Positions 1 to 64,000 of a stretch of DNA of 64,000 bases are shown here, piece by piece. The notes under the pieces are model-generated. The model was not told where the DNA came from. It was given only the letters and a program-made list of their open reading frames with translations, and did no database searches. This stretch comes from Dysidea avara (Eukaryota > Porifera > Demospongiae > Dictyoceratida > Dysideidae). The first letter of the stretch is position 1. Each line of letters starts with the position of its first letter. The translations under genes and the position numbers were made by a program. Location: positions 3,770,001 to 3,834,000 of the forward strand of contig NC_089274.1 of the NCBI RefSeq assembly GCF_963678975.1, given 5' to 3'.

Positions 1-107
1 GTCTCAGTCTACTGTGCAGAGCATTGAAACGAATCGCTCTACAAAAATGGGACCACAGACAGGGGTGGTGGAGCAGGGCAAAGAGTGAGGGGGGCCAGGC
101 CAGCTGT

Positions 108-290
108 AAGTTGAAGACAAAAAAAAAAAAGGTCACAGCCTGCTGACAATAGCTGTTCTCCACCAATTATATCTCCTTATTATAACTACACATACGTAGC
201 TAAGTAACTTGCTACACTGCTTCTCTGAATACTGTGACTGCTTTATTAGAGTATCCAGATCCTGACTGTTCTATTAGAGTATCCTCACTC
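108..290 (-). repeat. diverged fragment of a hAT-type MITE
   Basis: Read on the minus strand this stretch matches the interior of the complete element at 40828-41156: the poly-A/T tract followed by a block reading ggtca-agcc-gctgacaatagctg, and two copies of the block TGACTGTTCTATTAGAGTAT. Termini are not recognisable, so it is a decayed or rearranged copy. Similarity was judged by eye. Confidence 0.55.
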
Positions 291-466
291 AGCCACATAG
301 CTATTTTGCTTAAGTTAGACTGACTATAGTCGGGATTAACTAGTCACCAGTGTCTTTCTGGTTTCTTGGAGATACTTTCTTTGTAGACATTTTACTGAAT
401 TGTGCTCTGAAACTGTGACTGCCCTTCTAAATAACTTAATAACTTGTCAATATCAGCAGAAACAAT

Positions 467-507
467 GATAGTATATTCTCCGTACCGGGTACGGAGAATA
501 TACTATC
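467..507. repeat. 41-bp perfect palindrome
   Basis: Two 20-bp arms (first arm gatagtatattctccgtacc) are exact reverse complements around one central base, so the DNA could form a cruciform. No coding sequence is associated. It may be the collapsed remnant of a foldback element. Confidence 0.9.
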
Positions 508-2680
508 TATGGTATATCACGGAGGAGAACAATCACTGAGACAGCTAATCCCACAATTAATATTTCGTTGCTAATGACAACTAACAAGAACCCACAATCA
601 ATCCTTTAATTGTTTCTATCTTTCTTGGGGGTATGTTTGATCACCCGCTGGAAGTCCGCCGATAACTTGTAAGGGCAGTTTTAGCAATGGTAAGCTGCAA
701 GCTTTAATCTGAGAAAGCATTCCGTTCCGTAGTTTAGTCCATCGTTCCGTTCTGTTCCGTAGAATGGACCCCACCACATGCCACAAAACTAGTCTACCAC
801 CCCTACCTCTACTCACCACCCACCCACTCCATGATCATCAACAACATTTTTTTCATCAACACTAAGAAGAGTTTTCCTCAAGAACCATCAGTGATTGATA
901 CTTACTCCATGAATCTGATTTCTAAGAATTTGCGAGGCTTCTATGCTATAGATTGTCAAGGGATCAAGGTACCTTTATAAATGAAATCAAGCGATCAAAG
1001 TGTATTTTCGTCAACTCAAATCTCGCAAATGGTTCTACAGGACTATTCGTAGTGACTACCCTTTGCTTCGTGATGAACTGCGTAGCTACTCCGTTTCACT
1101 GGTTGGGGGTATTACAAAAAATAGTAAAGTACTGTGGATCAAGAACGCCTGGTCGCTGCGGATGATGATGAATACGGCTAGGATGCGGATGACGGGATGG
1201 TATCGGGTAGCTATGCTGTTTTAGCTTGAACGGTTTTATTGGTTATCAACTTACCTACTACGCGGAATCCCCAGACATGTAAAGTCTGTTAACTACATGT
1301 ATAATCGGTGAGTCATGTGTTCAGTCTTGTACTAGCTACATTCCCCCCTCAGAGATATGATCTAGTCAAGTGACCAAGAGAGTGGTCAAGGTTCTGTTTA
1401 GTAATCAAATCCGGATTAAACAAGACCATACACAATGGCAAAGGTTATCAGTATGTGACATCACTGAAACGGCATAGCTACTGTGAAACCTGAACATTCT
1501 AAACAGCTCTCTTTGTAGAAATCTAGGATGAGAACCATGTCAACTTGTGTGTACTCAGCGTCTTGCCAATCATGTAGCCAAACACTGCTTTGTGCTATGT
1601 AGAGTACTTAAACTTGTTGATAAGATCAAGTTTTCAAAGCTTTTTCCTATGCATAGCACACTAGTGGCACAATCACAAACTTCCTTATCTTGGTAGTTCA
1701 AAAGAAGTGACTAGCTATAGCAAGAGTACATAATAATAGAAGAGGGAGGAGAGTGTCTAACTCTCAATATACTCCATACAAACACACTGCGCTCAAACCC
1801 TCCTACTTCAATCCATAAAACTTCTAATAATAAATTAATACCTTTAAGTGAACAGAAGACTGTTGATATTTCCTAATTGAAGCAGTAGAAGTATTACAAC
1901 CTGCTTCATAGAGCAAGCCATTTGTCACATTTGGTGGCTATAGTTGATTGCGCAATGTCTGAGTGCTGTGAGTTTGGTGAATCCACTGAAATTAGACTAA
2001 CACTCTCCTTCCTACTCTATTATTATGTACTCTTGGCTATAGCTACCCCTAGTCTCACATGCCCAACCCAGACGGGATCTTGTGTCACTCAATACAATGA
2101 CAATTGGACCAACATAGATATAATTATTGTTAGGCATCATACCATATTAATAAGTAAAAAAAAAAAACTCAACAGCAGGATAAGATAGGAGGCTGAAGTG
2201 GAATTATTATCCCTTGTCATCCCTTGTCACATCATGATAATTTTTGTGGCTTTTGGTGATTTCATTATTTACATAACCTACTTTTTGTGGTCTATATACA
2301 AATGGTCTTGAAAGGTTTCTAAACACTTCAGGCATATTGTGTTGAATGTAGCAGTCTCATGTCCATCAGGTACTGGAAATGTAGATTTTATCTAGTAGTA
2401 GCTGAACTGGTAGAGAACCATTGTGGTTCCAACTCTTTGTTAATTATGCAATGTGTTGCTACACGATTAGATCAAGATACAAGATAGTATGTTACATGGC
2501 CCAGGAAATCAGCACACCACACCAGTGTGTTAGGAACAAAAAAATTCACACATGTGCATGTGGCTTCATGTTCTCTTGACTTTTTATAGCCTTCCATGCA
2601 GGTCAGTTCACATATTGAGTGAAATTGCTGATCAGAGGCTAAACATGCCTCTTCTAAGGAGTTTGGAGACTCTACAATAG
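508..2680. other. no gene recognised
   Basis: AT-rich DNA with only short reading frames. A 74-codon plus-strand frame at 1000-1224 has some coding-like composition, but I recognise no domain and no splice partners. The segment 690-770 has a repeated cgttccgt motif. Confidence 0.6.
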
Positions 2681-2689
2681 TCATAGCTT

Positions 2690-3235
2690 CGTTGTCAGCT
2701 ATGTTCAACCTGTTACACAGTAATACAAATCAAGAATTATTTCACAATGAAAAATATGGATGATTTCTGTTACCAAGGGAAGCCATCACGTGCTACCACC
2801 AAATCGACACTTTTTACTGTCAACAAAGATGAATAGGACACAAAGAAGGGCACTGGTAAGTCCATGAAGAATGCATTGTACGTACTGTGGTATGCCAAAA
2901 GGTACGTGTCTGGCTGAAGCAACGTCAAACAGTGAAAAAATCAAGCCCATAGCCATAGCCATTATCGAGTTACGCTTGTCTGAAGGCATCAGTCAGTTAC
3001 TCAGTCAGTTGATAGTCACTAAAAAATTCTGTTTAAAAAGAATTCATAGCAACTTATTGGGGACGTTTGGGTCAATCTGAAGGTTTATTTTGGGCTTAGA
3101 TTTACCTAACCAATACTACTCCATTAACATCAGAGAAAAGTGAGGCTGGTTTTTGGGTGATGTTTTTTCATGGGCCACGTCCAAACCTCTACTATACAGT
3201 ACTATCATACTGTATGATAATATCAAGCACCACCA
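2690..3235 (+). repeat. dispersed repeat family R1, copy A
   Basis: One of at least five copies of a dispersed sequence (others near 4545-5465, 5480-13870 interrupted, 43900-44580 and 46990-47290), all in the same orientation. Shared landmarks are a block reading cagctatg...ttacacagcgttacaaat, a block near caaaaaggcac, a segment ccattatcgagttacgcttg, a block gtgaggctggttttt, and a 3' block ctatacagtactaccatact. No terminal repeat or intact protein is visible. On the minus strand several copies keep a related reading frame beginning MP-x2-K-x-NS-x-M. Confidence 0.75.
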
Positions 3236-3286
3236 GCAACTCTTATTATCATGGTAGCTATCCATTTATAAAAAGTAACCAAACAA

Positions 3287-3600
3287 GTATAAAAATAGTT
3301 TTAAAAATATAGAGATCCCTGAAAAAAAAGCTAAGAAACAAGAGTCAAACAAACCAGCATGTTAAACACACAGAGATCTCTATTTGGACTCAAATAAGTG
3401 TTTATATAGATGAAGCATTCTCAATACATATCTGTCCCTGATATATGGAAACTACTGTTTTTCCTTAATCTTCATTGAGTCCAAATTGAATAGAGGCCTG
3501 TGTTTGTTTAATATACTGGCTTGTTTGATTCTTGCTTCTTTACTGATCTCTATTCCCATGTTTTAATTTTTAAAATTATTTTTATACTTTATACTGGATA
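3287..3600. repeat. foldback (MITE-like) element
   Basis: The left arm (aagtataaaaatagttttaa onward, through caaacaaaccagcatg and agatctctatttggactcaa) reappears as an imperfect reverse complement on the right (ending ttttaaaattatttttatac). Arms are about 130 bp. I could not define a target-site duplication. A related terminal piece lies near 34190-34270. Confidence 0.7.
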
Positions 3601-4540
3601 AATATAGGTTAGAGACCTGGCACAAGGATCTTCATGGATTTAAAAACTGAGGCAAAGCCGAGGTTTTTATAACACGAACATCCGAGAGTGTGATCTCTAA
3701 CCAACATAGAAAATGAAGGTGTTTTGTATGGGAACATAGGTGGAGGTATTGTGGGATTGGATTAGATGCTGATTTAAAATCATCACATTATCTTATCAAA
3801 AAAACCTTAACATGAGTGCAGAAGACAGAATATCTTTTCGTTGAAGAACTAAAGAAGAAATTGAAGCTAGAACCTCATCGCTGCTTCCTGAAAACAAGAT
3901 AATTGTCTCAACAAGGAAATTGACCAGTTGCTGCCATTGCACTTGCCATGGCATCACAGCAGTGTGAGGAATAGGTGAATTAACGTAACAGTTGGCTTGC
4001 GTGATTATGATGACGGGTTGTCATTGTATTTATGGCACAACGGTAGTATGATGACCAGGATTGGTTTCACATTTGGACCACACCCACATTACAAATAACA
4101 CAAAATAACCATTCTACAAAGAAGCTTACCCATCTAGGACTCTGGTGAAGTGCTTATTGAAGACTAAATGTGCTTAAAACAGTCTAGAAAACAGATGAGC
4201 ACTAAACAGAATTTTCTGTGGACTTCTCTGTTCACCCTGAATAACATAGCTACAATGTTAAACGGTACCTCCCATAATCAAATTGCTTTGCATGCTTATA
4301 AAAGAAGTGGAGTGGTCTAGCTCATGTTGGCTTGGGTGATTTTGCCCACTATAGGCTATTATGATTGGGAGAGCATAACAAATCAATGATCAAAGTGAGA
4401 TTTGCAATGCTTGAGGTCTTTTCTGCTAGCAGGTTTTTAACCATTTAAAGAACCTGATAGAAGGTCTTTTAGTGGATTATAAAGACCTTATAATCTCCCA
4501 AAGATCAAAAGCATTCTATGTATACCATTTTCTAGAAGGA
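3601..4540. other. no gene recognised
   Basis: No reading frame of note and no recognisable repeat boundary. Confidence 0.6.
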
Positions 4541-4544
4541 AAGT

Positions 4545-5465
4545 TGGGATTTTAAATTGGATTAGGGATCAAAGAAGAAGAAAAAAGTGAACATGAGAAA
4601 AGCTAAAGAGTGGCGAAACAAGGACGGTTGCTTATACCTGCAGATATACTAGTGGACATTAAATTTTAACCCTAAACTTCAATCTATAACCATGACTGAA
4701 TTAGGATTAAATGTCCACTAGTATATAGGCCATCTTCATTGTTTCACCACTTTTTAGCTATTTATTTCCTTGTTTCACTTCTTGTTTGACCCCTAATCTA
4801 ACTTAGAATTCCTTGTTTATTTACATAATTATAACAAATGAACCTGCACAAAAACGCAATAAAAGAAAGAAAGAATAGCCAGGAATGCCATAAAAGTGAT
4901 TTTGCAGCAGAGTGCATGCCCCAACAATCAATTATGTAACAGAAAGGGAGGTGGCCATTACTCTTTGTTTTCAGCTATGCTTTGCTCATTACACAGCGTT
5001 ACAAATGTAGAACAGTACAAGAAGAGTCTCTGCAATTAATCTAGTAAATGTAGGTGATAAGCATAGTAGCCAACACAGCCACAGGGAAGTTGCGTTATCA
5101 GTGAAAAGAACTGGAACACAAAAGAGGACAAAGACAAGTCCGTGATGTGTGTATTGTATGTACTGTGGTTGGCAAAAAGGCACATCTTGGGATGAAGTGA
5201 CGTCAAACAAATGAAGTGCCTTATCCATTGTCGAGTTATGTTTGGCTGGAGGCATCAGTCAGCATAAAATTCTGTTAAATATAAAATTTTTTTGAAATTC
5301 CATAGAAACTTTTTGGAAGGATTTGGGGTTGATATTTTTGGACTTGGCTGTAACAATGCTGCCAAGCTGTCATGAGGGAAACTGAGGCTGGTATTTTTGG
5401 CTTGAAAAGCCTAGTTTTTCATGATTCCTAATATACAGTACTACTGTACTGTATGATAAGGAAAC
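4545..5465 (+). repeat. dispersed repeat family R1, copy B, most complete
   Basis: This copy begins with an imperfect inverted repeat of about 120-bp arms (4545-4815). At its core, tatactagtggacatt at 4645 faces aatgtccactagtata at 4710. The unique body follows and ends with tatacagtactactgtactg near 5435. The same core inverted repeat is split by the DIRS insertion in copy C, which shows that the palindromic head and the body belong to one repeat unit. Confidence 0.75.
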
Positions 5466-5479
5466 CTTTTCTGTAGGGA

Positions 5480-5546
5480 TCATAGAAGTAAAAAGCAAGG
5501 AAACCAGGGAATCATCTGTAACCTGCAGCTATACTAGTGCACTTTT
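5480..5546 (+). repeat. repeat R1 copy C, left piece, before DIRS insertion
   Basis: This carries the left half of the R1 head: an a-rich lead, cctgcagctatactagtgca, then the DIRS left end. The matching right half (attaaatgtccactggtata, then gctgcag) resumes after the DIRS at 10234. The split is direct evidence that the DIRS inserted into an existing R1 copy. Confidence 0.8.
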
Positions 5547-5692
5547 AATTATATTTCAGAAGGCTCAGTCTCTCATATCAACGGTGTTTGACCAGTTTTC
5601 TTTTAATGAACAGCTATGTTTACAGCTCTTTATTTTAAAAAAAAGATATGTTTATAATCCCACAATCGAACCCACCATTAAACCTTTTTCTT
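5547..5692. repeat. DIRS left inverted terminal repeat
   Basis: It runs from aattatatttcagaagg to the segment before ttcttagc. Its inner part (5575-5692) is inverted at 10046-10160, sharing cccacaat-gaacccacc, the a-rich run and acagctctttattt. Its outermost 40 bp are inverted at 9896-9935 inside the ICR. Confidence 0.9.
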
Positions 5693-5741
5693 AGCTTGAA
5701 CACGTGTGACAGCTCAAGATCGATGTGGTCTATTTTCAACC

Positions 5742-6569
5742 ATGACTGACATCAACGTGACGCTACAGAAACTGTCTGATCAGTTCCAATCACTGTGGGA
5801 AGATGTAAACTTGATTAAATGACGGAAATTGAAGAAGAAAAGGAGGAAATCGTCTCACCGCTCCAGAAGTCGTGAGAGACGCCACCGTTCTCGGAGTAGA
5901 ACAAGATCTAGTAGCCCTCGAAGAGGGCGAAGATCCCACTCTCGGTCTAGGGAAGGATATTCCCCTCGTGTCTCCCGTTCCCGGAGCAGGTCTCCCTCTC
6001 GGAGTAGATGTTCACGCTCCCCGGATAAGGCCCCCTCTCGAAGCGGAGGAAACGGTTTGCCGCCACGCTCTCAAAGTAGAGCAGGACATAGACACCCCAG
6101 ATCACGATCCCGGAGTAGGAGCTACTCACGATCACGTAGCAGGGATCATTCACGTTCCCGAAGAAGAACAAGGCATTCTAGATCTCGAAGTAGATCACCG
6201 GACCCAGTGTCAAAGACCAGAGACTGGGAGGATGTGCCTGACGAGCCAGACTACAATGAAAGACTAGCCTTCCACGAGTCAGGCACTGAGACTCATACAA
6301 CCAAGACTGCCCCGTCCACCAGACTTGTGGAAGTTACCAATGAGATGGCAAATTTCTTGAAAGAGAAATGCTCTAAGAGGCTAGAAGGTGCTGAGCATTT
6401 AACTACCAGAAATGCATATGCCCTCCCAAAAGTGCCAGCCACAAAGTCATCAGTTCTTGATGCCTATATGAAACCAGAGGTTTCTTCACAGAATGTTAAG
6501 GCAGCAGATAAAAAACTTGGCGCAAAGTGCTGTGTTAGATGCCATGGTACCTCTCACTTCCATTGTTGA
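5742..6569 (+). pseudogene. DIRS gag-like ORF with RS-rich N-terminus
   Basis: Starting at ATG 5742 (MTDINVTLQKL) the frame runs 26 codons to an in-frame TGA at 5820-5822, then continues open to 6569. The stop lies in a tga-cgg context where a CGA Arg codon would fit. Downstream comes a dense run of about 120 residues of Arg-Ser/Ser-Arg dipeptides, resembling the RS domains of splicing factors. An acidic stretch (DWEDVPDEPDYNE) and a helical Gag-like part follow. The Gag similarity then continues in another frame from about 6520 (SAVLDAMVPLTSIVEAD), so there is a frameshift near 6520. The role is inferred as the nucleocapsid/structural protein by position in DIRS elements. Confidence 0.8.
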
Positions 6570-7899
6570 GGCTGACGCCAAAGGTGACAATGTCACCCAT
6601 AAACAAGCTGTTAATGCTGCAAGGACAGCCATTGAACTGGTGGGAAATTCCAATGCCAGAATTAATCATTTGAGGAGGACCAAGATAATCTCCCAGATGA
6701 ATAAAGCACTCCTCCCATTATCAGAGGAGGATCAAAACTTTGTTGATGCCGCCCCCTCCTTATTTGGAGCAGCCTGTGCACAAAAATCCAAGGAATTGGT
6801 GGACCAGGTAAAGGCCATGAGATCCCACCTCCCCGGCCATAAGGAGTTTTTTCAAAGTGTCCCCCCCAACAACAGGGGGGGGGGGGGGGTATCAGTACAG
6901 CCAGAAGCCAAGGAGGGGAGGAAACCACAGTGGTCGAGGATTCAGACGTCCCATGCAAGGGCAGAGACCCCAGTGGAACAAATGAACTCATCAGCACACA
7001 CAGCTCAGAATTTTTTGATAATAGATTTCAAAAGTATGTTGCAAAATCACGTAGCATGTCTGGGTATAATTCCTCCCAAACCGATGATAAACTATCCCCC
7101 CGCAGGGAGGCTAATTCATTACCAACAAAACTGGTTAAAGGTAACACAGGACCGATGGGTCCTAAACACAATCCAGGGTTACCAGATAGACTTCTCCTCA
7201 ACACCACACCAATCTGTAATACCTCACTGCCCACAATACTCTGCAGAGCAGAATCATCTGATTTCAGAGGATGTAACCGAGTTACTACAGAAGGGAGCAA
7301 TAAGGGAGGTAGTACCTGTAAAGCAACCAGGATTTTACTCAAACCTCTTCCTTGTTCCCAAGAAGGACGGAGGACAACGTCCAGTAATCAACCTCAAAGC
7401 CCTAAACAACTTTGTGATCAAGGAACACTTCAAAATGGAGGGCATTCATACCCTGAAAGATCTCCTGAGAAAGGGAGACTGGCTGGCCAAAATAGACTTA
7501 AAAGATGCCTTTTTTTCAATACCCATTCACACAAACCACCAAAAGTTCCTCAGGTTCGTGTTCAAAGGAAAGACCTACCAATTCAATTACCTACCCTTCG
7601 GCCTATCATCAGCCCCATGGGTATTTACCAAAACTCTAAAACCAGCACTAGCCACTCTCCAAGAGAGGGGGATACAACTGATAGCCTATATCAACGACAT
7701 TCTACTACTGGCGGAGTCCAGAGACTTGATCCTAGACCAATTGACTGGAATGAAATACCTTCTAGAATGCCTGGGATTTATTGTGAACACCAAAAAATCA
7801 ATAGTGAACCCAGCACAGGTAATGGAATTCTTGGGCCTGTCTGTGGACTCAATAGCAATGGAAATCAGGCTTCCTCCAATCAAAATCAAACAAATTTGA
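6493..7899 (+). pseudogene. DIRS reverse transcriptase (with end of gag), catalytic Asp lost
   Basis: The frame contains the rest of the Gag-like region, then classical RT blocks: NLFLVPKKDGGQRPVINLK, DWLAKIDLKDAFFSIPI and FNYLPFGLSSAPWVF. The active-site box, YxDD in this group, reads YINDI (near 7688-7702), so one metal-binding Asp is Asn. A run of 14 G near 6877-6892 in the linker is a likely slippage site and may hide a further frameshift. The frame stops at 7897. RNase H resumes in another frame. Confidence 0.88.
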
Positions 7900-7936
7900 G
7901 CAGAAGCTAGCAAGACAGAAAACAATTCCAGCCCGC

Positions 7937-8440
7937 ATGCTGGCACAACTGCTAGGAAAGATGAATGCTACAAATTGTGTCCTCCCACCAGGACCCCTGT
8001 TCTACCGCCACCTGCAAATGGCGCTAACCAACACACTGGAGCAGAGCTCCCAATGCTACGAAGCACAAGTCCCTCTTACACAAGAGTGCCTAGAGGAACT
8101 GGAATGGTGGGACAGCAACATGTGCAGGTGGAATGGCAAAATCTTTATTCGGAGGGACATAGATCTGGTGATTGACTCTGATGCATCCCTGGAGGGATGG
8201 GGTGTTTGCTGCTCCAGACAGAGAACAGGGGGACTATGGTCCCAGAGAGAACGCTCAATGCATATCAATTGCCTCGAATTACTTGCAGCAACTCTTGCAA
8301 CCAAAACCTTTGCAAAGTCCAAGACTGCAATATCTATCCTGCTGAGAATCGACAACACCACAGCAGTAGCTTACATAAACAACCTGGGAGGAACAGCCTC
8401 CAGAGAATTGGTAATCCTCACAAGGGATCTGTGGATGTGA
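7937..8440 (+). pseudogene. DIRS RNase H domain
   Basis: RNase H signature pieces are visible: DLVIDSDASLEGWGV (first Asp), HINCLELLAATLA (Glu) and LLRIDNTTAVAYIN (second Asp). The frame ends at a TGA (8438-8440) just before CLERNIHIAAVHLPG, which continues the RNase H C-terminal pattern in the same frame. The stop is therefore probably a mutated Trp codon. It lies between RT and recombinase, as in other DIRS elements. Confidence 0.88.
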
Positions 8441-8470
8441 TGCCTGGAAAGGAATATTCACATTGCGGCA

Positions 8471-9919
8471 GTGCACCTACCGGGTGTACTGAATACTATA
8501 GCCGACAGGGAGTCCAGACAAATGCTGGACAGGACAGACTGGAAGTTGAACCCTGTGATATTCCAAGAAATCAACAACCTTTATGGACCCCTAGACATGG
8601 ACCTGTTCGCATCCAGACTGTCCACCCAGTGCCCACTCTATTTCAGCTGGCGGCCATGCACTGGCAACAGATACCTTTCTCCAAGAGTGGACAACCATGA
8701 AATGTTATGCAAATCCTCCATGGAATCTGGTGGGCCGGGTCCTTGCACAAGTGTAATCGCAACAGATTCAAGTGGTGCTAGTGGCTCCTGTCTGGAAGGC
8801 ACAACCATGGTTCCCAACACTTCTGAACATGCTGATAGACCATCCTTGGTTAATCATACCGAATCTGAGGAAGCCAATCAGCATAGACCCAATGTCTCAT
8901 CTCCCTCAGTTAGCCGTATGGCTCATCTCAGGGATAAGCTCCGAGGTCAGAACCTTTCAGAAGAAGCTACAGCACTCATCCTCAAGTCGTGGAGGACTAA
9001 AACAAACAAGTCATATGACTCACTCTTTGGCAAATGGCACAGCTGGTGTGCTAAATGGTGTTTCAATCCATTTTCTGGACCTATAACTAATGTTGCCAAT
9101 TTCTTGGCACAGCTATGTACTGAAGGATACCAGTACAGCTCAATTAATTCTTATAGGTCTGCAATCTTGTCGGTGCATGAGAAAGTTGATGGTCATAGTG
9201 TGGGACAACATCCACTGATATCCAGATTACTGAAGGGCATCTTCCATGATAGGCCTCCACTACCCAGATATACTAGTACATGGAATGTTCAAACTGTGCT
9301 AAATTATCTGGAAGGCTTGGGAGAAAACCAGTCCCTCTCCTTAAAGGCATTATCAGGGAAATTGACCATGCTGCTTGCTCTGACACGCCCTTCGCGATCA
9401 GCAGATTTATCCCAACTGGACTTGTCGAGAAGGGTGCACAAACCAGATGGTGTGTGCTTCTATCCTAATGTGTTAGCCAAACAATCTAGACAAGGATCCC
9501 AAATAGCCAATTTCTTTTTTCCCTCCCTTCCTGGGAACCCTACACTGTGTCCAGTGATGGCTTTAAAAGTCTATGAGGATAAAACCAGACCTATTCGTGG
9601 TGATGAGACCAAGTTATTAATCTCCTTCATCAAGCCTCACAAAGCTGTGACATCCAGTTCAGTGGCTCGTTGGCTTAAATCAGTTCTGAGTGCAGCTGGG
9701 ATAGACACTGCAATATTCTCTGCACACTCCACTAGGGGAGCATCTTCCTCTGCAGCTGCTAACATTGGTATCACCACCAATGATATTTGAAAGGCAGCTA
9801 ACTGGAGTTCAGAGTCAGTATTCCAAAAATTCTACTATAAGCCATCTGACAATTCGTCATATGGTAGAGCAGTTCTGTCCAATTCAGCTACAAACAACAC
9901 CGTTGATATGAGAGACTGA
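8471..9919 (+). pseudogene. DIRS tyrosine recombinase (YR), stop before catalytic Tyr
   Basis: After the RNase H tail (HLPGVLNTIADRESR) comes a long linker. The recombinase core-binding part follows (EEATALILKSWR to INSYRSAILSVHEK), then the catalytic domain with LLALTRPSRSADLSQLDL (first Arg) and FSAHSTRGASSSAA (H-x2-R box). A TGA at 9788-9790 cuts the frame immediately before KAANWSSESVFQKFYYKP, which holds the expected nucleophilic Tyr. A protein made from this copy would lack the nucleophile. YR enzymes integrate circular DNA without target duplication, in line with the absence of a clear one here. Confidence 0.9.
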
Positions 9920-10007
9920 GCCTTCTGAAATATAATTCATAAATGGCTCAGACCACGAAGTGGTTGCATGCTATTATGAAGAAGGTGAAGTTGAACATAT
10001 CAACGGT
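9896..10007. repeat. DIRS internal complementary region
   Basis: The first half (accgttgatatgagagactg to ctgaaatataatt) is the reverse complement of the element's left end. The second half (cataaatggctcagaccacg to gaacatatcaacggt) is the reverse complement of its right end (10148-10233). The halves meet at the joined-ends sequence expected of a circular intermediate. Confidence 0.9.
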
Positions 10008-10045
10008 CCCACCTACCCACCCTTGTAGATCTTATGAAGCTAATC

Positions 10046-10233
10046 AAAAGGTCGAATGGTGGGTTCAATTGTGGGATTATAAACATATCTTTTTTTTTTT
10101 TAAATAAAGAGCTGTAAACATAGCTGTTCATTAAAAGAAAACTGGTCAAACACCGTTGATATGTTCAACTTCACCTTCTTCATACAATTCTAAATAGCAT
10201 GCAACCACTTTGTGGTCTGAGCCATTTATGAAT
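10046..10233. repeat. DIRS right inverted terminal repeat
   Basis: Positions 10046-10160 are the inverted copy of the inner left repeat. The final 75 bp (ttcaacttcaccttcttca to gccatttatgaat) are found inverted in the ICR. Confidence 0.88.
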
Positions 10234-10900
10234 CAGTCATGGCTATATAACATGACTGAATAGGGATTAAATGTCCACTGGTATAGCTGCAGATATAGAT
10301 GAACTCCCTTGTTTCATTGCTTTTTATTTATATGATCTCAAATATAAAACTTCTAAATTATACTTGTTTTTGTTACAATTAAACATGTGACCCAATGTAT
10401 CAATAATTGGCAAGTAAACGGCTATTCCACGTAGTTTTCAGGTATGTTCTACCTGTTATACAGTGTTACAAACACAGAGCAGTATGAGAAGCACCTCTGC
10501 GATTAATCCACTCATTACGGGCAATTCTTGTTACAGCCATCTTGCACTGAAGCCACTGTGAATCAACACCTTTGAGGCTGTGGAGAAAGAAATGGGACAA
10601 AGGAAAGTCCATGATGCATGTACTGTAGCTGCTGCTGCAGTTGGCGAAAAGGCACATCTCAGGTAAAAAAGAAACAGTGAAGAAATCAAGTCCATATTGT
10701 TAAGCATAGTTGAGTTATGCTTGGCAGTTAGTCAGTTAGTAGCAATGAGTATGAAAAATTTTTAAATTCCATAGAAACTTGTTGGAAGGATTGGGGGTTG
10801 CTTTGAAGACATTTTTGGGCTTGGTTATGCCTAACCAATGTCACCAATCTGTTTTGAAGGAAAAGTGAGGCTGTTTTTTTGAAGGGCAAGAAACCCAAAA
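10234..10900 (+). repeat. repeat R1 copy C, middle piece
   Basis: It continues the R1 copy broken by the DIRS, starting with the right half of the R1 head (catgactgaatagggattaa). It includes the R1 body blocks (cattatacagtgttacaaac; cgaaaaggcacatctcagg; gttgagttatgcttgg) and reaches the gtgaggctg block. It is then cut by the Gypsy element at 10901 and finishes at 13807-13860. Confidence 0.8.
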
Positions 10901-11017
10901 TGTCATGTAGTGACACTACAGCAAGCACTATATTGTTTTACGTGGTCACTCTAATTGATGACTACTCATTCCCCAACACGCATGCGTACATCACCATACA
11001 TACATACATATACAGCA
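10901..11017 (-). repeat. Gypsy 3' LTR
   Basis: 117 bp, differing from the partner at 13691-13806 by a handful of substitutions and a 1-bp indel, so the insertion is not fresh. It starts tgtcatgtagtgacactaca on the plus strand. Confidence 0.9.
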
Positions 11018-11159
11018 CTCCTCTCCACTAAAAAAAGAGGTATTAATACAGACACGCATGAACAATGCCTACTATAATCAAGGAAAGGGAAAAATTACAG
11101 TTCCTAAATGAAAAAAAAAAAGAACTTGAGATATAACATAATCAGAGGTATTCAGTTAA

Positions 11160-12370
11160 TTAATCCATTTCCTCAACCAGTCTCTTAGTTGGTATTCGAG
11201 CTCTACGTACAAGAATCTCAGATAAATTACTTGCGGCTTCATCACTTTTTGGTGATATAATTGCATCATTAGTTTGAGAGTCATGATCAGTTACTGGAAT
11301 TACTGTTTCATCGTTGGTATTAGCAAGCCATGGGCGCATATGATCTACATGGGCCTTACAGACTTGACCATCTATTGTTACTTCATAAGCAAATGTCCCC
11401 AAATGCTTTGTAGCTTTGCCTTTGCACTACTTATCAGTAGAGTTGGGCTGTAAATCACGAACAAAAACTTGTTGATCAACAGAAAAAGATCGTGGAGGTT
11501 TGTCACCAACTTGTGCTTCAGCTTTTGCATTCAAATGATCTGACAAATAAGGATGTACTAATGACAATCTTGTACGTGGTCACCTACCAAGCAAAATCTC
11601 TGCAGGAGTTCTCCTGTGATGGAATGTGGTGTGTTTCTATAGCTTGCTAGAAAACGAGAGATTTTAGTTCCGATACTCTTACTACTAGAGGATTTCTGTA
11701 GAGCTCTCTTCACAGATTTTACTAAGTTCTCAGCTGCACCATTAGATGATGGGTGATATGGAGGAACGTGATGATGGTTTACACCATTGGCATCCATAAA
11801 TTGCTTGAATTCAGTTTACATGAATGGGTGTCCATTGTCTGAAACAACAGTACTTGGTGAACCATGGGTGGCATACATTATCCGAAGTTTATCAATGGTT
11901 TGTTGTGCTGAGGTGGAACTTACTAAGTGCACTTCTGGCCACCTTGAAAAAACATCTATTGCAACCAGCAAGGTGTGCTTTCCCCAGCTAGCATGGTCTA
12001 TATGTATTCTTTCCCAAGGTAATTTGGGTACAAGCCAGGGATGTAAAGAAGCCTTGGCTGGGTTGTCAGCTACCAGAGCAGATTCATCACACTCACGAGC
12101 CATCTCTTCAATATGTGTATCAAGTAGAGGCCACCAAATGTAGCTCCTAGCCAGTGATTTCATCCTTGTCATTCCAATGTGGTTAACATGTAACTCAGCT
12201 AATAACATCTTACGGAGGGACTTAGGGATAATAGCACGTCTTCCCCACATTAAGCAGCCATCTATTACCAAAAGTCCATTGGTCTTTTGATAATAGGGTA
12301 AAGATCTACTGATATTTTTGATGGTCACCTTCCATGTTGCACTGATGGCAAGGTGTTGCAACTGTGGCAA
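11160..12370 (-). pseudogene. Gypsy integrase, fragmented
   Basis: The minus-strand pieces 11816-12370, 11558-11797 and 11160-11402 together cover an integrase. The zinc-binding region has HVNHIGMTRMKSLARSYIWW but the second Cys of the CxxC pair is absent (RECDESAL). The catalytic core shows Asp in WERIHIDHASWG and in VVSDNGHPFM. The final Glu is in HPSSNGAAENLVKSV, in a different frame. The C-terminal YEVTIDGQVCKAHVDHMRPW segment is typical of Gypsy pol ends. Frameshifts and stops separate the parts, so no enzyme can be made. Confidence 0.88.
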
Positions 12371-13040
12371 GGTGTTTATCTTTGCTAGACTCTTTAACTA
12401 CTTGAGCAGCTGTCACTGGTAATTCATCAATTGCCATAATGACATGGACCTTCTCAGCACTATCACATTTACTGAAACTAGACAATCGCAACATACAATC
12501 AGCACACTTATTTGATTTGCCTGAGATGAATTCAATCTTGTATTGGTAGGCACTTAAAAGTAATGCCCATTGCTGCATTCTAGCTGCTGCTAAAGGTGGA
12601 ACACCTTCCTTGGGACCCAAGATCTTACAGAGAGGTCGATGGTCAGTGACCAGTGTGAATTCTCACCCTTACACATACTGATGGAAACGTTTCACTGCAA
12701 AAACAATTGCCAGGGCCTCACGCTCTATTTGAGCATATTTCTGCTCTGCTGGCTATAAACTCCGAGAAGCATATGCCACTGGCTGCTCTGAACCGTTCTG
12801 CATAACATGTACCAAACAAGCACCCAATCCCTTTGGTTAAGCATCACAATAAAGCTTGATTGGCTTCTGGACATCATAATGGGCTAGTGTTTCTTGCTCA
12901 CAAAGTAATCGTTTAGCAGCCTCAAAAGCCTTCTGCTGCTTAGATTTCCATGTCCATTTACTGTTTTTCCTCAGTAGCAAATAAAGGAGGTGAAGAACGT
13001 GCGATGAGGATGAAAGAAATTTTGCAATGTATGTCATCAT
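12306..13040 (-). pseudogene. Gypsy RT thumb plus RNase H, truncated
   Basis: It starts inside the end of the RT (FLGMMTYIAKFL, then SKWTWKSKQQKAFEAAKRLL) and runs into RNase H (VQKPIKLYCDA; VTDHRPLCKILGPKEG; AYQYKIEFISGKSNKCADC). The catalytic RT palm with YxDD is missing: at about 13040-13060 the sequence passes straight from Gag to the RT thumb. Stops also break the RNase H middle part (12621-12836). Confidence 0.88.
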
Positions 13041-13686
13041 CCCAAGAAATGACTGATTCTTGCTTGTTCACTGGAGAGGGAGCCTTTTGGATGCTCTTAA
13101 TCTGTTCCTCAGTTGGTTTGATTCCATTGTTAGTCCTGCATAGCTTTAGCTTCCTGGCAACTACCTCAGCAGCTCTTGCACTCTGAAGTGCTATATCTAC
13201 AGTGTGACCTTCTCTACATAATAGCTCTTTCTGACACTTGCTATCACGAAGACCACAGTTGCTAACAAATTGGTCCCTAATTTCCGTTTCCAGATAATTT
13301 CCAAAATTGCATGTCTTGGCTAGTCTCCGTAAATCAGCAATGAAATCTACCGCTGCTTCTCCTTTATTCTGAGAGCGCTTAAAGAATTTAAACCTTTCAG
13401 CGATTTCGATGGTCTTCGGTAGATAGTGGGCGACTAAATGTTCCATAATGGCCTCCAGTGTTTACTCTGAAACAGGCATCGGGCTCGCCAAAACTTTCAA
13501 CTTCGCAAACGTTGCTTGTCCTAGAAATGTAATAAACATTGCCTTCTTTTGATGAACAGCATCAGCATTTTCACCGAGAATGTTGTTGGCGAGGCAGTAA
13601 AAACCAAATCTCTCACGAAAATCTTCTATCGACTCCTTGGCCAGGTCAAACTCTTTTAAACTGCCATATCCCATCCTCGTCGCCAA
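12958..13686 (-). pseudogene. Gypsy Gag, broken
   Basis: Two minus-strand blocks in order are visible: MGYGSLKEFDLAKESIEDF with FYCLANNILGENADAV, then MEHLVAHYLPKTIEIAERF with AAVDFIADLRRLAKTCNFG. These match the capsid-type Gag of Gypsy elements in pattern. An in-frame stop lies near 13459. The zinc-knuckle nucleocapsid end is lost to the same internal deletion that removed the protease. Confidence 0.82.
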
Positions 13687-13690
13687 TTTA

Positions 13691-13806
13691 TGTCATGTAG
13701 TGACACTACAGCAAGCACTATATTGTTCACATGGTTACTGTAATTGATGACTACTCATTCCCCAACACGCATGCGTACATTACCATACATACATACATAT
13801 ACAACA
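13691..13806 (-). repeat. Gypsy 5' LTR
   Basis: Partner of the LTR at 10901-11017, read on the minus strand as the 5' LTR. The primer-binding-site-like sequence is located just inside (13670-13687). Confidence 0.9.
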
Positions 13807-13870
13807 CCAAACCTTTATGATCTCTACTATACAGTACTACCATATGTTTGATCATCACAATGAGTTTTGC
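13807..13870 (+). repeat. repeat R1 copy C, right piece
   Basis: The terminal R1 block (ctactatacagtactaccat) resumes immediately after the Gypsy LTR, completing the copy that starts at 5480. Confidence 0.78.
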
Positions 13871-14517
13871 TACCTTTTGTCATGGCTGTAAAGTACAATA
13901 ATCTTTCATTTAATTAGTGGAGTCAGAAGCCAACTATATTCACATACACCTTTTAATGAATTTTATAGAGCCAATCAACACCTAGCTACCCATTGGTAGT
14001 GTTCCAGCAGAATTTTCATTGTAGAGTTTGTAAAGTCCCAGACCTTTCAGCTGTAGGAGGCACTTGTAATCAGCCTGTGTGTAGAAAACAGTCTGGCTAT
14101 GCAAGATTAAAATACACGTGATGTAACCTCCTGCACACTCAACCAAAGGGGAATGTTGGATGCCAACTTTGGTGCAAATCCAATGCAATATCTTATGTAT
14201 ATAAAAAAGTTTTGTCATGCTTTCAGAGTCAATGTCTAATGGGATCAAGTTTGAAATCAGTAGGTAAACCGTTGTTGGTCAACTAAAGTAAAGGCAATGA
14301 AGTTGTAAACCAAACATGTATGACAAGTGCCCAATCAAAGTGTGTGATATTTTATCACACTCTTGATGTAAATGAGATAGTCTCTCCATCACAGCTCAAA
14401 CTGTTTGTAGATGTGAATGAACTGGAGTAACAGCTATGAAGTTGTAGCGCAAAAGCCAATAAATCATTGATAGAACAATGCACAATTGAGATTATTCTAC
14501 AGTGTAATATAATAATT
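13871..14517. other. no gene recognised
   Basis: An 88-codon minus-strand frame at 13982-14248 has no recognisable domain and no splice partners. Confidence 0.55.
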
Positions 14518-15935
14518 GTGACCCACTGAGCGAAAACCCAACTTGTTTGCATTTTCCTCAAACTTCATTTTATGACTTGCTTGATATCTTGAGAGAAAAC
14601 CCAATGGGCTGTTAAAGTTTCAGCCTTATCTGGTACGTGCTTTTAAAGTTATAGTGATAGACAACAAGAAGAGCAAAACAATTGATTTGTGCAGTGCCTT
14701 TACGGGAAAAATTATAGACGCTTGTTTAATCAATCATAAGTCTCAAGTAAAACAGGCTATAGAGTTGTAACTTGTGGCATTCTATTCATCATGAACTAGG
14801 GCATTCATCAATGTATATATAGTTTTTGGCCTAAATAGTAAATACACCCATGCTATTAAGCAAGAAAGTTGTTCAAGCTTAGAAACGTTGACGATAAAGT
14901 TAGGTTTTAGCACAACATAACCTAACTTGTGTAATTCATGTTTGCTTTGTCATGCAGAAATGAACAAAGATATTCAAGTTGTACCAATAATCGGATCAGT
15001 AATTGGTAGAAACCAATAATTAGCTGTTTTACCATAATCAGAAATCAGTTTTAATGGGCTGTGGCCAGCAGATTATTAGTCTATTCAGCTTCAGCAGCTG
15101 CAGTACCACTGGAGGGCTGGTGTCAAAGGCTCTGGTATGTACTTTGTTTATGTTTTGTGGTAATCACTAAGATAAACAGTGATGGTTCAGGCTAGTGCTG
15201 AAATGATTATTCGGTTACTATTCGGCATGACACTATTCGATTTGTTAGCACACTATTCAAGTAATCGTTATCACTTTGTACTACACTATTCAGGTGGAAA
15301 AGCCAGCCTTGAAACTTAAGATTGTGAATGAAGTGATGTATCTATACTGTAAAAATTCTATTTTAGTGAAGATAGAGATATCTCTTAGGCTTTACCTTGT
15401 TCCCTAACAAAAGGTTTCAACACTTATTCAATAGAAGTATAAGCTTACGGATTAATCGAACATTCGGACGTTTTGTTCACAACTATTCGAATAGTAAAAA
15501 TTGTTATTCGTTTCAACACTAGTTCAGGCCCTAGCCCACTTGTCTGACTAGCACATTTGAGTTGAGGTAAGTGTAAAATCTCACAGCATTTGCTATACTA
15601 ACTCTACTTTTAGTGGAGTATGCACAAGTGTAACTTGTAGAGACCTACAATCGGGTATCGGTTAACTATCGGTAATAAGGGTAAAAATATATCAGATATT
15701 GGCAAGAGTATATACTCTTGATATCAGTTTTCCCTAAAAAGTGGGAATCAGTACAACACTACCATTTATAGGCGAATCCATTGGTATATTGGATATTTCA
15801 ATTCAAACCATCCTTCACTGTTTACTGCAGTGGTTAAAACATGTGTAAATTATTTATGTAACATGCACATAATGCATTTCATCTCAAAAACAGTATTATG
15901 CAAACAAGTTGGGTTTTTGCTCAGCAGGTCTTCCC
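14518..15935. mobile_element. inverted-terminal-repeat element, interrupted
   Basis: The left end (tgtgacccactgagcgaaaa, then cccaacttgtttgcat) is matched inversely at the right end (atgcaaacaagttgggtttt, then tgctcagcaggtc). A second, shorter member lies at 28716-29304. No transposase frame is visible inside, so it is probably a non-autonomous DNA transposon. A hAT MITE (15193-15521) has inserted into it. Confidence 0.65.
15193..15521. mobile_element. hAT-type MITE with perfect 8-bp target duplication
   Basis: The terminal inverted repeats read TAGTGCTGAAATGATTATTCG on the left and, reverse-complemented, TAGTGTTGAAACGAATAACA on the right. It is flanked on both sides by gttcaggc (15185-15192 and 15522-15529). 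Length, TIR and 8-bp duplication are typical of hAT non-autonomous elements. No coding capacity. Confidence 0.88.
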
Positions 15936-16153
15936 TGAGATTAGTTGAAAAATTAACTGAACTCTGATCCAGATCCAGGTCAGCAATACTGACCCAGTTT
16001 CTACCCTCTCAATCTAAGGGTGATATAGCTAGTTCGTTATTTACAAAGAACATCATAAACATGCATATGGTGGCTGGTCCATTGATAAGAAACTGTTCTC
16101 ATACCACTGTGGGGCATTTTATGAGTTGTGTACATTCTGGTATATATATATAT

Positions 16154-16480
16154 ATCTAATCAAAAACAGCTAAGCTGTAAAAAAAAGGTGCGGCCCCCAA
16201 AAAGGCCATGGTGAAAAAAGATGTGAAATCCAAGGTGGCGGCCAAGAAATGGCTGTGATGGTAGGTTAATGGTACAAATTTTAATAACGACAATTCAGGT
16301 GAATTTTGTGCGAAGACCAAGCAGCACAAAATTCACCTGAATTGTCGTTATTAAAATTTTTACCATTAACCTACCATCACAGCCATTTCTTGGCCGCCAC
16401 CTTGGATTTCACATCTTTTTTCACCATGGTCTTTTTGGGGGCCACACCTTTTTTTACAGCTTAGCTGTTTTTGATTAGAT
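16154..16480. mobile_element. near-perfect 327-bp foldback element
   Basis: A left arm (16154-16311) and right arm (16324-16480) of about 157 bp are inverted copies differing by only a few bases, separated by a 12-bp loop (gaagaccaagca). Arms start atctaatcaaaaacagctaa. The near identity implies recent origin or ongoing homogenisation. The left end abuts a short (TA)n tract. A 16-codon frame (MVKKDVKSKVAAKKWL) lies in the left arm; I give it no function. Confidence 0.92.
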
Positions 16481-16504
16481 TTCACTTCTTTTTGTATTTG
16501 TATA

Positions 16505-16535
16505 CCCCAAAGCCAGCCGTAGGCCGGCTTTGGGG
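16505..16535. repeat. GC-rich 14-bp hairpin
   Basis: ccccaaagccagcc and ggccggctttgggg pair with one mismatch around a 3-base loop, followed by a run of T on the plus strand. It lies 24 bp beyond the foldback element. In a eukaryotic nucleus I do not call it a terminator. Confidence 0.75.
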
Positions 16536-16617
16536 ATTTTTTTTTCTTTACCACAGGAAGAAGAAAAGATGAAGCAGATGTTAAATAAATATTTCTGATT
16601 TATCAGTAAATTTACAA

Positions 16618-16660
16618 ATTATATATATAAATATATATATATATATATAATACATATATT
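16618..16660. repeat. (TA)n microsatellite
   Basis: Imperfect alternating TA tract directly before the satellite array. Confidence 0.85.
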
Positions 16661-16664
16661 ACAG

Positions 16665-17965
16665 AACACTCTACACAGTGGTTTCTTTATAACTGAACAC
16701 TCTAAAAGGTGACTTCTTCTAGCTTATATTTCTACAGGGTGATTTGTTTGTAGCTGAACTCTCTACATGATGGTTTCTTCGCAGTTGAACTCTCTACAAG
16801 GTAACTTCTTCTAGCTGATGTCTCTACAGGGTCACTAGTTTGTAGCTGAACTCTCTACATGGTGGTTTCTTTGTAACTGAACTCTCTACAAGGTGACTTC
16901 TTCTAGCTTATCTTTCGACAAGGTGATTTGTTTATAGTTGAACTCTCTACATGATGGTTTCTTTGCAGCTGAACTCTCTACAAGGTAACTTCTTTAGCTG
17001 ATATCTCTACAGGGTCACTTGTTTGTAGTTGAACTCTCTGCATGATGGTTTCTTTGTAGCTGAACTCTCTACAAGGTGACTTCTTCTAGCTGATCTCTCT
17101 ACAGGGTCATTTGTTTGTAGTTGAACTATCCACAAGGTAATTTCTTCTAGCTGATCTCTGTACAGGGTGATTTGTTTGTAGCTGAACTCTCTACAAGGTA
17201 ACTTCTTCTAGCTGATCTCTATACAGAGTCACTTGTTTGTAGCTGAACTCTCTACATGATAGTTTCTTTGTAGCTGAACTCTCTACAAGGTAACTTCTTC
17301 TAGTTGATCTCTCTACAGGGTGAATTGTTTGTAGCTGATCTCTCTACATTATAGTTTCTTTGTAGCTGAACTCTCTACAAGGTAACTTCTTCTAGCTGAT
17401 CTTTCTACAGAGCAATTTGTTTGTAGCTGGTTTAACTCTCTACAAGGTAACTTCTTCTAGCTGATCTCTCTACAGGGTGATTTCTTTGCAGCTGAACTCT
17501 CTACATGATGGTTTCTTTGTAACTGAACTCTCTACAAGGTAGCTGATCTTTCTACAGGGCAGTTTGTTTGTAGCTGAATTCTCTACAGGGTGATTTATTT
17601 GCAGCTGAACTCTCTATAGGGTGAATTCTTCTAGCTGAACTCTCTACAGGGTGATCTTTTCGTAGCTGAACTCTCTCCAGGGTGATTTTTTTCAGCTGAA
17701 CTCTCTACATGATGGTTTCTTTGTAGCTGAACTCTCTACAAGGTGACTTCTTCTAGCTGATCTCTCTACAGGGTGATTTTGTTTGCAGCTGAACTCTACA
17801 TGGTGCATAGTTTCTTTGTAACTGAACTCTCTACAAGGTAACTTCTTCTAGCTGATCTCTCTACAGGGTGATTTGTTTCTAAGTGAATTCTCTGCAGGGT
17901 GACTTGCCTGTAGCTGAATTGTCTATCAGATTAACTGGTTGTAGCTGAATTCCCTACAGAATAAC
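16665..17965. repeat. satellite array, about 31-bp monomers
   Basis: About 40 head-to-tail copies of a monomer of roughly 31 bp built on agctgaactctctaca followed by a variable half. The variable halves recur in alternating types (tgatggtttctttgt, aggtgacttcttct, gggtcacttgtttgt), which gives a loose three-monomer higher-order unit of about 93 bp. Edge monomers are the most degenerate. No coding sequence. Confidence 0.92.
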
Positions 17966-18019
17966 TTGCAATGTAATATAATAATATAATGGAGTAAGTT
18001 ATAAACGTAGCTGAATATT

Positions 18020-18055
18020 CTATTAGGGTGACTGTTCTATTAGAGTATCTCGATC
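18020..18055 (+). repeat. fragment of the hAT MITE interior motif
   Basis: The block TGACTGTTCTATTAGAGTAT continues with ctcgatct, as in the complete element at 40828-41156 (there inverted). It directly abuts the degenerate end of the satellite. Confidence 0.6.
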
Positions 18056-18084
18056 TCGCATTTGCTACACGTAGTTGCCTTTCG

Positions 18085-18770
18085 AATCATAACTCAGTGG
18101 TTTGTAATCCGATTCTTCTGTACTACTGCAAGGACTTTCTATGATGATTATTCCAGCTACATACTGATTTTCAACTCGTTGCTCTAAGTGGTTTGCCTGG
18201 TAGACATAAAAATTAAATAGTTTTTTTATTCATAAAAATCGATTGCATAATTTTGACACAGGTTGGGTTTTGTGTCATATCTCCGGCATGGTCTTTATCC
18301 TGATTCCTTTCAAACCACAAAAGGCACTCTCACGATGGTTGCTCCATCTACATATCAATTTTCAACTCATTCCTCCAAGGGGTTTACCCTGTAGGCGTGA
18401 CAGACCTTTGACCTTATTTTATGCAAATAATCGGTCATAACTCCGTGAATGTTCATTGGATTCCTACCGAAGTTGGTATGGAGATCCACCTTAATGAGCC
18501 CCTTTACGTGTGCCAAATTTCAGCCCAATCTGAGCATACGTTCGTGTTTTATGGTGAATTTTGCGAAGTGTGCGAAATGAAGAAGAAAAAACGAAGAAAT
18601 TAAAACGAAATTTTGTTCGCTCATATCTCAGAAATGGCTGGAGTGATTTTCTTCAAATTTGGTGTGTAGACTCCCCTAGCTGGCCGGCACTACTCTAGCA
18701 AATTTGGTTCCAATCGGATAAGGGATCACAGAGCTACATAGGTGTGAAAATTGCATTTTCTTTCTTCCTG
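18085..18770. repeat. diverged repeated DNA
   Basis: Two diverged direct copies are visible near 18130-18215 and 18320-18405, both containing attttcaactc-tt followed by ggtttgcc or ggtttaccct and gtag. They are followed by an AT-rich stretch with short frames only. Probably a decayed transposon; no family assigned. Confidence 0.45.
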
Positions 18771-18814
18771 TTAATATACTCACTGGTGGCGCACCGGCTT
18801 CTTGGTAGTGTGTC

Positions 18815-19095
18815 TTGATATATGTGACCGAATTTTGGAAAATCACCCTTATGGGCGCATTTGACACGTTAAATATTTAGTTCTGAAGCACAGAGCACAG
18901 CATTATAAGTTAAATTCCTACCTAAGTAAGGGTAGAATAAAACATAGATACCCTGAATTACAAGAAAATTTTTAGAAATATTTGAAAAGTGCTTTCTGCT
19001 ATTAACAGCACCATGCTAATCTCAAAAATTCTAATTGTTTCAGGCACGACCATAAGGGTGATTTTCCAAAATTTGGTCACATATATATATATAGG
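18815..19095. repeat. inverted repeat pair around 190-bp spacer
   Basis: tatgtgaccgaattttggaa with aatcacccttatggg at 18815-18855 is inverted at 19045-19090 (ccataagggtgattttccaa, then aatttggtcacatat). This gives arms of about 38 bp, consistent with a small DNA-transposon derivative. Confidence 0.72.
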
Positions 19096-19830
19096 CATTA
19101 AAGGTGGATTAGTGGGACATGGGATTCTGGTAGGGAAGCATTTGGTGAAAAGATTTAATAATGTGACAATAAGTTGTTTAGTCTATCCCTCTCATGTTGT
19201 AGGGTGCAGTGATATGAAATAGCTGATGTATGACTCTTTTTCATGGAATGTGGTATTTCAAGCAGTTTGATGTTCTGAAAAATGGTGGGGTACTACTAGG
19301 AACAGTATGATGGACATTTGATCCAGTCCTTAAGATTTCATGCTACTGCCTTGACAGACTGCTTGAGGAAAAGTGTTGTGAACTACTGGTACATCTGGGA
19401 AGAATGTCTTTGCTATACTTGAAACACTATCCCTTCCTGGTGAGCCTCCTCTTATATTAAAGAGGTTGCTTACAGCTTGAGGAGCAGTAGAAGTCCCTGT
19501 TGGACAGGTTATATTAGACCAAAATAGACACATCAACATCTTTTTTGCATGTGGATGCAGGAATAGCTAGGTTGTGTAGATTACATCATGTGCAGTTGAT
19601 GATCATGATGTTATTTAAATGATAAAGAGATTTTACAAAGAGATTGGTTCTCAGGAAGTAGCAAGATGCAAGAGTGCTTTCCTAAAGATGAATGACATAG
19701 GGCACGGTGCTCGTTGCAACAGAGATAATTCAGTTCCTAAACTTTATCTGGGAGAACAATATGCATCTTGGACTTGTAGCTACCACTGGAACTTTCAGTA
19801 AGTACATTCTGTAGATCGTTATTCTATGTG
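19096..19830. other. no gene recognised
   Basis: Frames of 60-70 codons occur on both strands (minus 19330-19539, plus 19619-19801) without a recognisable domain, so I do not call a gene. Confidence 0.5.
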
Positions 19831-19837
19831 TTGTATA

Positions 19838-20105
19838 CAAGGAATTTAACACTTCTTGCAATTTCGTTGGTGTGAATATGCACGCATGCATGTTTTTATA
19901 AGCAATTTATCTGGCACCACAATGGTGGTGTGGATATCCATATCGTGCCTCAGACTGCTTTACACACGACAGATTACTTTAACAGGGTGATAGCATAGGT
20001 TATTTCACTTCAAGAATAACAGAGTATAAGAAGCAGGCTTGCACAACCACACTACACATTTCGTATGAAATTGCAGGAAGTGTTAAATTCCCTGTATATA
20101 GTTGT
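19838..20105. repeat. MITE-like element
   Basis: tatacaaggaatttaacact-tcttgcaatttcg at the left is inverted at the right (gaaattgcaggaagtgttaa, then attccctgtatata). Terminal repeats of about 35 bp enclose a 270-bp non-coding element. Confidence 0.72.
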
Positions 20106-21644
20106 TCAAACAAGTCAAACTGCCAGTATAACCTGACAGACTCCCCACTTCATTTTAAGTTGTTATACATTACATAACTCAAGCCCAGTGTACATGTGTT
20201 TCTTTATTGTATTCCAGTTAGCTAGGCACTCCCTTACTTTAAAAGTCATGGTACACATTCTTGAGAGACGATGGATAGAGACAACACACTATGTTGAATT
20301 GTATAGAATTAAGAGAACACAAGAAACTACAAGAGAAAAGAAAATTAAGAAGAAAAATTGATCACACAAGTTGTGTGCTACCTTATCTACAGAATGTAGA
20401 CACAATATACTACAGAAGAGAGAAAAAATACCAACATCTCTTTAAAATTTGAATTGCAGTACAAGTTGTTAACATCAACAGGTACAAAAATACAATATCG
20501 ACTAATCACAGATATACATATATTGTCTATCATTTAATAGTCAAACAGTCTCTTAAAGTCATCAGTGGATGTTGTGCTAATTACCTAGTTGTTTGGATAA
20601 ACTCTTTTGTTAAAGAAAGTTTTCAGTTGTTTACTAACTGATAGGATTCAGTAACATTTTCTTTCCAACTCTATTGATCTACCACGCTCAGGAACATTCT
20701 CTTTGACTGGATCACCTATCATTTTGGCTGACAACTTGTGCTAAGTTATTAGATTAAAAATGAGTAGTTCATAGCTAAAAATCACTACGTTATCATCAGG
20801 CGCTTTTAGCATCCATCTAGTAAGTATATTTGTAAACTACCAACTGGGTAGAAATGATGATACATTGTCAGTTACAGAAAAATGATCTGCACAATTAGCT
20901 CATAGTTGAGAGCTGAGGTTTTCAGCTCATTGATGCTTTTAATGCAGTGCATAGAGTTGGACTACCCATTTCATATTGTAATATATATACCATCAGGAAG
21001 TAGGAGGTAACCTCCTGAAGCGCCATATATAGAGAGGAGAGCAATTCTTGAGGTCTATATAAGTTCTTTATTCTAGTACTTATAATACCATAGCTGGAAT
21101 CATTATGTTACATCTGTGTACTTACATATATTTGTAATTTCCATTTTCTTTATGGTCGTGTATGGTGTAGCTAGTATGCATATGTGCTACTAGTGTAGTG
21201 TATTGTTTCCTGTCATGGCTTAAGGACTTACACCACCACGTAACTATCACCAATCTTGCAGGAGTATTTGCTATTTTCAAATTACAAAATTTTGAGCTAA
21301 CTTGCTGAGAGAATATGGCACATGATCTTGTACATATAACTATTAAAGTGTGCTTGAGACAAAGAATGCTTAGCTATAAACTGTCCACATCAGTTGTTCC
21401 ACAACCAGGTTAAATTAAAAGACAATTGACGGTACACCTTACACTAGAACGGAATATGTCCAAATCAGATACATACTGCTATAGTTGTAGTTATATACCA
21501 ATAATGATGAAAATAGTGCTATCGATAAATCAAGGAGTGCAAGCAAACATTACTTTATAGCAACAAAACTGTTTCAAAAATAATCCCTATTAAAGTGCAG
21601 CTTATGTGCAAACAACAATCAAATGCTAGTGAAAATATGCATAT
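20106..21644. other. no gene recognised
   Basis: AT-rich DNA downstream of gene 1 with no long frame. It may contain the gene 1 3' UTR near 21645, but no canonical AATAAA stands out on the minus strand. Confidence 0.5.
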
Positions 21645-24600
21645 CTAACGCAGGCTACGCAGCTCATATTCTTCTTGCTGTAGTGTGCAACTGGAATCTG
21701 TGTCTGACTCTCCTTCATCCTGCACACCAACAGTACACACAATTCTATTATTATGGGCTTGTAATACAGTGTTATGCATGGCTGTTTTTTCATCATCTGT
21801 TGCCTAGATGAATTACACATCATCATTATTAAGTATACAAAGTACACATTAGCTCTGTTACCTGTACGGCCAGGCAGAGCTGGTCATCATTACTTACAAA
21901 GTCAGGCTCTGGAGACACCATAACCTGTAAAGCATAATACACAAGTTCATGAACCTGTACACAAGAGTGCAAAGTTTATACATACCCCACAAATGTTATT
22001 GCCACCTGTTCCCCATGAAGTTGTGAAATGTGGTAAACTAACAACACTGGAAGAAAACGACACAGCAGGTATTTTTTTGTCATCAGTGATTTGAGGATCT
22101 TCAGCTAGAGACTAGAAATGTCAATAAAATGAAATAAGCTCTCACCTTAATGAGTCATCCTTACCTGTGTATTGTGTGGAACCAAACTGGCTTCTGTAGT
22201 CTGAGGAGTTATTCTGGCATCTATACTATTATCATTACTAGATGATGGAGGAAAGTAGAAGTGGAAGGGAGGACTCTCGTGTGCAAACTCCAAGGCTACA
22301 ACATGCTTGCCAATCCCTCGTTCACTGCTAGAATACTCATCACTGCTTATAAAAAAACCTGTATATTATAATAATTGATAATCTGGTTAATATGTAAATG
22401 TTAGTCTTACTTGTTGGCATTGCATTGTGTCTCCTTGCAATCTTCAACACCTTCCCATCAGTGCAGCTATTCATATGCATAAGCCAGTAGACTGTTTCCA
22501 TACAATGGCATAGAGAATGGTTTCTATCATGTAAAAATACCTCTGAAGATGGGCAGGAGTTTAGTGTCACTAATCTGTCAGTAAAATGTGTGCACAAAAA
22601 GTTAGTGCTCCAGTTTGCTTGGTTAGTCTTGGGAGAGATGGGTTGGCTATCCAAAAGTGTGCATACTAGATCATTGTATGTTTCAGAATGCATGTTGATT
22701 AATAGAACTTCAGTAGTTGTGAAAAGCAGATAATAGCCAAGTACAAACTTTAGCAGTCTAGTTGCATTATTTGTCGACTCTTCAGAGCAATGTACGGTGT
22801 ACATCCATTGCTGTGGTGACAAGCTTCGACTGCAAAATCTTCCTGATAGAAGCTTCTGTTTAATGCCAAGGTCTTGTAGCAATTCATTACAAGGTTTACT
22901 CAGAGAAGCTCTGATATCCATCTGTGTTGTAATTGATTTGAAATTTGCATAAATGCACATCTGGTCACTGTCAAGTTGGAAGATTTTGCAATCAGTTCTG
23001 CATCGTATGGCATAATACTCACCGTGAGTTTGTGGACACCTTGGGGGATCAGGGTAGTGGGAGAAATTTGGTGTGCTGCCAATTCGGATTCCTTGCCATG
23101 AATCCTCACTAGTGATGAAGTCCTGTACAGTCCAAAAATTACATTTCAAGTGATCTATTTTTGCACTACTAATGAAGATCTCTATTTTTCCTGCACTGTC
23201 TTGGGAATTTATTCTCAGGCTAAAATCTGAAACTGGCAATTTCTTCTCATTGTAATACTTTATAATGGCAATTCTTTTGTAATCAATAGCGTAATCTTGT
23301 GGCAGAGAACTTGACTTTGCTTTGTAATCAGTTTGCATTATCATTTGTGGCTTTTCAAGATTCCAGGACAGAAGGCATCTTGGTGGGTCAGAATTGTGTG
23401 GGTAGCAAAACACAATAGCACACCAGCATTCTTGCTTGTCTTGTAAATGACATTTAACAGCAACCGATGCTGCTCTTGTAAAATCCTGCAAGCTTGTCAT
23501 CTGAGAATTGCCTAAACCAACATTGGATTTCTCAGTTAGTAAAGTACCAAGCGTGTCATCACTGACTTTAAACCAGTGTACTGCTTGCATGTATGGAAAA
23601 GGGTCATTATAGTGAGCAATGCATGGTTGACTATCCCAAAGCTTGTGCCTTGCATCCGTGTCGGTTACTTCTCTGACTGGCAAAAAACTTAATTCTTGCT
23701 TTGCTGTGTCTGCATTTCTAGCATAACTTCTGACTTCATTACAACGTGGTAAAACACTCACTGTTGTCTTAGTCTCAACTTTAAAACTGCATTCTTTATC
23801 AGCTGCAAGTAAAGTAAGTTTACAGGTCAATTGTACACTAGGTTGCTGTGCAGAAGTAGTACCACTTTTAACTCTTGAGATATTGCCAGGTCTAGTTCGT
23901 TTGATATTATCAGCACAAATAGATTGTAGAGCAACATTAGAAAATGGAATGTTACTAAAATAATAAAAATATACTGTACTAACATGCGGTTTGGATAGTA
24001 CAGTTAGCAGTAGACAGAGATTATTCCATAATTTCATTTCTTTCAAACATGGTGGTGGATTGCTGTAATGGAGAAAATGCAAAATATATGAATGCTGTTG
24101 ATTTGTATCTAAACCAACTGGTACATATTTCACGTAAAACTGTACAGGATCTCTGAGACTGGAGTTACTGTGCTGGGGTACCAAGTCTTTAAAACAGAGA
24201 CAACCAGATAGGAAACTTCTTTCAATAGTCAGTTGGGTCATATCATTGTTCATGTACTTGTACATCTCAGCAATATCCTTCACAGAGGGTGGAGGGTCAC
24301 AATAATGAAGGAAAACACAAGGATTAACTTCACTTTGGTGGTCGATAAAACTCAATAACACTACACCAAGGTAACACTGCAGTCTTATTGCCGTGCTTCT
24401 GGTAGCATAAATCATATGCTTTCCAAACATAACCAGTAAGTAATTTAATTTTGATGAATTCCTTGAAAGCTGCATTTCTAAAAAACCAGGCACTTCATTG
24501 ATATTCACATCATCACGATATCCATCATTCTGAGGTTCGCAATCTGCTGCATCAGTGTACAGCTTTTCAGAATGGATATCATCCAGCTCCAAATTAGCGG

Positions 24601-27600
24601 CATGCAGAGTCACTGCTGATGAAACTGTAGAAATACACAAACTGTTTTGTATCAAAAATTGGAGTAAGACCTCTGTCTCCATAACGATGCTAGCTTCTCC
24701 TTGTGATGAAAATTCATGCTCCCATGTAGTACCTGTTGTGAGATGGTACACATTTTTTCTGCTTGCTACATTTCCTGAGATTAAATTAAAACTCCAGTTA
24801 AATAAACAATTTCTGTAATCTTGTGGGTTTATTTCTTCTATCTTAGAGTTCTGGTTTTCACAAACCAAACATTCTGTGCTCTTATTGTTGAAGCAGACCT
24901 TATAAAGGTGCTGAGTCTCTACTAAATTCCACACCCTATAGAACTTTAGCTGAGGATCTGCAACATCATTACGTGATGGATATGCTATTGATGATAGCTT
25001 CTTCTCAATAAAATCATTTGTTGCTCTAGCTTTGCAATAGTCCTGTATATACAGAACCCTGAAAGACTGCAACTTCAAGACAGGAATCAAACACTGCATT
25101 TTCATTTGTGATCTGTCTTCCTTGCATTGATGAACTCCACTTATTAGTTCAACCTCAGTAGATAGTTGTGATGAATCTTTCAAAATAGTATGCAAGTTAT
25201 GCAAAATAGATAGTACTTCCTTTTCAACTTTACACTTTATTTGTGAGTTTCCTGTGCACAGATCATAAAAATCCACTGATCTTCTTGTACTCATAGTAAC
25301 ATATCTGCTACGATGTTTATTGAGCAATTGATAATGCAGAATACTTTGTAGTTGAGTTTGATAAGACGTTTTTAAGTGCCGTTGTGAGTCATAGTAATGG
25401 GGAAACTGTACAAAATGACAGCACTCTTGCCTGATATTTAAACAAGCTGATTCAAGATTGGTATCAAACAGCATTGACTCTCTGACACCAAAGTTGCAGT
25501 CAAAGCTACACTCAGTAAACAAAATACTCATTTCATTGGTGAAATTACCCACAAAGCTTGTAGTCATGCCACCATCTGGTGATCTAAAACACAACTCAAA
25601 ATTCCTCTTCGGAGCATTTGAGTACTGCTGGTAATGAGGAGAAGTATATGCACCAACCTTGCAACAGTTGTGTTCAATGTGTTGAACTAATAAACTCAAA
25701 AATACTGTCTTGCTCTCCACAATCTGAGTGTCACCATTAGCATAAAGCTTATTTACTTCTGCATCAAGAGTAACCATTATGCTATTCAACTGTTTCCTTG
25801 AAAATAACTTGGTATCAAAAGAAGTACAACTAATTGTGCTGGCCTTGGACTGCTTACCAGTGATAGATAGCGGTGGTTCATTAATGATCACATCTTTTGC
25901 TAACACATGACAACTGCCAATCCATGTTTCATAGTGTGTTGTGTAAGTACAACACTGTAACAGCTTCGATTTTGCATCTACTGTTGATTTGTGCACTGTA
26001 TAGTGTCTACGTTGCAATTGCAATGCCTTCATGCATGCAAGTTTTAGCTCTCCAATGCCTAGTGTAGATTTCTCAATACCATTGTCAATCCATATATTGC
26101 AAAACTCTAGGTAGACCGTCTTATGTAACAATGCAAAGAAAATGTTTCTGCCATGTTCTAAACAGATTGCATATGCAAATCTGTCTTTCAGGTTTCCGGT
26201 TGGATGTGATGGTTCTATCACATCAGATTCCATATCAAGTGGTGTTTCTTCTGTGGTGTATAGCTTATTTTTCATTACAAAAACTACATTATCAGTAGCA
26301 TCATTACCCAAACTGATACACTCTGGTAAAGAGTATTTGCAATCTTGTTGATTTGCTACCAACTCTTCTGTTCTGAAGATCTTTGTCATGGCATTGCACT
26401 TAAAGCAAACAAACGTACCATTGCACTCAGAATTCAAATGCTGATATGGCTTTAGCAGGGGATTGACATCTCCACCTTTATTTACCAAGGGATGTGATGG
26501 CATTGCATCTAGCTTCTTGGTATGACATCTTGGTTTGTTACTGACATGACAAATATACTCATTGGTTGTTTCAACTGCATGATGCTCCTGAATGGATTGA
26601 ATAGAGCTGGCATTTAAAAACTGAAATGTTGCAAAGATCAAAGTACTAGAAGCGTAAACTATCTCGTTGAGCCAGCATATTTGCAGTTGTATTTCTTTTA
26701 TTTGGCATGTGATAACTCCTCTTGTGGTTTGAGTTGTAGTACTTAGTTGCTGCAATAGATCAGTCAAAAAAGTGTGCAAGTTGCAATAAAATGGTACTTC
26801 GGATTCACACTGTTTGGCTAGTTGGTTATTGTTGTGTAGATCATGACTATCACCTGATTTTGCTGTGCTGCTATTCCCATCATTCTCATCATCTGCCCCA
26901 TCACTGTCATCTTCTCCATCATTTCCATCTTCTCCATCATTGCCATCTTCTCCATCATTGTCATTTTCTCCATCTTCTCCATCATTGCCATCTTCTTCAT
27001 TTTCTCCATCATTGTCATGATCATCATGGTTGTTGTCTTTGTCACTGTTGTGATCATGATCACCGTCACTGCTATCTTCAATACCATTCTGTTCATGATC
27101 ATTGCAGTCACCACCATCTTCATGATGATCTTGATGATCATCCCTACCACTGTAGTCAATATCCCCTTCGTCACTTCCTTGACCATTGTAACTTTCATAG
27201 TCTTGGTCAATATCATCGCCGTGAATATCATCAACCTTGCAATAACGAGTTTTGCCATGTCTGCTAGAGGTAGAGGTGAAGTTTTGGATGACACTGGTTG
27301 GGGGGCTTGAATGACGATCACTGCCATGACCGCTGTTGATACCAAGGTCATCATGACTACTATCACAATTTTCTCTTTCAACAGCAATATTGCTAAACTC
27401 TTCATTATTATTGCCAGAAAAGCTATAGCAGTCACCTTCATCATGGTTGTCATGATCATCACTGTCATGGTTAACATCACCACCAAGATCATTATGATTA
27501 CCATGATCCTCACTACCAAAATCAATATCACCACTGATATCAACCTTGTGATCATTACTGCCATCATTTGTGTTATCATGATCCTTCCCATCAGCATCAA

Positions 27601-28603
27601 TGTCACCACCATGACAATTGTGTTGGGTATCTTGACTATCTTGATCCCTTCTGCCAAGATCAACATCATCACCATGATCATTGTATTGGGCCTCTTGACT
27701 AGCTTCAATTCTGTCAAAATCAGCATCATCACTATAATTACTATCATCTTTGACCTCTTGAGTATCACGATTCTTCCTGTCAGGATCAGCATGATCATTG
27801 TCTTGAGCACCTGGACTATCATGATCCCTTCTGTCAAGACCATGATCAACACCTTGACTTTCATGATCCTTGCCACCAAGACCAATGCCACCACCATGAT
27901 TATTGCTTTGATTATCATGGCTGTTCCTGTCAAGATCAATATCACCATCATGGTTGTCATCTTGGTTATCGTGGCCAACAGGACCACCATGAAAATAGTG
28001 GTCATTACCATCAAGATCGTCACCATGATCCTGGTTGTCAGGGTCAATATCAGCACTATAATCACCATCATGACAATAAAGATCCTTTTTGTCAAAGCCA
28101 CTCTCAAGCTTGTGGCCATCACATTTATCATAAACATCATCATGTAAAGGTGAAGCACTGATTTCAATTGATCCATTGTCTGCATTTGCAGTACAATATT
28201 CACGTGATAGAATCTGTGTGGCACTTGCTTGCTGCAGGTACTGACCAGCCAATCTAGAATCTTCCATACATGTGTTTACCGTAAGTTCAACTGTCACACT
28301 AGACTCATGTTGTTTACATAAGAATATGCCATCTCTATTTGTACATTTACGAAGTAAAAGAGGGCTTTTGTATGTTTTGATAGAGTCATCAACTTGTTCT
28401 ATTTTCTGGATTGTATCTGCTTCAGTTATTATTGCAGTAGTATTAGAAGGAACAGGTGAATCACCACTTGTAGTATCAGCAGTATTTGTTGAGTATTTTG
28501 AGTCTTCGTGTATGTACCACAGTAGTAATATTTCTTTCAAAGAAGCCTCAAATCCATTCTTGTCAAAAGTTTCTCCCTGATAATGGCACCCTATTTGTTC
28601 CAA
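21645..28603 (-). CDS. gene 1: giant uncharacterised protein, Asp/His-rich, 5' end incomplete
   Basis: I assembled five exons by phase: 22411-28603, 22165-22358, 21986-22111, 21862-21924 and 21645-21803, joined by GT-AG introns of 52, 53, 61 and 58 bp and ending EYELRSLR-stop. The first exon alone is open for over 2,060 codons, which is far beyond chance. No ATG opens it: upstream in frame is a stop, and the first internal ATG is at 28267, so an acceptor near 28588 and further upstream exons are likely. Residues about 172-590 are extremely rich in Asp, His, Asn and Gly. The C-terminal 1,100 residues carry a recurrent motif HY-x-[DN]-PP-x-C (near 24297, 24062, 23608 degenerate, 23395 variant, 23050). 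I see no signal peptide, membrane segment or known domain. Metal binding by the acidic/His tract is only a guess. Confidence 0.8.
26860..28090 (-). repeat. coding minisatellite-like Asp/His/Asn region of gene 1
   Basis: Trinucleotide-rich DNA (atc, cat, tcc units on the plus strand) encodes irregular repeats such as DGENDGEDGNDGED, DHDNHDEGD and NDHGDDVDLGRRDQD. The 26880-27010 part is a clean 9/15/18-bp minisatellite. The composition keeps all six frames fairly open, which explains the long spurious frames on both strands here. Confidence 0.85.
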
Positions 28604-28715
28604 AAATACATACCATTAAATACTACGCCTTTACATCAACATGTGGACAATAGAGCAGTGTGATACCACTTTAAGTTTGTGTATCACAATACCTTACTTA
28701 GGGTCTCAGAATATG

Positions 28716-29304
28716 TGACCCGCTGAGTGAGAATCAATTGTTTTTGCAAAATTCAATTTTGCTATAAAACATACTGGGTAAAAAAAATATGTGCGTTTTA
28801 GTTGCTTTGGTGTGTACTGAAACAAAGCTCAAATCACTAAAACCTATATACCATCAGATCAGATTTGCCTGTTCATGGAGAGTAAGAAAATCTTTGGTAC
28901 AGCATTCTACACATGAGTTATGGGCTCTTATTGATGATGCAGTAGAAATAAAGTTTACCGCTGTCATTTCATTGTTGGGAATGGCATTCTTTGTCCACAC
29001 AGAGACATACAGGGAAAACACTATACCTTGATAGATTTGCCAGTTAATGGTGAACAGGTTGAGCCAAACTCCATCTTTGTAGCTTATTTCAGTCCTGCGT
29101 TATGATTGATTAAATAAGCGCCTGTACTTTATTTGCTATATTATCGCTGTACAAATCGACTGTTCCAACTGTCTAGCGCTATACTGTAACTCCAGGTCAC
29201 AAAAAGCTGAACTTTGGCTGTCCACTCCTTTGTTACTATAGATAACAGAAGCAATAAAATGAAATTTGAGGAATGTACAAAAACTGCTCAGCAGGTCACA
29301 TATA
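28716..29304. mobile_element. short member of the gtgacccgctgag inverted-repeat family
   Basis: The left end (tatgtgacccgctgagtgag) is matched inversely at the right (ctgctcagcaggtcacatat). The sub-terminal cctcaaatttcatttta is shared with the element at 14518. No transposase frame; it lies just upstream of the known part of gene 1. Confidence 0.68.
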
Positions 29305-32300
29305 CTTTAGGTATTGAGATATAACCCAGCTAATGTACACATAATTTAGCACACGAAGATGCAAACATTGTATCAAATATGGTAGTACTGTTTAAGTAGG
29401 GATTCCACCGGAAGTAATGTGCGCTATCTAAAATTCTATCTCTAAAAACCATCCTAGAGACATCTTATGTGACTAAAATCACCTTTACGGAATAACATTG
29501 GTCCATCTAACATCAAATACAGTTTAAAAACAAGAAAACACTTACAGGCAGCCGGATATAGATTTTTTTTTTAAAATCAATAAACAAGGTTTTTTCATCA
29601 CATAGATTCCTACTTCATTTTTAAAATAAATAGTTTGTTCATAGCATAGCCATGATATATACATGTGACTGTTCTATTAGAATGGCCATTATATTCTTTT
29701 TCAGAGTATCTGGGATGAAAATCGTATTAGAGCGTGCTGAACTTTATCTGTGTTGTTTCTTTTGCTATAGCGCACACTTAGCCTTACACACAACAGAAGA
29801 AACAGGCTGCAGTTATTCAAAAGACTCTAGTGATTGGCTCTACCAGAGTAATCACCCTTCCCAGTGGAACAACACAAGGAATAATGTTTGGTTACACATA
29901 TACACATCTGTTTTCAGGAAAGTCACCACTGATAGAACTTGTAATTCATGTCCTTTGTATTGTTTAAGTAGTTTAAATCATGATGGATTAGTTGCTGTAC
30001 AGAGATACCCAATACAAATCATTTATGTGGGCAAAGAAGATGGAAAGACCTGCCATGGTAGTTTGAAGTGATGAACTATGGAGAAGTGGAAATAGCTCAG
30101 AAAGCAAGATGATTCGAAGTAAAGTCTCATGAGACTACCTAAACAACAATAGAATTGACTACAAAAGCAAGGGTAAGCTGAAAGAGTGTTTGTAACTAAA
30201 AATACATTCACTTTCAGGCACCATTGACTACAGTACACTTGGTTTTTGCTGTCAAGTGTTGAAGATATGTTACACTGCTCAGGAGCAAGGTGTACATAGT
30301 AGACAAGAATCCCGTACACAGTGGATAGAAGTTGTTGGCTACTGTTTAAGGACAAAGAGCTGGTCCATCATTGGTTATGTTGGTGTATGTCAAAAAATAA
30401 AGTAGCTACAGCTCTTCTTAGTGGCACCAGGATCACTGTGCTGACCTTTGTGGTATAATATTAGTGCTGTTTTAAAATATGTTTAAAGCATTAAAATACT
30501 GAAGTGATTTTTTATCAGAAATTGATTTGAGTGTGTTTCGAAAATCGTGGATAATAAACTTACTTGAAATTTTAGTGGAATCACAATTAGTGCTGGTAGA
30601 CTATTTTGTACTGTTGAATTTGTTTTTGTTGTTTTTTAATTGTGTGCGGATACCAAGTAAAATACCTCAAACTGGACGATAATTGATATACAAGTTAACG
30701 AGTGGACGTCAACTGTTGATAATTGATGCTGTACACCAAAGTCTTGCCAAAGTCTTTGACTAGATGCTACCGAAGAACATCACTGCCTGGGGAGCTGGAG
30801 GTTGTTGTGGACACCTAGAGTATTAAATTGCCTATCGCTGGGTGTAAACGTTCATGCATATCTTGTTCTAAACAAGAATCCTGTAGGTTGGCATACAACA
30901 CAGCTGACAAATAGACTGCTTACACCGGTACTGGCTTTCACTAAATATAACATAAACAGGTATACTTTTGAGGGACCATGGAGCTATGCATGAGTGAAAT
31001 TATGCTTTCTTTCTGTTAATATGCCCATAGTGGAGTATGCCAACTTTTCTTTACAAATTTCATTAATAAATCAATGAAAGAATAACTGGCAGTATGGTTA
31101 GGGTCTTGTAGTTTAGGTTTACACATTAATCATACTTGTTACTTTTTGCTTTAACTACACATAAGAGATTTGTGTTATATATGATTGTTACCCTATCTGC
31201 AGATCAATCTCTGTAAGTGATTTGCCCTGTAAATATCCAAGCCAAATCAGCCAAATCAGCAGCCTTCAAAAAGGCCATGAAATCTATTTTCTGGAAGGGG
31301 TTCGGATTCGAAGTGCAAGAATGTCTGGGGGGAATCCTGGGTACTTCCCCTGAACCACGTTTGAATGATAATGATGCATACACAAAATGTTCCCTCGGGC
31401 AGTGACATTAAAAGGTGCTGTTTGTGCATGTTTATGCAGCTTATAGAACTGTAAACCTATTGTAATATAGACACTGACATAATATTATACTGACAGCCAA
31501 CTTCACTGAACTTCTTATCAGACGGGAGCCCTCCACATTTGAATTACTTATAGTTGGCAATACTTTCTTCCGGGTATACATTATTCTCGGTCATGCAGTC
31601 CTGTTGACTGCAGACTTGGCTTGTACCAAGCCACTTGTACTCCAATATATTCGACACATCACGTGCCCGAAACATGTGACAAATAAACAAACATTCATCA
31701 TGTAAATATACACCAACTATTCACGGTTTGTGCTAACCCGACACACGTATAGCACGACCACTCAAGTTTATTGCAGCTGCTACCTTGTAATATGTCTCAA
31801 CCAATTGAACCAACAGTCCTTCACCACTTTTTACCATGAATTATGTGCGTCATTGATCATGTGATACAGTACTTGATTCATTGATGATTCAACATTTAAA
31901 ATAATGCAATGTGACCCTCAAAATTAGTAGAGCCGTACCAGTGTGCAAGTAGCTACCGGAGAGCTCAGGGCTATAAGTTCGTCCGAACCATCCAAACCCC
32001 CCTGCCTATGGCCTTGTTAATGTTATATATAGTCAATATTAATAATGACAATACTTTTTTCATAGCTTGGCATAGTGTTGTTTTGGTTCTAAGGTACTAG
32101 AGAACTAAAAGTACTTTTAGTACAGTAATTTATTTTTAGTTGCTTATGTCTTCAATGAAGTCTTATCTATTTATTCTTTGTAAGCTTTCAACAATATAAA
32201 ATAAAACTATCTCCACCAGTGCGCTTTACAAGGCATGCCAAATCACACTGAAAAGCATAACTGTACACCAAACAACTTGTTACTGTGCCTCTAAGTAAAC

Positions 32301-34434
32301 ACTATGGAAAAACAGCCTTAACTAGTAGTCCGTCACAGCTACAAATAAGTCTTACAATGTATGAAATTAGTTTTATCATTGCCTTACTGAGACTGCATTC
32401 TAGTATCATGCATGTGCATACACACAAAATTAAAGTTTATTACACTTCTAAAAAAAACTACCACATAAGCATAGGAAGCAGGGGCTTAGAGGGCCATGCA
32501 AATTATTCGCCATCTCAAGTCTTCTTTTAAAGAACTGTCTTCATACCACAAATGTTTCAGATTACTCTACAATTAACTTTTAATCAATCGATCCATAAAG
32601 CATTTATGAAACTATCTGCTTGTACACCTGACTCCCCAGCAATATCTTATTACGACGATCGTGATAAGCCTCTCTAGAATTAATTTTCTAATCATGAATG
32701 TGTGTGTTACTGGATTGGAAACTTCTAAACGCCACCTAATATATCCACGCTTCGTGCCCCTTATACTGTACACAGTACCCGGAGTGGATTTTATAAGAAC
32801 ATGTTTTCCTTACTGGCGAGTAGTAGGTGCACCGCTATGGAATATAAGGTTCAGCCTATTCATAGTGGGTGTACTGATGTGTATTAGCTAGAAGTTTGAC
32901 AAGCGCGAAAGGTTGATACGAGAGGCGGGATTTGTGAACTACCAGTACACGTAGCACCAGTAAGTAATAAGCATCAGCCTTAAACTAGACTTATTCATCC
33001 CACCATTTTCACAAACATGTACAAATACTTTTTATACGGAAAGTGCCTATACCAGTAGTAGGCTAATCGCCATCCAAGAAACAATCTACTAAACTTACTA
33101 GTTAAAACAACCGAGCTGTATCCAGACAGTAAAACAGAATCTTCGAGTGATAAAGAGTGTTTCAAAACTTCAGGCGCGAAACGCGGATAGTCATGTACTT
33201 TTGTATGGGCACTATACATGTGCTTCCAATCCAGGTAGGGGTGTCTATTATCTATGGTGTAACTGACATAGAGGTAAAGAAGCAAGTATACACTGTTGTA
33301 TTTGATGGCATGATTCAAACATGTTTTATAGTCAAGTATACTTTGAAATTCAATCTCAGAGCAGTAGTTCTTAAAAAAATTTTCCTGGGGGGATTCCCCT
33401 AGACTCCCTTAACATGCAACATGTTCAGCCTACATCTTATCCTTAATATTGTCTGGCCTCCCAACCATGAAGTGCTTCCTACGCCTATGCTCCAGCTGTT
33501 GTTATCTTTCATCCTCTTAGCCTATCCAGAAATGATATCACAAAGTTCAAAATGTGGCTATCAACTTGAATATTACATGATAGCCAGCAATATACAGGTT
33601 GGATTTTACAGCGCAATGCTTCCTTATAGTATTGTTGGATCCTTCAGCTAACATGATCGAAACACTAATAAAGCAGTCGCCTGCATTAAAATAGTCTAAC
33701 CAGCAGCCTGAAGTACTCTAATAGAGCAGACAAAATGTTTTACTAACTATCCTACCAGGGACCATCGTTGAGAGCCTGGTAATAGCTGTCATAGATTAGG
33801 TATATAGACTAGCTAAGTGCCTGCATGCAGCTGTACTGCAACCTCAGGGAAAAGTCACATGATGGGCATGTGGCAGCTGCAATATGTGTAGATGCATGGT
33901 TTCAATGAGGAGATTAAGCAGTATTGAAAATCACTTCAGCTTGTATGCATGCTCCCATCATATGACTTTTTATCAGAAGCAGTAGGTACAGTTTCCAATG
34001 CCTATAATAGACGTTGTCAGTGGGGCTGAAACAGATATCTATATTATCCGGATAGTAATTATAGTAATTTGAAGCCATCAGGGTAATTGCTAATAATTTT
34101 ATGATGACTCTCTCTCATAAATAGTTACATGCTCCGTCTTTTTGAAATGAGTCAAAATAGGGATTTGTGGTTTACATTACCACCCCAGTGATCCCTTCTA
34201 GTTTCATGGCTTTTTCAGTGATCCCTATTCTCCCTCTTAAATTTTCAATTTTTATTCGTCTAGTTTATGTACTTTTTATTAATTGATTTGTTTTAAGACT
34301 GTTCGCATTCTACATAGTAATGCCGTCATTTCAGTACACACATGAAACTGATCAAATTGTAATGTGCATACAGAGTCTCCTAATATGAGCTAGAATTTAC
34401 ATTACTAGTGCCTGATACAGTTAACCACATTATT
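29305..34434. other. no gene recognised
   Basis: About 5 kb with only short frames; the longest is 139 codons on plus at 29652-30071, without recognisable similarity. Fragments of the TGACTGTTCTATTAGA repeat occur near 29665 and, inverted, near 33710. Missing 5' exons of gene 1 may lie at the left side of this stretch, but I could not pick them out. Confidence 0.45.
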
Positions 34435-34439
34435 AGAAT

Positions 34440-34640
34440 ACCATATAGCCGAAAAATTTCGAGGGACGAAACTTTCACGAATTTTGCGAGTGATGATAGC
34501 TTCGTGAAAATATAATTGTGAAATATTTCAGTTTATACACATAGCTATTACCCACTTTCTAGACTTTCATGAATTTAAAAACGTGAAAATAGTATTTTGA
34601 ACAGTTTCACAAAAGTTTCATCCCTCGAAAATTTCTGTAT
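34440..34640. repeat. foldback MITE-like element
   Basis: ccgaaaaatttcgagggacg-aaactttc at the left is inverted at the right (aaaagtttcatccctcgaaa, then atttctgtat). About 200 bp, non-coding. A hAT-repeat fragment (tgactgttctattagaatat) begins directly after it. Confidence 0.72.
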
Positions 34641-35405
34641 TTACATGACTGTTCTATTAGAATATTATAACCATCATACACATAATCGCGGAGTGAAAAA
34701 CTAACCACCTTGCAACAAAAGTCTTCAGCATAGATTAAGCTCCCTGGCCTATACTGAGTTTAATAAAGGAAGATTTTATTAACAACAAGGAGTGCACATC
34801 AGAAAACCTAATAATGAGTGTATCTTGTATGGGGGAGGTTGGCTATGTGCAGAATATTCTGTGGTATAAACTTTTCCTAAGTTAGCAGAGCACTTCAACT
34901 AGGAACGGTGGGCATGGCGGTTGCAAAACGCTTTGTGCATGTGTTGTGTGTGTGTGTGTGTAATGGTGGATCCAGCATGGGGCATTGGCCACCCCCCCCC
35001 CCCCCCACTCCAACAATTCCTTTTAGAAGAGCTCACTATATCCTATATCACTTTGATATGCCAGTAAAGCCAAAATCAGTTTACTGCTCAAGAATTACCG
35101 ATATTTTAGTTTGAAAGGTAGACATATCTCCTCCCTTTACTTAACAAACTCAAACTGTCACCCAGCATAATAAGCACCTCTAAAAATAATTATTGTTTGG
35201 CAGGTGTTTATGTTTAAGCCAGTCATTGCTTTTGCAACAGTTTTTAAGATTTCACAACCTTCTGCAATGGCCTAAATGATAAAATTCAACAGTGAACACT
35301 ACTGAGAGGTGATTATTTGCAGCTACTATGTATATTAGTGCTCAGTGGTATTGAAATTTGAATATCCAGTATAGTAACAGAAAATTATTGCAGTATACTG
35401 GTATA

Positions 35406-35894
35406 CAGTGTTGGGAGTAACGCGTTACGTAATATTATTACTTTTGTGGTAACTAAGTAATATAACGAAATACGCTATAAAAACAGGTAATATAACTCAA
35501 GTTACTTTACTTACAAATGTAACGTGTTACCTAAGTAATATAGTTACTGTAACGAGTCTAATATTACGTAATATTATTACTACAAGTAACAAAATTACTA
35601 ATCTCGTTAGCTATCCTCTGAGTAACGCCTAGCCACAACGAAGTAACGAAGCCTACTAAATGATTCTTATTCACCTGTAACCAAGATTTGCACATTGTCC
35701 AACAACGCAATCATGTAACGTGATAAGGTGGTAGTTTCACAGGTGACAGCTTAAGGCTGTGGACACAAAGTAATATAATATGTAATATTATTATAGTTAC
35801 TTTATTTTATGGGTAATATGTAACTGTAACTAAATAGTTCAGTTGCAAGTAATATGTAACTAGTTACTTTTACAAAGTAACTTGCCCAACACTG
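35406..35894. mobile_element. hAT-type MITE, CAGTGTTGGG ends, perfect 8-bp target duplication
   Basis: It starts CAGTGTTGGGAGTAACGCGT and ends AAGTAACTTGCCCAACACTG. The identical 8-mer ctggtata flanks both sides (35398-35405 and 35895-35902). The interior is rich in gtaatat/gttac repeats. CAGTGTTGGG termini are widespread in animal hAT elements (established knowledge). No transposase. Confidence 0.92.
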
Positions 35895-36087
35895 CTGGTA
35901 TATAGTTAGCTTATTACAGTGGACCTACTATGAAGTGGTATGCATTCCAAAAACCAAAGAATGTAACTAAACACTAAAGACTGGGTTAAAAACAATCTTA
36001 TATTTCAATTTATTGTACTTTGTGTGGGAGGATTAAAGTGCTGCCACGTGCTGTATTTTCCATATTGTACCGATTAGCTTCATAACT

Positions 36088-36132
36088 GCTTCATAACTGT
36101 ACTGTATGAGTCATACAGTACAGTTATGAAGC
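36088..36132. repeat. 45-bp perfect palindrome
   Basis: 22-bp arms (gcttcataactgtactgtat-ga) around a single central G. A further partial copy of the arm (agcttcataactg) precedes it, so the locus also shows a short direct repeat. Confidence 0.9.
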
Positions 36133-37036
36133 TAATTGGACAAATACAGTATGCTTGGGTAAATACAGTACAGCGCTGTTATGTAAGGAATGTTCCCCAC
36201 TCAGACAGCATAATTGATCACGTTCATAACATTGTAAATCACTAAAACTAGCCAGACTAATCCTACTAGTTACATGAACACTTACTGATAGTCTGAAGCA
36301 ACAAATGGCACAACAGATCACGTGCGTGACATGCTAAAACTAGCCAAACTAATCCTACCAGCTCATTCTACGACTACAAATAAATTATATGACAACTTAC
36401 TGATAGTCTGATCACCAAGGTTTGAAGTGATTCAGCTACTCAAGAAAATCGTTCTGAGCAAGACAACCAGGAAGTACAGTAAAACACCTAAACCACTGCC
36501 TATACTTGTGTGTATGAAAATACAGGACAAGGGGGCATGTCATATTTGCCTCGAGACACCTCCTGAGTGCTGTATTTTCTGTACACATGCACAGCGGTGA
36601 TTTAACTATAACAAATGGTGTTACTGGTATATCACCGAGCACTAAAGTATATACATCAACTATAACATATTGTACGTAGCTAACTATATACTAGCTACTC
36701 AGAGTGTGTGGTCCCCCCTTTTTAATGGTGTAGATCTGAACTTGTTCGTACCCTTCCCCTGTAGTGTGTTTGTACGTACATGCATGTGCGCTCGGTGTGT
36801 GTGTGTGTAACCCTGGGCAACAGTAGTACTCACACTACTGGCTACTAAAGTGGACATAAGCAGTTTGTGTTTGCGTGTGGAGTCCAGGACGTCGTTCAAT
36901 GGCGTCACTCTATGCATGTCAGGCTTCTTCCCCTGCTGAGGATTTGCACACCTCACATGGTTCAAACACCCATGCACTCAGAACGAAAATGTTATCAACT
37001 TGGTGACATTGGAATGTACGCTGGAATGTACGCTCA

Positions 37037-39060
37037 ATGGTAGACTCTGATGGGCCAGTAGAGGTAGCTAGTCAATTTGGGAAAGGAGAGAGCCGAAAAG
37101 TGGATCAAATAATACTTACTTTGAAACAGTACACTGAACGTCAAGATCTCGTGGAGCAGAGGCCAGTGTTTGAGAAGATAGCTACTATTCCATCTAACCA
37201 TGATGTTGCTGCTGCTCTTGCTAAGGTAAAGAATAGGGAGGCTCCTGGTAACTCAGGGATCTTACCTGAGATGGTTACGATGGGGATTAATAATGAAGAG
37301 TTTTATGATTTACTAACAAACTTAGTGTGGAAGGAACAACAGGTCCCACAAGAATGGGTTGATGCCATCTTGATACCCATCCCCAAGAAGAGAAATTTGT
37401 AGTGCTGTGATAACTGGAGAGGGATTTCTTTGTTAGAGGTGATTGGCAAGGTGGTAGCTAGAGTTGTCCAGAATCGGTTGCAAGAGCTTGCTGAGAATTA
37501 AGTTGCTCCCTGAATCACAGCGTGGATTCAGGAAGGGTCAGGGCTATAATGATATGATATTTACTATTAGGTAAGTATCAGAGAAAGCAGTTATGGCTTA
37601 TGATTCAGTGCCCCATGAAGCTCTTTGGAAGGTGCTTGGGAAGCTTGGAGTACCAGAAGTATTAATTAACATTGTGAGGTCTTTTCATGAGAACATGACT
37701 GCTCAGATTAGATTAGACGGAGAGTTATTAAAGGGAATTGATGTGAACAATGGCTTGAGGCAGGAATGTACTATTGCCCCAACATTATTTAACTTACATT
37801 CTTGTGCCGTTACTGAAAGATGGTTGTCAAGAATAAAATTTTGTATAAGTTGGACCAACAGCTGTTCCGTAGATCCACCAGTGGGGCAGAGGAACTTGGT
37901 ATTGATGAATGTCAGTTTGCAGACAATGTGGCATTATTAGCCACGTCACATGCTGGAGCCAAAGAGGCCATTAGAGCATATCATTCTACTGCAGCTACTA
38001 TAGTCTTGGATGATCAGTCAGTTTTATCAAGACTAAAATTCTGGTGGCTGGGCATGGTATAACAGAAGAAAATAAGCAACCAATAATAGTAACATCTGGA
38101 GGAGATGTGGAGTGTATGACTGAATTTATATACCTTGGCTCCCCAATAAGGGAAGCTGGACACAGAGGTAGAAAAACGTGTAGCTGCTGCATCCAGAGCA
38201 TTTAGTGTGTTATGCTGTTTTTTCAAGATGGAATCCTGTCAATTACAACAACATACTAAGTGTATTATTGTATGAAGGAGAGTGTTGGGCACGGTATAAG
38301 TTGGTTTGTCTGAACTGTTACCATCAATGTATTAGGGCAGAAAGAAGCAGTGGGAGCAGTATATCTGTTCGGAGACTGCTTGTGAGATGTGGGGTGATTC
38401 TGAGACCATTACTGAGAAGTTGATTAAACAAAGGTTGGAGTGGCTGGGGAATATAGCAAAAATGGGAGACCACAAGATCACCAAGAGAACTTACGACTAC
38501 CGGGTGGGCTGCAAAAGAGATGTTGTGAAAGCAGACCTTAAGATGAGTCTTAGATGACTGGGCTATTGAATACTTGGTACACCTCGGCACTTCACAGAGA
38601 TCAGTGGGACAATCTGTATAATGAAAAGATATGCAACAGTCAACATCATTTGAGAACAGCTTTGCCAACAGCGCAGTGTACATTGTGCAGCAGGACCTTC
38701 TGTAGGGAGCAGGTATGACAAGACATAAATGCGTTGAAGAGAGATTAAAGTCAGTGCACCAAACAACAGGGTGCTCTACAGTGTTCTACTTGTGAAGGGT
38801 GGTCTTGCTGTTGTGAAACAAACCTAACATCACAGATCATGTCCTTACTTCACCAGTGAACAACAGAGTACATTGTTCTGTATGTAAGAGGTCTTTTACC
38901 GGCCTAGTGACCTGAAACAACATAAGTGTTCGGCGGAAAGATCACTACCAGTTAAAGAACAACAAGGGGCCATTCAGTGTTTATTGTGTCACCGTTGCAT
39001 GGTTCCGTAGCAAAGGAGGATTAACTGTTCACAAGTACAAGGCGATGTCTTGAGCTTCTT
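37037..39060 (+). pseudogene. non-LTR retrotransposon (LINE) reverse transcriptase, degenerate
   Basis: In several frames from 37037 one finds RT blocks in order: a piece with VKNREAPGNSGILPEMV, then QEWVDAILIPIPKK (37350-37400), a GFRKGQG-like part near 37530, AYDSVPHEALWKVLGKLGVP (37598), IRLDGELLKGIDVNNGLRQE, and the active-site region reading CQFADNVALLATS (37911 on). FADD has become FADN, losing one catalytic Asp. C-terminal parts follow (RLEWLGNIAKMGDHKITKR near 38435), then a Cys/His cluster (CSVCKRSF near 38873) resembling a terminal zinc knuckle. Many frameshifts and stops. The 3' end runs into a (TG)n tract. Confidence 0.87.
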
Positions 39061-39105
39061 CATACCTGTATGAAGACCACGTGACCTTTATGGTAGTGGA
39101 GAGGG

Positions 39106-39235
39106 TGTGTGTGTAGCATATGTGTGTGTGTGTGTGTTTGTGTAGTGTGTGTGTGTGTGTGTGTACGTGTGTAGTGTGTGTGTGTGTGTGCGCACGTGTG
39201 AGTACACTGTGCAATGTGTGGTGTTGTGTGTGTAG
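39106..39235. repeat. (TG)n microsatellite
   Basis: Interrupted TG/GTGT tract at the 3' end of the LINE remnant. Apparent His/Thr-rich minus-strand frames are artefacts of this repeat. Confidence 0.92.
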
Positions 39236-40827
39236 ATTACATTGTAAGATAACAACCAAAACACATAATTGACAAATAGATACATAGTCATGGTTGATTT
39301 ATTAAAATAATGACAGTCAACCACAAACATGATGTCTTATAAGCCAGCTGTTCCTACCTTGTTACTAAGTGCCAATTATAAGTATGAATTGATTTACATC
39401 AACAACAATGTGTTTGAATTGGTTACTAACTTGCTATGGATATACACCACACTACACACTACTGTTTATAGTACGCCAATTACTGACATCATTTTCGTCA
39501 TGTAATTGAACTGTTCATGATCAGCAGACCAGTTTTTGTCTCTTAGTGCACCAAATTGTAATTTTCATTATGCCATATTCCTTACCCTGATGTGTAACGC
39601 TGCAGGCAGTGCAGGGAATGTGGCAGCAATAGTTAACCAGTGATCAACTTACCAGTAGACAATATCCTAAAAGAAAGAAGGAGCAAATTAGTCTTGCATG
39701 GCCAGACCTCTAGTTTAGTGCGGAGGTTGCCAATTAGAGATTTTTCAGCACAGGCGATAATAATTTTTAATTGATAAGCCCCTGCACTGAAACAGAAGTC
39801 TGTCAGCAAGACTAGCTTGCTCCAGGTGCCCTAAGGGTGCTTACTAGCGAGGCTCTGTATATCCAACCATAGGAATGTGCAAAAAACAAAAATATGCCAG
39901 TCCGGGCCACTGAATTAGTCCGGGCCACTGAATTAGTACGCCCAAATGACTGAAATATTTTACAGCCCACATTGTTACTGTGTAAGTCCCATATTATATC
40001 ATAGATCCTTTACTTTACAAGTGCTGAGTATTATATTATTATTATCATGATGATTTGGGGGAAAAGGGCAGACAAGCAAAGCTGATTAAGCCTGATAATT
40101 GGTATACCTCCTATAATTGGCTAGCGGCATGCTTATCAGGAGCTTTTTGGAAACAAAGTACATTTTCTCTTCAAGCTTTATACGTCAGTGAAGCACTACT
40201 GATCTAAATATCTACTGAGAGCTTGCCTACGGTGATCGAATTTCGAACCCCATCGTTTACTGACTTGTACTGCAACCATTGATAATACCTGAAGACCCAC
40301 GAAACACCAAAACCAAAGTAAGCTACCTCTTCTGGTGCAAGTGATCCTTAGCTTACTTTCACCTACTGTACAGTGTATATAGCTGAGGTAAGCACCACCG
40401 TTTAAGGTAACCATTGTTATAAACGAGGTTATAAAAGGCTATATGTATTATAACCCTTTTTTAATATCACAGGTGATATCACACCCGAAAAAAAGCATAA
40501 CAATCCCGGAAGGTTCCAGTATGGCTACTGTACAGCGGTACAGGCTTACTCCCGAACAGCCGTCACGCGCGACACTATACAGCCCGCGTAGACCTACAAT
40601 CACACATGTGATGCTGTACCTGTTGACGAAGAGATCTTGTTCCTCCCCATCGCGTACAATGATCAGAAGTATAACCTAGTCTTTCTGCAAGGAAACCATA
40701 TCAATTCACATATTATAATTAATTCAATTGTTTCTGCGGTATGATTAGGGTTTTTCTCGGAAATCTTTTGTATAGCTAACTAAAAAATATGGCTACTGCA
40801 CTACATCTTACCACATGTATCTACCAC
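39236..40827. other. no gene recognised
   Basis: Two 70-80 codon frames (minus 40196-40414, plus 40443-40679) have no recognisable domain. A short direct duplication (gtccgggccactgaattagt) occurs at 39901-39940. Confidence 0.5.
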
Positions 40828-41156
40828 CAGGGGCGGATACAGGGGGGGGGGGGGGGGGGGGGTCAAAGGGGGCTCTTGACCCCCCTCCAAAAATTTTTAG
40901 TATACCAAGATCGAGATACTCTAATAGAGCAGTCACTCTAATTAAGCAGTCACAGTATTAGAACAGTGTGTAGTGAGCTATTTAAGGATTTTTATGTACT
41001 TTATCAGCTATAAATGTGTGGTTGGTGAGGTGGGCAGCTATTGTCAGCTGGCTATGACCTTTTTTTTTTTTTGGTCTCACCTTATCAAACCAGAGACAGG
41101 TTAGTGTCTCAGTTCATTTTTGACCCCCTCTTTCTATAAGTCTGGATCCGCCCCTG
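40828..41156. mobile_element. hAT-type MITE, CAGGGGCGGATCC ends, perfect 8-bp target duplication
   Basis: It begins CAGGGGCGGATACAGG and ends CTGGATCCGCCCCTG, flanked on both sides by tctaccac (40820-40827 and 41157-41164). Inside are a run of more than 20 G near 40842, the inverted TGACTGTTCTATTAGAGTAT block (40912 on) and a poly-T tract. Fragments of this family recur at 108-290, 18020, 29665, 33710 and 34640. The CAGGGGCGGA terminus is a classic hAT signature (established knowledge). Confidence 0.93.
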
Positions 41157-41164
41157 TCTACCAC

Positions 41165-42992
41165 AGCACACCAAAATAGTTATTTTTCAAAAACAATTAA
41201 TGATTGCAACCCTTTACCAGTAGATCTTATTGAAGTTGCAGATGCTGACATTTTTAGAACCGGACTATAATCATTATTGTAATTGTGTTGCATGTATTTG
41301 GGCAAATCTGAGCACACCAGCAGGGCTGACTGCTCAGTAATAATCTTAGTCAAAGGCATAAAAAAACGCCTCTTGATCGACTTGGACCTTTAGTTAGGCT
41401 TCACTTCAGGAGTAGTACACCACACTGTGATATTCATATAGGTCAGATCTAACAGCTGACCATAGAGTTGGCAAACTTAACTGGTTTCGGGGGTGTTTGT
41501 ATTACAGCAATTGCATGGGCTGGAATATAATGAAAGTGCATATGTTGGTTGCTACCTCTCATTCAGCCAAAAATTGTCAAAATATAGAGAGGGTGATAAA
41601 CACAACAGATCAGGAGACTGATGCAGAGATCATAGATTATAAGTTAGTTATAAATCTTTTAGCATTGGTACCAGTGCCCTATACGTGCAGGACTATCTCC
41701 ACATCAAACATATAATTCTAATGGAACAGAGACCATCAGACCAAGCATTAAACACCAACACCGCTCATCATAGATATGTAGCATGAGGTTGCCTTATGGC
41801 CATCCTGCAAGTATACTGAAATGATGTGAGCATGCAGGTGATCATGAGTGTCAGTGCTGCATTAACTTAGACAACTGTAATCGTATTGTGCATACCTTAT
41901 AATGTTTACTATACACATGCAGGTGAGAACTATGTAGTACTGGTATAGTCAATTAATTAAGGGTGCAAAACAGCACAATTCATAGTCTAGTGCAGGTGAG
42001 ATGTATTAGACCATTAATTGTCAGTGCATGAGTGGGGGTCATTGCTTGGTTAATAGTTTAGTTACTAAGCTTGGAATGTTTTGCCAAGGGCCGGGGTTGT
42101 ACAAATGGAGCGTCAAGTAAGCTGTCAAGCAACATTGGCATGCATGCATAATCTATAGCAGTTACTTCATTGCAGCTTATATGAATATAACTATATAGGA
42201 AGTAGCATGATATTATTACATAAAAACTAGCTAGCTAGCTATAATACTCGAGTGAAATACGAGCATGTGGGCAGCTGGCCACAAACATATGACTGCAGAA
42301 CAAGCTTCAATAAATCAGCATTCACCAAATACAGTGGTAATGTACATATAGGTTCTTTAATTCCCATGCATGCAATGTATTTTATTCACATTGAAGAATT
42401 TTGAGTTCTTGTCTTGCACGTAAAGCAGGTACCAATGTTTTTGTTCATTCTTTACAGAGACAGCGGTAGGGAAGTGAAAAGTTGAGCCATACATTCCTGT
42501 CAAACCACAAACAACTTGGTAGCTAACATTTGACCCATAACAAGAAATCTAGCCTGAAAATAATGACCTAATACTTCATAAGTAACAGGTACTTCAAATT
42601 GTCACCCATCCTCTCTATTTGCCCACATATCATTTTGCAGCTGGCCACAGGTTTCATATACTGTACTTTGTACTTCAAAAGTATGCATCACTGCAAGTCA
42701 TTTTATATCACTGACTGAGCCCAAAATACATGCTATATATGGAGTGAGTAATCATATGAACCAACACACAAAAATCCACAAAAAATAAAGCCATACAGCA
42801 GTATATATATACAAACTCAGAAAATGATATATTTTTAAAATATACTTAGCACTGATACAATGCATTAATTCATTTAGCAGTCACCAAAGTAACTCATTAC
42901 ACAATTCCTCATCTGGAATATATCCACATATTTCTTCAATAGAAGAATACTATCCTCCACTACAAAAAATGGAGGGCAATCTGTAAAACAGA
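41165..42992. other. no gene recognised
   Basis: AT-rich intergenic DNA downstream of gene 2; a 72-codon frame at 41497-41715 has no recognisable domain. Confidence 0.5.
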
Positions 42993-45741
42993 TTAAAACT
43001 CATTGTTGGCATCAGCAGGCCCAGACATGAATAGTGAGTTGCTGCCAACATCATCATCATCCTTAAAGGAATAGAAGTTTGCATATATAACTAAAAATTG
43101 ATGCTATTGTACATGTAGCTTGTGACACAAGTGGAAAATTTAAATCAATTTTAATAGGACGAAGAATTTGATTTGGTGTCTGGAAAGCAAAGCCTCATAC
43201 AAAACTATAACAATTTTGTGAATAACTACATTTATCACGAAGAGGACTTCAAAATACAACAACATGCCTTGTACACTTAATCCTTGAACTAAAGTATCTA
43301 ATGTGCTTGTAAATCATATAGCTATACACATGAAGGAGCTACAGCAAAGGATGTCACTGAGTGTAGTTATCAATAGTCATAGAATTTCATACAACATAAT
43401 ATGTACCTCATCATGGCCATCAAACAATACACCAATCGCAAGAGTATCACGTGGACATTCCTACAATGAACATGTAATACACTACAACTACCATAGTCAC
43501 ATTTATAATACCTGAAAATTTTCCCCAGGGCCAACTAATGTAGGAGGAAATGGAAGGATCGATGAGTCAGGAACAGTAACTTTTATGACATCCAGATACC
43601 ACACATTGGGTGGAACAAAGGTGGGTTTGATTAGTTCATCAGCTGATGAGGTACAGCTAACTGGTTGTAGCTCTACAATGACAATTTCAACTGATTGTCC
43701 CATGCCTTGCTCGGTTACTGGCTCCACAACTTGAATTGTACTTTCCACATTATCATCTTTGCGATCTTTATGAATTACAGTTCCATTCAATGTAGCCTGT
43801 GTTGATGTGCTCTGTTGACTTGTGGTATCCAGTTGCATACCTTCTTCTTCTTGACTTTCATTATTATCTGACAAATGATTAATTACGACATGTACTGTTT
43901 TGGATCACAATGGTCAGAGGAAGTTGGTCAATCTCCCTTTTTGTCATGGCTATGATCCATAATTGAACTAATTTTTCCTACTCCTTGTTTGTTTACTTTT
44001 TTACAACATACTTATGAACTAGGTGAACCAGCACATACCACAGAATGGTGCCATACTTGAATGTTTATGCATCTCGACTATCAATTACTAAAAAGTGAAG
44101 TAGCCCTCATGCATGCTTCATTTTCAGCCCATTATACAGCATTACAAAAAAAACAAAAAAAAAACATGAGAAGCTCTTCTACAATCAATCCAGTCACTAT
44201 GGACAATTTCCATTCCATACTGTAAATCAACACCTTGCACTGTCAGCAAGAAAAAATGGGACACAAAGGAGGACCATGATGCGTACATTGTATGCATTGC
44301 AGTATGCCAAAAGGCAACTGTCAGGCTGAAGCAACGACTACAAATGAAAAAAATCAAGCCTGTAGCCTTAGCCATTATTGAGTTACACTTGTCTGCAGGC
44401 AGGCAGACATGCAGGCTAGTAGAAAACTCTGTTTGAAACATTTTGTTAAAATTGGTTAGCAACTTTTCGGAAGCATTTTTGACTACTACCTAACCAAGAA
44501 ACTGCCAAGGCACCATGAAGGTATTATGAGGCTGGTTTCTACTTTGTGAGAAAGTACAATCCACTGTACTGTATGATATTCATGTTGTATGTGTCCCAAG
44601 GCCTTATGGTTGCTTTATTATCAGAAAAATAAGCCCTGACATTATGATAATCGTATGTCATAATAAGGTTATGATGCATAACCAACCTCCTCTGTACAAT
44701 AATATACCTTCTCCCGAACTATTGTCACCATCACCACCACGACAAGTATAGACCTATAATAATAATATTACATGCTATGATTACACAACAATTACAGATT
44801 ATGGTGCAACTTTGGTAACCATAACAACCCTATTCAGATGCCATATTTGAGGATTTTATTCTATAAATTTTATCAGGTCTTGTATAGTGGCCTGGTATAT
44901 ATAGTTGCTGGTCTTGTTTAGTGGCCAGCATGAAATGCTTAAACCAGGACCATATACCTGGAGACTACATGGTATTAATGCTTAGATTCATTCTGCATGC
45001 TGAGCAGCTTTATAAAACTGTACCTTATAATTTTTGTCAGCACAAGAGATAAGTGTTACTATTTCTACAAATTCTTCATCATCAAAATCTTGTTTAACAT
45101 GTTCTTCAAACCGCTCAGCCCTCACTTCTTTCTTCATCTCCTCTACATCTTCGATACTATCCTGCAAAAAGCCACAATTTATTATGACACTATAGTTTTC
45201 AGCAAACTCACCTTTTCGCTATCTTCTTGCCATCCAAGTTTAAACCTATCTGCATAGCTACTGAACTTTTTAAATATACTTTTTATTGGAATCTGCTTCA
45301 ATAGCCCTAACACATTTTTGTTTATACTTTTGTTAAAAGACTGAACCAATCTGTGTAAGTCAAGGTGCAGTGATTTATCAGGAGTCTTTCCGTAATGGAT
45401 GTTACTGCCACTGAGAACAACTGAACTCTTCCCACGTAAACAAGTCAATTTTGGAAGATTTCCTTGTGCCATTCCATGATGCCAGCTTCTCTCTTTACTT
45501 TTCCACCGTAGGACATGCAGGTGTTCCCTGCCTACTCTACTGTGTATTTTTAACATTCTGAATTGTCCTTTTTTTTTCTAAATGTTATATAGCTCCCTAA
45601 AAACGTACATACAGTGATTATAAAGGCACTAAAGGACTCGACTACATACAATGAAATAATAGGCAGTGACTGCAGATGCAGCAGCAAGATGTGTACATTC
45701 ATGGGTAGGTCTTTAATATGCATATCATTTTTGTTAGTCAT
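42993..45741 (-). CDS. gene 2: uncharacterised 376-residue protein, 8 exons
   Basis: I assembled eight exons: 45650-45741, 45212-45536, 45024-45161, 44708-44753, 43512-43867, 43407-43460, 43129-43179 and 42993-43061. All have GT-AG borders and matching phase, ending ADANNEF-stop. The proposed start is MTNKNDMHIKDLP; in-frame sequence extends further upstream, so the true N-terminus may differ. The protein has a basic central part (LLKQIPIKSIFKKFSSYADR), then an acidic coiled-coil-like segment (SIEDVEEMKKEVRAERFEEH, DFDDEEFVEIV). A Gln/Ser/Thr-rich linker follows, then a conserved-looking block (FVPPNVWYLDVIKVTVPDS) and ECPRDTLAIGVLFDGHDE. I recognise no family. The last two junctions have weaker splice sites. 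Repeat R1 copy D sits in intron 4. Confidence 0.65.
43900..44580 (+). repeat. dispersed repeat R1, copy D, in gene 2 intron
   Basis: It shares the R1 blocks (gcccattatacagcattaca; gccaaaaggcaactgtcagg; gccattattgagttacactt; tatgaggctggtttct) and ends near ccactgtactgtatgatatt. It lies wholly within the 43868-44707 intron of gene 2, opposite to gene orientation. Confidence 0.75.
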
Positions 45742-45992
45742 TACGCCCCTCGTTTTGCCAGCTACACAGTGGGCTACTTCTCGAGCAAAACGATACACAC
45801 TCTCTGAACCAGGCACTACACAGCTATGGACACATAAAAACCGTTACAGATTTACATCAAGGAACTCAGCCTCCCGGGCTGCTGTTGACTATCACTTGGT
45901 GAAAATCGCGTACTAGCTGATTTTTCGCTGTGTCTTCAAGCGGCGTGCAAAACTCTGCAAGTGTCGACGATTCATATCCGTTGCCGCCACGG

Positions 45993-46060
45993 CCGTCTTA
46001 CAGAGCAAGTGGCTCCACGACCGTCTTACAGAGCAAGTGGCTCCACGGCCGTCTTACAGA
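45993..46060. repeat. 28-bp tandem repeat, 2.4 copies
   Basis: The unit ccgtcttacagagcaagtgg-ctccacgg is repeated at 45993, 46021 and 46049 with one substitution. It sits 250 bp upstream of the gene 2 start, in a GC-richer island that could be its promoter region. Confidence 0.88.
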
Positions 46061-46592
46061 TCTCTTCATTTGGTGACAACTTTATTTAATAGGTGGAAAT
46101 TGTCTTCACTGAAGTACCTTTACTTTTCTCTAGTTTACTATCACCGTCCACGCGCCTTCTTATGTACAGTAGTGCGGTGAAGGTTGTGCGCGGGAAGCAA
46201 CTACAGCCCTGAACTAGAACGATGCAGATCACCTACCACGAATGAGCACATTGCTTAAACAACAATAGAGAACGTCAATGTTGCAAGTGTAAAGCGATAC
46301 ACACGGCACTTACTTAAAACGTTTTAGCAGTCCTCAACTTATTATAACTGAACCCCCGATACTGAATCCTCTTTCTTATTTACAGGCATTAATTGTACAC
46401 TTGTAAGGTTTCGTGAATTAGTTCTTGTTCCAAATAAACAGATACAACCTACACGTGCACTGATTTGTGTAACAGTTAATGCTTCATGAACATGTTGGCA
46501 TATGCATACTGCACTATTAATACAATACAATACAAAAAAGTCATAATTAAAAATCACTTTACATACGAAAAGCAGCAAAATTATGTTAGTGT

Positions 46593-49500
46593 TCACTTGA
46601 GCACTAACAACAGTGGGTTTCCTTTCATCTGTCTGACTCTGTCAACAGGAAGTTGCTTCATGTTCACGACTATCTGTAGGCTAGCCAACTCCTCCGATCT
46701 CAGAACCATACGACCACCACAGTACAGTCCGTAAACCTAGCAGCACAAGGAAGTAGCATTAAAGTCAACATCAATTGTACAACTTTTACCATTTGATCAT
46801 AATTTATAAATAGAATGGCTATATACATAAAGAAAAAGCCTCAATCACCAAGTAGGTACTGCATCTAAGTATGTGGTGGCTGAAAGAAGGGCTAGGAAAA
46901 CAGTAATTTACTGATATCAATTCATGTATTAGAAAAATATTTGGGTTGAACTTTTCTTTCCTTTGAGATCAAGTGTTGATAACATGTGATTAACCTCCTC
47001 TGGTCCCAAATGTATAATATATTTTGGTAACAATGGGTGGCCAGACGACTTTATTTCTATGATCCCTAACTGAACTTAAATTCCTAATTTTTCCTTTTAC
47101 TTACTTTGTAATATAATTATGGTTGGAGAACTTGCATGTACTGCACCAAAAGAAAGAATGGTACCATATTGGAAGTGTTTTAGGCCTCTCTGAAGACACT
47201 TTTCAAAACTACCAAGGCACCATTAAAGTATTGTGAGGCTGGTTTCTGGTCAATTTCTTTTTTCGAGAAAGTGCAAGTATCCATGATCCTGACACTATAC
47301 AATAGGAACTTGGAAGCACCTATCAGTATACTATACATACCACTGTGCTGGGGTTGGTTATTGCTGATGGTTTGATTGTCTTCCAGTGGGTTAACTTTGC
47401 AAGACATGACTCCATCATCTCATGACTGTAACATACCACCTCATGGACTACATTCTCCTGTGACAGCTGAATGTATGCCAGTTTGTGGCCTACAAGAGTA
47501 AACAAGCAAACATGATTCCTTGTATAATATAATTGTGTACAGTCATATATGTAGTGTGTTGTGTGTGTGTGTGAGCAAACGTGCAACTATGTGGCATTTG
47601 AGTGCACAAGTGTCACATACATTGAACGCGTAGACACGATAACCTCTTGTCTTACACATATCTATCACCAATTTTTTTGCTGAATTAAGAGCACAATAGC
47701 TTAAAAATTCCAAGCAATATTTTCTCACTGATGCTACAATATTTCAGATGAAATTCTATATCACAGTTTCATTTGAATGGCATTTTTTTGATATTAACAT
47801 CGCATCATGCCAATTGCAAACATGCTTTAACAACAGAAACTATAAAGTTTAGGACAAGTAGTATAAAGTATGTAGTCAAGTGCTAGTTATCAAAATCCAA
47901 TCTGCCAAGAGACAAAGGCAATGACTACTCAGTGGATTGGAACAATAGACTAGACTTGGTTTTTACAGATGTATTGAGTCTCACTAGCTAAGTGTCTTCA
48001 AGAAACTTCTCAACTACACCCACTACTAAATGTGAATATGAGTAGTGGAATACACAAAATCACTATGCTCTATGGCATTTTCCTTTGTGTATATTAATTC
48101 TGCAGGGATATCATAGTGATGGTTATGAGGATGACATCTCGCTGATGATAAAGGGTGGCAAGCTTGTACAACACATTTCATTCACATATATTAGGTCCAT
48201 ATAAGGAACCACCATAATGCTAGAACTGTTTAGTTAGTTTTTGTTGTTGTTGTTTTTTTGTAGTTTGACATTTGCTTGTATAGATTTGACAAGGCTGCAA
48301 CACTCACAAAATAGCAGGTTAATGTGTGTGCAAAAGCTCTTCCATCACATGTTGCATTGTGTTTTCAAGAAACTGTTCTGTGCATCTCAGGAAGATTTTA
48401 CTACTAATCATTGTGGTGTTTACAAGAGAGTACTGTGACTTGTTCTATGGGATATATTTATGATGCAAATTGATGTCATTCTCCCTCCTGTTTGTGTGGT
48501 AATGTATGCTGTTTCTCAAAAGAAGCTATTATGATCGTTCACAGAAAAAGTCACTGAAAACATACCAGCAGTTCATCCATTTAGGTTATCCTATCATTCA
48601 GGAAATAACCATCGACAATGATGAATTAGTTGTAGATACGCGTCAGTGGCCATTTGAGCATTAAGTGAGCTTGGTTCTTGTTGATCAGGATCAAAAGAAG
48701 CATTTGGTGCAGACATTCAAACCCAACATGCAATCAAGCAGTTTCCAGAGGCCAAAATCAGATATGAATGTTGCCAATGGTTGTCCAGAATTTGTCAAAC
48801 TGTTAATCCTTGATAACCCAAGTTATGTCAAAGATGACGTGATGTATATTAAAGCTGTTGTGGACACTTCCAACATATTGCATCCATAAAGACTCAAACT
48901 GTAACTAAAATTGAGCTACCCATTGCAGGTTAGTTAAAAACAATACTTGACAAATTTTTTAATTTGTGCAATTGCACAAATATATGTATGGATAGGAAAA
49001 ACATGGAAGATTTTTCTTTACTGTATTTCTTCGCTTGATACTATTATATGACCAGTCAAGTGAACATGAACCATTACTTTTACACAAGCACATTACATTG
49101 TAACTAGGATCACATATAGCATTGGGAATTTTGCTCCTACAAGAGCTCACAGAAACCCAAGTACAAAAGTCAATGATGCTGACAAGAAAGACTTGCACAC
49201 TTCCTGCTCAACACACAATGTAGAACTTACAATGTGTGAAGATGACATATTCCTTTTAACACATACAATACATAAAGCAAATAGATAAATCCCAATGTCA
49301 TGTACACTACATCACTGTGCAAACTTCACAATACACACCTATTCACAATACACACCTATCCACAATACACACCTATTCACAATAATGATCACAAATTTGC
49401 AATCATGCTAATTGCTAAAACTTTTTTAGCAGCTATTTTCCATGCTGTATTATCAAGAGTTATTAACTCTTGATATTATGGTATCAAGAATTCTCTACTA

Positions 49501-52500
49501 TTAACTCTATTAACTCTTGATGGCACACACTCTGTATATTAAAATTGCTGTGGTTGGGAATACAGTGAAACTATTGTCACCTTTGGGACTAAACAGCATG
49601 GCCTCCATAATAAGGTGGTCTCATTGAAGAAGTCATAAAAGGTCACTATAATGGGCCACTGTACAAGTATTCTCTGAGATAGATGAGATTGATTTTCTGT
49701 TCACAAGGAGACATTATTGCCTTGCAAAGCAGCAGTAGGTATAAAAGGTTTCTTTGCACTTTGCAACAAGGTAAAACAAACCAAAACCATACACAGGAAG
49801 GGTAGTGCTAAAAGCCGGAACGGAACCAATTGGGGTGTGCGCCAAGTAGAAAAATTGTTTGAGACGGACTTTGCATCGTTTCCAACTGCCACACAGTGAC
49901 TAGAATTGTGCTAGAGTTCATTTCCTTCTACTTATATGCATGCTAGAAACCGCGCTCTCAAAGATTCTATTTAATGCCTGCCACATGGCATGTTGTGCTC
50001 TTACCAATCCATCAAATTCTGTTTAATCCTGATGTAGAATTGCTTCCTTATCATTCTAAAAGGTAAACTACTGTAATATTTTCATTTTATAGTCATGTCC
50101 AAGTCTTTAGTGACAGCGAGGATGGTTTTCTGAAGTCTGCCAGCATGGGCAATAATTTACGAGAGTTAACCACAGTGTATGTTAGCGGCTGTGAATCATA
50201 TGCTTACAGTGCTTACAAAATAATAGTTTAGCAGGTTAAATGATAGTTTTTTCAGCGTAAGTGATTGCAAACGCATTCATATAGTGGGCATTAAATAGAA
50301 ACTTCAAGCAAGCGATTTCTAGCATGCCTACAAGTAGAAGAAAACTAACTTCAGCACAATTCTAGTTACTATGTAATGATAAGAAACGGTGTACAATCTG
50401 CAAAAATGATTTATTAACTCGGCGCGCGCCCCGTTCTGTTCCGGCTTTTAGCACTACCCCACAGGAATGCCATAGAGAATCACATCCTTCAAGATCATTG
50501 TATACAAGAAAATAATTATGATACAGCAGCCACAAGGATACCACTGACATCAGAGTTACACAAGAAAGCCCTAATTGTGTCTGCTACAATTACACAAAGC
50601 CAATAAATTTCAAGGCACAGACAGTACAAGGCACAGTGAGTAGTAGTAGCAGCACAGGAAAGCATGAACCAGTGCTGCTACACCAGCTTGTAAAGTGAAA
50701 CTTATGTGCAAAGTCTTCCCCAAAACCACGAAAGCAGACTAATGGAAAACTTGGGTATGCATCTGCAATTTCGTGCAAATGGCTATTCAAAGAGTTTCCA
50801 CAAATCGTTTTTTCAAAATGGAATGTCTTGATGGTTTTCTAAGATCTAGCTGATCTTGGTAAATATTCTTAGAGAGCAAACTATAAACTATTAAGAAAGT
50901 AAAACATTTATGGAGCTTTTACCATAGGTTTGACGTTTGAAGGATTTCCCACATCAGTATACCATTGATCTTGCCAACTTGAGAAGTTGATTAGACCCAT
51001 CTCAAGGGTACATAAAAGCAAGAGCTCATAAAAGCAAGGGACATGCACAGCAACAAGGTCTTAAATTAATACCAAGAGTTCATAATTCTCTATTTATATT
51101 ATGAACTCTTGTTAACACACACAGAAAATATAGTGAAACCTCTATATAACAGATACTTTGGAACAGATGATTCTGACTAAGTTTTACTGCTATAAGGAGG
51201 TTGTTCTTTAAAATTGTATTGGTAGAGGCTACAAGTGTTAAATAACTCTTGGGAAAGGTCTATGGGGACTTCAGAAACTGTCCATTGTAGTGTGAACAAC
51301 TACTACATGGCTGTAACACAGTGGGCATTAAATAGATCGCGCAGTGAGCGTTAAATAGAATACAAGCAAAATACAGACACTATGCAAAAGTAACATCCTA
51401 TCATAATGTAAAAACTACTCTCCCACACTTGGTTTCATCACTATACTGTGCTATCACAACAAAAACAAACTGTCACCACTCACATAAAACTCACCAGCCA
51501 GTCTCTTATAATATATTGGCATTTGATCTCCCTGGGCTCCATCATTCAGACAGTACAGGCAAGCATTCAAAATGGCATAGGATATCTGTGAGACAATAAA
51601 ACACATACATCACAATATGGCAATCTCAAATATTACACACATACATCCCTCAATAACATAACATCAAGAGTTAACATGGAACATCTCATTTGTAACATGC
51701 AAGATGCCTAATAAAACAAGAATAATGCCTGTCTACTACAGAAATAGGGTGGATGAGTACGCTAACCATGAATTCCTTCCGCTTCACTGGATGTACAATT
51801 GTGTAGGTGACAAACTTGGCAAATTCCTTTACATCACAAAGTCTGCCATGCCTTGGAGTATTGGAGTCACCTTCACTGTGGGTGGATGCAAAGTGATTGA
51901 ATGCAGTAAAGTCTGGTACAATGTGTAACTGTGGCTCTCCAGATGGATCAACAGAGAGGTAAAGTGATTCTTTCACTACAGGAAAAAAGTGCAAGCAAAA
52001 AACAATGTGTGTGTATACATGATACACACAATATAACTCTCACATGCACACAAACAAACACACATGTACTATATCTATATACAAACATAACCTTTATCTT
52101 ATCTGTCTGACATTTTTTGTGCATCATTAATCATTTTGCAGAGACAAATATAATATTCAGCAGTATAGACACACCATAATGTCCTATCATGTGTAGGCTT
52201 GATCAGTCATGATAGGACAAGGTAGGAAATTCTAAGCAGAATGTGCTAATTAAATCAATGTCATTAACACTTGTATCAATTGCACACAGCATTGGGGAGT
52301 TAGTAAAACGCGGAATATGGAATAACGGAATTGCAGAATAACAAAATAATCAAATTTTATCTTTTGCAGATTGTACAAATAGTTACATGCTCTATAGCAA
52401 TCATACTTTATTTACACCTTGTAACAGCTCTGCATGGCACACCACGGCGATGGATAAACAGCAGCTGGGCGAGCATTAAATGGGACGAGCACACAACCAA

Positions 52501-55500
52501 TCACCCTAGAACGATTTACCTTCACTAAACTTACTTATCTATACTCCTTAGTTGATATAGCTACAAAACGACAAGACCTAGTTCTATTCTTAGGTTAAAC
52601 TAGCTGCCCTTCATGCGCATACGACCGAATTTATTAGTCACACTAGAGTTCAGCAGGGAAGTCCAGTGGTTGTGCGTCTTTAAATGGATTTCAAAACTCT
52701 TCAGGTTTGAATCAAGAGTGTAGGTAAGTAAAGTTAGTGAAGGTAGATTGTTTTAGGGTGATTGGTTGTGTGATCATCCCATTTAATGATCGCCAGCTGC
52801 TGTTCTATTCATCGCCGTGGTGCGCCATGTAGAGCTGTTACAAGGTGAATAAAGTATAATCACTATAGAGCATATAACTATTTGTACAATCTGCAAAAGC
52901 TAAGTTTTGTTTATTTCGATATTCTGCAATTCCGTATTCCGCGTTTTACTAATTCTCCAGCATTGGCGGTGGTTGTTGTGAGCTAACAACTGTTCCTAAT
53001 TGAGTCTGAGCAAACTGAGTTATGGTCAGACATGCAGACTATTAGGACAGCAAATGGTGACGGACAGTTATATTTGTCTCTGTTTTGTAGTATATATATA
53101 CCCAGATGATAATATTTATACTGTGTTATAAAACCTGGACTTGCACTATGTAAAGTAAGTAAAGGGATAGTGTCGTTTAACAGTTACAAAGAAATATAAC
53201 ATCAGTAACACACAAGGGGTAGGTTATCTAAAGAGAATTAACAATCCAGCCAACCAGATGATTAGCGGTGACAGTAAAAGTGTCATCAACAGACACGTGT
53301 GTTTTGGCTCCACTACAAGTACAGGAAATAGTAATGGATACTACACTTTAATGGCTTCCCCTTAGGAACAGTATTGTGTTGGTTACCTGCAGTGGCTGCA
53401 GTAAGGATTGCAAACTAAGTGTATAGCCACCTTAGAAGGTGTTATTTTGCAGTCAGAAGACACATCACTTTACAAAGGTAATATTATTGCAGTAATTCAT
53501 TACTTAAAAGTAACTACACATTACATATTACTAATCCATGAAAAGCAACTTTATTACTTTTATGAATGTAATAGGATTTCAAAAAACAACAACCAGGCAT
53601 CATGTTTGGCTGTACAACTGCACATTCCATATTCAACCTCCTGTAAAGAAGCCAAAGCAACAAGCAACAGATATCCTGATGACAGATGTCCTTAAAAAGG
53701 TACTACAAACTCAATTAGCTAAACACAAGACTATATAATTTTCAAAGCCATAGGGTATGTACCTAGTACATCTGTTGTATGGCAGACAACTCTCTAACTC
53801 TCCATTATGAATAAGTCACTCACATGTGAGGGCTCCAAAGAAGCTGAGTCCTTTAGCGATTCTGTTCTGATGTAAGTCTGCCAGTATCCTCACCAGTTCC
53901 TGAATAATGCGCACTCTTATTCGACCAGACTTGTTGAAAGTACACCAGTCACCAAGAGAGATGGCTGCAATAACAATAAAGTGTTGCATCATTGTGTGAT
54001 GATACTATTGTGGGCAGCATTAGATTATCAAATCACCAAATATGGTTACAAGTATAGAAACAAACTAAATAGAAAAAAATACCCTTTCTAACCACCAGTA
54101 ATGGGCAAGGCAGTTTAAAGTATATTCACAGCAGCATAACAGTGTATTAGTGTGTACTGTTTATCTAAAGTTTACACACAAAATATTCTTACCATCATCA
54201 GGAAGTTTGATGGTCATTGACTCTTTTCTTGTAACAGGTTGAGGCTTCAGAACTTCGGGTACCACTTGCATAAGTGCTGCATACCAGTTCCTACAATCAC
54301 TTGCAGCTTTGTGGTTGTTGAAAGTAATCATGATCTCCCCAGTATCTGGTAAAACCACTTGCTCCACTTCACTGGTAATCTGAGAGGATGGTGTACTCGG
54401 TGCAGGACTGGGTATAGAAACTGATGCAGGTGAAGGCATAGGATTAGCATAGTTGGGAGCGGAGGAGACAGCTGCTAGCTGCAGCTGTTCTCCTTGGGAT
54501 TCTCCTGACACATAACCAGAGCCAGTTGGAACTGAAGGAAATCTGTTGGAACTGCCACAAGAGACGTACTCAGCAAAACTGTTAAAACTTGAATCCATGG
54601 GGGAAGACGCTTGACCATTACTGCCTTGGTAAACATCAAAATTGTCCCTTACATCTTTGACCAAACTCTGATAGGTTTTTGGTGAGACCTCGTCATTGTA
54701 CGGACTGACTGTCCTCTCCAAGTCAGCAACGGTGGTATTAGTTTCACACTGTGACGCTACCGTTAGCAGTGACATACCACTGTTATGGTAACCATCTTGG
54801 TCGATAACATTCGCAGAGCTGTAGTGTTCTCCATCAGATTGCACACTCAAGCCAGCTGAAAAATCTTCTACATAAGTCTATTACACAAAAACAATTGTAG
54901 ATGCCTGTCTACATGTACACAATAATGAACCATTACAATTATAAGCATACACAGGAGGAACCTGAAAGGAAATGTAGCCCCCTCATAAAAAGGACACAAC
55001 TCATTCTTATCTCATCATATACAAACTCTATGGTGACTTAAAATATAGAGGTCAAGGAACACCTCTGTGAGTACAACAAATGTGTAGTGTGTGCATGTCT
55101 GTGTATGTTATATATCTGACTACAGGCTGTGTGTACATACTCAAGCATTACACCTGATATCACAACCAACACCATAACATAATGTAACATCATACAGGAT
55201 ATATTACTTGTACACTGGCCCAGCCATTGTTGGGAGTCTGTACTTCTTGGCTGTATATATCATAAGCAACATTGTTTGGTGGTTCTTCTTCCATACGAAC
55301 GGTCTCTTCATCGTCCACAGGCTCTTGTGCCTCATTACCAAGCAGGAGCTCCGTTAGGGGGTCCAGGGGCTGTTGCTGCCTGTCTGTTCCGAATACACAA
55401 CTTTGGTCATGGTAATAGGAGTTAGATGCGAAACCAAACACTCCCATACTACACAAAAACAAAAGTTTCATAGTACGTGTTTTATCAACCTTATCCGAAG

Positions 55501-55638
55501 AAAGTCTTTCGTGTACCCTCTTCGGATTGAATTGATAACAATAACAAGCTAAGTGACAAGTGTGGAATACCTTCTCATGTCTCTAGTTGGTAAGTGGCTT
55601 GTCAAAATCACCGCTTCATGACGACGGTCAAATTCCAT
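46593..55638 (-). CDS. gene 3: uncharacterised 575-residue protein, 8 exons
   Basis: I assembled the exons as 55571-55638, 55208-55448, 54193-54877, 53824-53964, 51767-51975, 51495-51585, 47341-47489 and 46593-46736. Every junction is GT-AG with matching phase. It starts MEFDRRHEAVIL and ends NPLLLVLK-stop. Residues 1-330 are acidic and rich in Ser, Pro and Gln, likely disordered. From about 300 the sequence looks globular: VLPDTGEIMITFNNHKA, ISLGDWCTFNKSGRIRVRI with QELVRILADLHQNRIAKG, LYLSVDPSGEPQLHIVPDF, ISYAILNACLYCLNDGAQ and AYIQLSQENVVHEVVCYSH. I do not recognise the family. The 4-kb intron 6 (47490-51494) holds a TRAF pseudogene and a MITE, so a split into two genes cannot be excluded, but the phases match across it. 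It starts head-to-head with INO80C. Confidence 0.68.
46990..47290 (+). repeat. dispersed repeat R1, copy E, in gene 3 last intron
   Basis: A truncated R1 copy that shares tatgatccctaactgaactt, gaatggtaccatattggaag and tattgtgaggctggtttctg with copies D and B. It lacks the central ggcac block. Confidence 0.65.
48500..48889 (+). pseudogene. TRAF-type MATH domain pseudogene
   Basis: The plus strand encodes the C-terminal half of a TRAF MATH domain: RQWPFEH, then an in-frame TAA at 48662, then VSLVLVDQDQKKHLVQTFKP, SSSFQRPKSDMNVANGCPEF and YVKDDVMYIKAVVDTSN, ending at a natural-looking stop (48887-48889). The order WPF, VxLxLxDQ, SSSFxRPxxDMNxAxGCPxF, YxxDDxxxIKxxVD is the hallmark of TRAF adaptors in receptor signalling (established knowledge). 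Upstream Cys/His-rich frames near 48290-48440 might be decayed zinc fingers. The stop and the missing N-terminal part make it a pseudogene or orphan exon. It lies antisense in intron 6 of gene 3. Whether it is retrotransposed is not decidable: no poly-A tail is seen. Confidence 0.82.
49325..49384. repeat. 17-bp tandem repeat, 3.5 copies
   Basis: Unit ttcacaatacacaccta at 49325, 49342, 49359 and 49376, with a single substitution in the third copy. Intron 6 of gene 3. Confidence 0.9.
49450..49476. repeat. short palindrome, atcaagagtt family
   Basis: tatcaagagtta-ttaactcttgata. Related palindromes are at 51066-51108 and 59326-59372, built on caagagttcataat and its inverse. Confidence 0.75.
49800..50459. 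mobile_element. 660-bp MITE with perfect 8-bp target duplication
   Basis: Ends GGGTAGTGCTAAAAGCCGGA and its inverse TCCGGCTTTTAGCACTACCC, both flanked by cacaggaa (49792-49799 and 50460-50467). Imperfect inverted similarity extends well inward (ctagcatg...tctattta pieces). No transposase frame. The 8-bp duplication suggests hAT-like mobilisation, but the GGGTAG terminus is not one I can assign. Confidence 0.88.
51066..51108. repeat. short palindrome, caagagttcataat family
   Basis: ccaagagttcataat-tctctattta-tattatgaactcttg. The same arms occur at 59326-59372. Confidence 0.8.
52296..52958. mobile_element. 663-bp foldback element with perfect 8-bp target duplication
   Basis: The arms of about 250 bp start GGAGTTAGTAAAACGCGGAA on the left and, inverted, GGAGAATTAGTAAAACGCGG on the right. 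Flanking 8-mers are agcattgg on both sides (52288-52295 and 52959-52966). The arms also share the inverted blocks gattgtacaaatagtta and gatggataaacagcagctgg. It lies in intron 4 of gene 3. Superfamily unknown; 8-bp duplications fit hAT, P or Merlin types. Confidence 0.9.
53040..53760. other. gene 3 intron with unassigned plus-strand frames
   Basis: Overlapping plus-strand frames at 53408-53695 and 53538-53738 show no recognisable domain and lie antisense to gene 3. I treat them as intronic noise or a decayed repeat. Confidence 0.4.
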
Positions 55639-55881
55639 TTCCCTTGGAGCGTTAATGATCTTCTCAAACGATTAAACAAGGTAGACTGTACCTCGTGGTC
55701 GATTGCCAACAACAAAGCCAACAACAACGACTAGTTTATTGTACAAATCTTTCAGTTTCGTTCGGGCCTGAGGCCAACTGATAATAATTTCGCATGCCGA
55801 GCACGTGATAGACAAAGGTGATGGTATCATAGTATCCGTATAAAATCCGGAGTATTTAGTGCTCAGCTATGTGCTGATAAA
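55639..55881. promoter_or_regulatory. bidirectional promoter gene 3 / INO80C
   Basis: 243 bp separate the two divergent start codons. An E-box palindrome in the context gCACGTGATag lies at 55802-55807. The same CACGTGAT occurs in the other divergent promoter at 63689. No TATA box is obvious. Function as a promoter is inferred from the layout. Confidence 0.6.
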
Positions 55882-57445
55882 ATGGGTAGGACATCTAAGA
55901 ACAGCGAGGAAAGTAGTGGTAATAATATCAGAAGGAAGAGCAGGTCTAAGACAAAGAAAGATGAAATTCCGCAGTCCAGTATTACTAAGCCCGCCAAGCA
56001 GCAAAAGCACCAAAAAGATAGAATACGCTCATTGCCGATTTCAATACAAAAAAACCTAGTCAGAGTGAGAGAGTGTGAGTCTCAGGGCCCATCTCCTACC
56101 CCCGAAAGTGATATATTCTACCAGCAAAACTCCGGGCCATCTGGGTTGAAATTCAAGAATCCAAATTTTCAAGTATATAGTAATGCACTTGTCAATTTCA
56201 TGCCCCACCCCCCACTCCCGGGGGGGCCCACACCCCAGGTGGGGATTTGACATTGCTTCTCGTCCCCACCCCTGGGGCAATTGACAGTTGTCCAATTCAC
56301 TGACCGATTTTTGGTAGTTGCATTTCTAAACAATAAAATTGCACTTGCTGTAATTTTACTAGCTACAGGGCAGGTTTATTACTATGAAATATGCGTTTAG
56401 TCATCCATGAGGTGTTGTCAAATCCCCTACTATGGGGGTGGGGATTTGACAGCCGATTTTGCCCCAGTAGTGGGGAATTTGACACCACAATTTGTCAAAT
56501 TCCCTGTATTCCCCTACCCTCCCCGGGGGTGGGGCATGAAATTGACAAGTGCATAATGTTTGTAAAATTTTTTCCATGCATACTGTTCTTATTAGTTCTC
56601 AGCTCTAAAAGGCAACAAAAAGAGATTGTGGAAAAACCTGAAGCAAATACTTACTGCTGAGAAGGCACTACCTTGGCATCCTGATGACCCAACATGTAAG
56701 TTAGGCTATGGAGGAAGTTGGTCATAGATCATAACACTTTTGACATAGTTATTGTGTGGTGACCAGTGATGATATTTTGACACCCTAACTATATTAGTGG
56801 CTGAAAGAATGGTTCATCTGCTTTACTACATAAAGTACAAAGGTGTTAAGGTTTAAGAGGTTAACTTAACTGAGGTTGATGTGATGTGTTACTAGCCTCC
56901 TCTGTGATATTACTCTACATCTCATGATGTTTGTTTTTATATATCTACACACTATTTTTTTTCTAGATACCAGTATTGAAGCCCCACCATCACTCAAACC
57001 AGCTAAGAAATACTCAGATCTGTCAGGGTTACCAGTTAGTTGCTATACTATTGTATGCCTAGTGTGTTCTATGTATTGTGGGTGTATTGGTATTTTATCC
57101 ACTCAAAATGTCTACACATGATTCATCTCTATATATATTCCATGCTGTTTGTGCATTTCTATTTGTCCATGTGTATGACCTCTGTTGAACAATAATTGGT
57201 GTATGGCCTGGAATTTCCTTTGGCTGAACAGGAATAATGAAAATTGCTGGTCATTGTTTGTTTAGTGATTTTACAGTTCATTTGTTACTCAGTGGTTTGT
57301 TATTGTCGTGCAGGCTAACTACAAGGACCCATTGACACAGATCAGATATAGCAGTGCTGCAGAGTTCACCACACTCAGGACACTACCCCCAGACATTGTA
57401 CAGGGATACCTGGCACTGAGGAAAGCAAACTTTTTACCATCATGA
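55882..57445 (+). CDS. INO80C: INO80 complex subunit C (Ies6 family), 4 exons
   Basis: The exons 55882-56179, 56603-56695, 56967-57034 and 57314-57445 join in phase to 196 residues, close to the usual vertebrate size of about 190. The N-terminus is a basic tail (MGRTSKNSEESSGNN, then KSRSKTKKDE). The conserved part starts at LKFKNPNF, continues GNKKRLWKNLKQILTAEKAL and APPSLKPAKKYSDLSGLP, and ends in the YL1 C-terminal-type domain: NYKDPLTQIRYSSAAEF, LPPDIVQGYLALRKAN. INO80C/Ies6 binds the Arp5 module of the INO80 nucleosome remodeller in the nucleus (established knowledge). Start chosen as the first in-frame ATG; an earlier ATG at 55859 is in another frame. Intron 1 is swollen by a PIF/Harbinger-type MITE. 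Other introns are 271 and 279 bp. Confidence 0.95.
56184..56553. mobile_element. PIF/Harbinger-like MITE in INO80C intron 1
   Basis: A 370-bp element with terminal repeats TGCACTTGTCAATTTCATGC, followed by CCCACCCC, and the exact inverse at the right (ggggcatgaaattgacaagt, then gca). A TAA flanks both ends (56181-56183 and 56554-56556), the TWA-type 3-bp duplication characteristic of PIF/Harbinger (established knowledge). The interior has further inverted gtggggatttgaca blocks. No coding sequence. Confidence 0.88.
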
Positions 57446-57756
57446 AATTAACACAACTCTGTCATTTGAAGGCAGAGTATAATTAATTAATATTGATATG
57501 TTTACATGTACTGTCTATACAAAAGATAAGAGACCTCGTTTCATGACATCGAATTGTAGTCATGTACAGCACAAAATCTCTATAATCTGGCATTCATTTA
57601 TTGTGTAAGAGAATGGATGCTGAAATATCAAAGTGGTACGCTACTACTACTACTACAGCTGAATAGAAAAAAGTCTTATTGCATCAGATTATAGAGGTAT
57701 TTTGAATTACATTGGAGATAGATTCACTGTAAATAAATGGTTTGTACTATATTTGA
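57446..57756. other. convergent intergenic region INO80C / ceramide synthase
   Basis: 311 bp between the two stop codons should hold both 3' UTRs. No clear AATAAA is seen for either gene; aattaattaat near 57480 and a TA-rich stretch near 57690-57740 are the only AT-rich candidates. Confidence 0.5.
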
Positions 57757-60700
57757 TTATCTGTTCATGTTTGGCTCTTCAGGAGCTACGGGTTTGTCAG
57801 AGTTGTCATTGTGTTCATCTCCACTACCATCACTGTCGTTGTGAAATATCGACTCCTCATTGTCCTTCTCTACCTGATGCAGAAACAAATATTTGTGCAT
57901 TCTAACAAGGCTTGTACAAAGCCACACAACACACTACAACATGTATGGTATGTCGTGGGGTATAAATTGATTTACTTGGTTAAGTAATTGCCTCAAAATA
58001 ATTCTTTTGATTTGTCAGTGAAAATCTCATACACGGTAATTTAGCATGCACTCAAGACTTCATATGGTTGAAGCACTATGTACACTCAGTATATTTTCTG
58101 ATATGTAAATGTTTAAGTATGTATATGGGGCATTGGTGCATGTGTAATTTAGCTTCCTCTAGCCAATCCTAAGATGATTTGCAATGAATGAATGTACACC
58201 TGTACTTCTGCTCAACAGTCAGCTATCCAGACACCAAAAGGCCACACACACAACACACAATGGTTAGCAATCTCTTTAATGACACAATAGAAGAAATTTT
58301 TGATCACGATAAGGACAACAATTTTAACCTCCATAAATTTTTACTTCTGAAAGAGGAAAATCCCTACGTTACAAAAAAAGGGGGGGGGGGGGGGGGCCAA
58401 ATTTGTGGTCCCAAAGTGTACATTAAAAAGAGGTCCACTGTAAAGTGCCTACAATATCACCTACCTTTCCATTCCGTACTAATTGTGTTAGAGTGTGTGA
58501 CACATTTTGGAACCAGTAGATGTTGAGAATCTAATTACCAATATCCAAATAATTTCACACACAACAAAACACGCAACACTACCTGTAATACAAGCAACAT
58601 GATTAGGGTGAGCCAGAAAGCTGGGAAGGTGCCAAATGTCTCAGGGATTTCCACAATGATACTGCTGAATAGGCTGAAAGAAAAGACAGTAACAATGCAT
58701 TAATACTGCATTAGGTGAATAGCTATCCCACTTGGGACCAGTGAGTAGAGCTGGGCAATATGAGATTTGTCAAAGCCGGTATGGTAATATAGAAAATATC
58801 ATGATACAAATACATACCATGGTGTGGATTATATTTTTGAAAATATTATAAATAAAGTAATATTAAGTGAAACTTTCTTATGGAAAGGGTGATAGAAGGT
58901 TGATGAAACATGCTAAAATGACTAGCACAATTAGAAGGTAATCTTTTACATTGGCAAAGTATCTTCACATTGGTAACAGCAGGAAATAACAGGATGATGC
59001 TATAAATCAGTTGCCATCTAACTCTAGACGGTATGGCGGTATTTTCTAAATTCATCCGGTACGGTAACGGTATCGTTAAAATACCTTTTCCTACGGTACG
59101 CACCGGTATATCGCCCAGCTCTACCAGTGAGAAGGCAATCTTAGGATTAAAACTGTTATCATTATATACTTAAAATCCTAGATTCAGTGGTGACTTGATC
59201 CTCTAGCAACACACAGTCTAGATGTGGGCCAAAGGAGCCATAACAGCTTGGATCTGGAACTTCCTCTACATTCAACCTATAAATGTCAACTTCTTGCCAG
59301 CAAATTAAGGGTTTGCAACTGCATATCACCAGAGTTCATAATATTACTAATATTATGAACTTTTGATACCACTAAAACTGCTTGTACAAAAATGAGAACT
59401 CCATTATAACGACTTTCTATTTCATTGAACATACAGTCTAGGGACAAGATTATAGTAGATTTATGGAGACTGAGACTTATCAAATACCCACCCAGACTGT
59501 CTACATAAACCTTACCAAAAAGGGAAAATCCCCAGTCTTGTGATGAAGAATGTTACAGTGTGACAAAATAACACTCCAGTGGATAAGCGGGAGAACTTCA
59601 AATAGTGCAGCAACTTGGAAACCTTGGGAAGAAAATATTGATGGAGAACTAATTTATACACACCATCTAAATTAAGTCATGTACTACTTTCAAAGTAGAA
59701 AATCACACTGAAAAGGAAACAAAATCAGATACCAACTTCCTATACAGGTTAAGTATTGCTCCCTTGTTGTTACATCATTGTAAACATGTGATTGACATCA
59801 GACCATATTACATCACATTGTACTTGAGCATTTTCTGACAGTTATATAGGCAGAATAACTTCCTGTATTGTTCTTGTGTGCTAGTTTGTGTGTGTATATA
59901 GTGTAAAGTAGTTTGTGTGTTTAATTTGCTAAGTTGTTTCCTTGAGCAAGAAACTTTTACTCACATTGCTCCAGTCTATACAGCTGTTAAATGGGGACGT
60001 GTCAACTAGGGAAGCAGCCCATCCAACTGTAACATCAATGGGTACCTGGCGTTAATTGGGGAAACAAATACCCAACTGTCCTTGCCTCACTTGGCAGTGT
60101 TGGGGTACGTTATTGTGGAACTTTGGGTTCCATGATCTCTCTCTGTAAGGCCAGGACAGTCCTCCTGCGGGTTACTAGTCCTGCCCCAGGAGGATTTGTC
60201 TGCACAAGACTCAAGTGTCTGAGTGGTGCACAGGCACCCCAGTGCTGGTCCACTGAGTGGCAACAGCTGTATTTTGCACACTGCCACAGCTGATAGAGGC
60301 TTTAGGCTTGTGTGTTTAATTAAAGCACAACATAACAAATTAAAGTGAAAACATTTGCCTACAGAATCACAATAGAACATATAATCTAGCTCACTTCAAT
60401 GAGACACTTGGGTAGATCATGATAGAAGATGACAAGTGCTCCTATTCTAGTGAAGTTCATGATATAGGAGACCAGCAGTAATCCCAGTACCACACAATGA
60501 TGTAGTATCATTGATGGGGGCTCCATCTACAATAGTAAGGAATTACTTGGATTTTCAGATACACAACAAGCAATCTTGAGTGGTCTTTTAAGTGAAGCTG
60601 GTTCATTTCCATTCAGTGATACTGTACTGCCTTTTCCATACAATGAAAAATTGGCTCAAACCATAACATTTCCTACACTAAAATTTAGTAGTTCTAGATG

Positions 60701-63622
60701 CAATTTGAGAATTGTACTTAGATTAAGCTCACATAGGGGCTCAAATCATAACATTTCCTATACTAAAATTCAACATGCAATAGTACACATTAATAGCTAA
60801 GAATTTCAATATCAAGCACACATAGAGACTAAATTTGTAAATGATGAAATGTAGCAGGATGAACTCAATCATTCAAATACTCTAATACAATGTTCATTAT
60901 TTCAATTAGCAAAACTACAGGTATCAGTCACTTTAAACACAGTCAATGTCATGTCATCTCGTGTGTTTAAATTTTTTAAAGTGTGCAGTATTGACCACAC
61001 ACCCAACTGGCCACACTATCCTTATATCTTTTTTTAATTTGAAGCAGGAGCTACTATATGCATTAGAGGTGCACCGATATACTGATAACCTAGTCTTATC
61101 AAGCTGATAAACAAAGCCGATACCAATATGCAAAAACAAGGCCAATATAACCAATAACTGATAGCTGATCCAATTATCAGTACACCTCTACTATGTATAC
61201 ACTGATACATCCATGAATTGGTTCCATAACCACAGACTTGACAGCTTATTGAGCCAGCCAAATAACACACTACAATGTTCTTAGTAATGTTGTTGGGTCA
61301 CTCACATGCACACTGCCTTTCTGTAGCATCACTAACAAGGAGGAGGTATAGAAGGATAAGTGTAGCATATAGTAGCCAGCTATACTGGACAGCAGTGGCT
61401 GGAGGGGGAGGGGAGGTATATGATAAATGAATCACAAAAATCATTATCTGTCTCACACAATCTTTGGGTAGTCCAGGAAACAGAGGGGCGTGTTCCAGAA
61501 AAATGGAGCCTATTGGATAGAAATACATACGAACACATTTTCAACAACACCAAACAATACCTTTGTCAATATCACCAACCCGTACACCAACACAAACAGT
61601 TGAAAAGTAAGCTGCCAGCTACATGAACAAACAGCAATATAACGTGGAGTGTGTGTGCGTGTGCATGCGTGTAGTGATTGTGTCTGTCAGCTAACGATGG
61701 GAAAACAAAAGTCTAGCTGTCATTAGCACACTTGTCAGACTGTTGGTTCCTTGACTTCACTTCCTAGGGCCTTGGTACAGTAATCTAGTCCTGTCCCAGG
61801 TGACCACTAGAACTTGTGTGATGCACAGGAGGCATCCCAGGGTTCCCTAGGTGACTGTGTCATATGATTACTAAAGCTTAGCATTGTGTGTATGAATGAT
61901 GTGTACATGATAGTACTGACCAGCTATTCTTAAATTTCTCCATTGTGGATGGTTTGTTTGCAGCCCTAGCCTGTCTGAACCACATCTTCACATCCTTTTG
62001 GTTCCACCCCAAATGCTGAGCTATTCCACTCATCTAGACAGGCACAAAATTAAGAAAATATCAACTCACTTGTACATAACACAAACTACATGCTAATCAT
62101 AAAGATAACTGGAATAATTAAACTACTACATACAGTGGAAACATGGACATCTCAAAAGATGCTTTACCAGGTCAGTTATGTGCACTATAGGTTATGTTGG
62201 GACCTTCACTAAGTTTCTGGTATAGGTATCATGGCTTTTCACATTAACAGGTTCCGCTGTAACACTGTAAAAAACTTTTGAAGAAAAAACAGGAATCTCA
62301 ATTGCAAATTCAATTTATTAAGCCCTCAATATTCATGATACGTTCAGTCATACTCCTAACCACCAGAGGAGATTGGACACACACTAAAACAAATTACACA
62401 AAAATCAAGGAAGGCTCATCTCAGTGTAATGCAGCGAATCATCATTGTAGCGATAATGAAATTTTTGTTATTGCAATAATGTACCTCATTATCATGATAC
62501 TTGACTACACATGTAAATACTAATTAGATACTGTAAATGTAATCACTGTGTCACTCATTATGCAGTTGTGCTTGCTTTATAGCTATATCTGGATGAGACA
62601 AAAATTAAAAGAATTATACCTGGAATTGTAACATTGTCTCTTTTCAGGTTGGCTATATACAGAATTTTCCTATTATCACGATAATGTGATAATGAAAATT
62701 TTCTCGATAACAATAATGACTTTTCACGATAATCGATTATTCATGAATTATCGCACAACACTACATCATTGTTCCGTTCATAGAATACGTACATGACAAG
62801 TCTGGTGAAGTTGCATGCACCAAACCACAACTTAATAATTTCACCCAGAATTCAAGCACTTTATACAAAAAAAAGTACATTGTCTTGAAGTTTACGTGAA
62901 GCACATTCTGAATATCTAACAAACCCCAGTGGACCCCATCATTTTTCAGTTTTGTATTGCGACTATTGAGGGTCACATAGGGTTGCAGGTTGGTAAAATA
63001 ATTAACAATCTGCATGTCAAATGGTAGCTTATAAGGTATGTTATGATTGTTATGCCACTCACTGCTATATGATGCAATATTTAGTGTTCCTTGTTTTGTG
63101 ATGGGCTTAATAGGTAACTTGCAAACACTTCAAAGTGTTATCTTCTACTTGCAAGGTGTTCATGTGGTGAATTTGTACTGGAAGATAGGTCAGTTGGGCC
63201 GGAGAAACAAGAGATTCAGTTGAAGAGTGGCCTAATCATTAACGTATAACCATCCCTCACAAAAGCCGTTCAACTCACATGCTTAGCAGAGGGACGTACA
63301 GTAGAGGTCTTATAGACATGCCACAGTGTGACATTATCAGTAGGAGGATCGTGTTTAGTCTTCGGAACTCCAAGATGACTACCAAACACATCAGAGAAGA
63401 ATCTAAAAATGAGTAACATAACAGTACACAACCCCTAAAGAACACTCACTTCTCTAAAGCTGCTTGTATTACTACTAGAACTAATGATATGGGAATTATC
63501 ACCAGTAGATCACCAGGTTTGGGGTATGTATGAATGCTTGTCTCTGAATGTAACTGGCTCCATGATACACCTTGAGGTAGCCAGAATTGCTCAGATGTTA
63601 TCCAACCAAAAACTTCACCCAT
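57757..63622 (-). CDS. ceramide synthase (Lag1/TLC family), 10 exons, atypical active-site residues
   Basis: The exons 63450-63622, 63279-63402, 61921-62033, 61561-61618, 61457-61509, 61306-61384, 60395-60526, 59516-59622, 58583-58664 and 57757-57933 join in phase to 365 residues, the family's usual length. Order: EQFWLPQGVSW; TM1 at 38-57; a homeobox-like segment (IAQHLGWNQKDVKMWFRQAR, about 103-122); a TLC start (WQLTFQLFVLVYGLVIL); YYMLHLSFY; the Lag1 motif ILHHCVV (His209-His210) with RIGALVIFYHD (236-237); an FITRLGIFPF segment; and an acidic C-terminal tail ending PEEPNMNR. The enzyme N-acylates sphingoid bases in the ER membrane (established knowledge). Oddities: the second Asp usual in HD-x2-D is Lys240, the Trp after FPF is Cys280, and the LHxFW box reads CVVW. 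It could be a divergent paralogue. Introns hold several repeats. Confidence 0.93.
58380..58397. repeat. poly-G tract
   Basis: A run of 17 G in the last intron of the ceramide synthase gene, following a short A-run. Similar G/C homopolymers occur near 6880, 34990 and 40842. Confidence 0.9.
58746..59123. mobile_element. hAT-type MITE with perfect 8-bp target duplication
   Basis: Ends TAGAGCTGGGCAATATGA and, inverted, TAGAGCTGGGCGATATACCG. Flanked on both sides by ccagtgag (58738-58745 and 59124-59131). Non-coding, 378 bp, in a ceramide synthase intron. Confidence 0.92.
59326..59372. repeat. short palindrome, agagttcataat family
   Basis: accagagttcataatattac-taatattatgaacttttgat. Third member of the family seen at 51066 and 49450. 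Confidence 0.78.
59925..60320. repeat. SINE-like dispersed repeat, longer copy
   Basis: It contains ttccttgagcaagaaacttt followed by ttgctccagtctatacagct, a pattern resembling conserved SINE tail domains (family knowledge, by eye). A 3' part follows with ctagtcctgccccagg and gtggtgcacaggcacccc. The 3' part recurs at 61740-61885. Both are in ceramide synthase introns. Confidence 0.55.
60653..60775. repeat. imperfect direct repeat
   Basis: ctcaaaccataacatttcct-acactaaaattta is repeated about 86 bp downstream as ctcaaatcataacatttcct-atactaaaattca. Confidence 0.75.
61064..61191. repeat. small hAT-like MITE
   Basis: tagaggtgcaccgatatact at the left pairs with the right end (atcagtacacctcta). The flanking 8-mers atatgcat and ctatgtat match only partly, so the duplication is decayed or absent. 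Confidence 0.65.
61740..61885. repeat. SINE-like dispersed repeat, partial copy
   Basis: It shares ctagtcctgtcccagg, gatgcacaggaggcatccca and the following tract with 60166-60310. Confidence 0.55.
62034..63278. other. long intron 2 of the ceramide synthase
   Basis: 1.2 kb without supported exons. A gataat-rich stretch (62440-62760) ending gcgataattcatgaataatc (inverse strand) looks like a decayed inverted-repeat element, but no target duplication was found. Confidence 0.5.
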
Positions 63623-63739
63623 TTCTGACAACCCAACTCCCTTTAGAATTACGAATTCCCACAATCGAAATTTTTACATTAATATGATCACGTGATTATT
63701 TATCAAGGCGCGAAATTTAACACTATCGAAAATTCAAAA
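63623..63739. promoter_or_regulatory. bidirectional promoter, ceramide synthase / gene 4
   Basis: 117 bp between divergent start codons contain tgatCACGTGatt (CACGTG at 63689-63694) and an E2F-like site ggcgcgaaa (63707-63715; inverse TTTCGCGCC). The E2F-like match would fit a proliferation-linked gene. Binding itself is inference. Confidence 0.6.
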
Positions 63740-63962
63740 ATGGGCATAGAAGACTTGAAGCAGGAAATATTGACCTCCGTAAATACTTGTAACAGCTTTG
63801 TTGGAAAAGAACAAGAGGTGTTACAGAACTTTATCACTGCACTAAATACAGGCCAGGGTAAGTAAGCTTTTTTTTTTTTTTTTTTTTAATTTAAACAGGG
63901 AAACAGCATCAGCAAAAGCTGTTTTTCAGCTGTGCCCTGAACAAGCATACGAAACAATATAG
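63740..63962 (+). CDS. gene 4: unidentified, first two exons, runs off the window
   Basis: Exon 1 (63740-63857) starts ATG in MGIEDLKQEILTSVNTCNSF and ends at GTAAGT. A 41-bp intron made mostly of T follows, and exon 2 (63899-63962) begins after ttaaacag and encodes KQHQQKLFFSCALNKHTKQY before a GT donor. The phase matches (G then GG), giving 60 residues plus two bases. I recognise no family in this short N-terminus. The E2F-like promoter site hints at a cell-cycle or DNA-maintenance role, but that is weak. Confidence 0.68.
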
Positions 63963-64000
63963 GTACATATATACACACAATTAACTAAATATGACTTAAA

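Follow-up and report, generated by a model that had tools for sequence, protein, structure and literature searches.

A gene on the minus strand of NC_089274.1 (C3) 3770001-3834000 in the demosponge Dysidea avara, the 64,000-nucleotide stretch of DNA that was analyzed as a whole (hereafter, the window), is read here, with confidence somewhat above even, as one of a diverged tandem pair from a fast-evolving family, encoding a protein in which an acidic tract is followed by repeated modules with a short element and which would bind a changing partner. The core of the gene is an open frame of 2,091 codons (22340..28615), and for the 1,467 open codons located 3' of the tract, the probability of arising by chance, given the base composition, is ~10^-45. 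The large exon, in which the first and second in-frame methionines are residues 117 and 705, joins in phase to four short 3' exons, yielding 2,248 residues and a stop codon (Table 1). The first-pass annotation had taken an exon open for more than 6 kb, joined in phase to four short exons, for a real gene; at the sequence level, both the frame and the junctions hold up, and an NCBI entry (P0001, 'uncharacterized protein [Dysidea avara]', 363 aa) agrees with them, matching the C-terminal 363 residues of the model letter for letter through each of the four junctions.

P0001 starts at Met 1886 of the model and is without everything N-terminal to it, 1,885 residues including the tract and the large-exon motif copies; because it begins there, the NCBI evidence seems to reach the 3' part only, and a partial model seems just as probable as a true internal start. 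Within exon 5, comparison with the paralogue described below suggests a possible 48-base intron (21720-21767) that NCBI keeps as coding. Retention of this segment maintains the frame in the window gene; the paralogue counterpart is 47 bases long, and its retention leads into another, still open frame and a different C-terminal end.

Table 1. Coordinates, within the window, of the gene and its parts
Feature	Position	Strand	Residues	Basis or remark
Large exon	22411..28615	(-)		open frame, 5' boundary open; first in-frame Met at 28267 (residue 117)
Exon 2	22165..22358	(-)		splice model and NCBI P0001; paralogue peptide 70% identical
Exon 3	21986..22111	(-)		splice model and NCBI P0001
Exon 4	21862..21924	(-)		splice model and NCBI P0001
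Exon 5 with stop	21645..21803	(-)		splice model and NCBI P0001
NCBI protein P0001 span	21645..22960	(-)		363 aa, four introns
Asp/Gly/Asn/His-rich tract	26816..28090	(-)	176-600	composition
Module A	25232..26821	(-)	599-1128
Module B	23948..25237	(-)	1127-1556
Module C	22412..23995	(-)	1541-2068	intentional overlap with B; alignable with paralogue part P2
Very degenerate copy SPHYQQYSNAP	25610..25642	(-)		by eye, opposite first paralogue copy in alignment; weak
Degenerate copy FPHYYDSQ	25382..25405	(-)		profile match, absent from the profile's building set
Copy FLHYCDPP	24290..24313	(-)		sequence
Copy FLHYSNPP	24053..24076	(-)		sequence
Copy IAHYNDPF	23597..23620	(-)		sequence
Copy YPHNSDPP	23381..23404	(-)		sequence
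Copy FSHYPDPP	23042..23065	(-)		sequence; paralogue without counterpart stretch
Possible degenerate copy FAHESPPF, exon 2	22264-22287	(-)		by eye

The second member of the pair is a diverged paralogue on the same strand (C3:3754937-3758071 (-)), with a 1,044-codon frame, separated from the 3' end of the window gene by 33.6 kb. Its 3' exons match in order, with a different start of exon 2, and the large exons are 45% identical over 467 aligned codons. When the Dysidea avara assembly (550.8 Mb, 108 contigs) was searched, the paralogue and module A found each other genome-wide (E 1.3e-10 and 2.6e-11), the exon-2 peptide retrieved these two loci alone at E<1, and no third copy was detected anywhere in the genome at E<0.01, in a search that gives lower bounds for repeats. 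A transposable element was considered and rejected, two loci having been found at E<0.01 (again, a lower bound for repeats) rather than many copies. Weak genomic matches, both interrupted by a stop, were seen on C4 (E 0.056) and C19 (E 0.20); C1 gave another weak match (E 2.2). DNA-level homology between the two loci covers the 3' exons, the introns and the 3' flank, along with the large exon in a patchy manner; 5' of that exon, matches to the paralogue are no more than dispersed. A 575-Mb Dysidea avara assembly is reported in a 2026 paper, with mention of a second assembly (PMC12909245).

The two copies have diverged rapidly within the large exon. Over the 467 codons (the last few of which fall past the splice site), base identity at the three codon positions is 0.64, 0.69 and 0.65, with dN 0.42, dS 0.58 and dN/dS 0.72 (extremes of ~0.51-0.96 in 100 bootstraps); the 154 codons of the 3' exons yield dN 0.21, dS 0.64 and dN/dS 0.33 (bootstrap 0.19-0.58). 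Identity is 0.70-0.76 in exons 2 to 5 (the exon 5 split having been set a few bases off), 0.75 in the 3' flank and 0.85, 0.56 and 0.71 in introns 2, 3 and 4; the value for intron 1, 0.37, probably reflects misalignment. Nevertheless, the 472 base differences in the 467 codons create no stop codon, whereas random placement produces a mean of 19.0 and a minimum of 6 (500 trials), and, in the 375 codons upstream of the P0001 start, 386 differences likewise create none against 15.5 expected and a minimum of 4 (2,000 trials). Because of this absence of stops, the large-exon frame appears to be protected, judging from the comparison of the two genes; for the large-exon part of P0001, just 3.5 stops are expected, with a minimum of 0, and therefore nothing follows for that part. 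Furthermore, 17 of the 27 gaps in the base-level alignment are multiples of three (p 0.002).

These numbers bear on the alternative that the working gene consists of the annotated 363-residue 3' part only, the upstream frame being a relic or not translated in the living animal, which we consider unlikely. The NCBI start lies directly after CAG, a donor-like GTGAGT is present at 23022, the protein collection yielded no annotated protein for the upstream 1,885 codons and no longer protein from either locus within the length limits searched, dN/dS upstream of P0001 is 0.69 (bootstrap 0.52-0.98), and base identity is nearly equal at the three codon positions. However, a relic would not be expected to remain open in both copies, let alone free of stops through 386 differences, and the motif columns are kept between the window gene and the paralogue. 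The large-exon part within P0001 (88 codons) is not better constrained (dN/dS 0.87, bootstrap 0.51-1.62). Motif columns are identical in 19 of 23 cases and the others in 192 of 444 (Fisher p 0.0003, a flattering value because the motif columns were chosen where both proteins show the motif), and columns near the motif yet outside it are not better kept than those far away (50/131 vs 142/313).

Two parts of the candidate full-length protein stand out. The first is the extreme Asp/His/Asn/Gly tract of 420 residues noticed at the outset, which composition places at residues 176-600 and which contains, among its 425 residues, 107 Asp, 54 Gly, 45 Asn and 37 His; the 25% Asp is encoded by mixed codons (81 GAT, 26 GAC). 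Periodicity is weak in the first half of the tract, where 21 and 42 residues (z 2.2 and 3.1) come out best among 55 lags; in the second half, repetition at 6, 12 and 18 residues is clear and agrees with short DNA arrays at 26876-27018. Loops of the D-x-D-x-[DN]-G type occur at shuffle level (2 vs a shuffle mean of 1.2). In the paralogue, the tract is much shorter: its first part is read as a Met/Val/Ile-rich run, followed by a shorter in-frame Asp/His stretch. The best DNA match of the tract in the paralogue (43 bases, 81%) lies in a frame other than the open one, and 5 of the 12 listed matches are out of frame and 7 in frame, all in simple sequence in which matches are ambiguous. Because the paralogue tract is short and partly in another frame, the tract looks loosely constrained, which would argue that the paralogue, at least, can do without a tract of this precise length and composition, and weakens metal or mineral binding, a function that had been offered as speculation.

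The frame-changed part of the paralogue tract (L005:7380-7830 (-)) forms a hydrophobic run, with a 19-residue hydropathy of 3.37 at residue 104, and two further strong hydrophobic spans are present at 182 and 212; these are perhaps membrane spans absent from the window gene, in which the best 19-residue hydropathy is 1.52, with no clear membrane span.

The second part of the protein carries the motif. All five copies of the recurring motif picked out in the first-pass annotation were recovered, with the His at residues 1437, 1516, 1668, 1740 and 1853 and a spacing of 72-152 residues. The pattern HY-x-[DN]-PP occurs 3 times in residues 605-2068, whereas none of 2,000 shuffles contained it (mean 0.0, maximum 0). 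The paralogue contains four HY-x-D-P copies, and a profile of all nine identified one copy outside its building set (residues 1055-1085, 7.4 bits). When built from the four paralogue copies only, the profile found six sites in the window protein (35.2, 13.5, 8.4, 6.6, 3.8 and 0.1 bits), all but one of which exceed the best of 300 shuffles (3.4 bits). Four of the six lie opposite paralogue copies and therefore show retention, not repetition, which leaves the sites at 6.6 and 3.8 bits as those with no paralogue counterpart. Several copies are shortly preceded by Q-x-C-W or similar (DKQECWC...HNSDPP, STDQQCW...HYYDPP, NIRQECC...HYYDSQ), so that the short element is, roughly, Q-x-C-W ... F-x-H-Y-x-[DN]-P-P. 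FAHESPPF in exon 2, with the counterpart FAHQNPPF in the paralogue, is possibly a further worn copy, as judged by eye. Taken together, these comparisons support the motif as a true repeat. Genome-wide, a DNA pattern for F-x-HY-x-[DN]-PP produced 12 matches (2 for the reversed control), half of them inside the window gene and its paralogue; each of the remaining six is located in a frame of 7-125 codons that contains no second copy.

Phosphotyrosine docking motifs of the form Y-x-x-P are read by SH2 adaptors such as Crk, and the HY-x-[DN]-PP copies could be short linear peptides of this kind, Y-x-[DN]-P being present in eight of the nine copies. We regard this interpretation as highly improbable: in the ninth copy, Asn replaces Tyr (Tyr in the paralogue counterpart), the possible exon-2 copy has Glu or Gln, and the copies also resemble one another at Phe and His and, in several cases, at the upstream Q-x-C-W, which such docking does not require.

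The reading of the motif as part of a repeated module agrees with the self-comparison of the protein. Internal copies are more alike than shuffled sequence: the best internal self-match scores 78, whereas 30 shuffles reached no more than 60 (with window pairs sampled slightly differently between the two), and a profile of module B and the paralogue part P1 detects module A with 18.3 bits, compared with 4.4 for the top-scoring of 500 shuffles. A self-repeat test with looser gaps is weaker (144 vs a mean of 98.7, sd 12.5, maximum 134 in 100 shuffles). In the motif-pair region, identity is 45% for B and P1 (66/148), 34% for A and P1 (49/143) and 30% for A and B (33/111). Module C scores at most 8.6 bits against the B and P1 profile, its best piece being the overlap with B, and its likeness to A and B is confined to the motif. 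Thus, of the initial proposal of tandem copies of an undescribed domain, the internal repeat is supported, but the unit is not simply one domain of 70-150 residues per motif; rather, the alignments indicate that the motif copies sit inside larger modules of ~430-530 residues, of which A and B are recognizably duplicated. A and B may have arisen before the gene duplication, with subsequent loss of A from the paralogue, and unequal rates could look alike. Two further features fit a weakly constrained protein: the residue content of the modules, in which Gly accounts for 2.9% and Cys for 4.6%, and a base composition that varies rather little from one codon position to the next. Structure prediction with AlphaFold2 gave no usable model of the repeat units, the mean pLDDT being 29.4 for the five modules and 48.6 for eleven motif units.

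The protein, which was unrecognized at the outset, has stayed so. Pfam searches with the frame, the modules, the paralogue and P0001 gave nothing above the cut-off (the best scores were 16.9 of 27.2 bits for Collagen, in the tract, and 15.5 of 24.1 for LIFR_N), and no known receptor domain in the window protein passed that cut-off. There was no NCBIfam match for the frame, the paralogue or P0001 at E up to 1, and none in PDB at E<0.1 for the window gene and the five-module profile, with either single sequence or profile; the best PDB rows, occludin (E 0.19) and SMT3 (E 0.46), were dismissed as chance level. In the region 28600-48301, translated in three minus-strand frames with stops as X, no upstream Pfam domain was found at E 0.1. 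P0001 alone passed among 2,486 candidates (E up to 1) and among 5,835 and 3,550 candidates (E up to 10) from the protein collection, and the 23 and 70 stretches matched by pattern in GTDB genome contigs and IMG/VR, respectively, were not confirmed, leaving no relative outside Dysidea avara in these three collections. SZT2, considered on account of a loose likeness, was dropped as a candidate. The literature on sponge acidic or histidine-rich orphan proteins contained nothing relevant by title or abstract start among the matches listed.

Such results could also be obtained with a conserved animal gene that has diverged beyond sequence search and takes its motif from a known fold: the large exon is fast-changing, the protein-collection search requires shared 5-residue words and similar length, and the profiles come from two diverged genes only. 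This explanation appears doubtful to us in view of the negative searches described above and, in particular, of P0001, which includes the slower-changing 3' exons and matches nothing in Pfam even at E up to 5. We interpret the two loci instead as a pair of apparent orphan genes that share an undescribed repeat and are, to date, known from Dysidea avara alone.

The window contains several other elements. A retroelement with a reverse transcriptase (RVT_1, E 3.3e-23) occupies 6472-9790 (+); the open frames that follow have no Pfam match at E 0.01 and look like the tyrosine recombinase end of a DIRS-type element. At 11819-12397 (-), an integrase zinc-binding domain (E 2.2e-10) is accompanied by a partial integrase core (E 8.5e-7, 29.6 bits, below the cut-off of 32.6), in what looks like a Ty3-like element, and 12961-13461, which has no Pfam match, looks like the gag of this element. 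A tandem array with a unit of ~31 bases and higher periods of 61 and 92 bases spans 16664-17959.

Under the interpretation that we favor, the large exon would encode an acidic tract under loose constraint and, after it, repeated modules that hold copies of the short element; this element may be a structural turn that holds the repeat scaffold, with the surfaces between elements free to change, and the protein would most likely bind a changing partner, such as a microbe, a self/non-self cue or another fast-evolving host protein. The binding or recognition role is a guess from the fast evolution; the dN/dS of 0.72 is also compatible with loose constraint on a protein that has no part in recognition, and one gene pair cannot show positive selection. 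The bolder proposal of giant scaffold proteins in keratose sponges that are built from a new repeat domain with F-x-H-Y-x-[DN]-P-P as its hallmark, and whose surfaces diversify under selection for microbe or self recognition, strikes us as quite improbable. The pair represents a case, in an animal genome, of frames of more than 1,000 codons that stay open in two copies while the amino acids change almost freely and a few motif positions are kept. Provided that the complete protein is produced, the gene would be a fast-diverging one, perhaps of the recognition type, in a sponge that already serves studies of symbiosis and immunity (PMC12909245, PMC11229196, PMC6208332). The case is of interest to annotators and sponge immunologists, and less so outside these fields.

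Two kinds of known systems invite comparison. Histidine-rich and acidic calcium-binding proteins, for example, HRC, likewise have a long Asp/His-rich tract; the window tract differs in that its loops are at shuffle level and its paralogue counterpart is short and in part read in another frame. Lineage-restricted, fast-evolving tandem gene families are alike in the tandem paralogue, the lack of relatives found elsewhere and, for the large exon, a dN/dS not far below 1, whereas the window gene differs from them in its unusual length, with a single exon of more than 2,000 codons, and in its internal repeat, the motif of which is kept.
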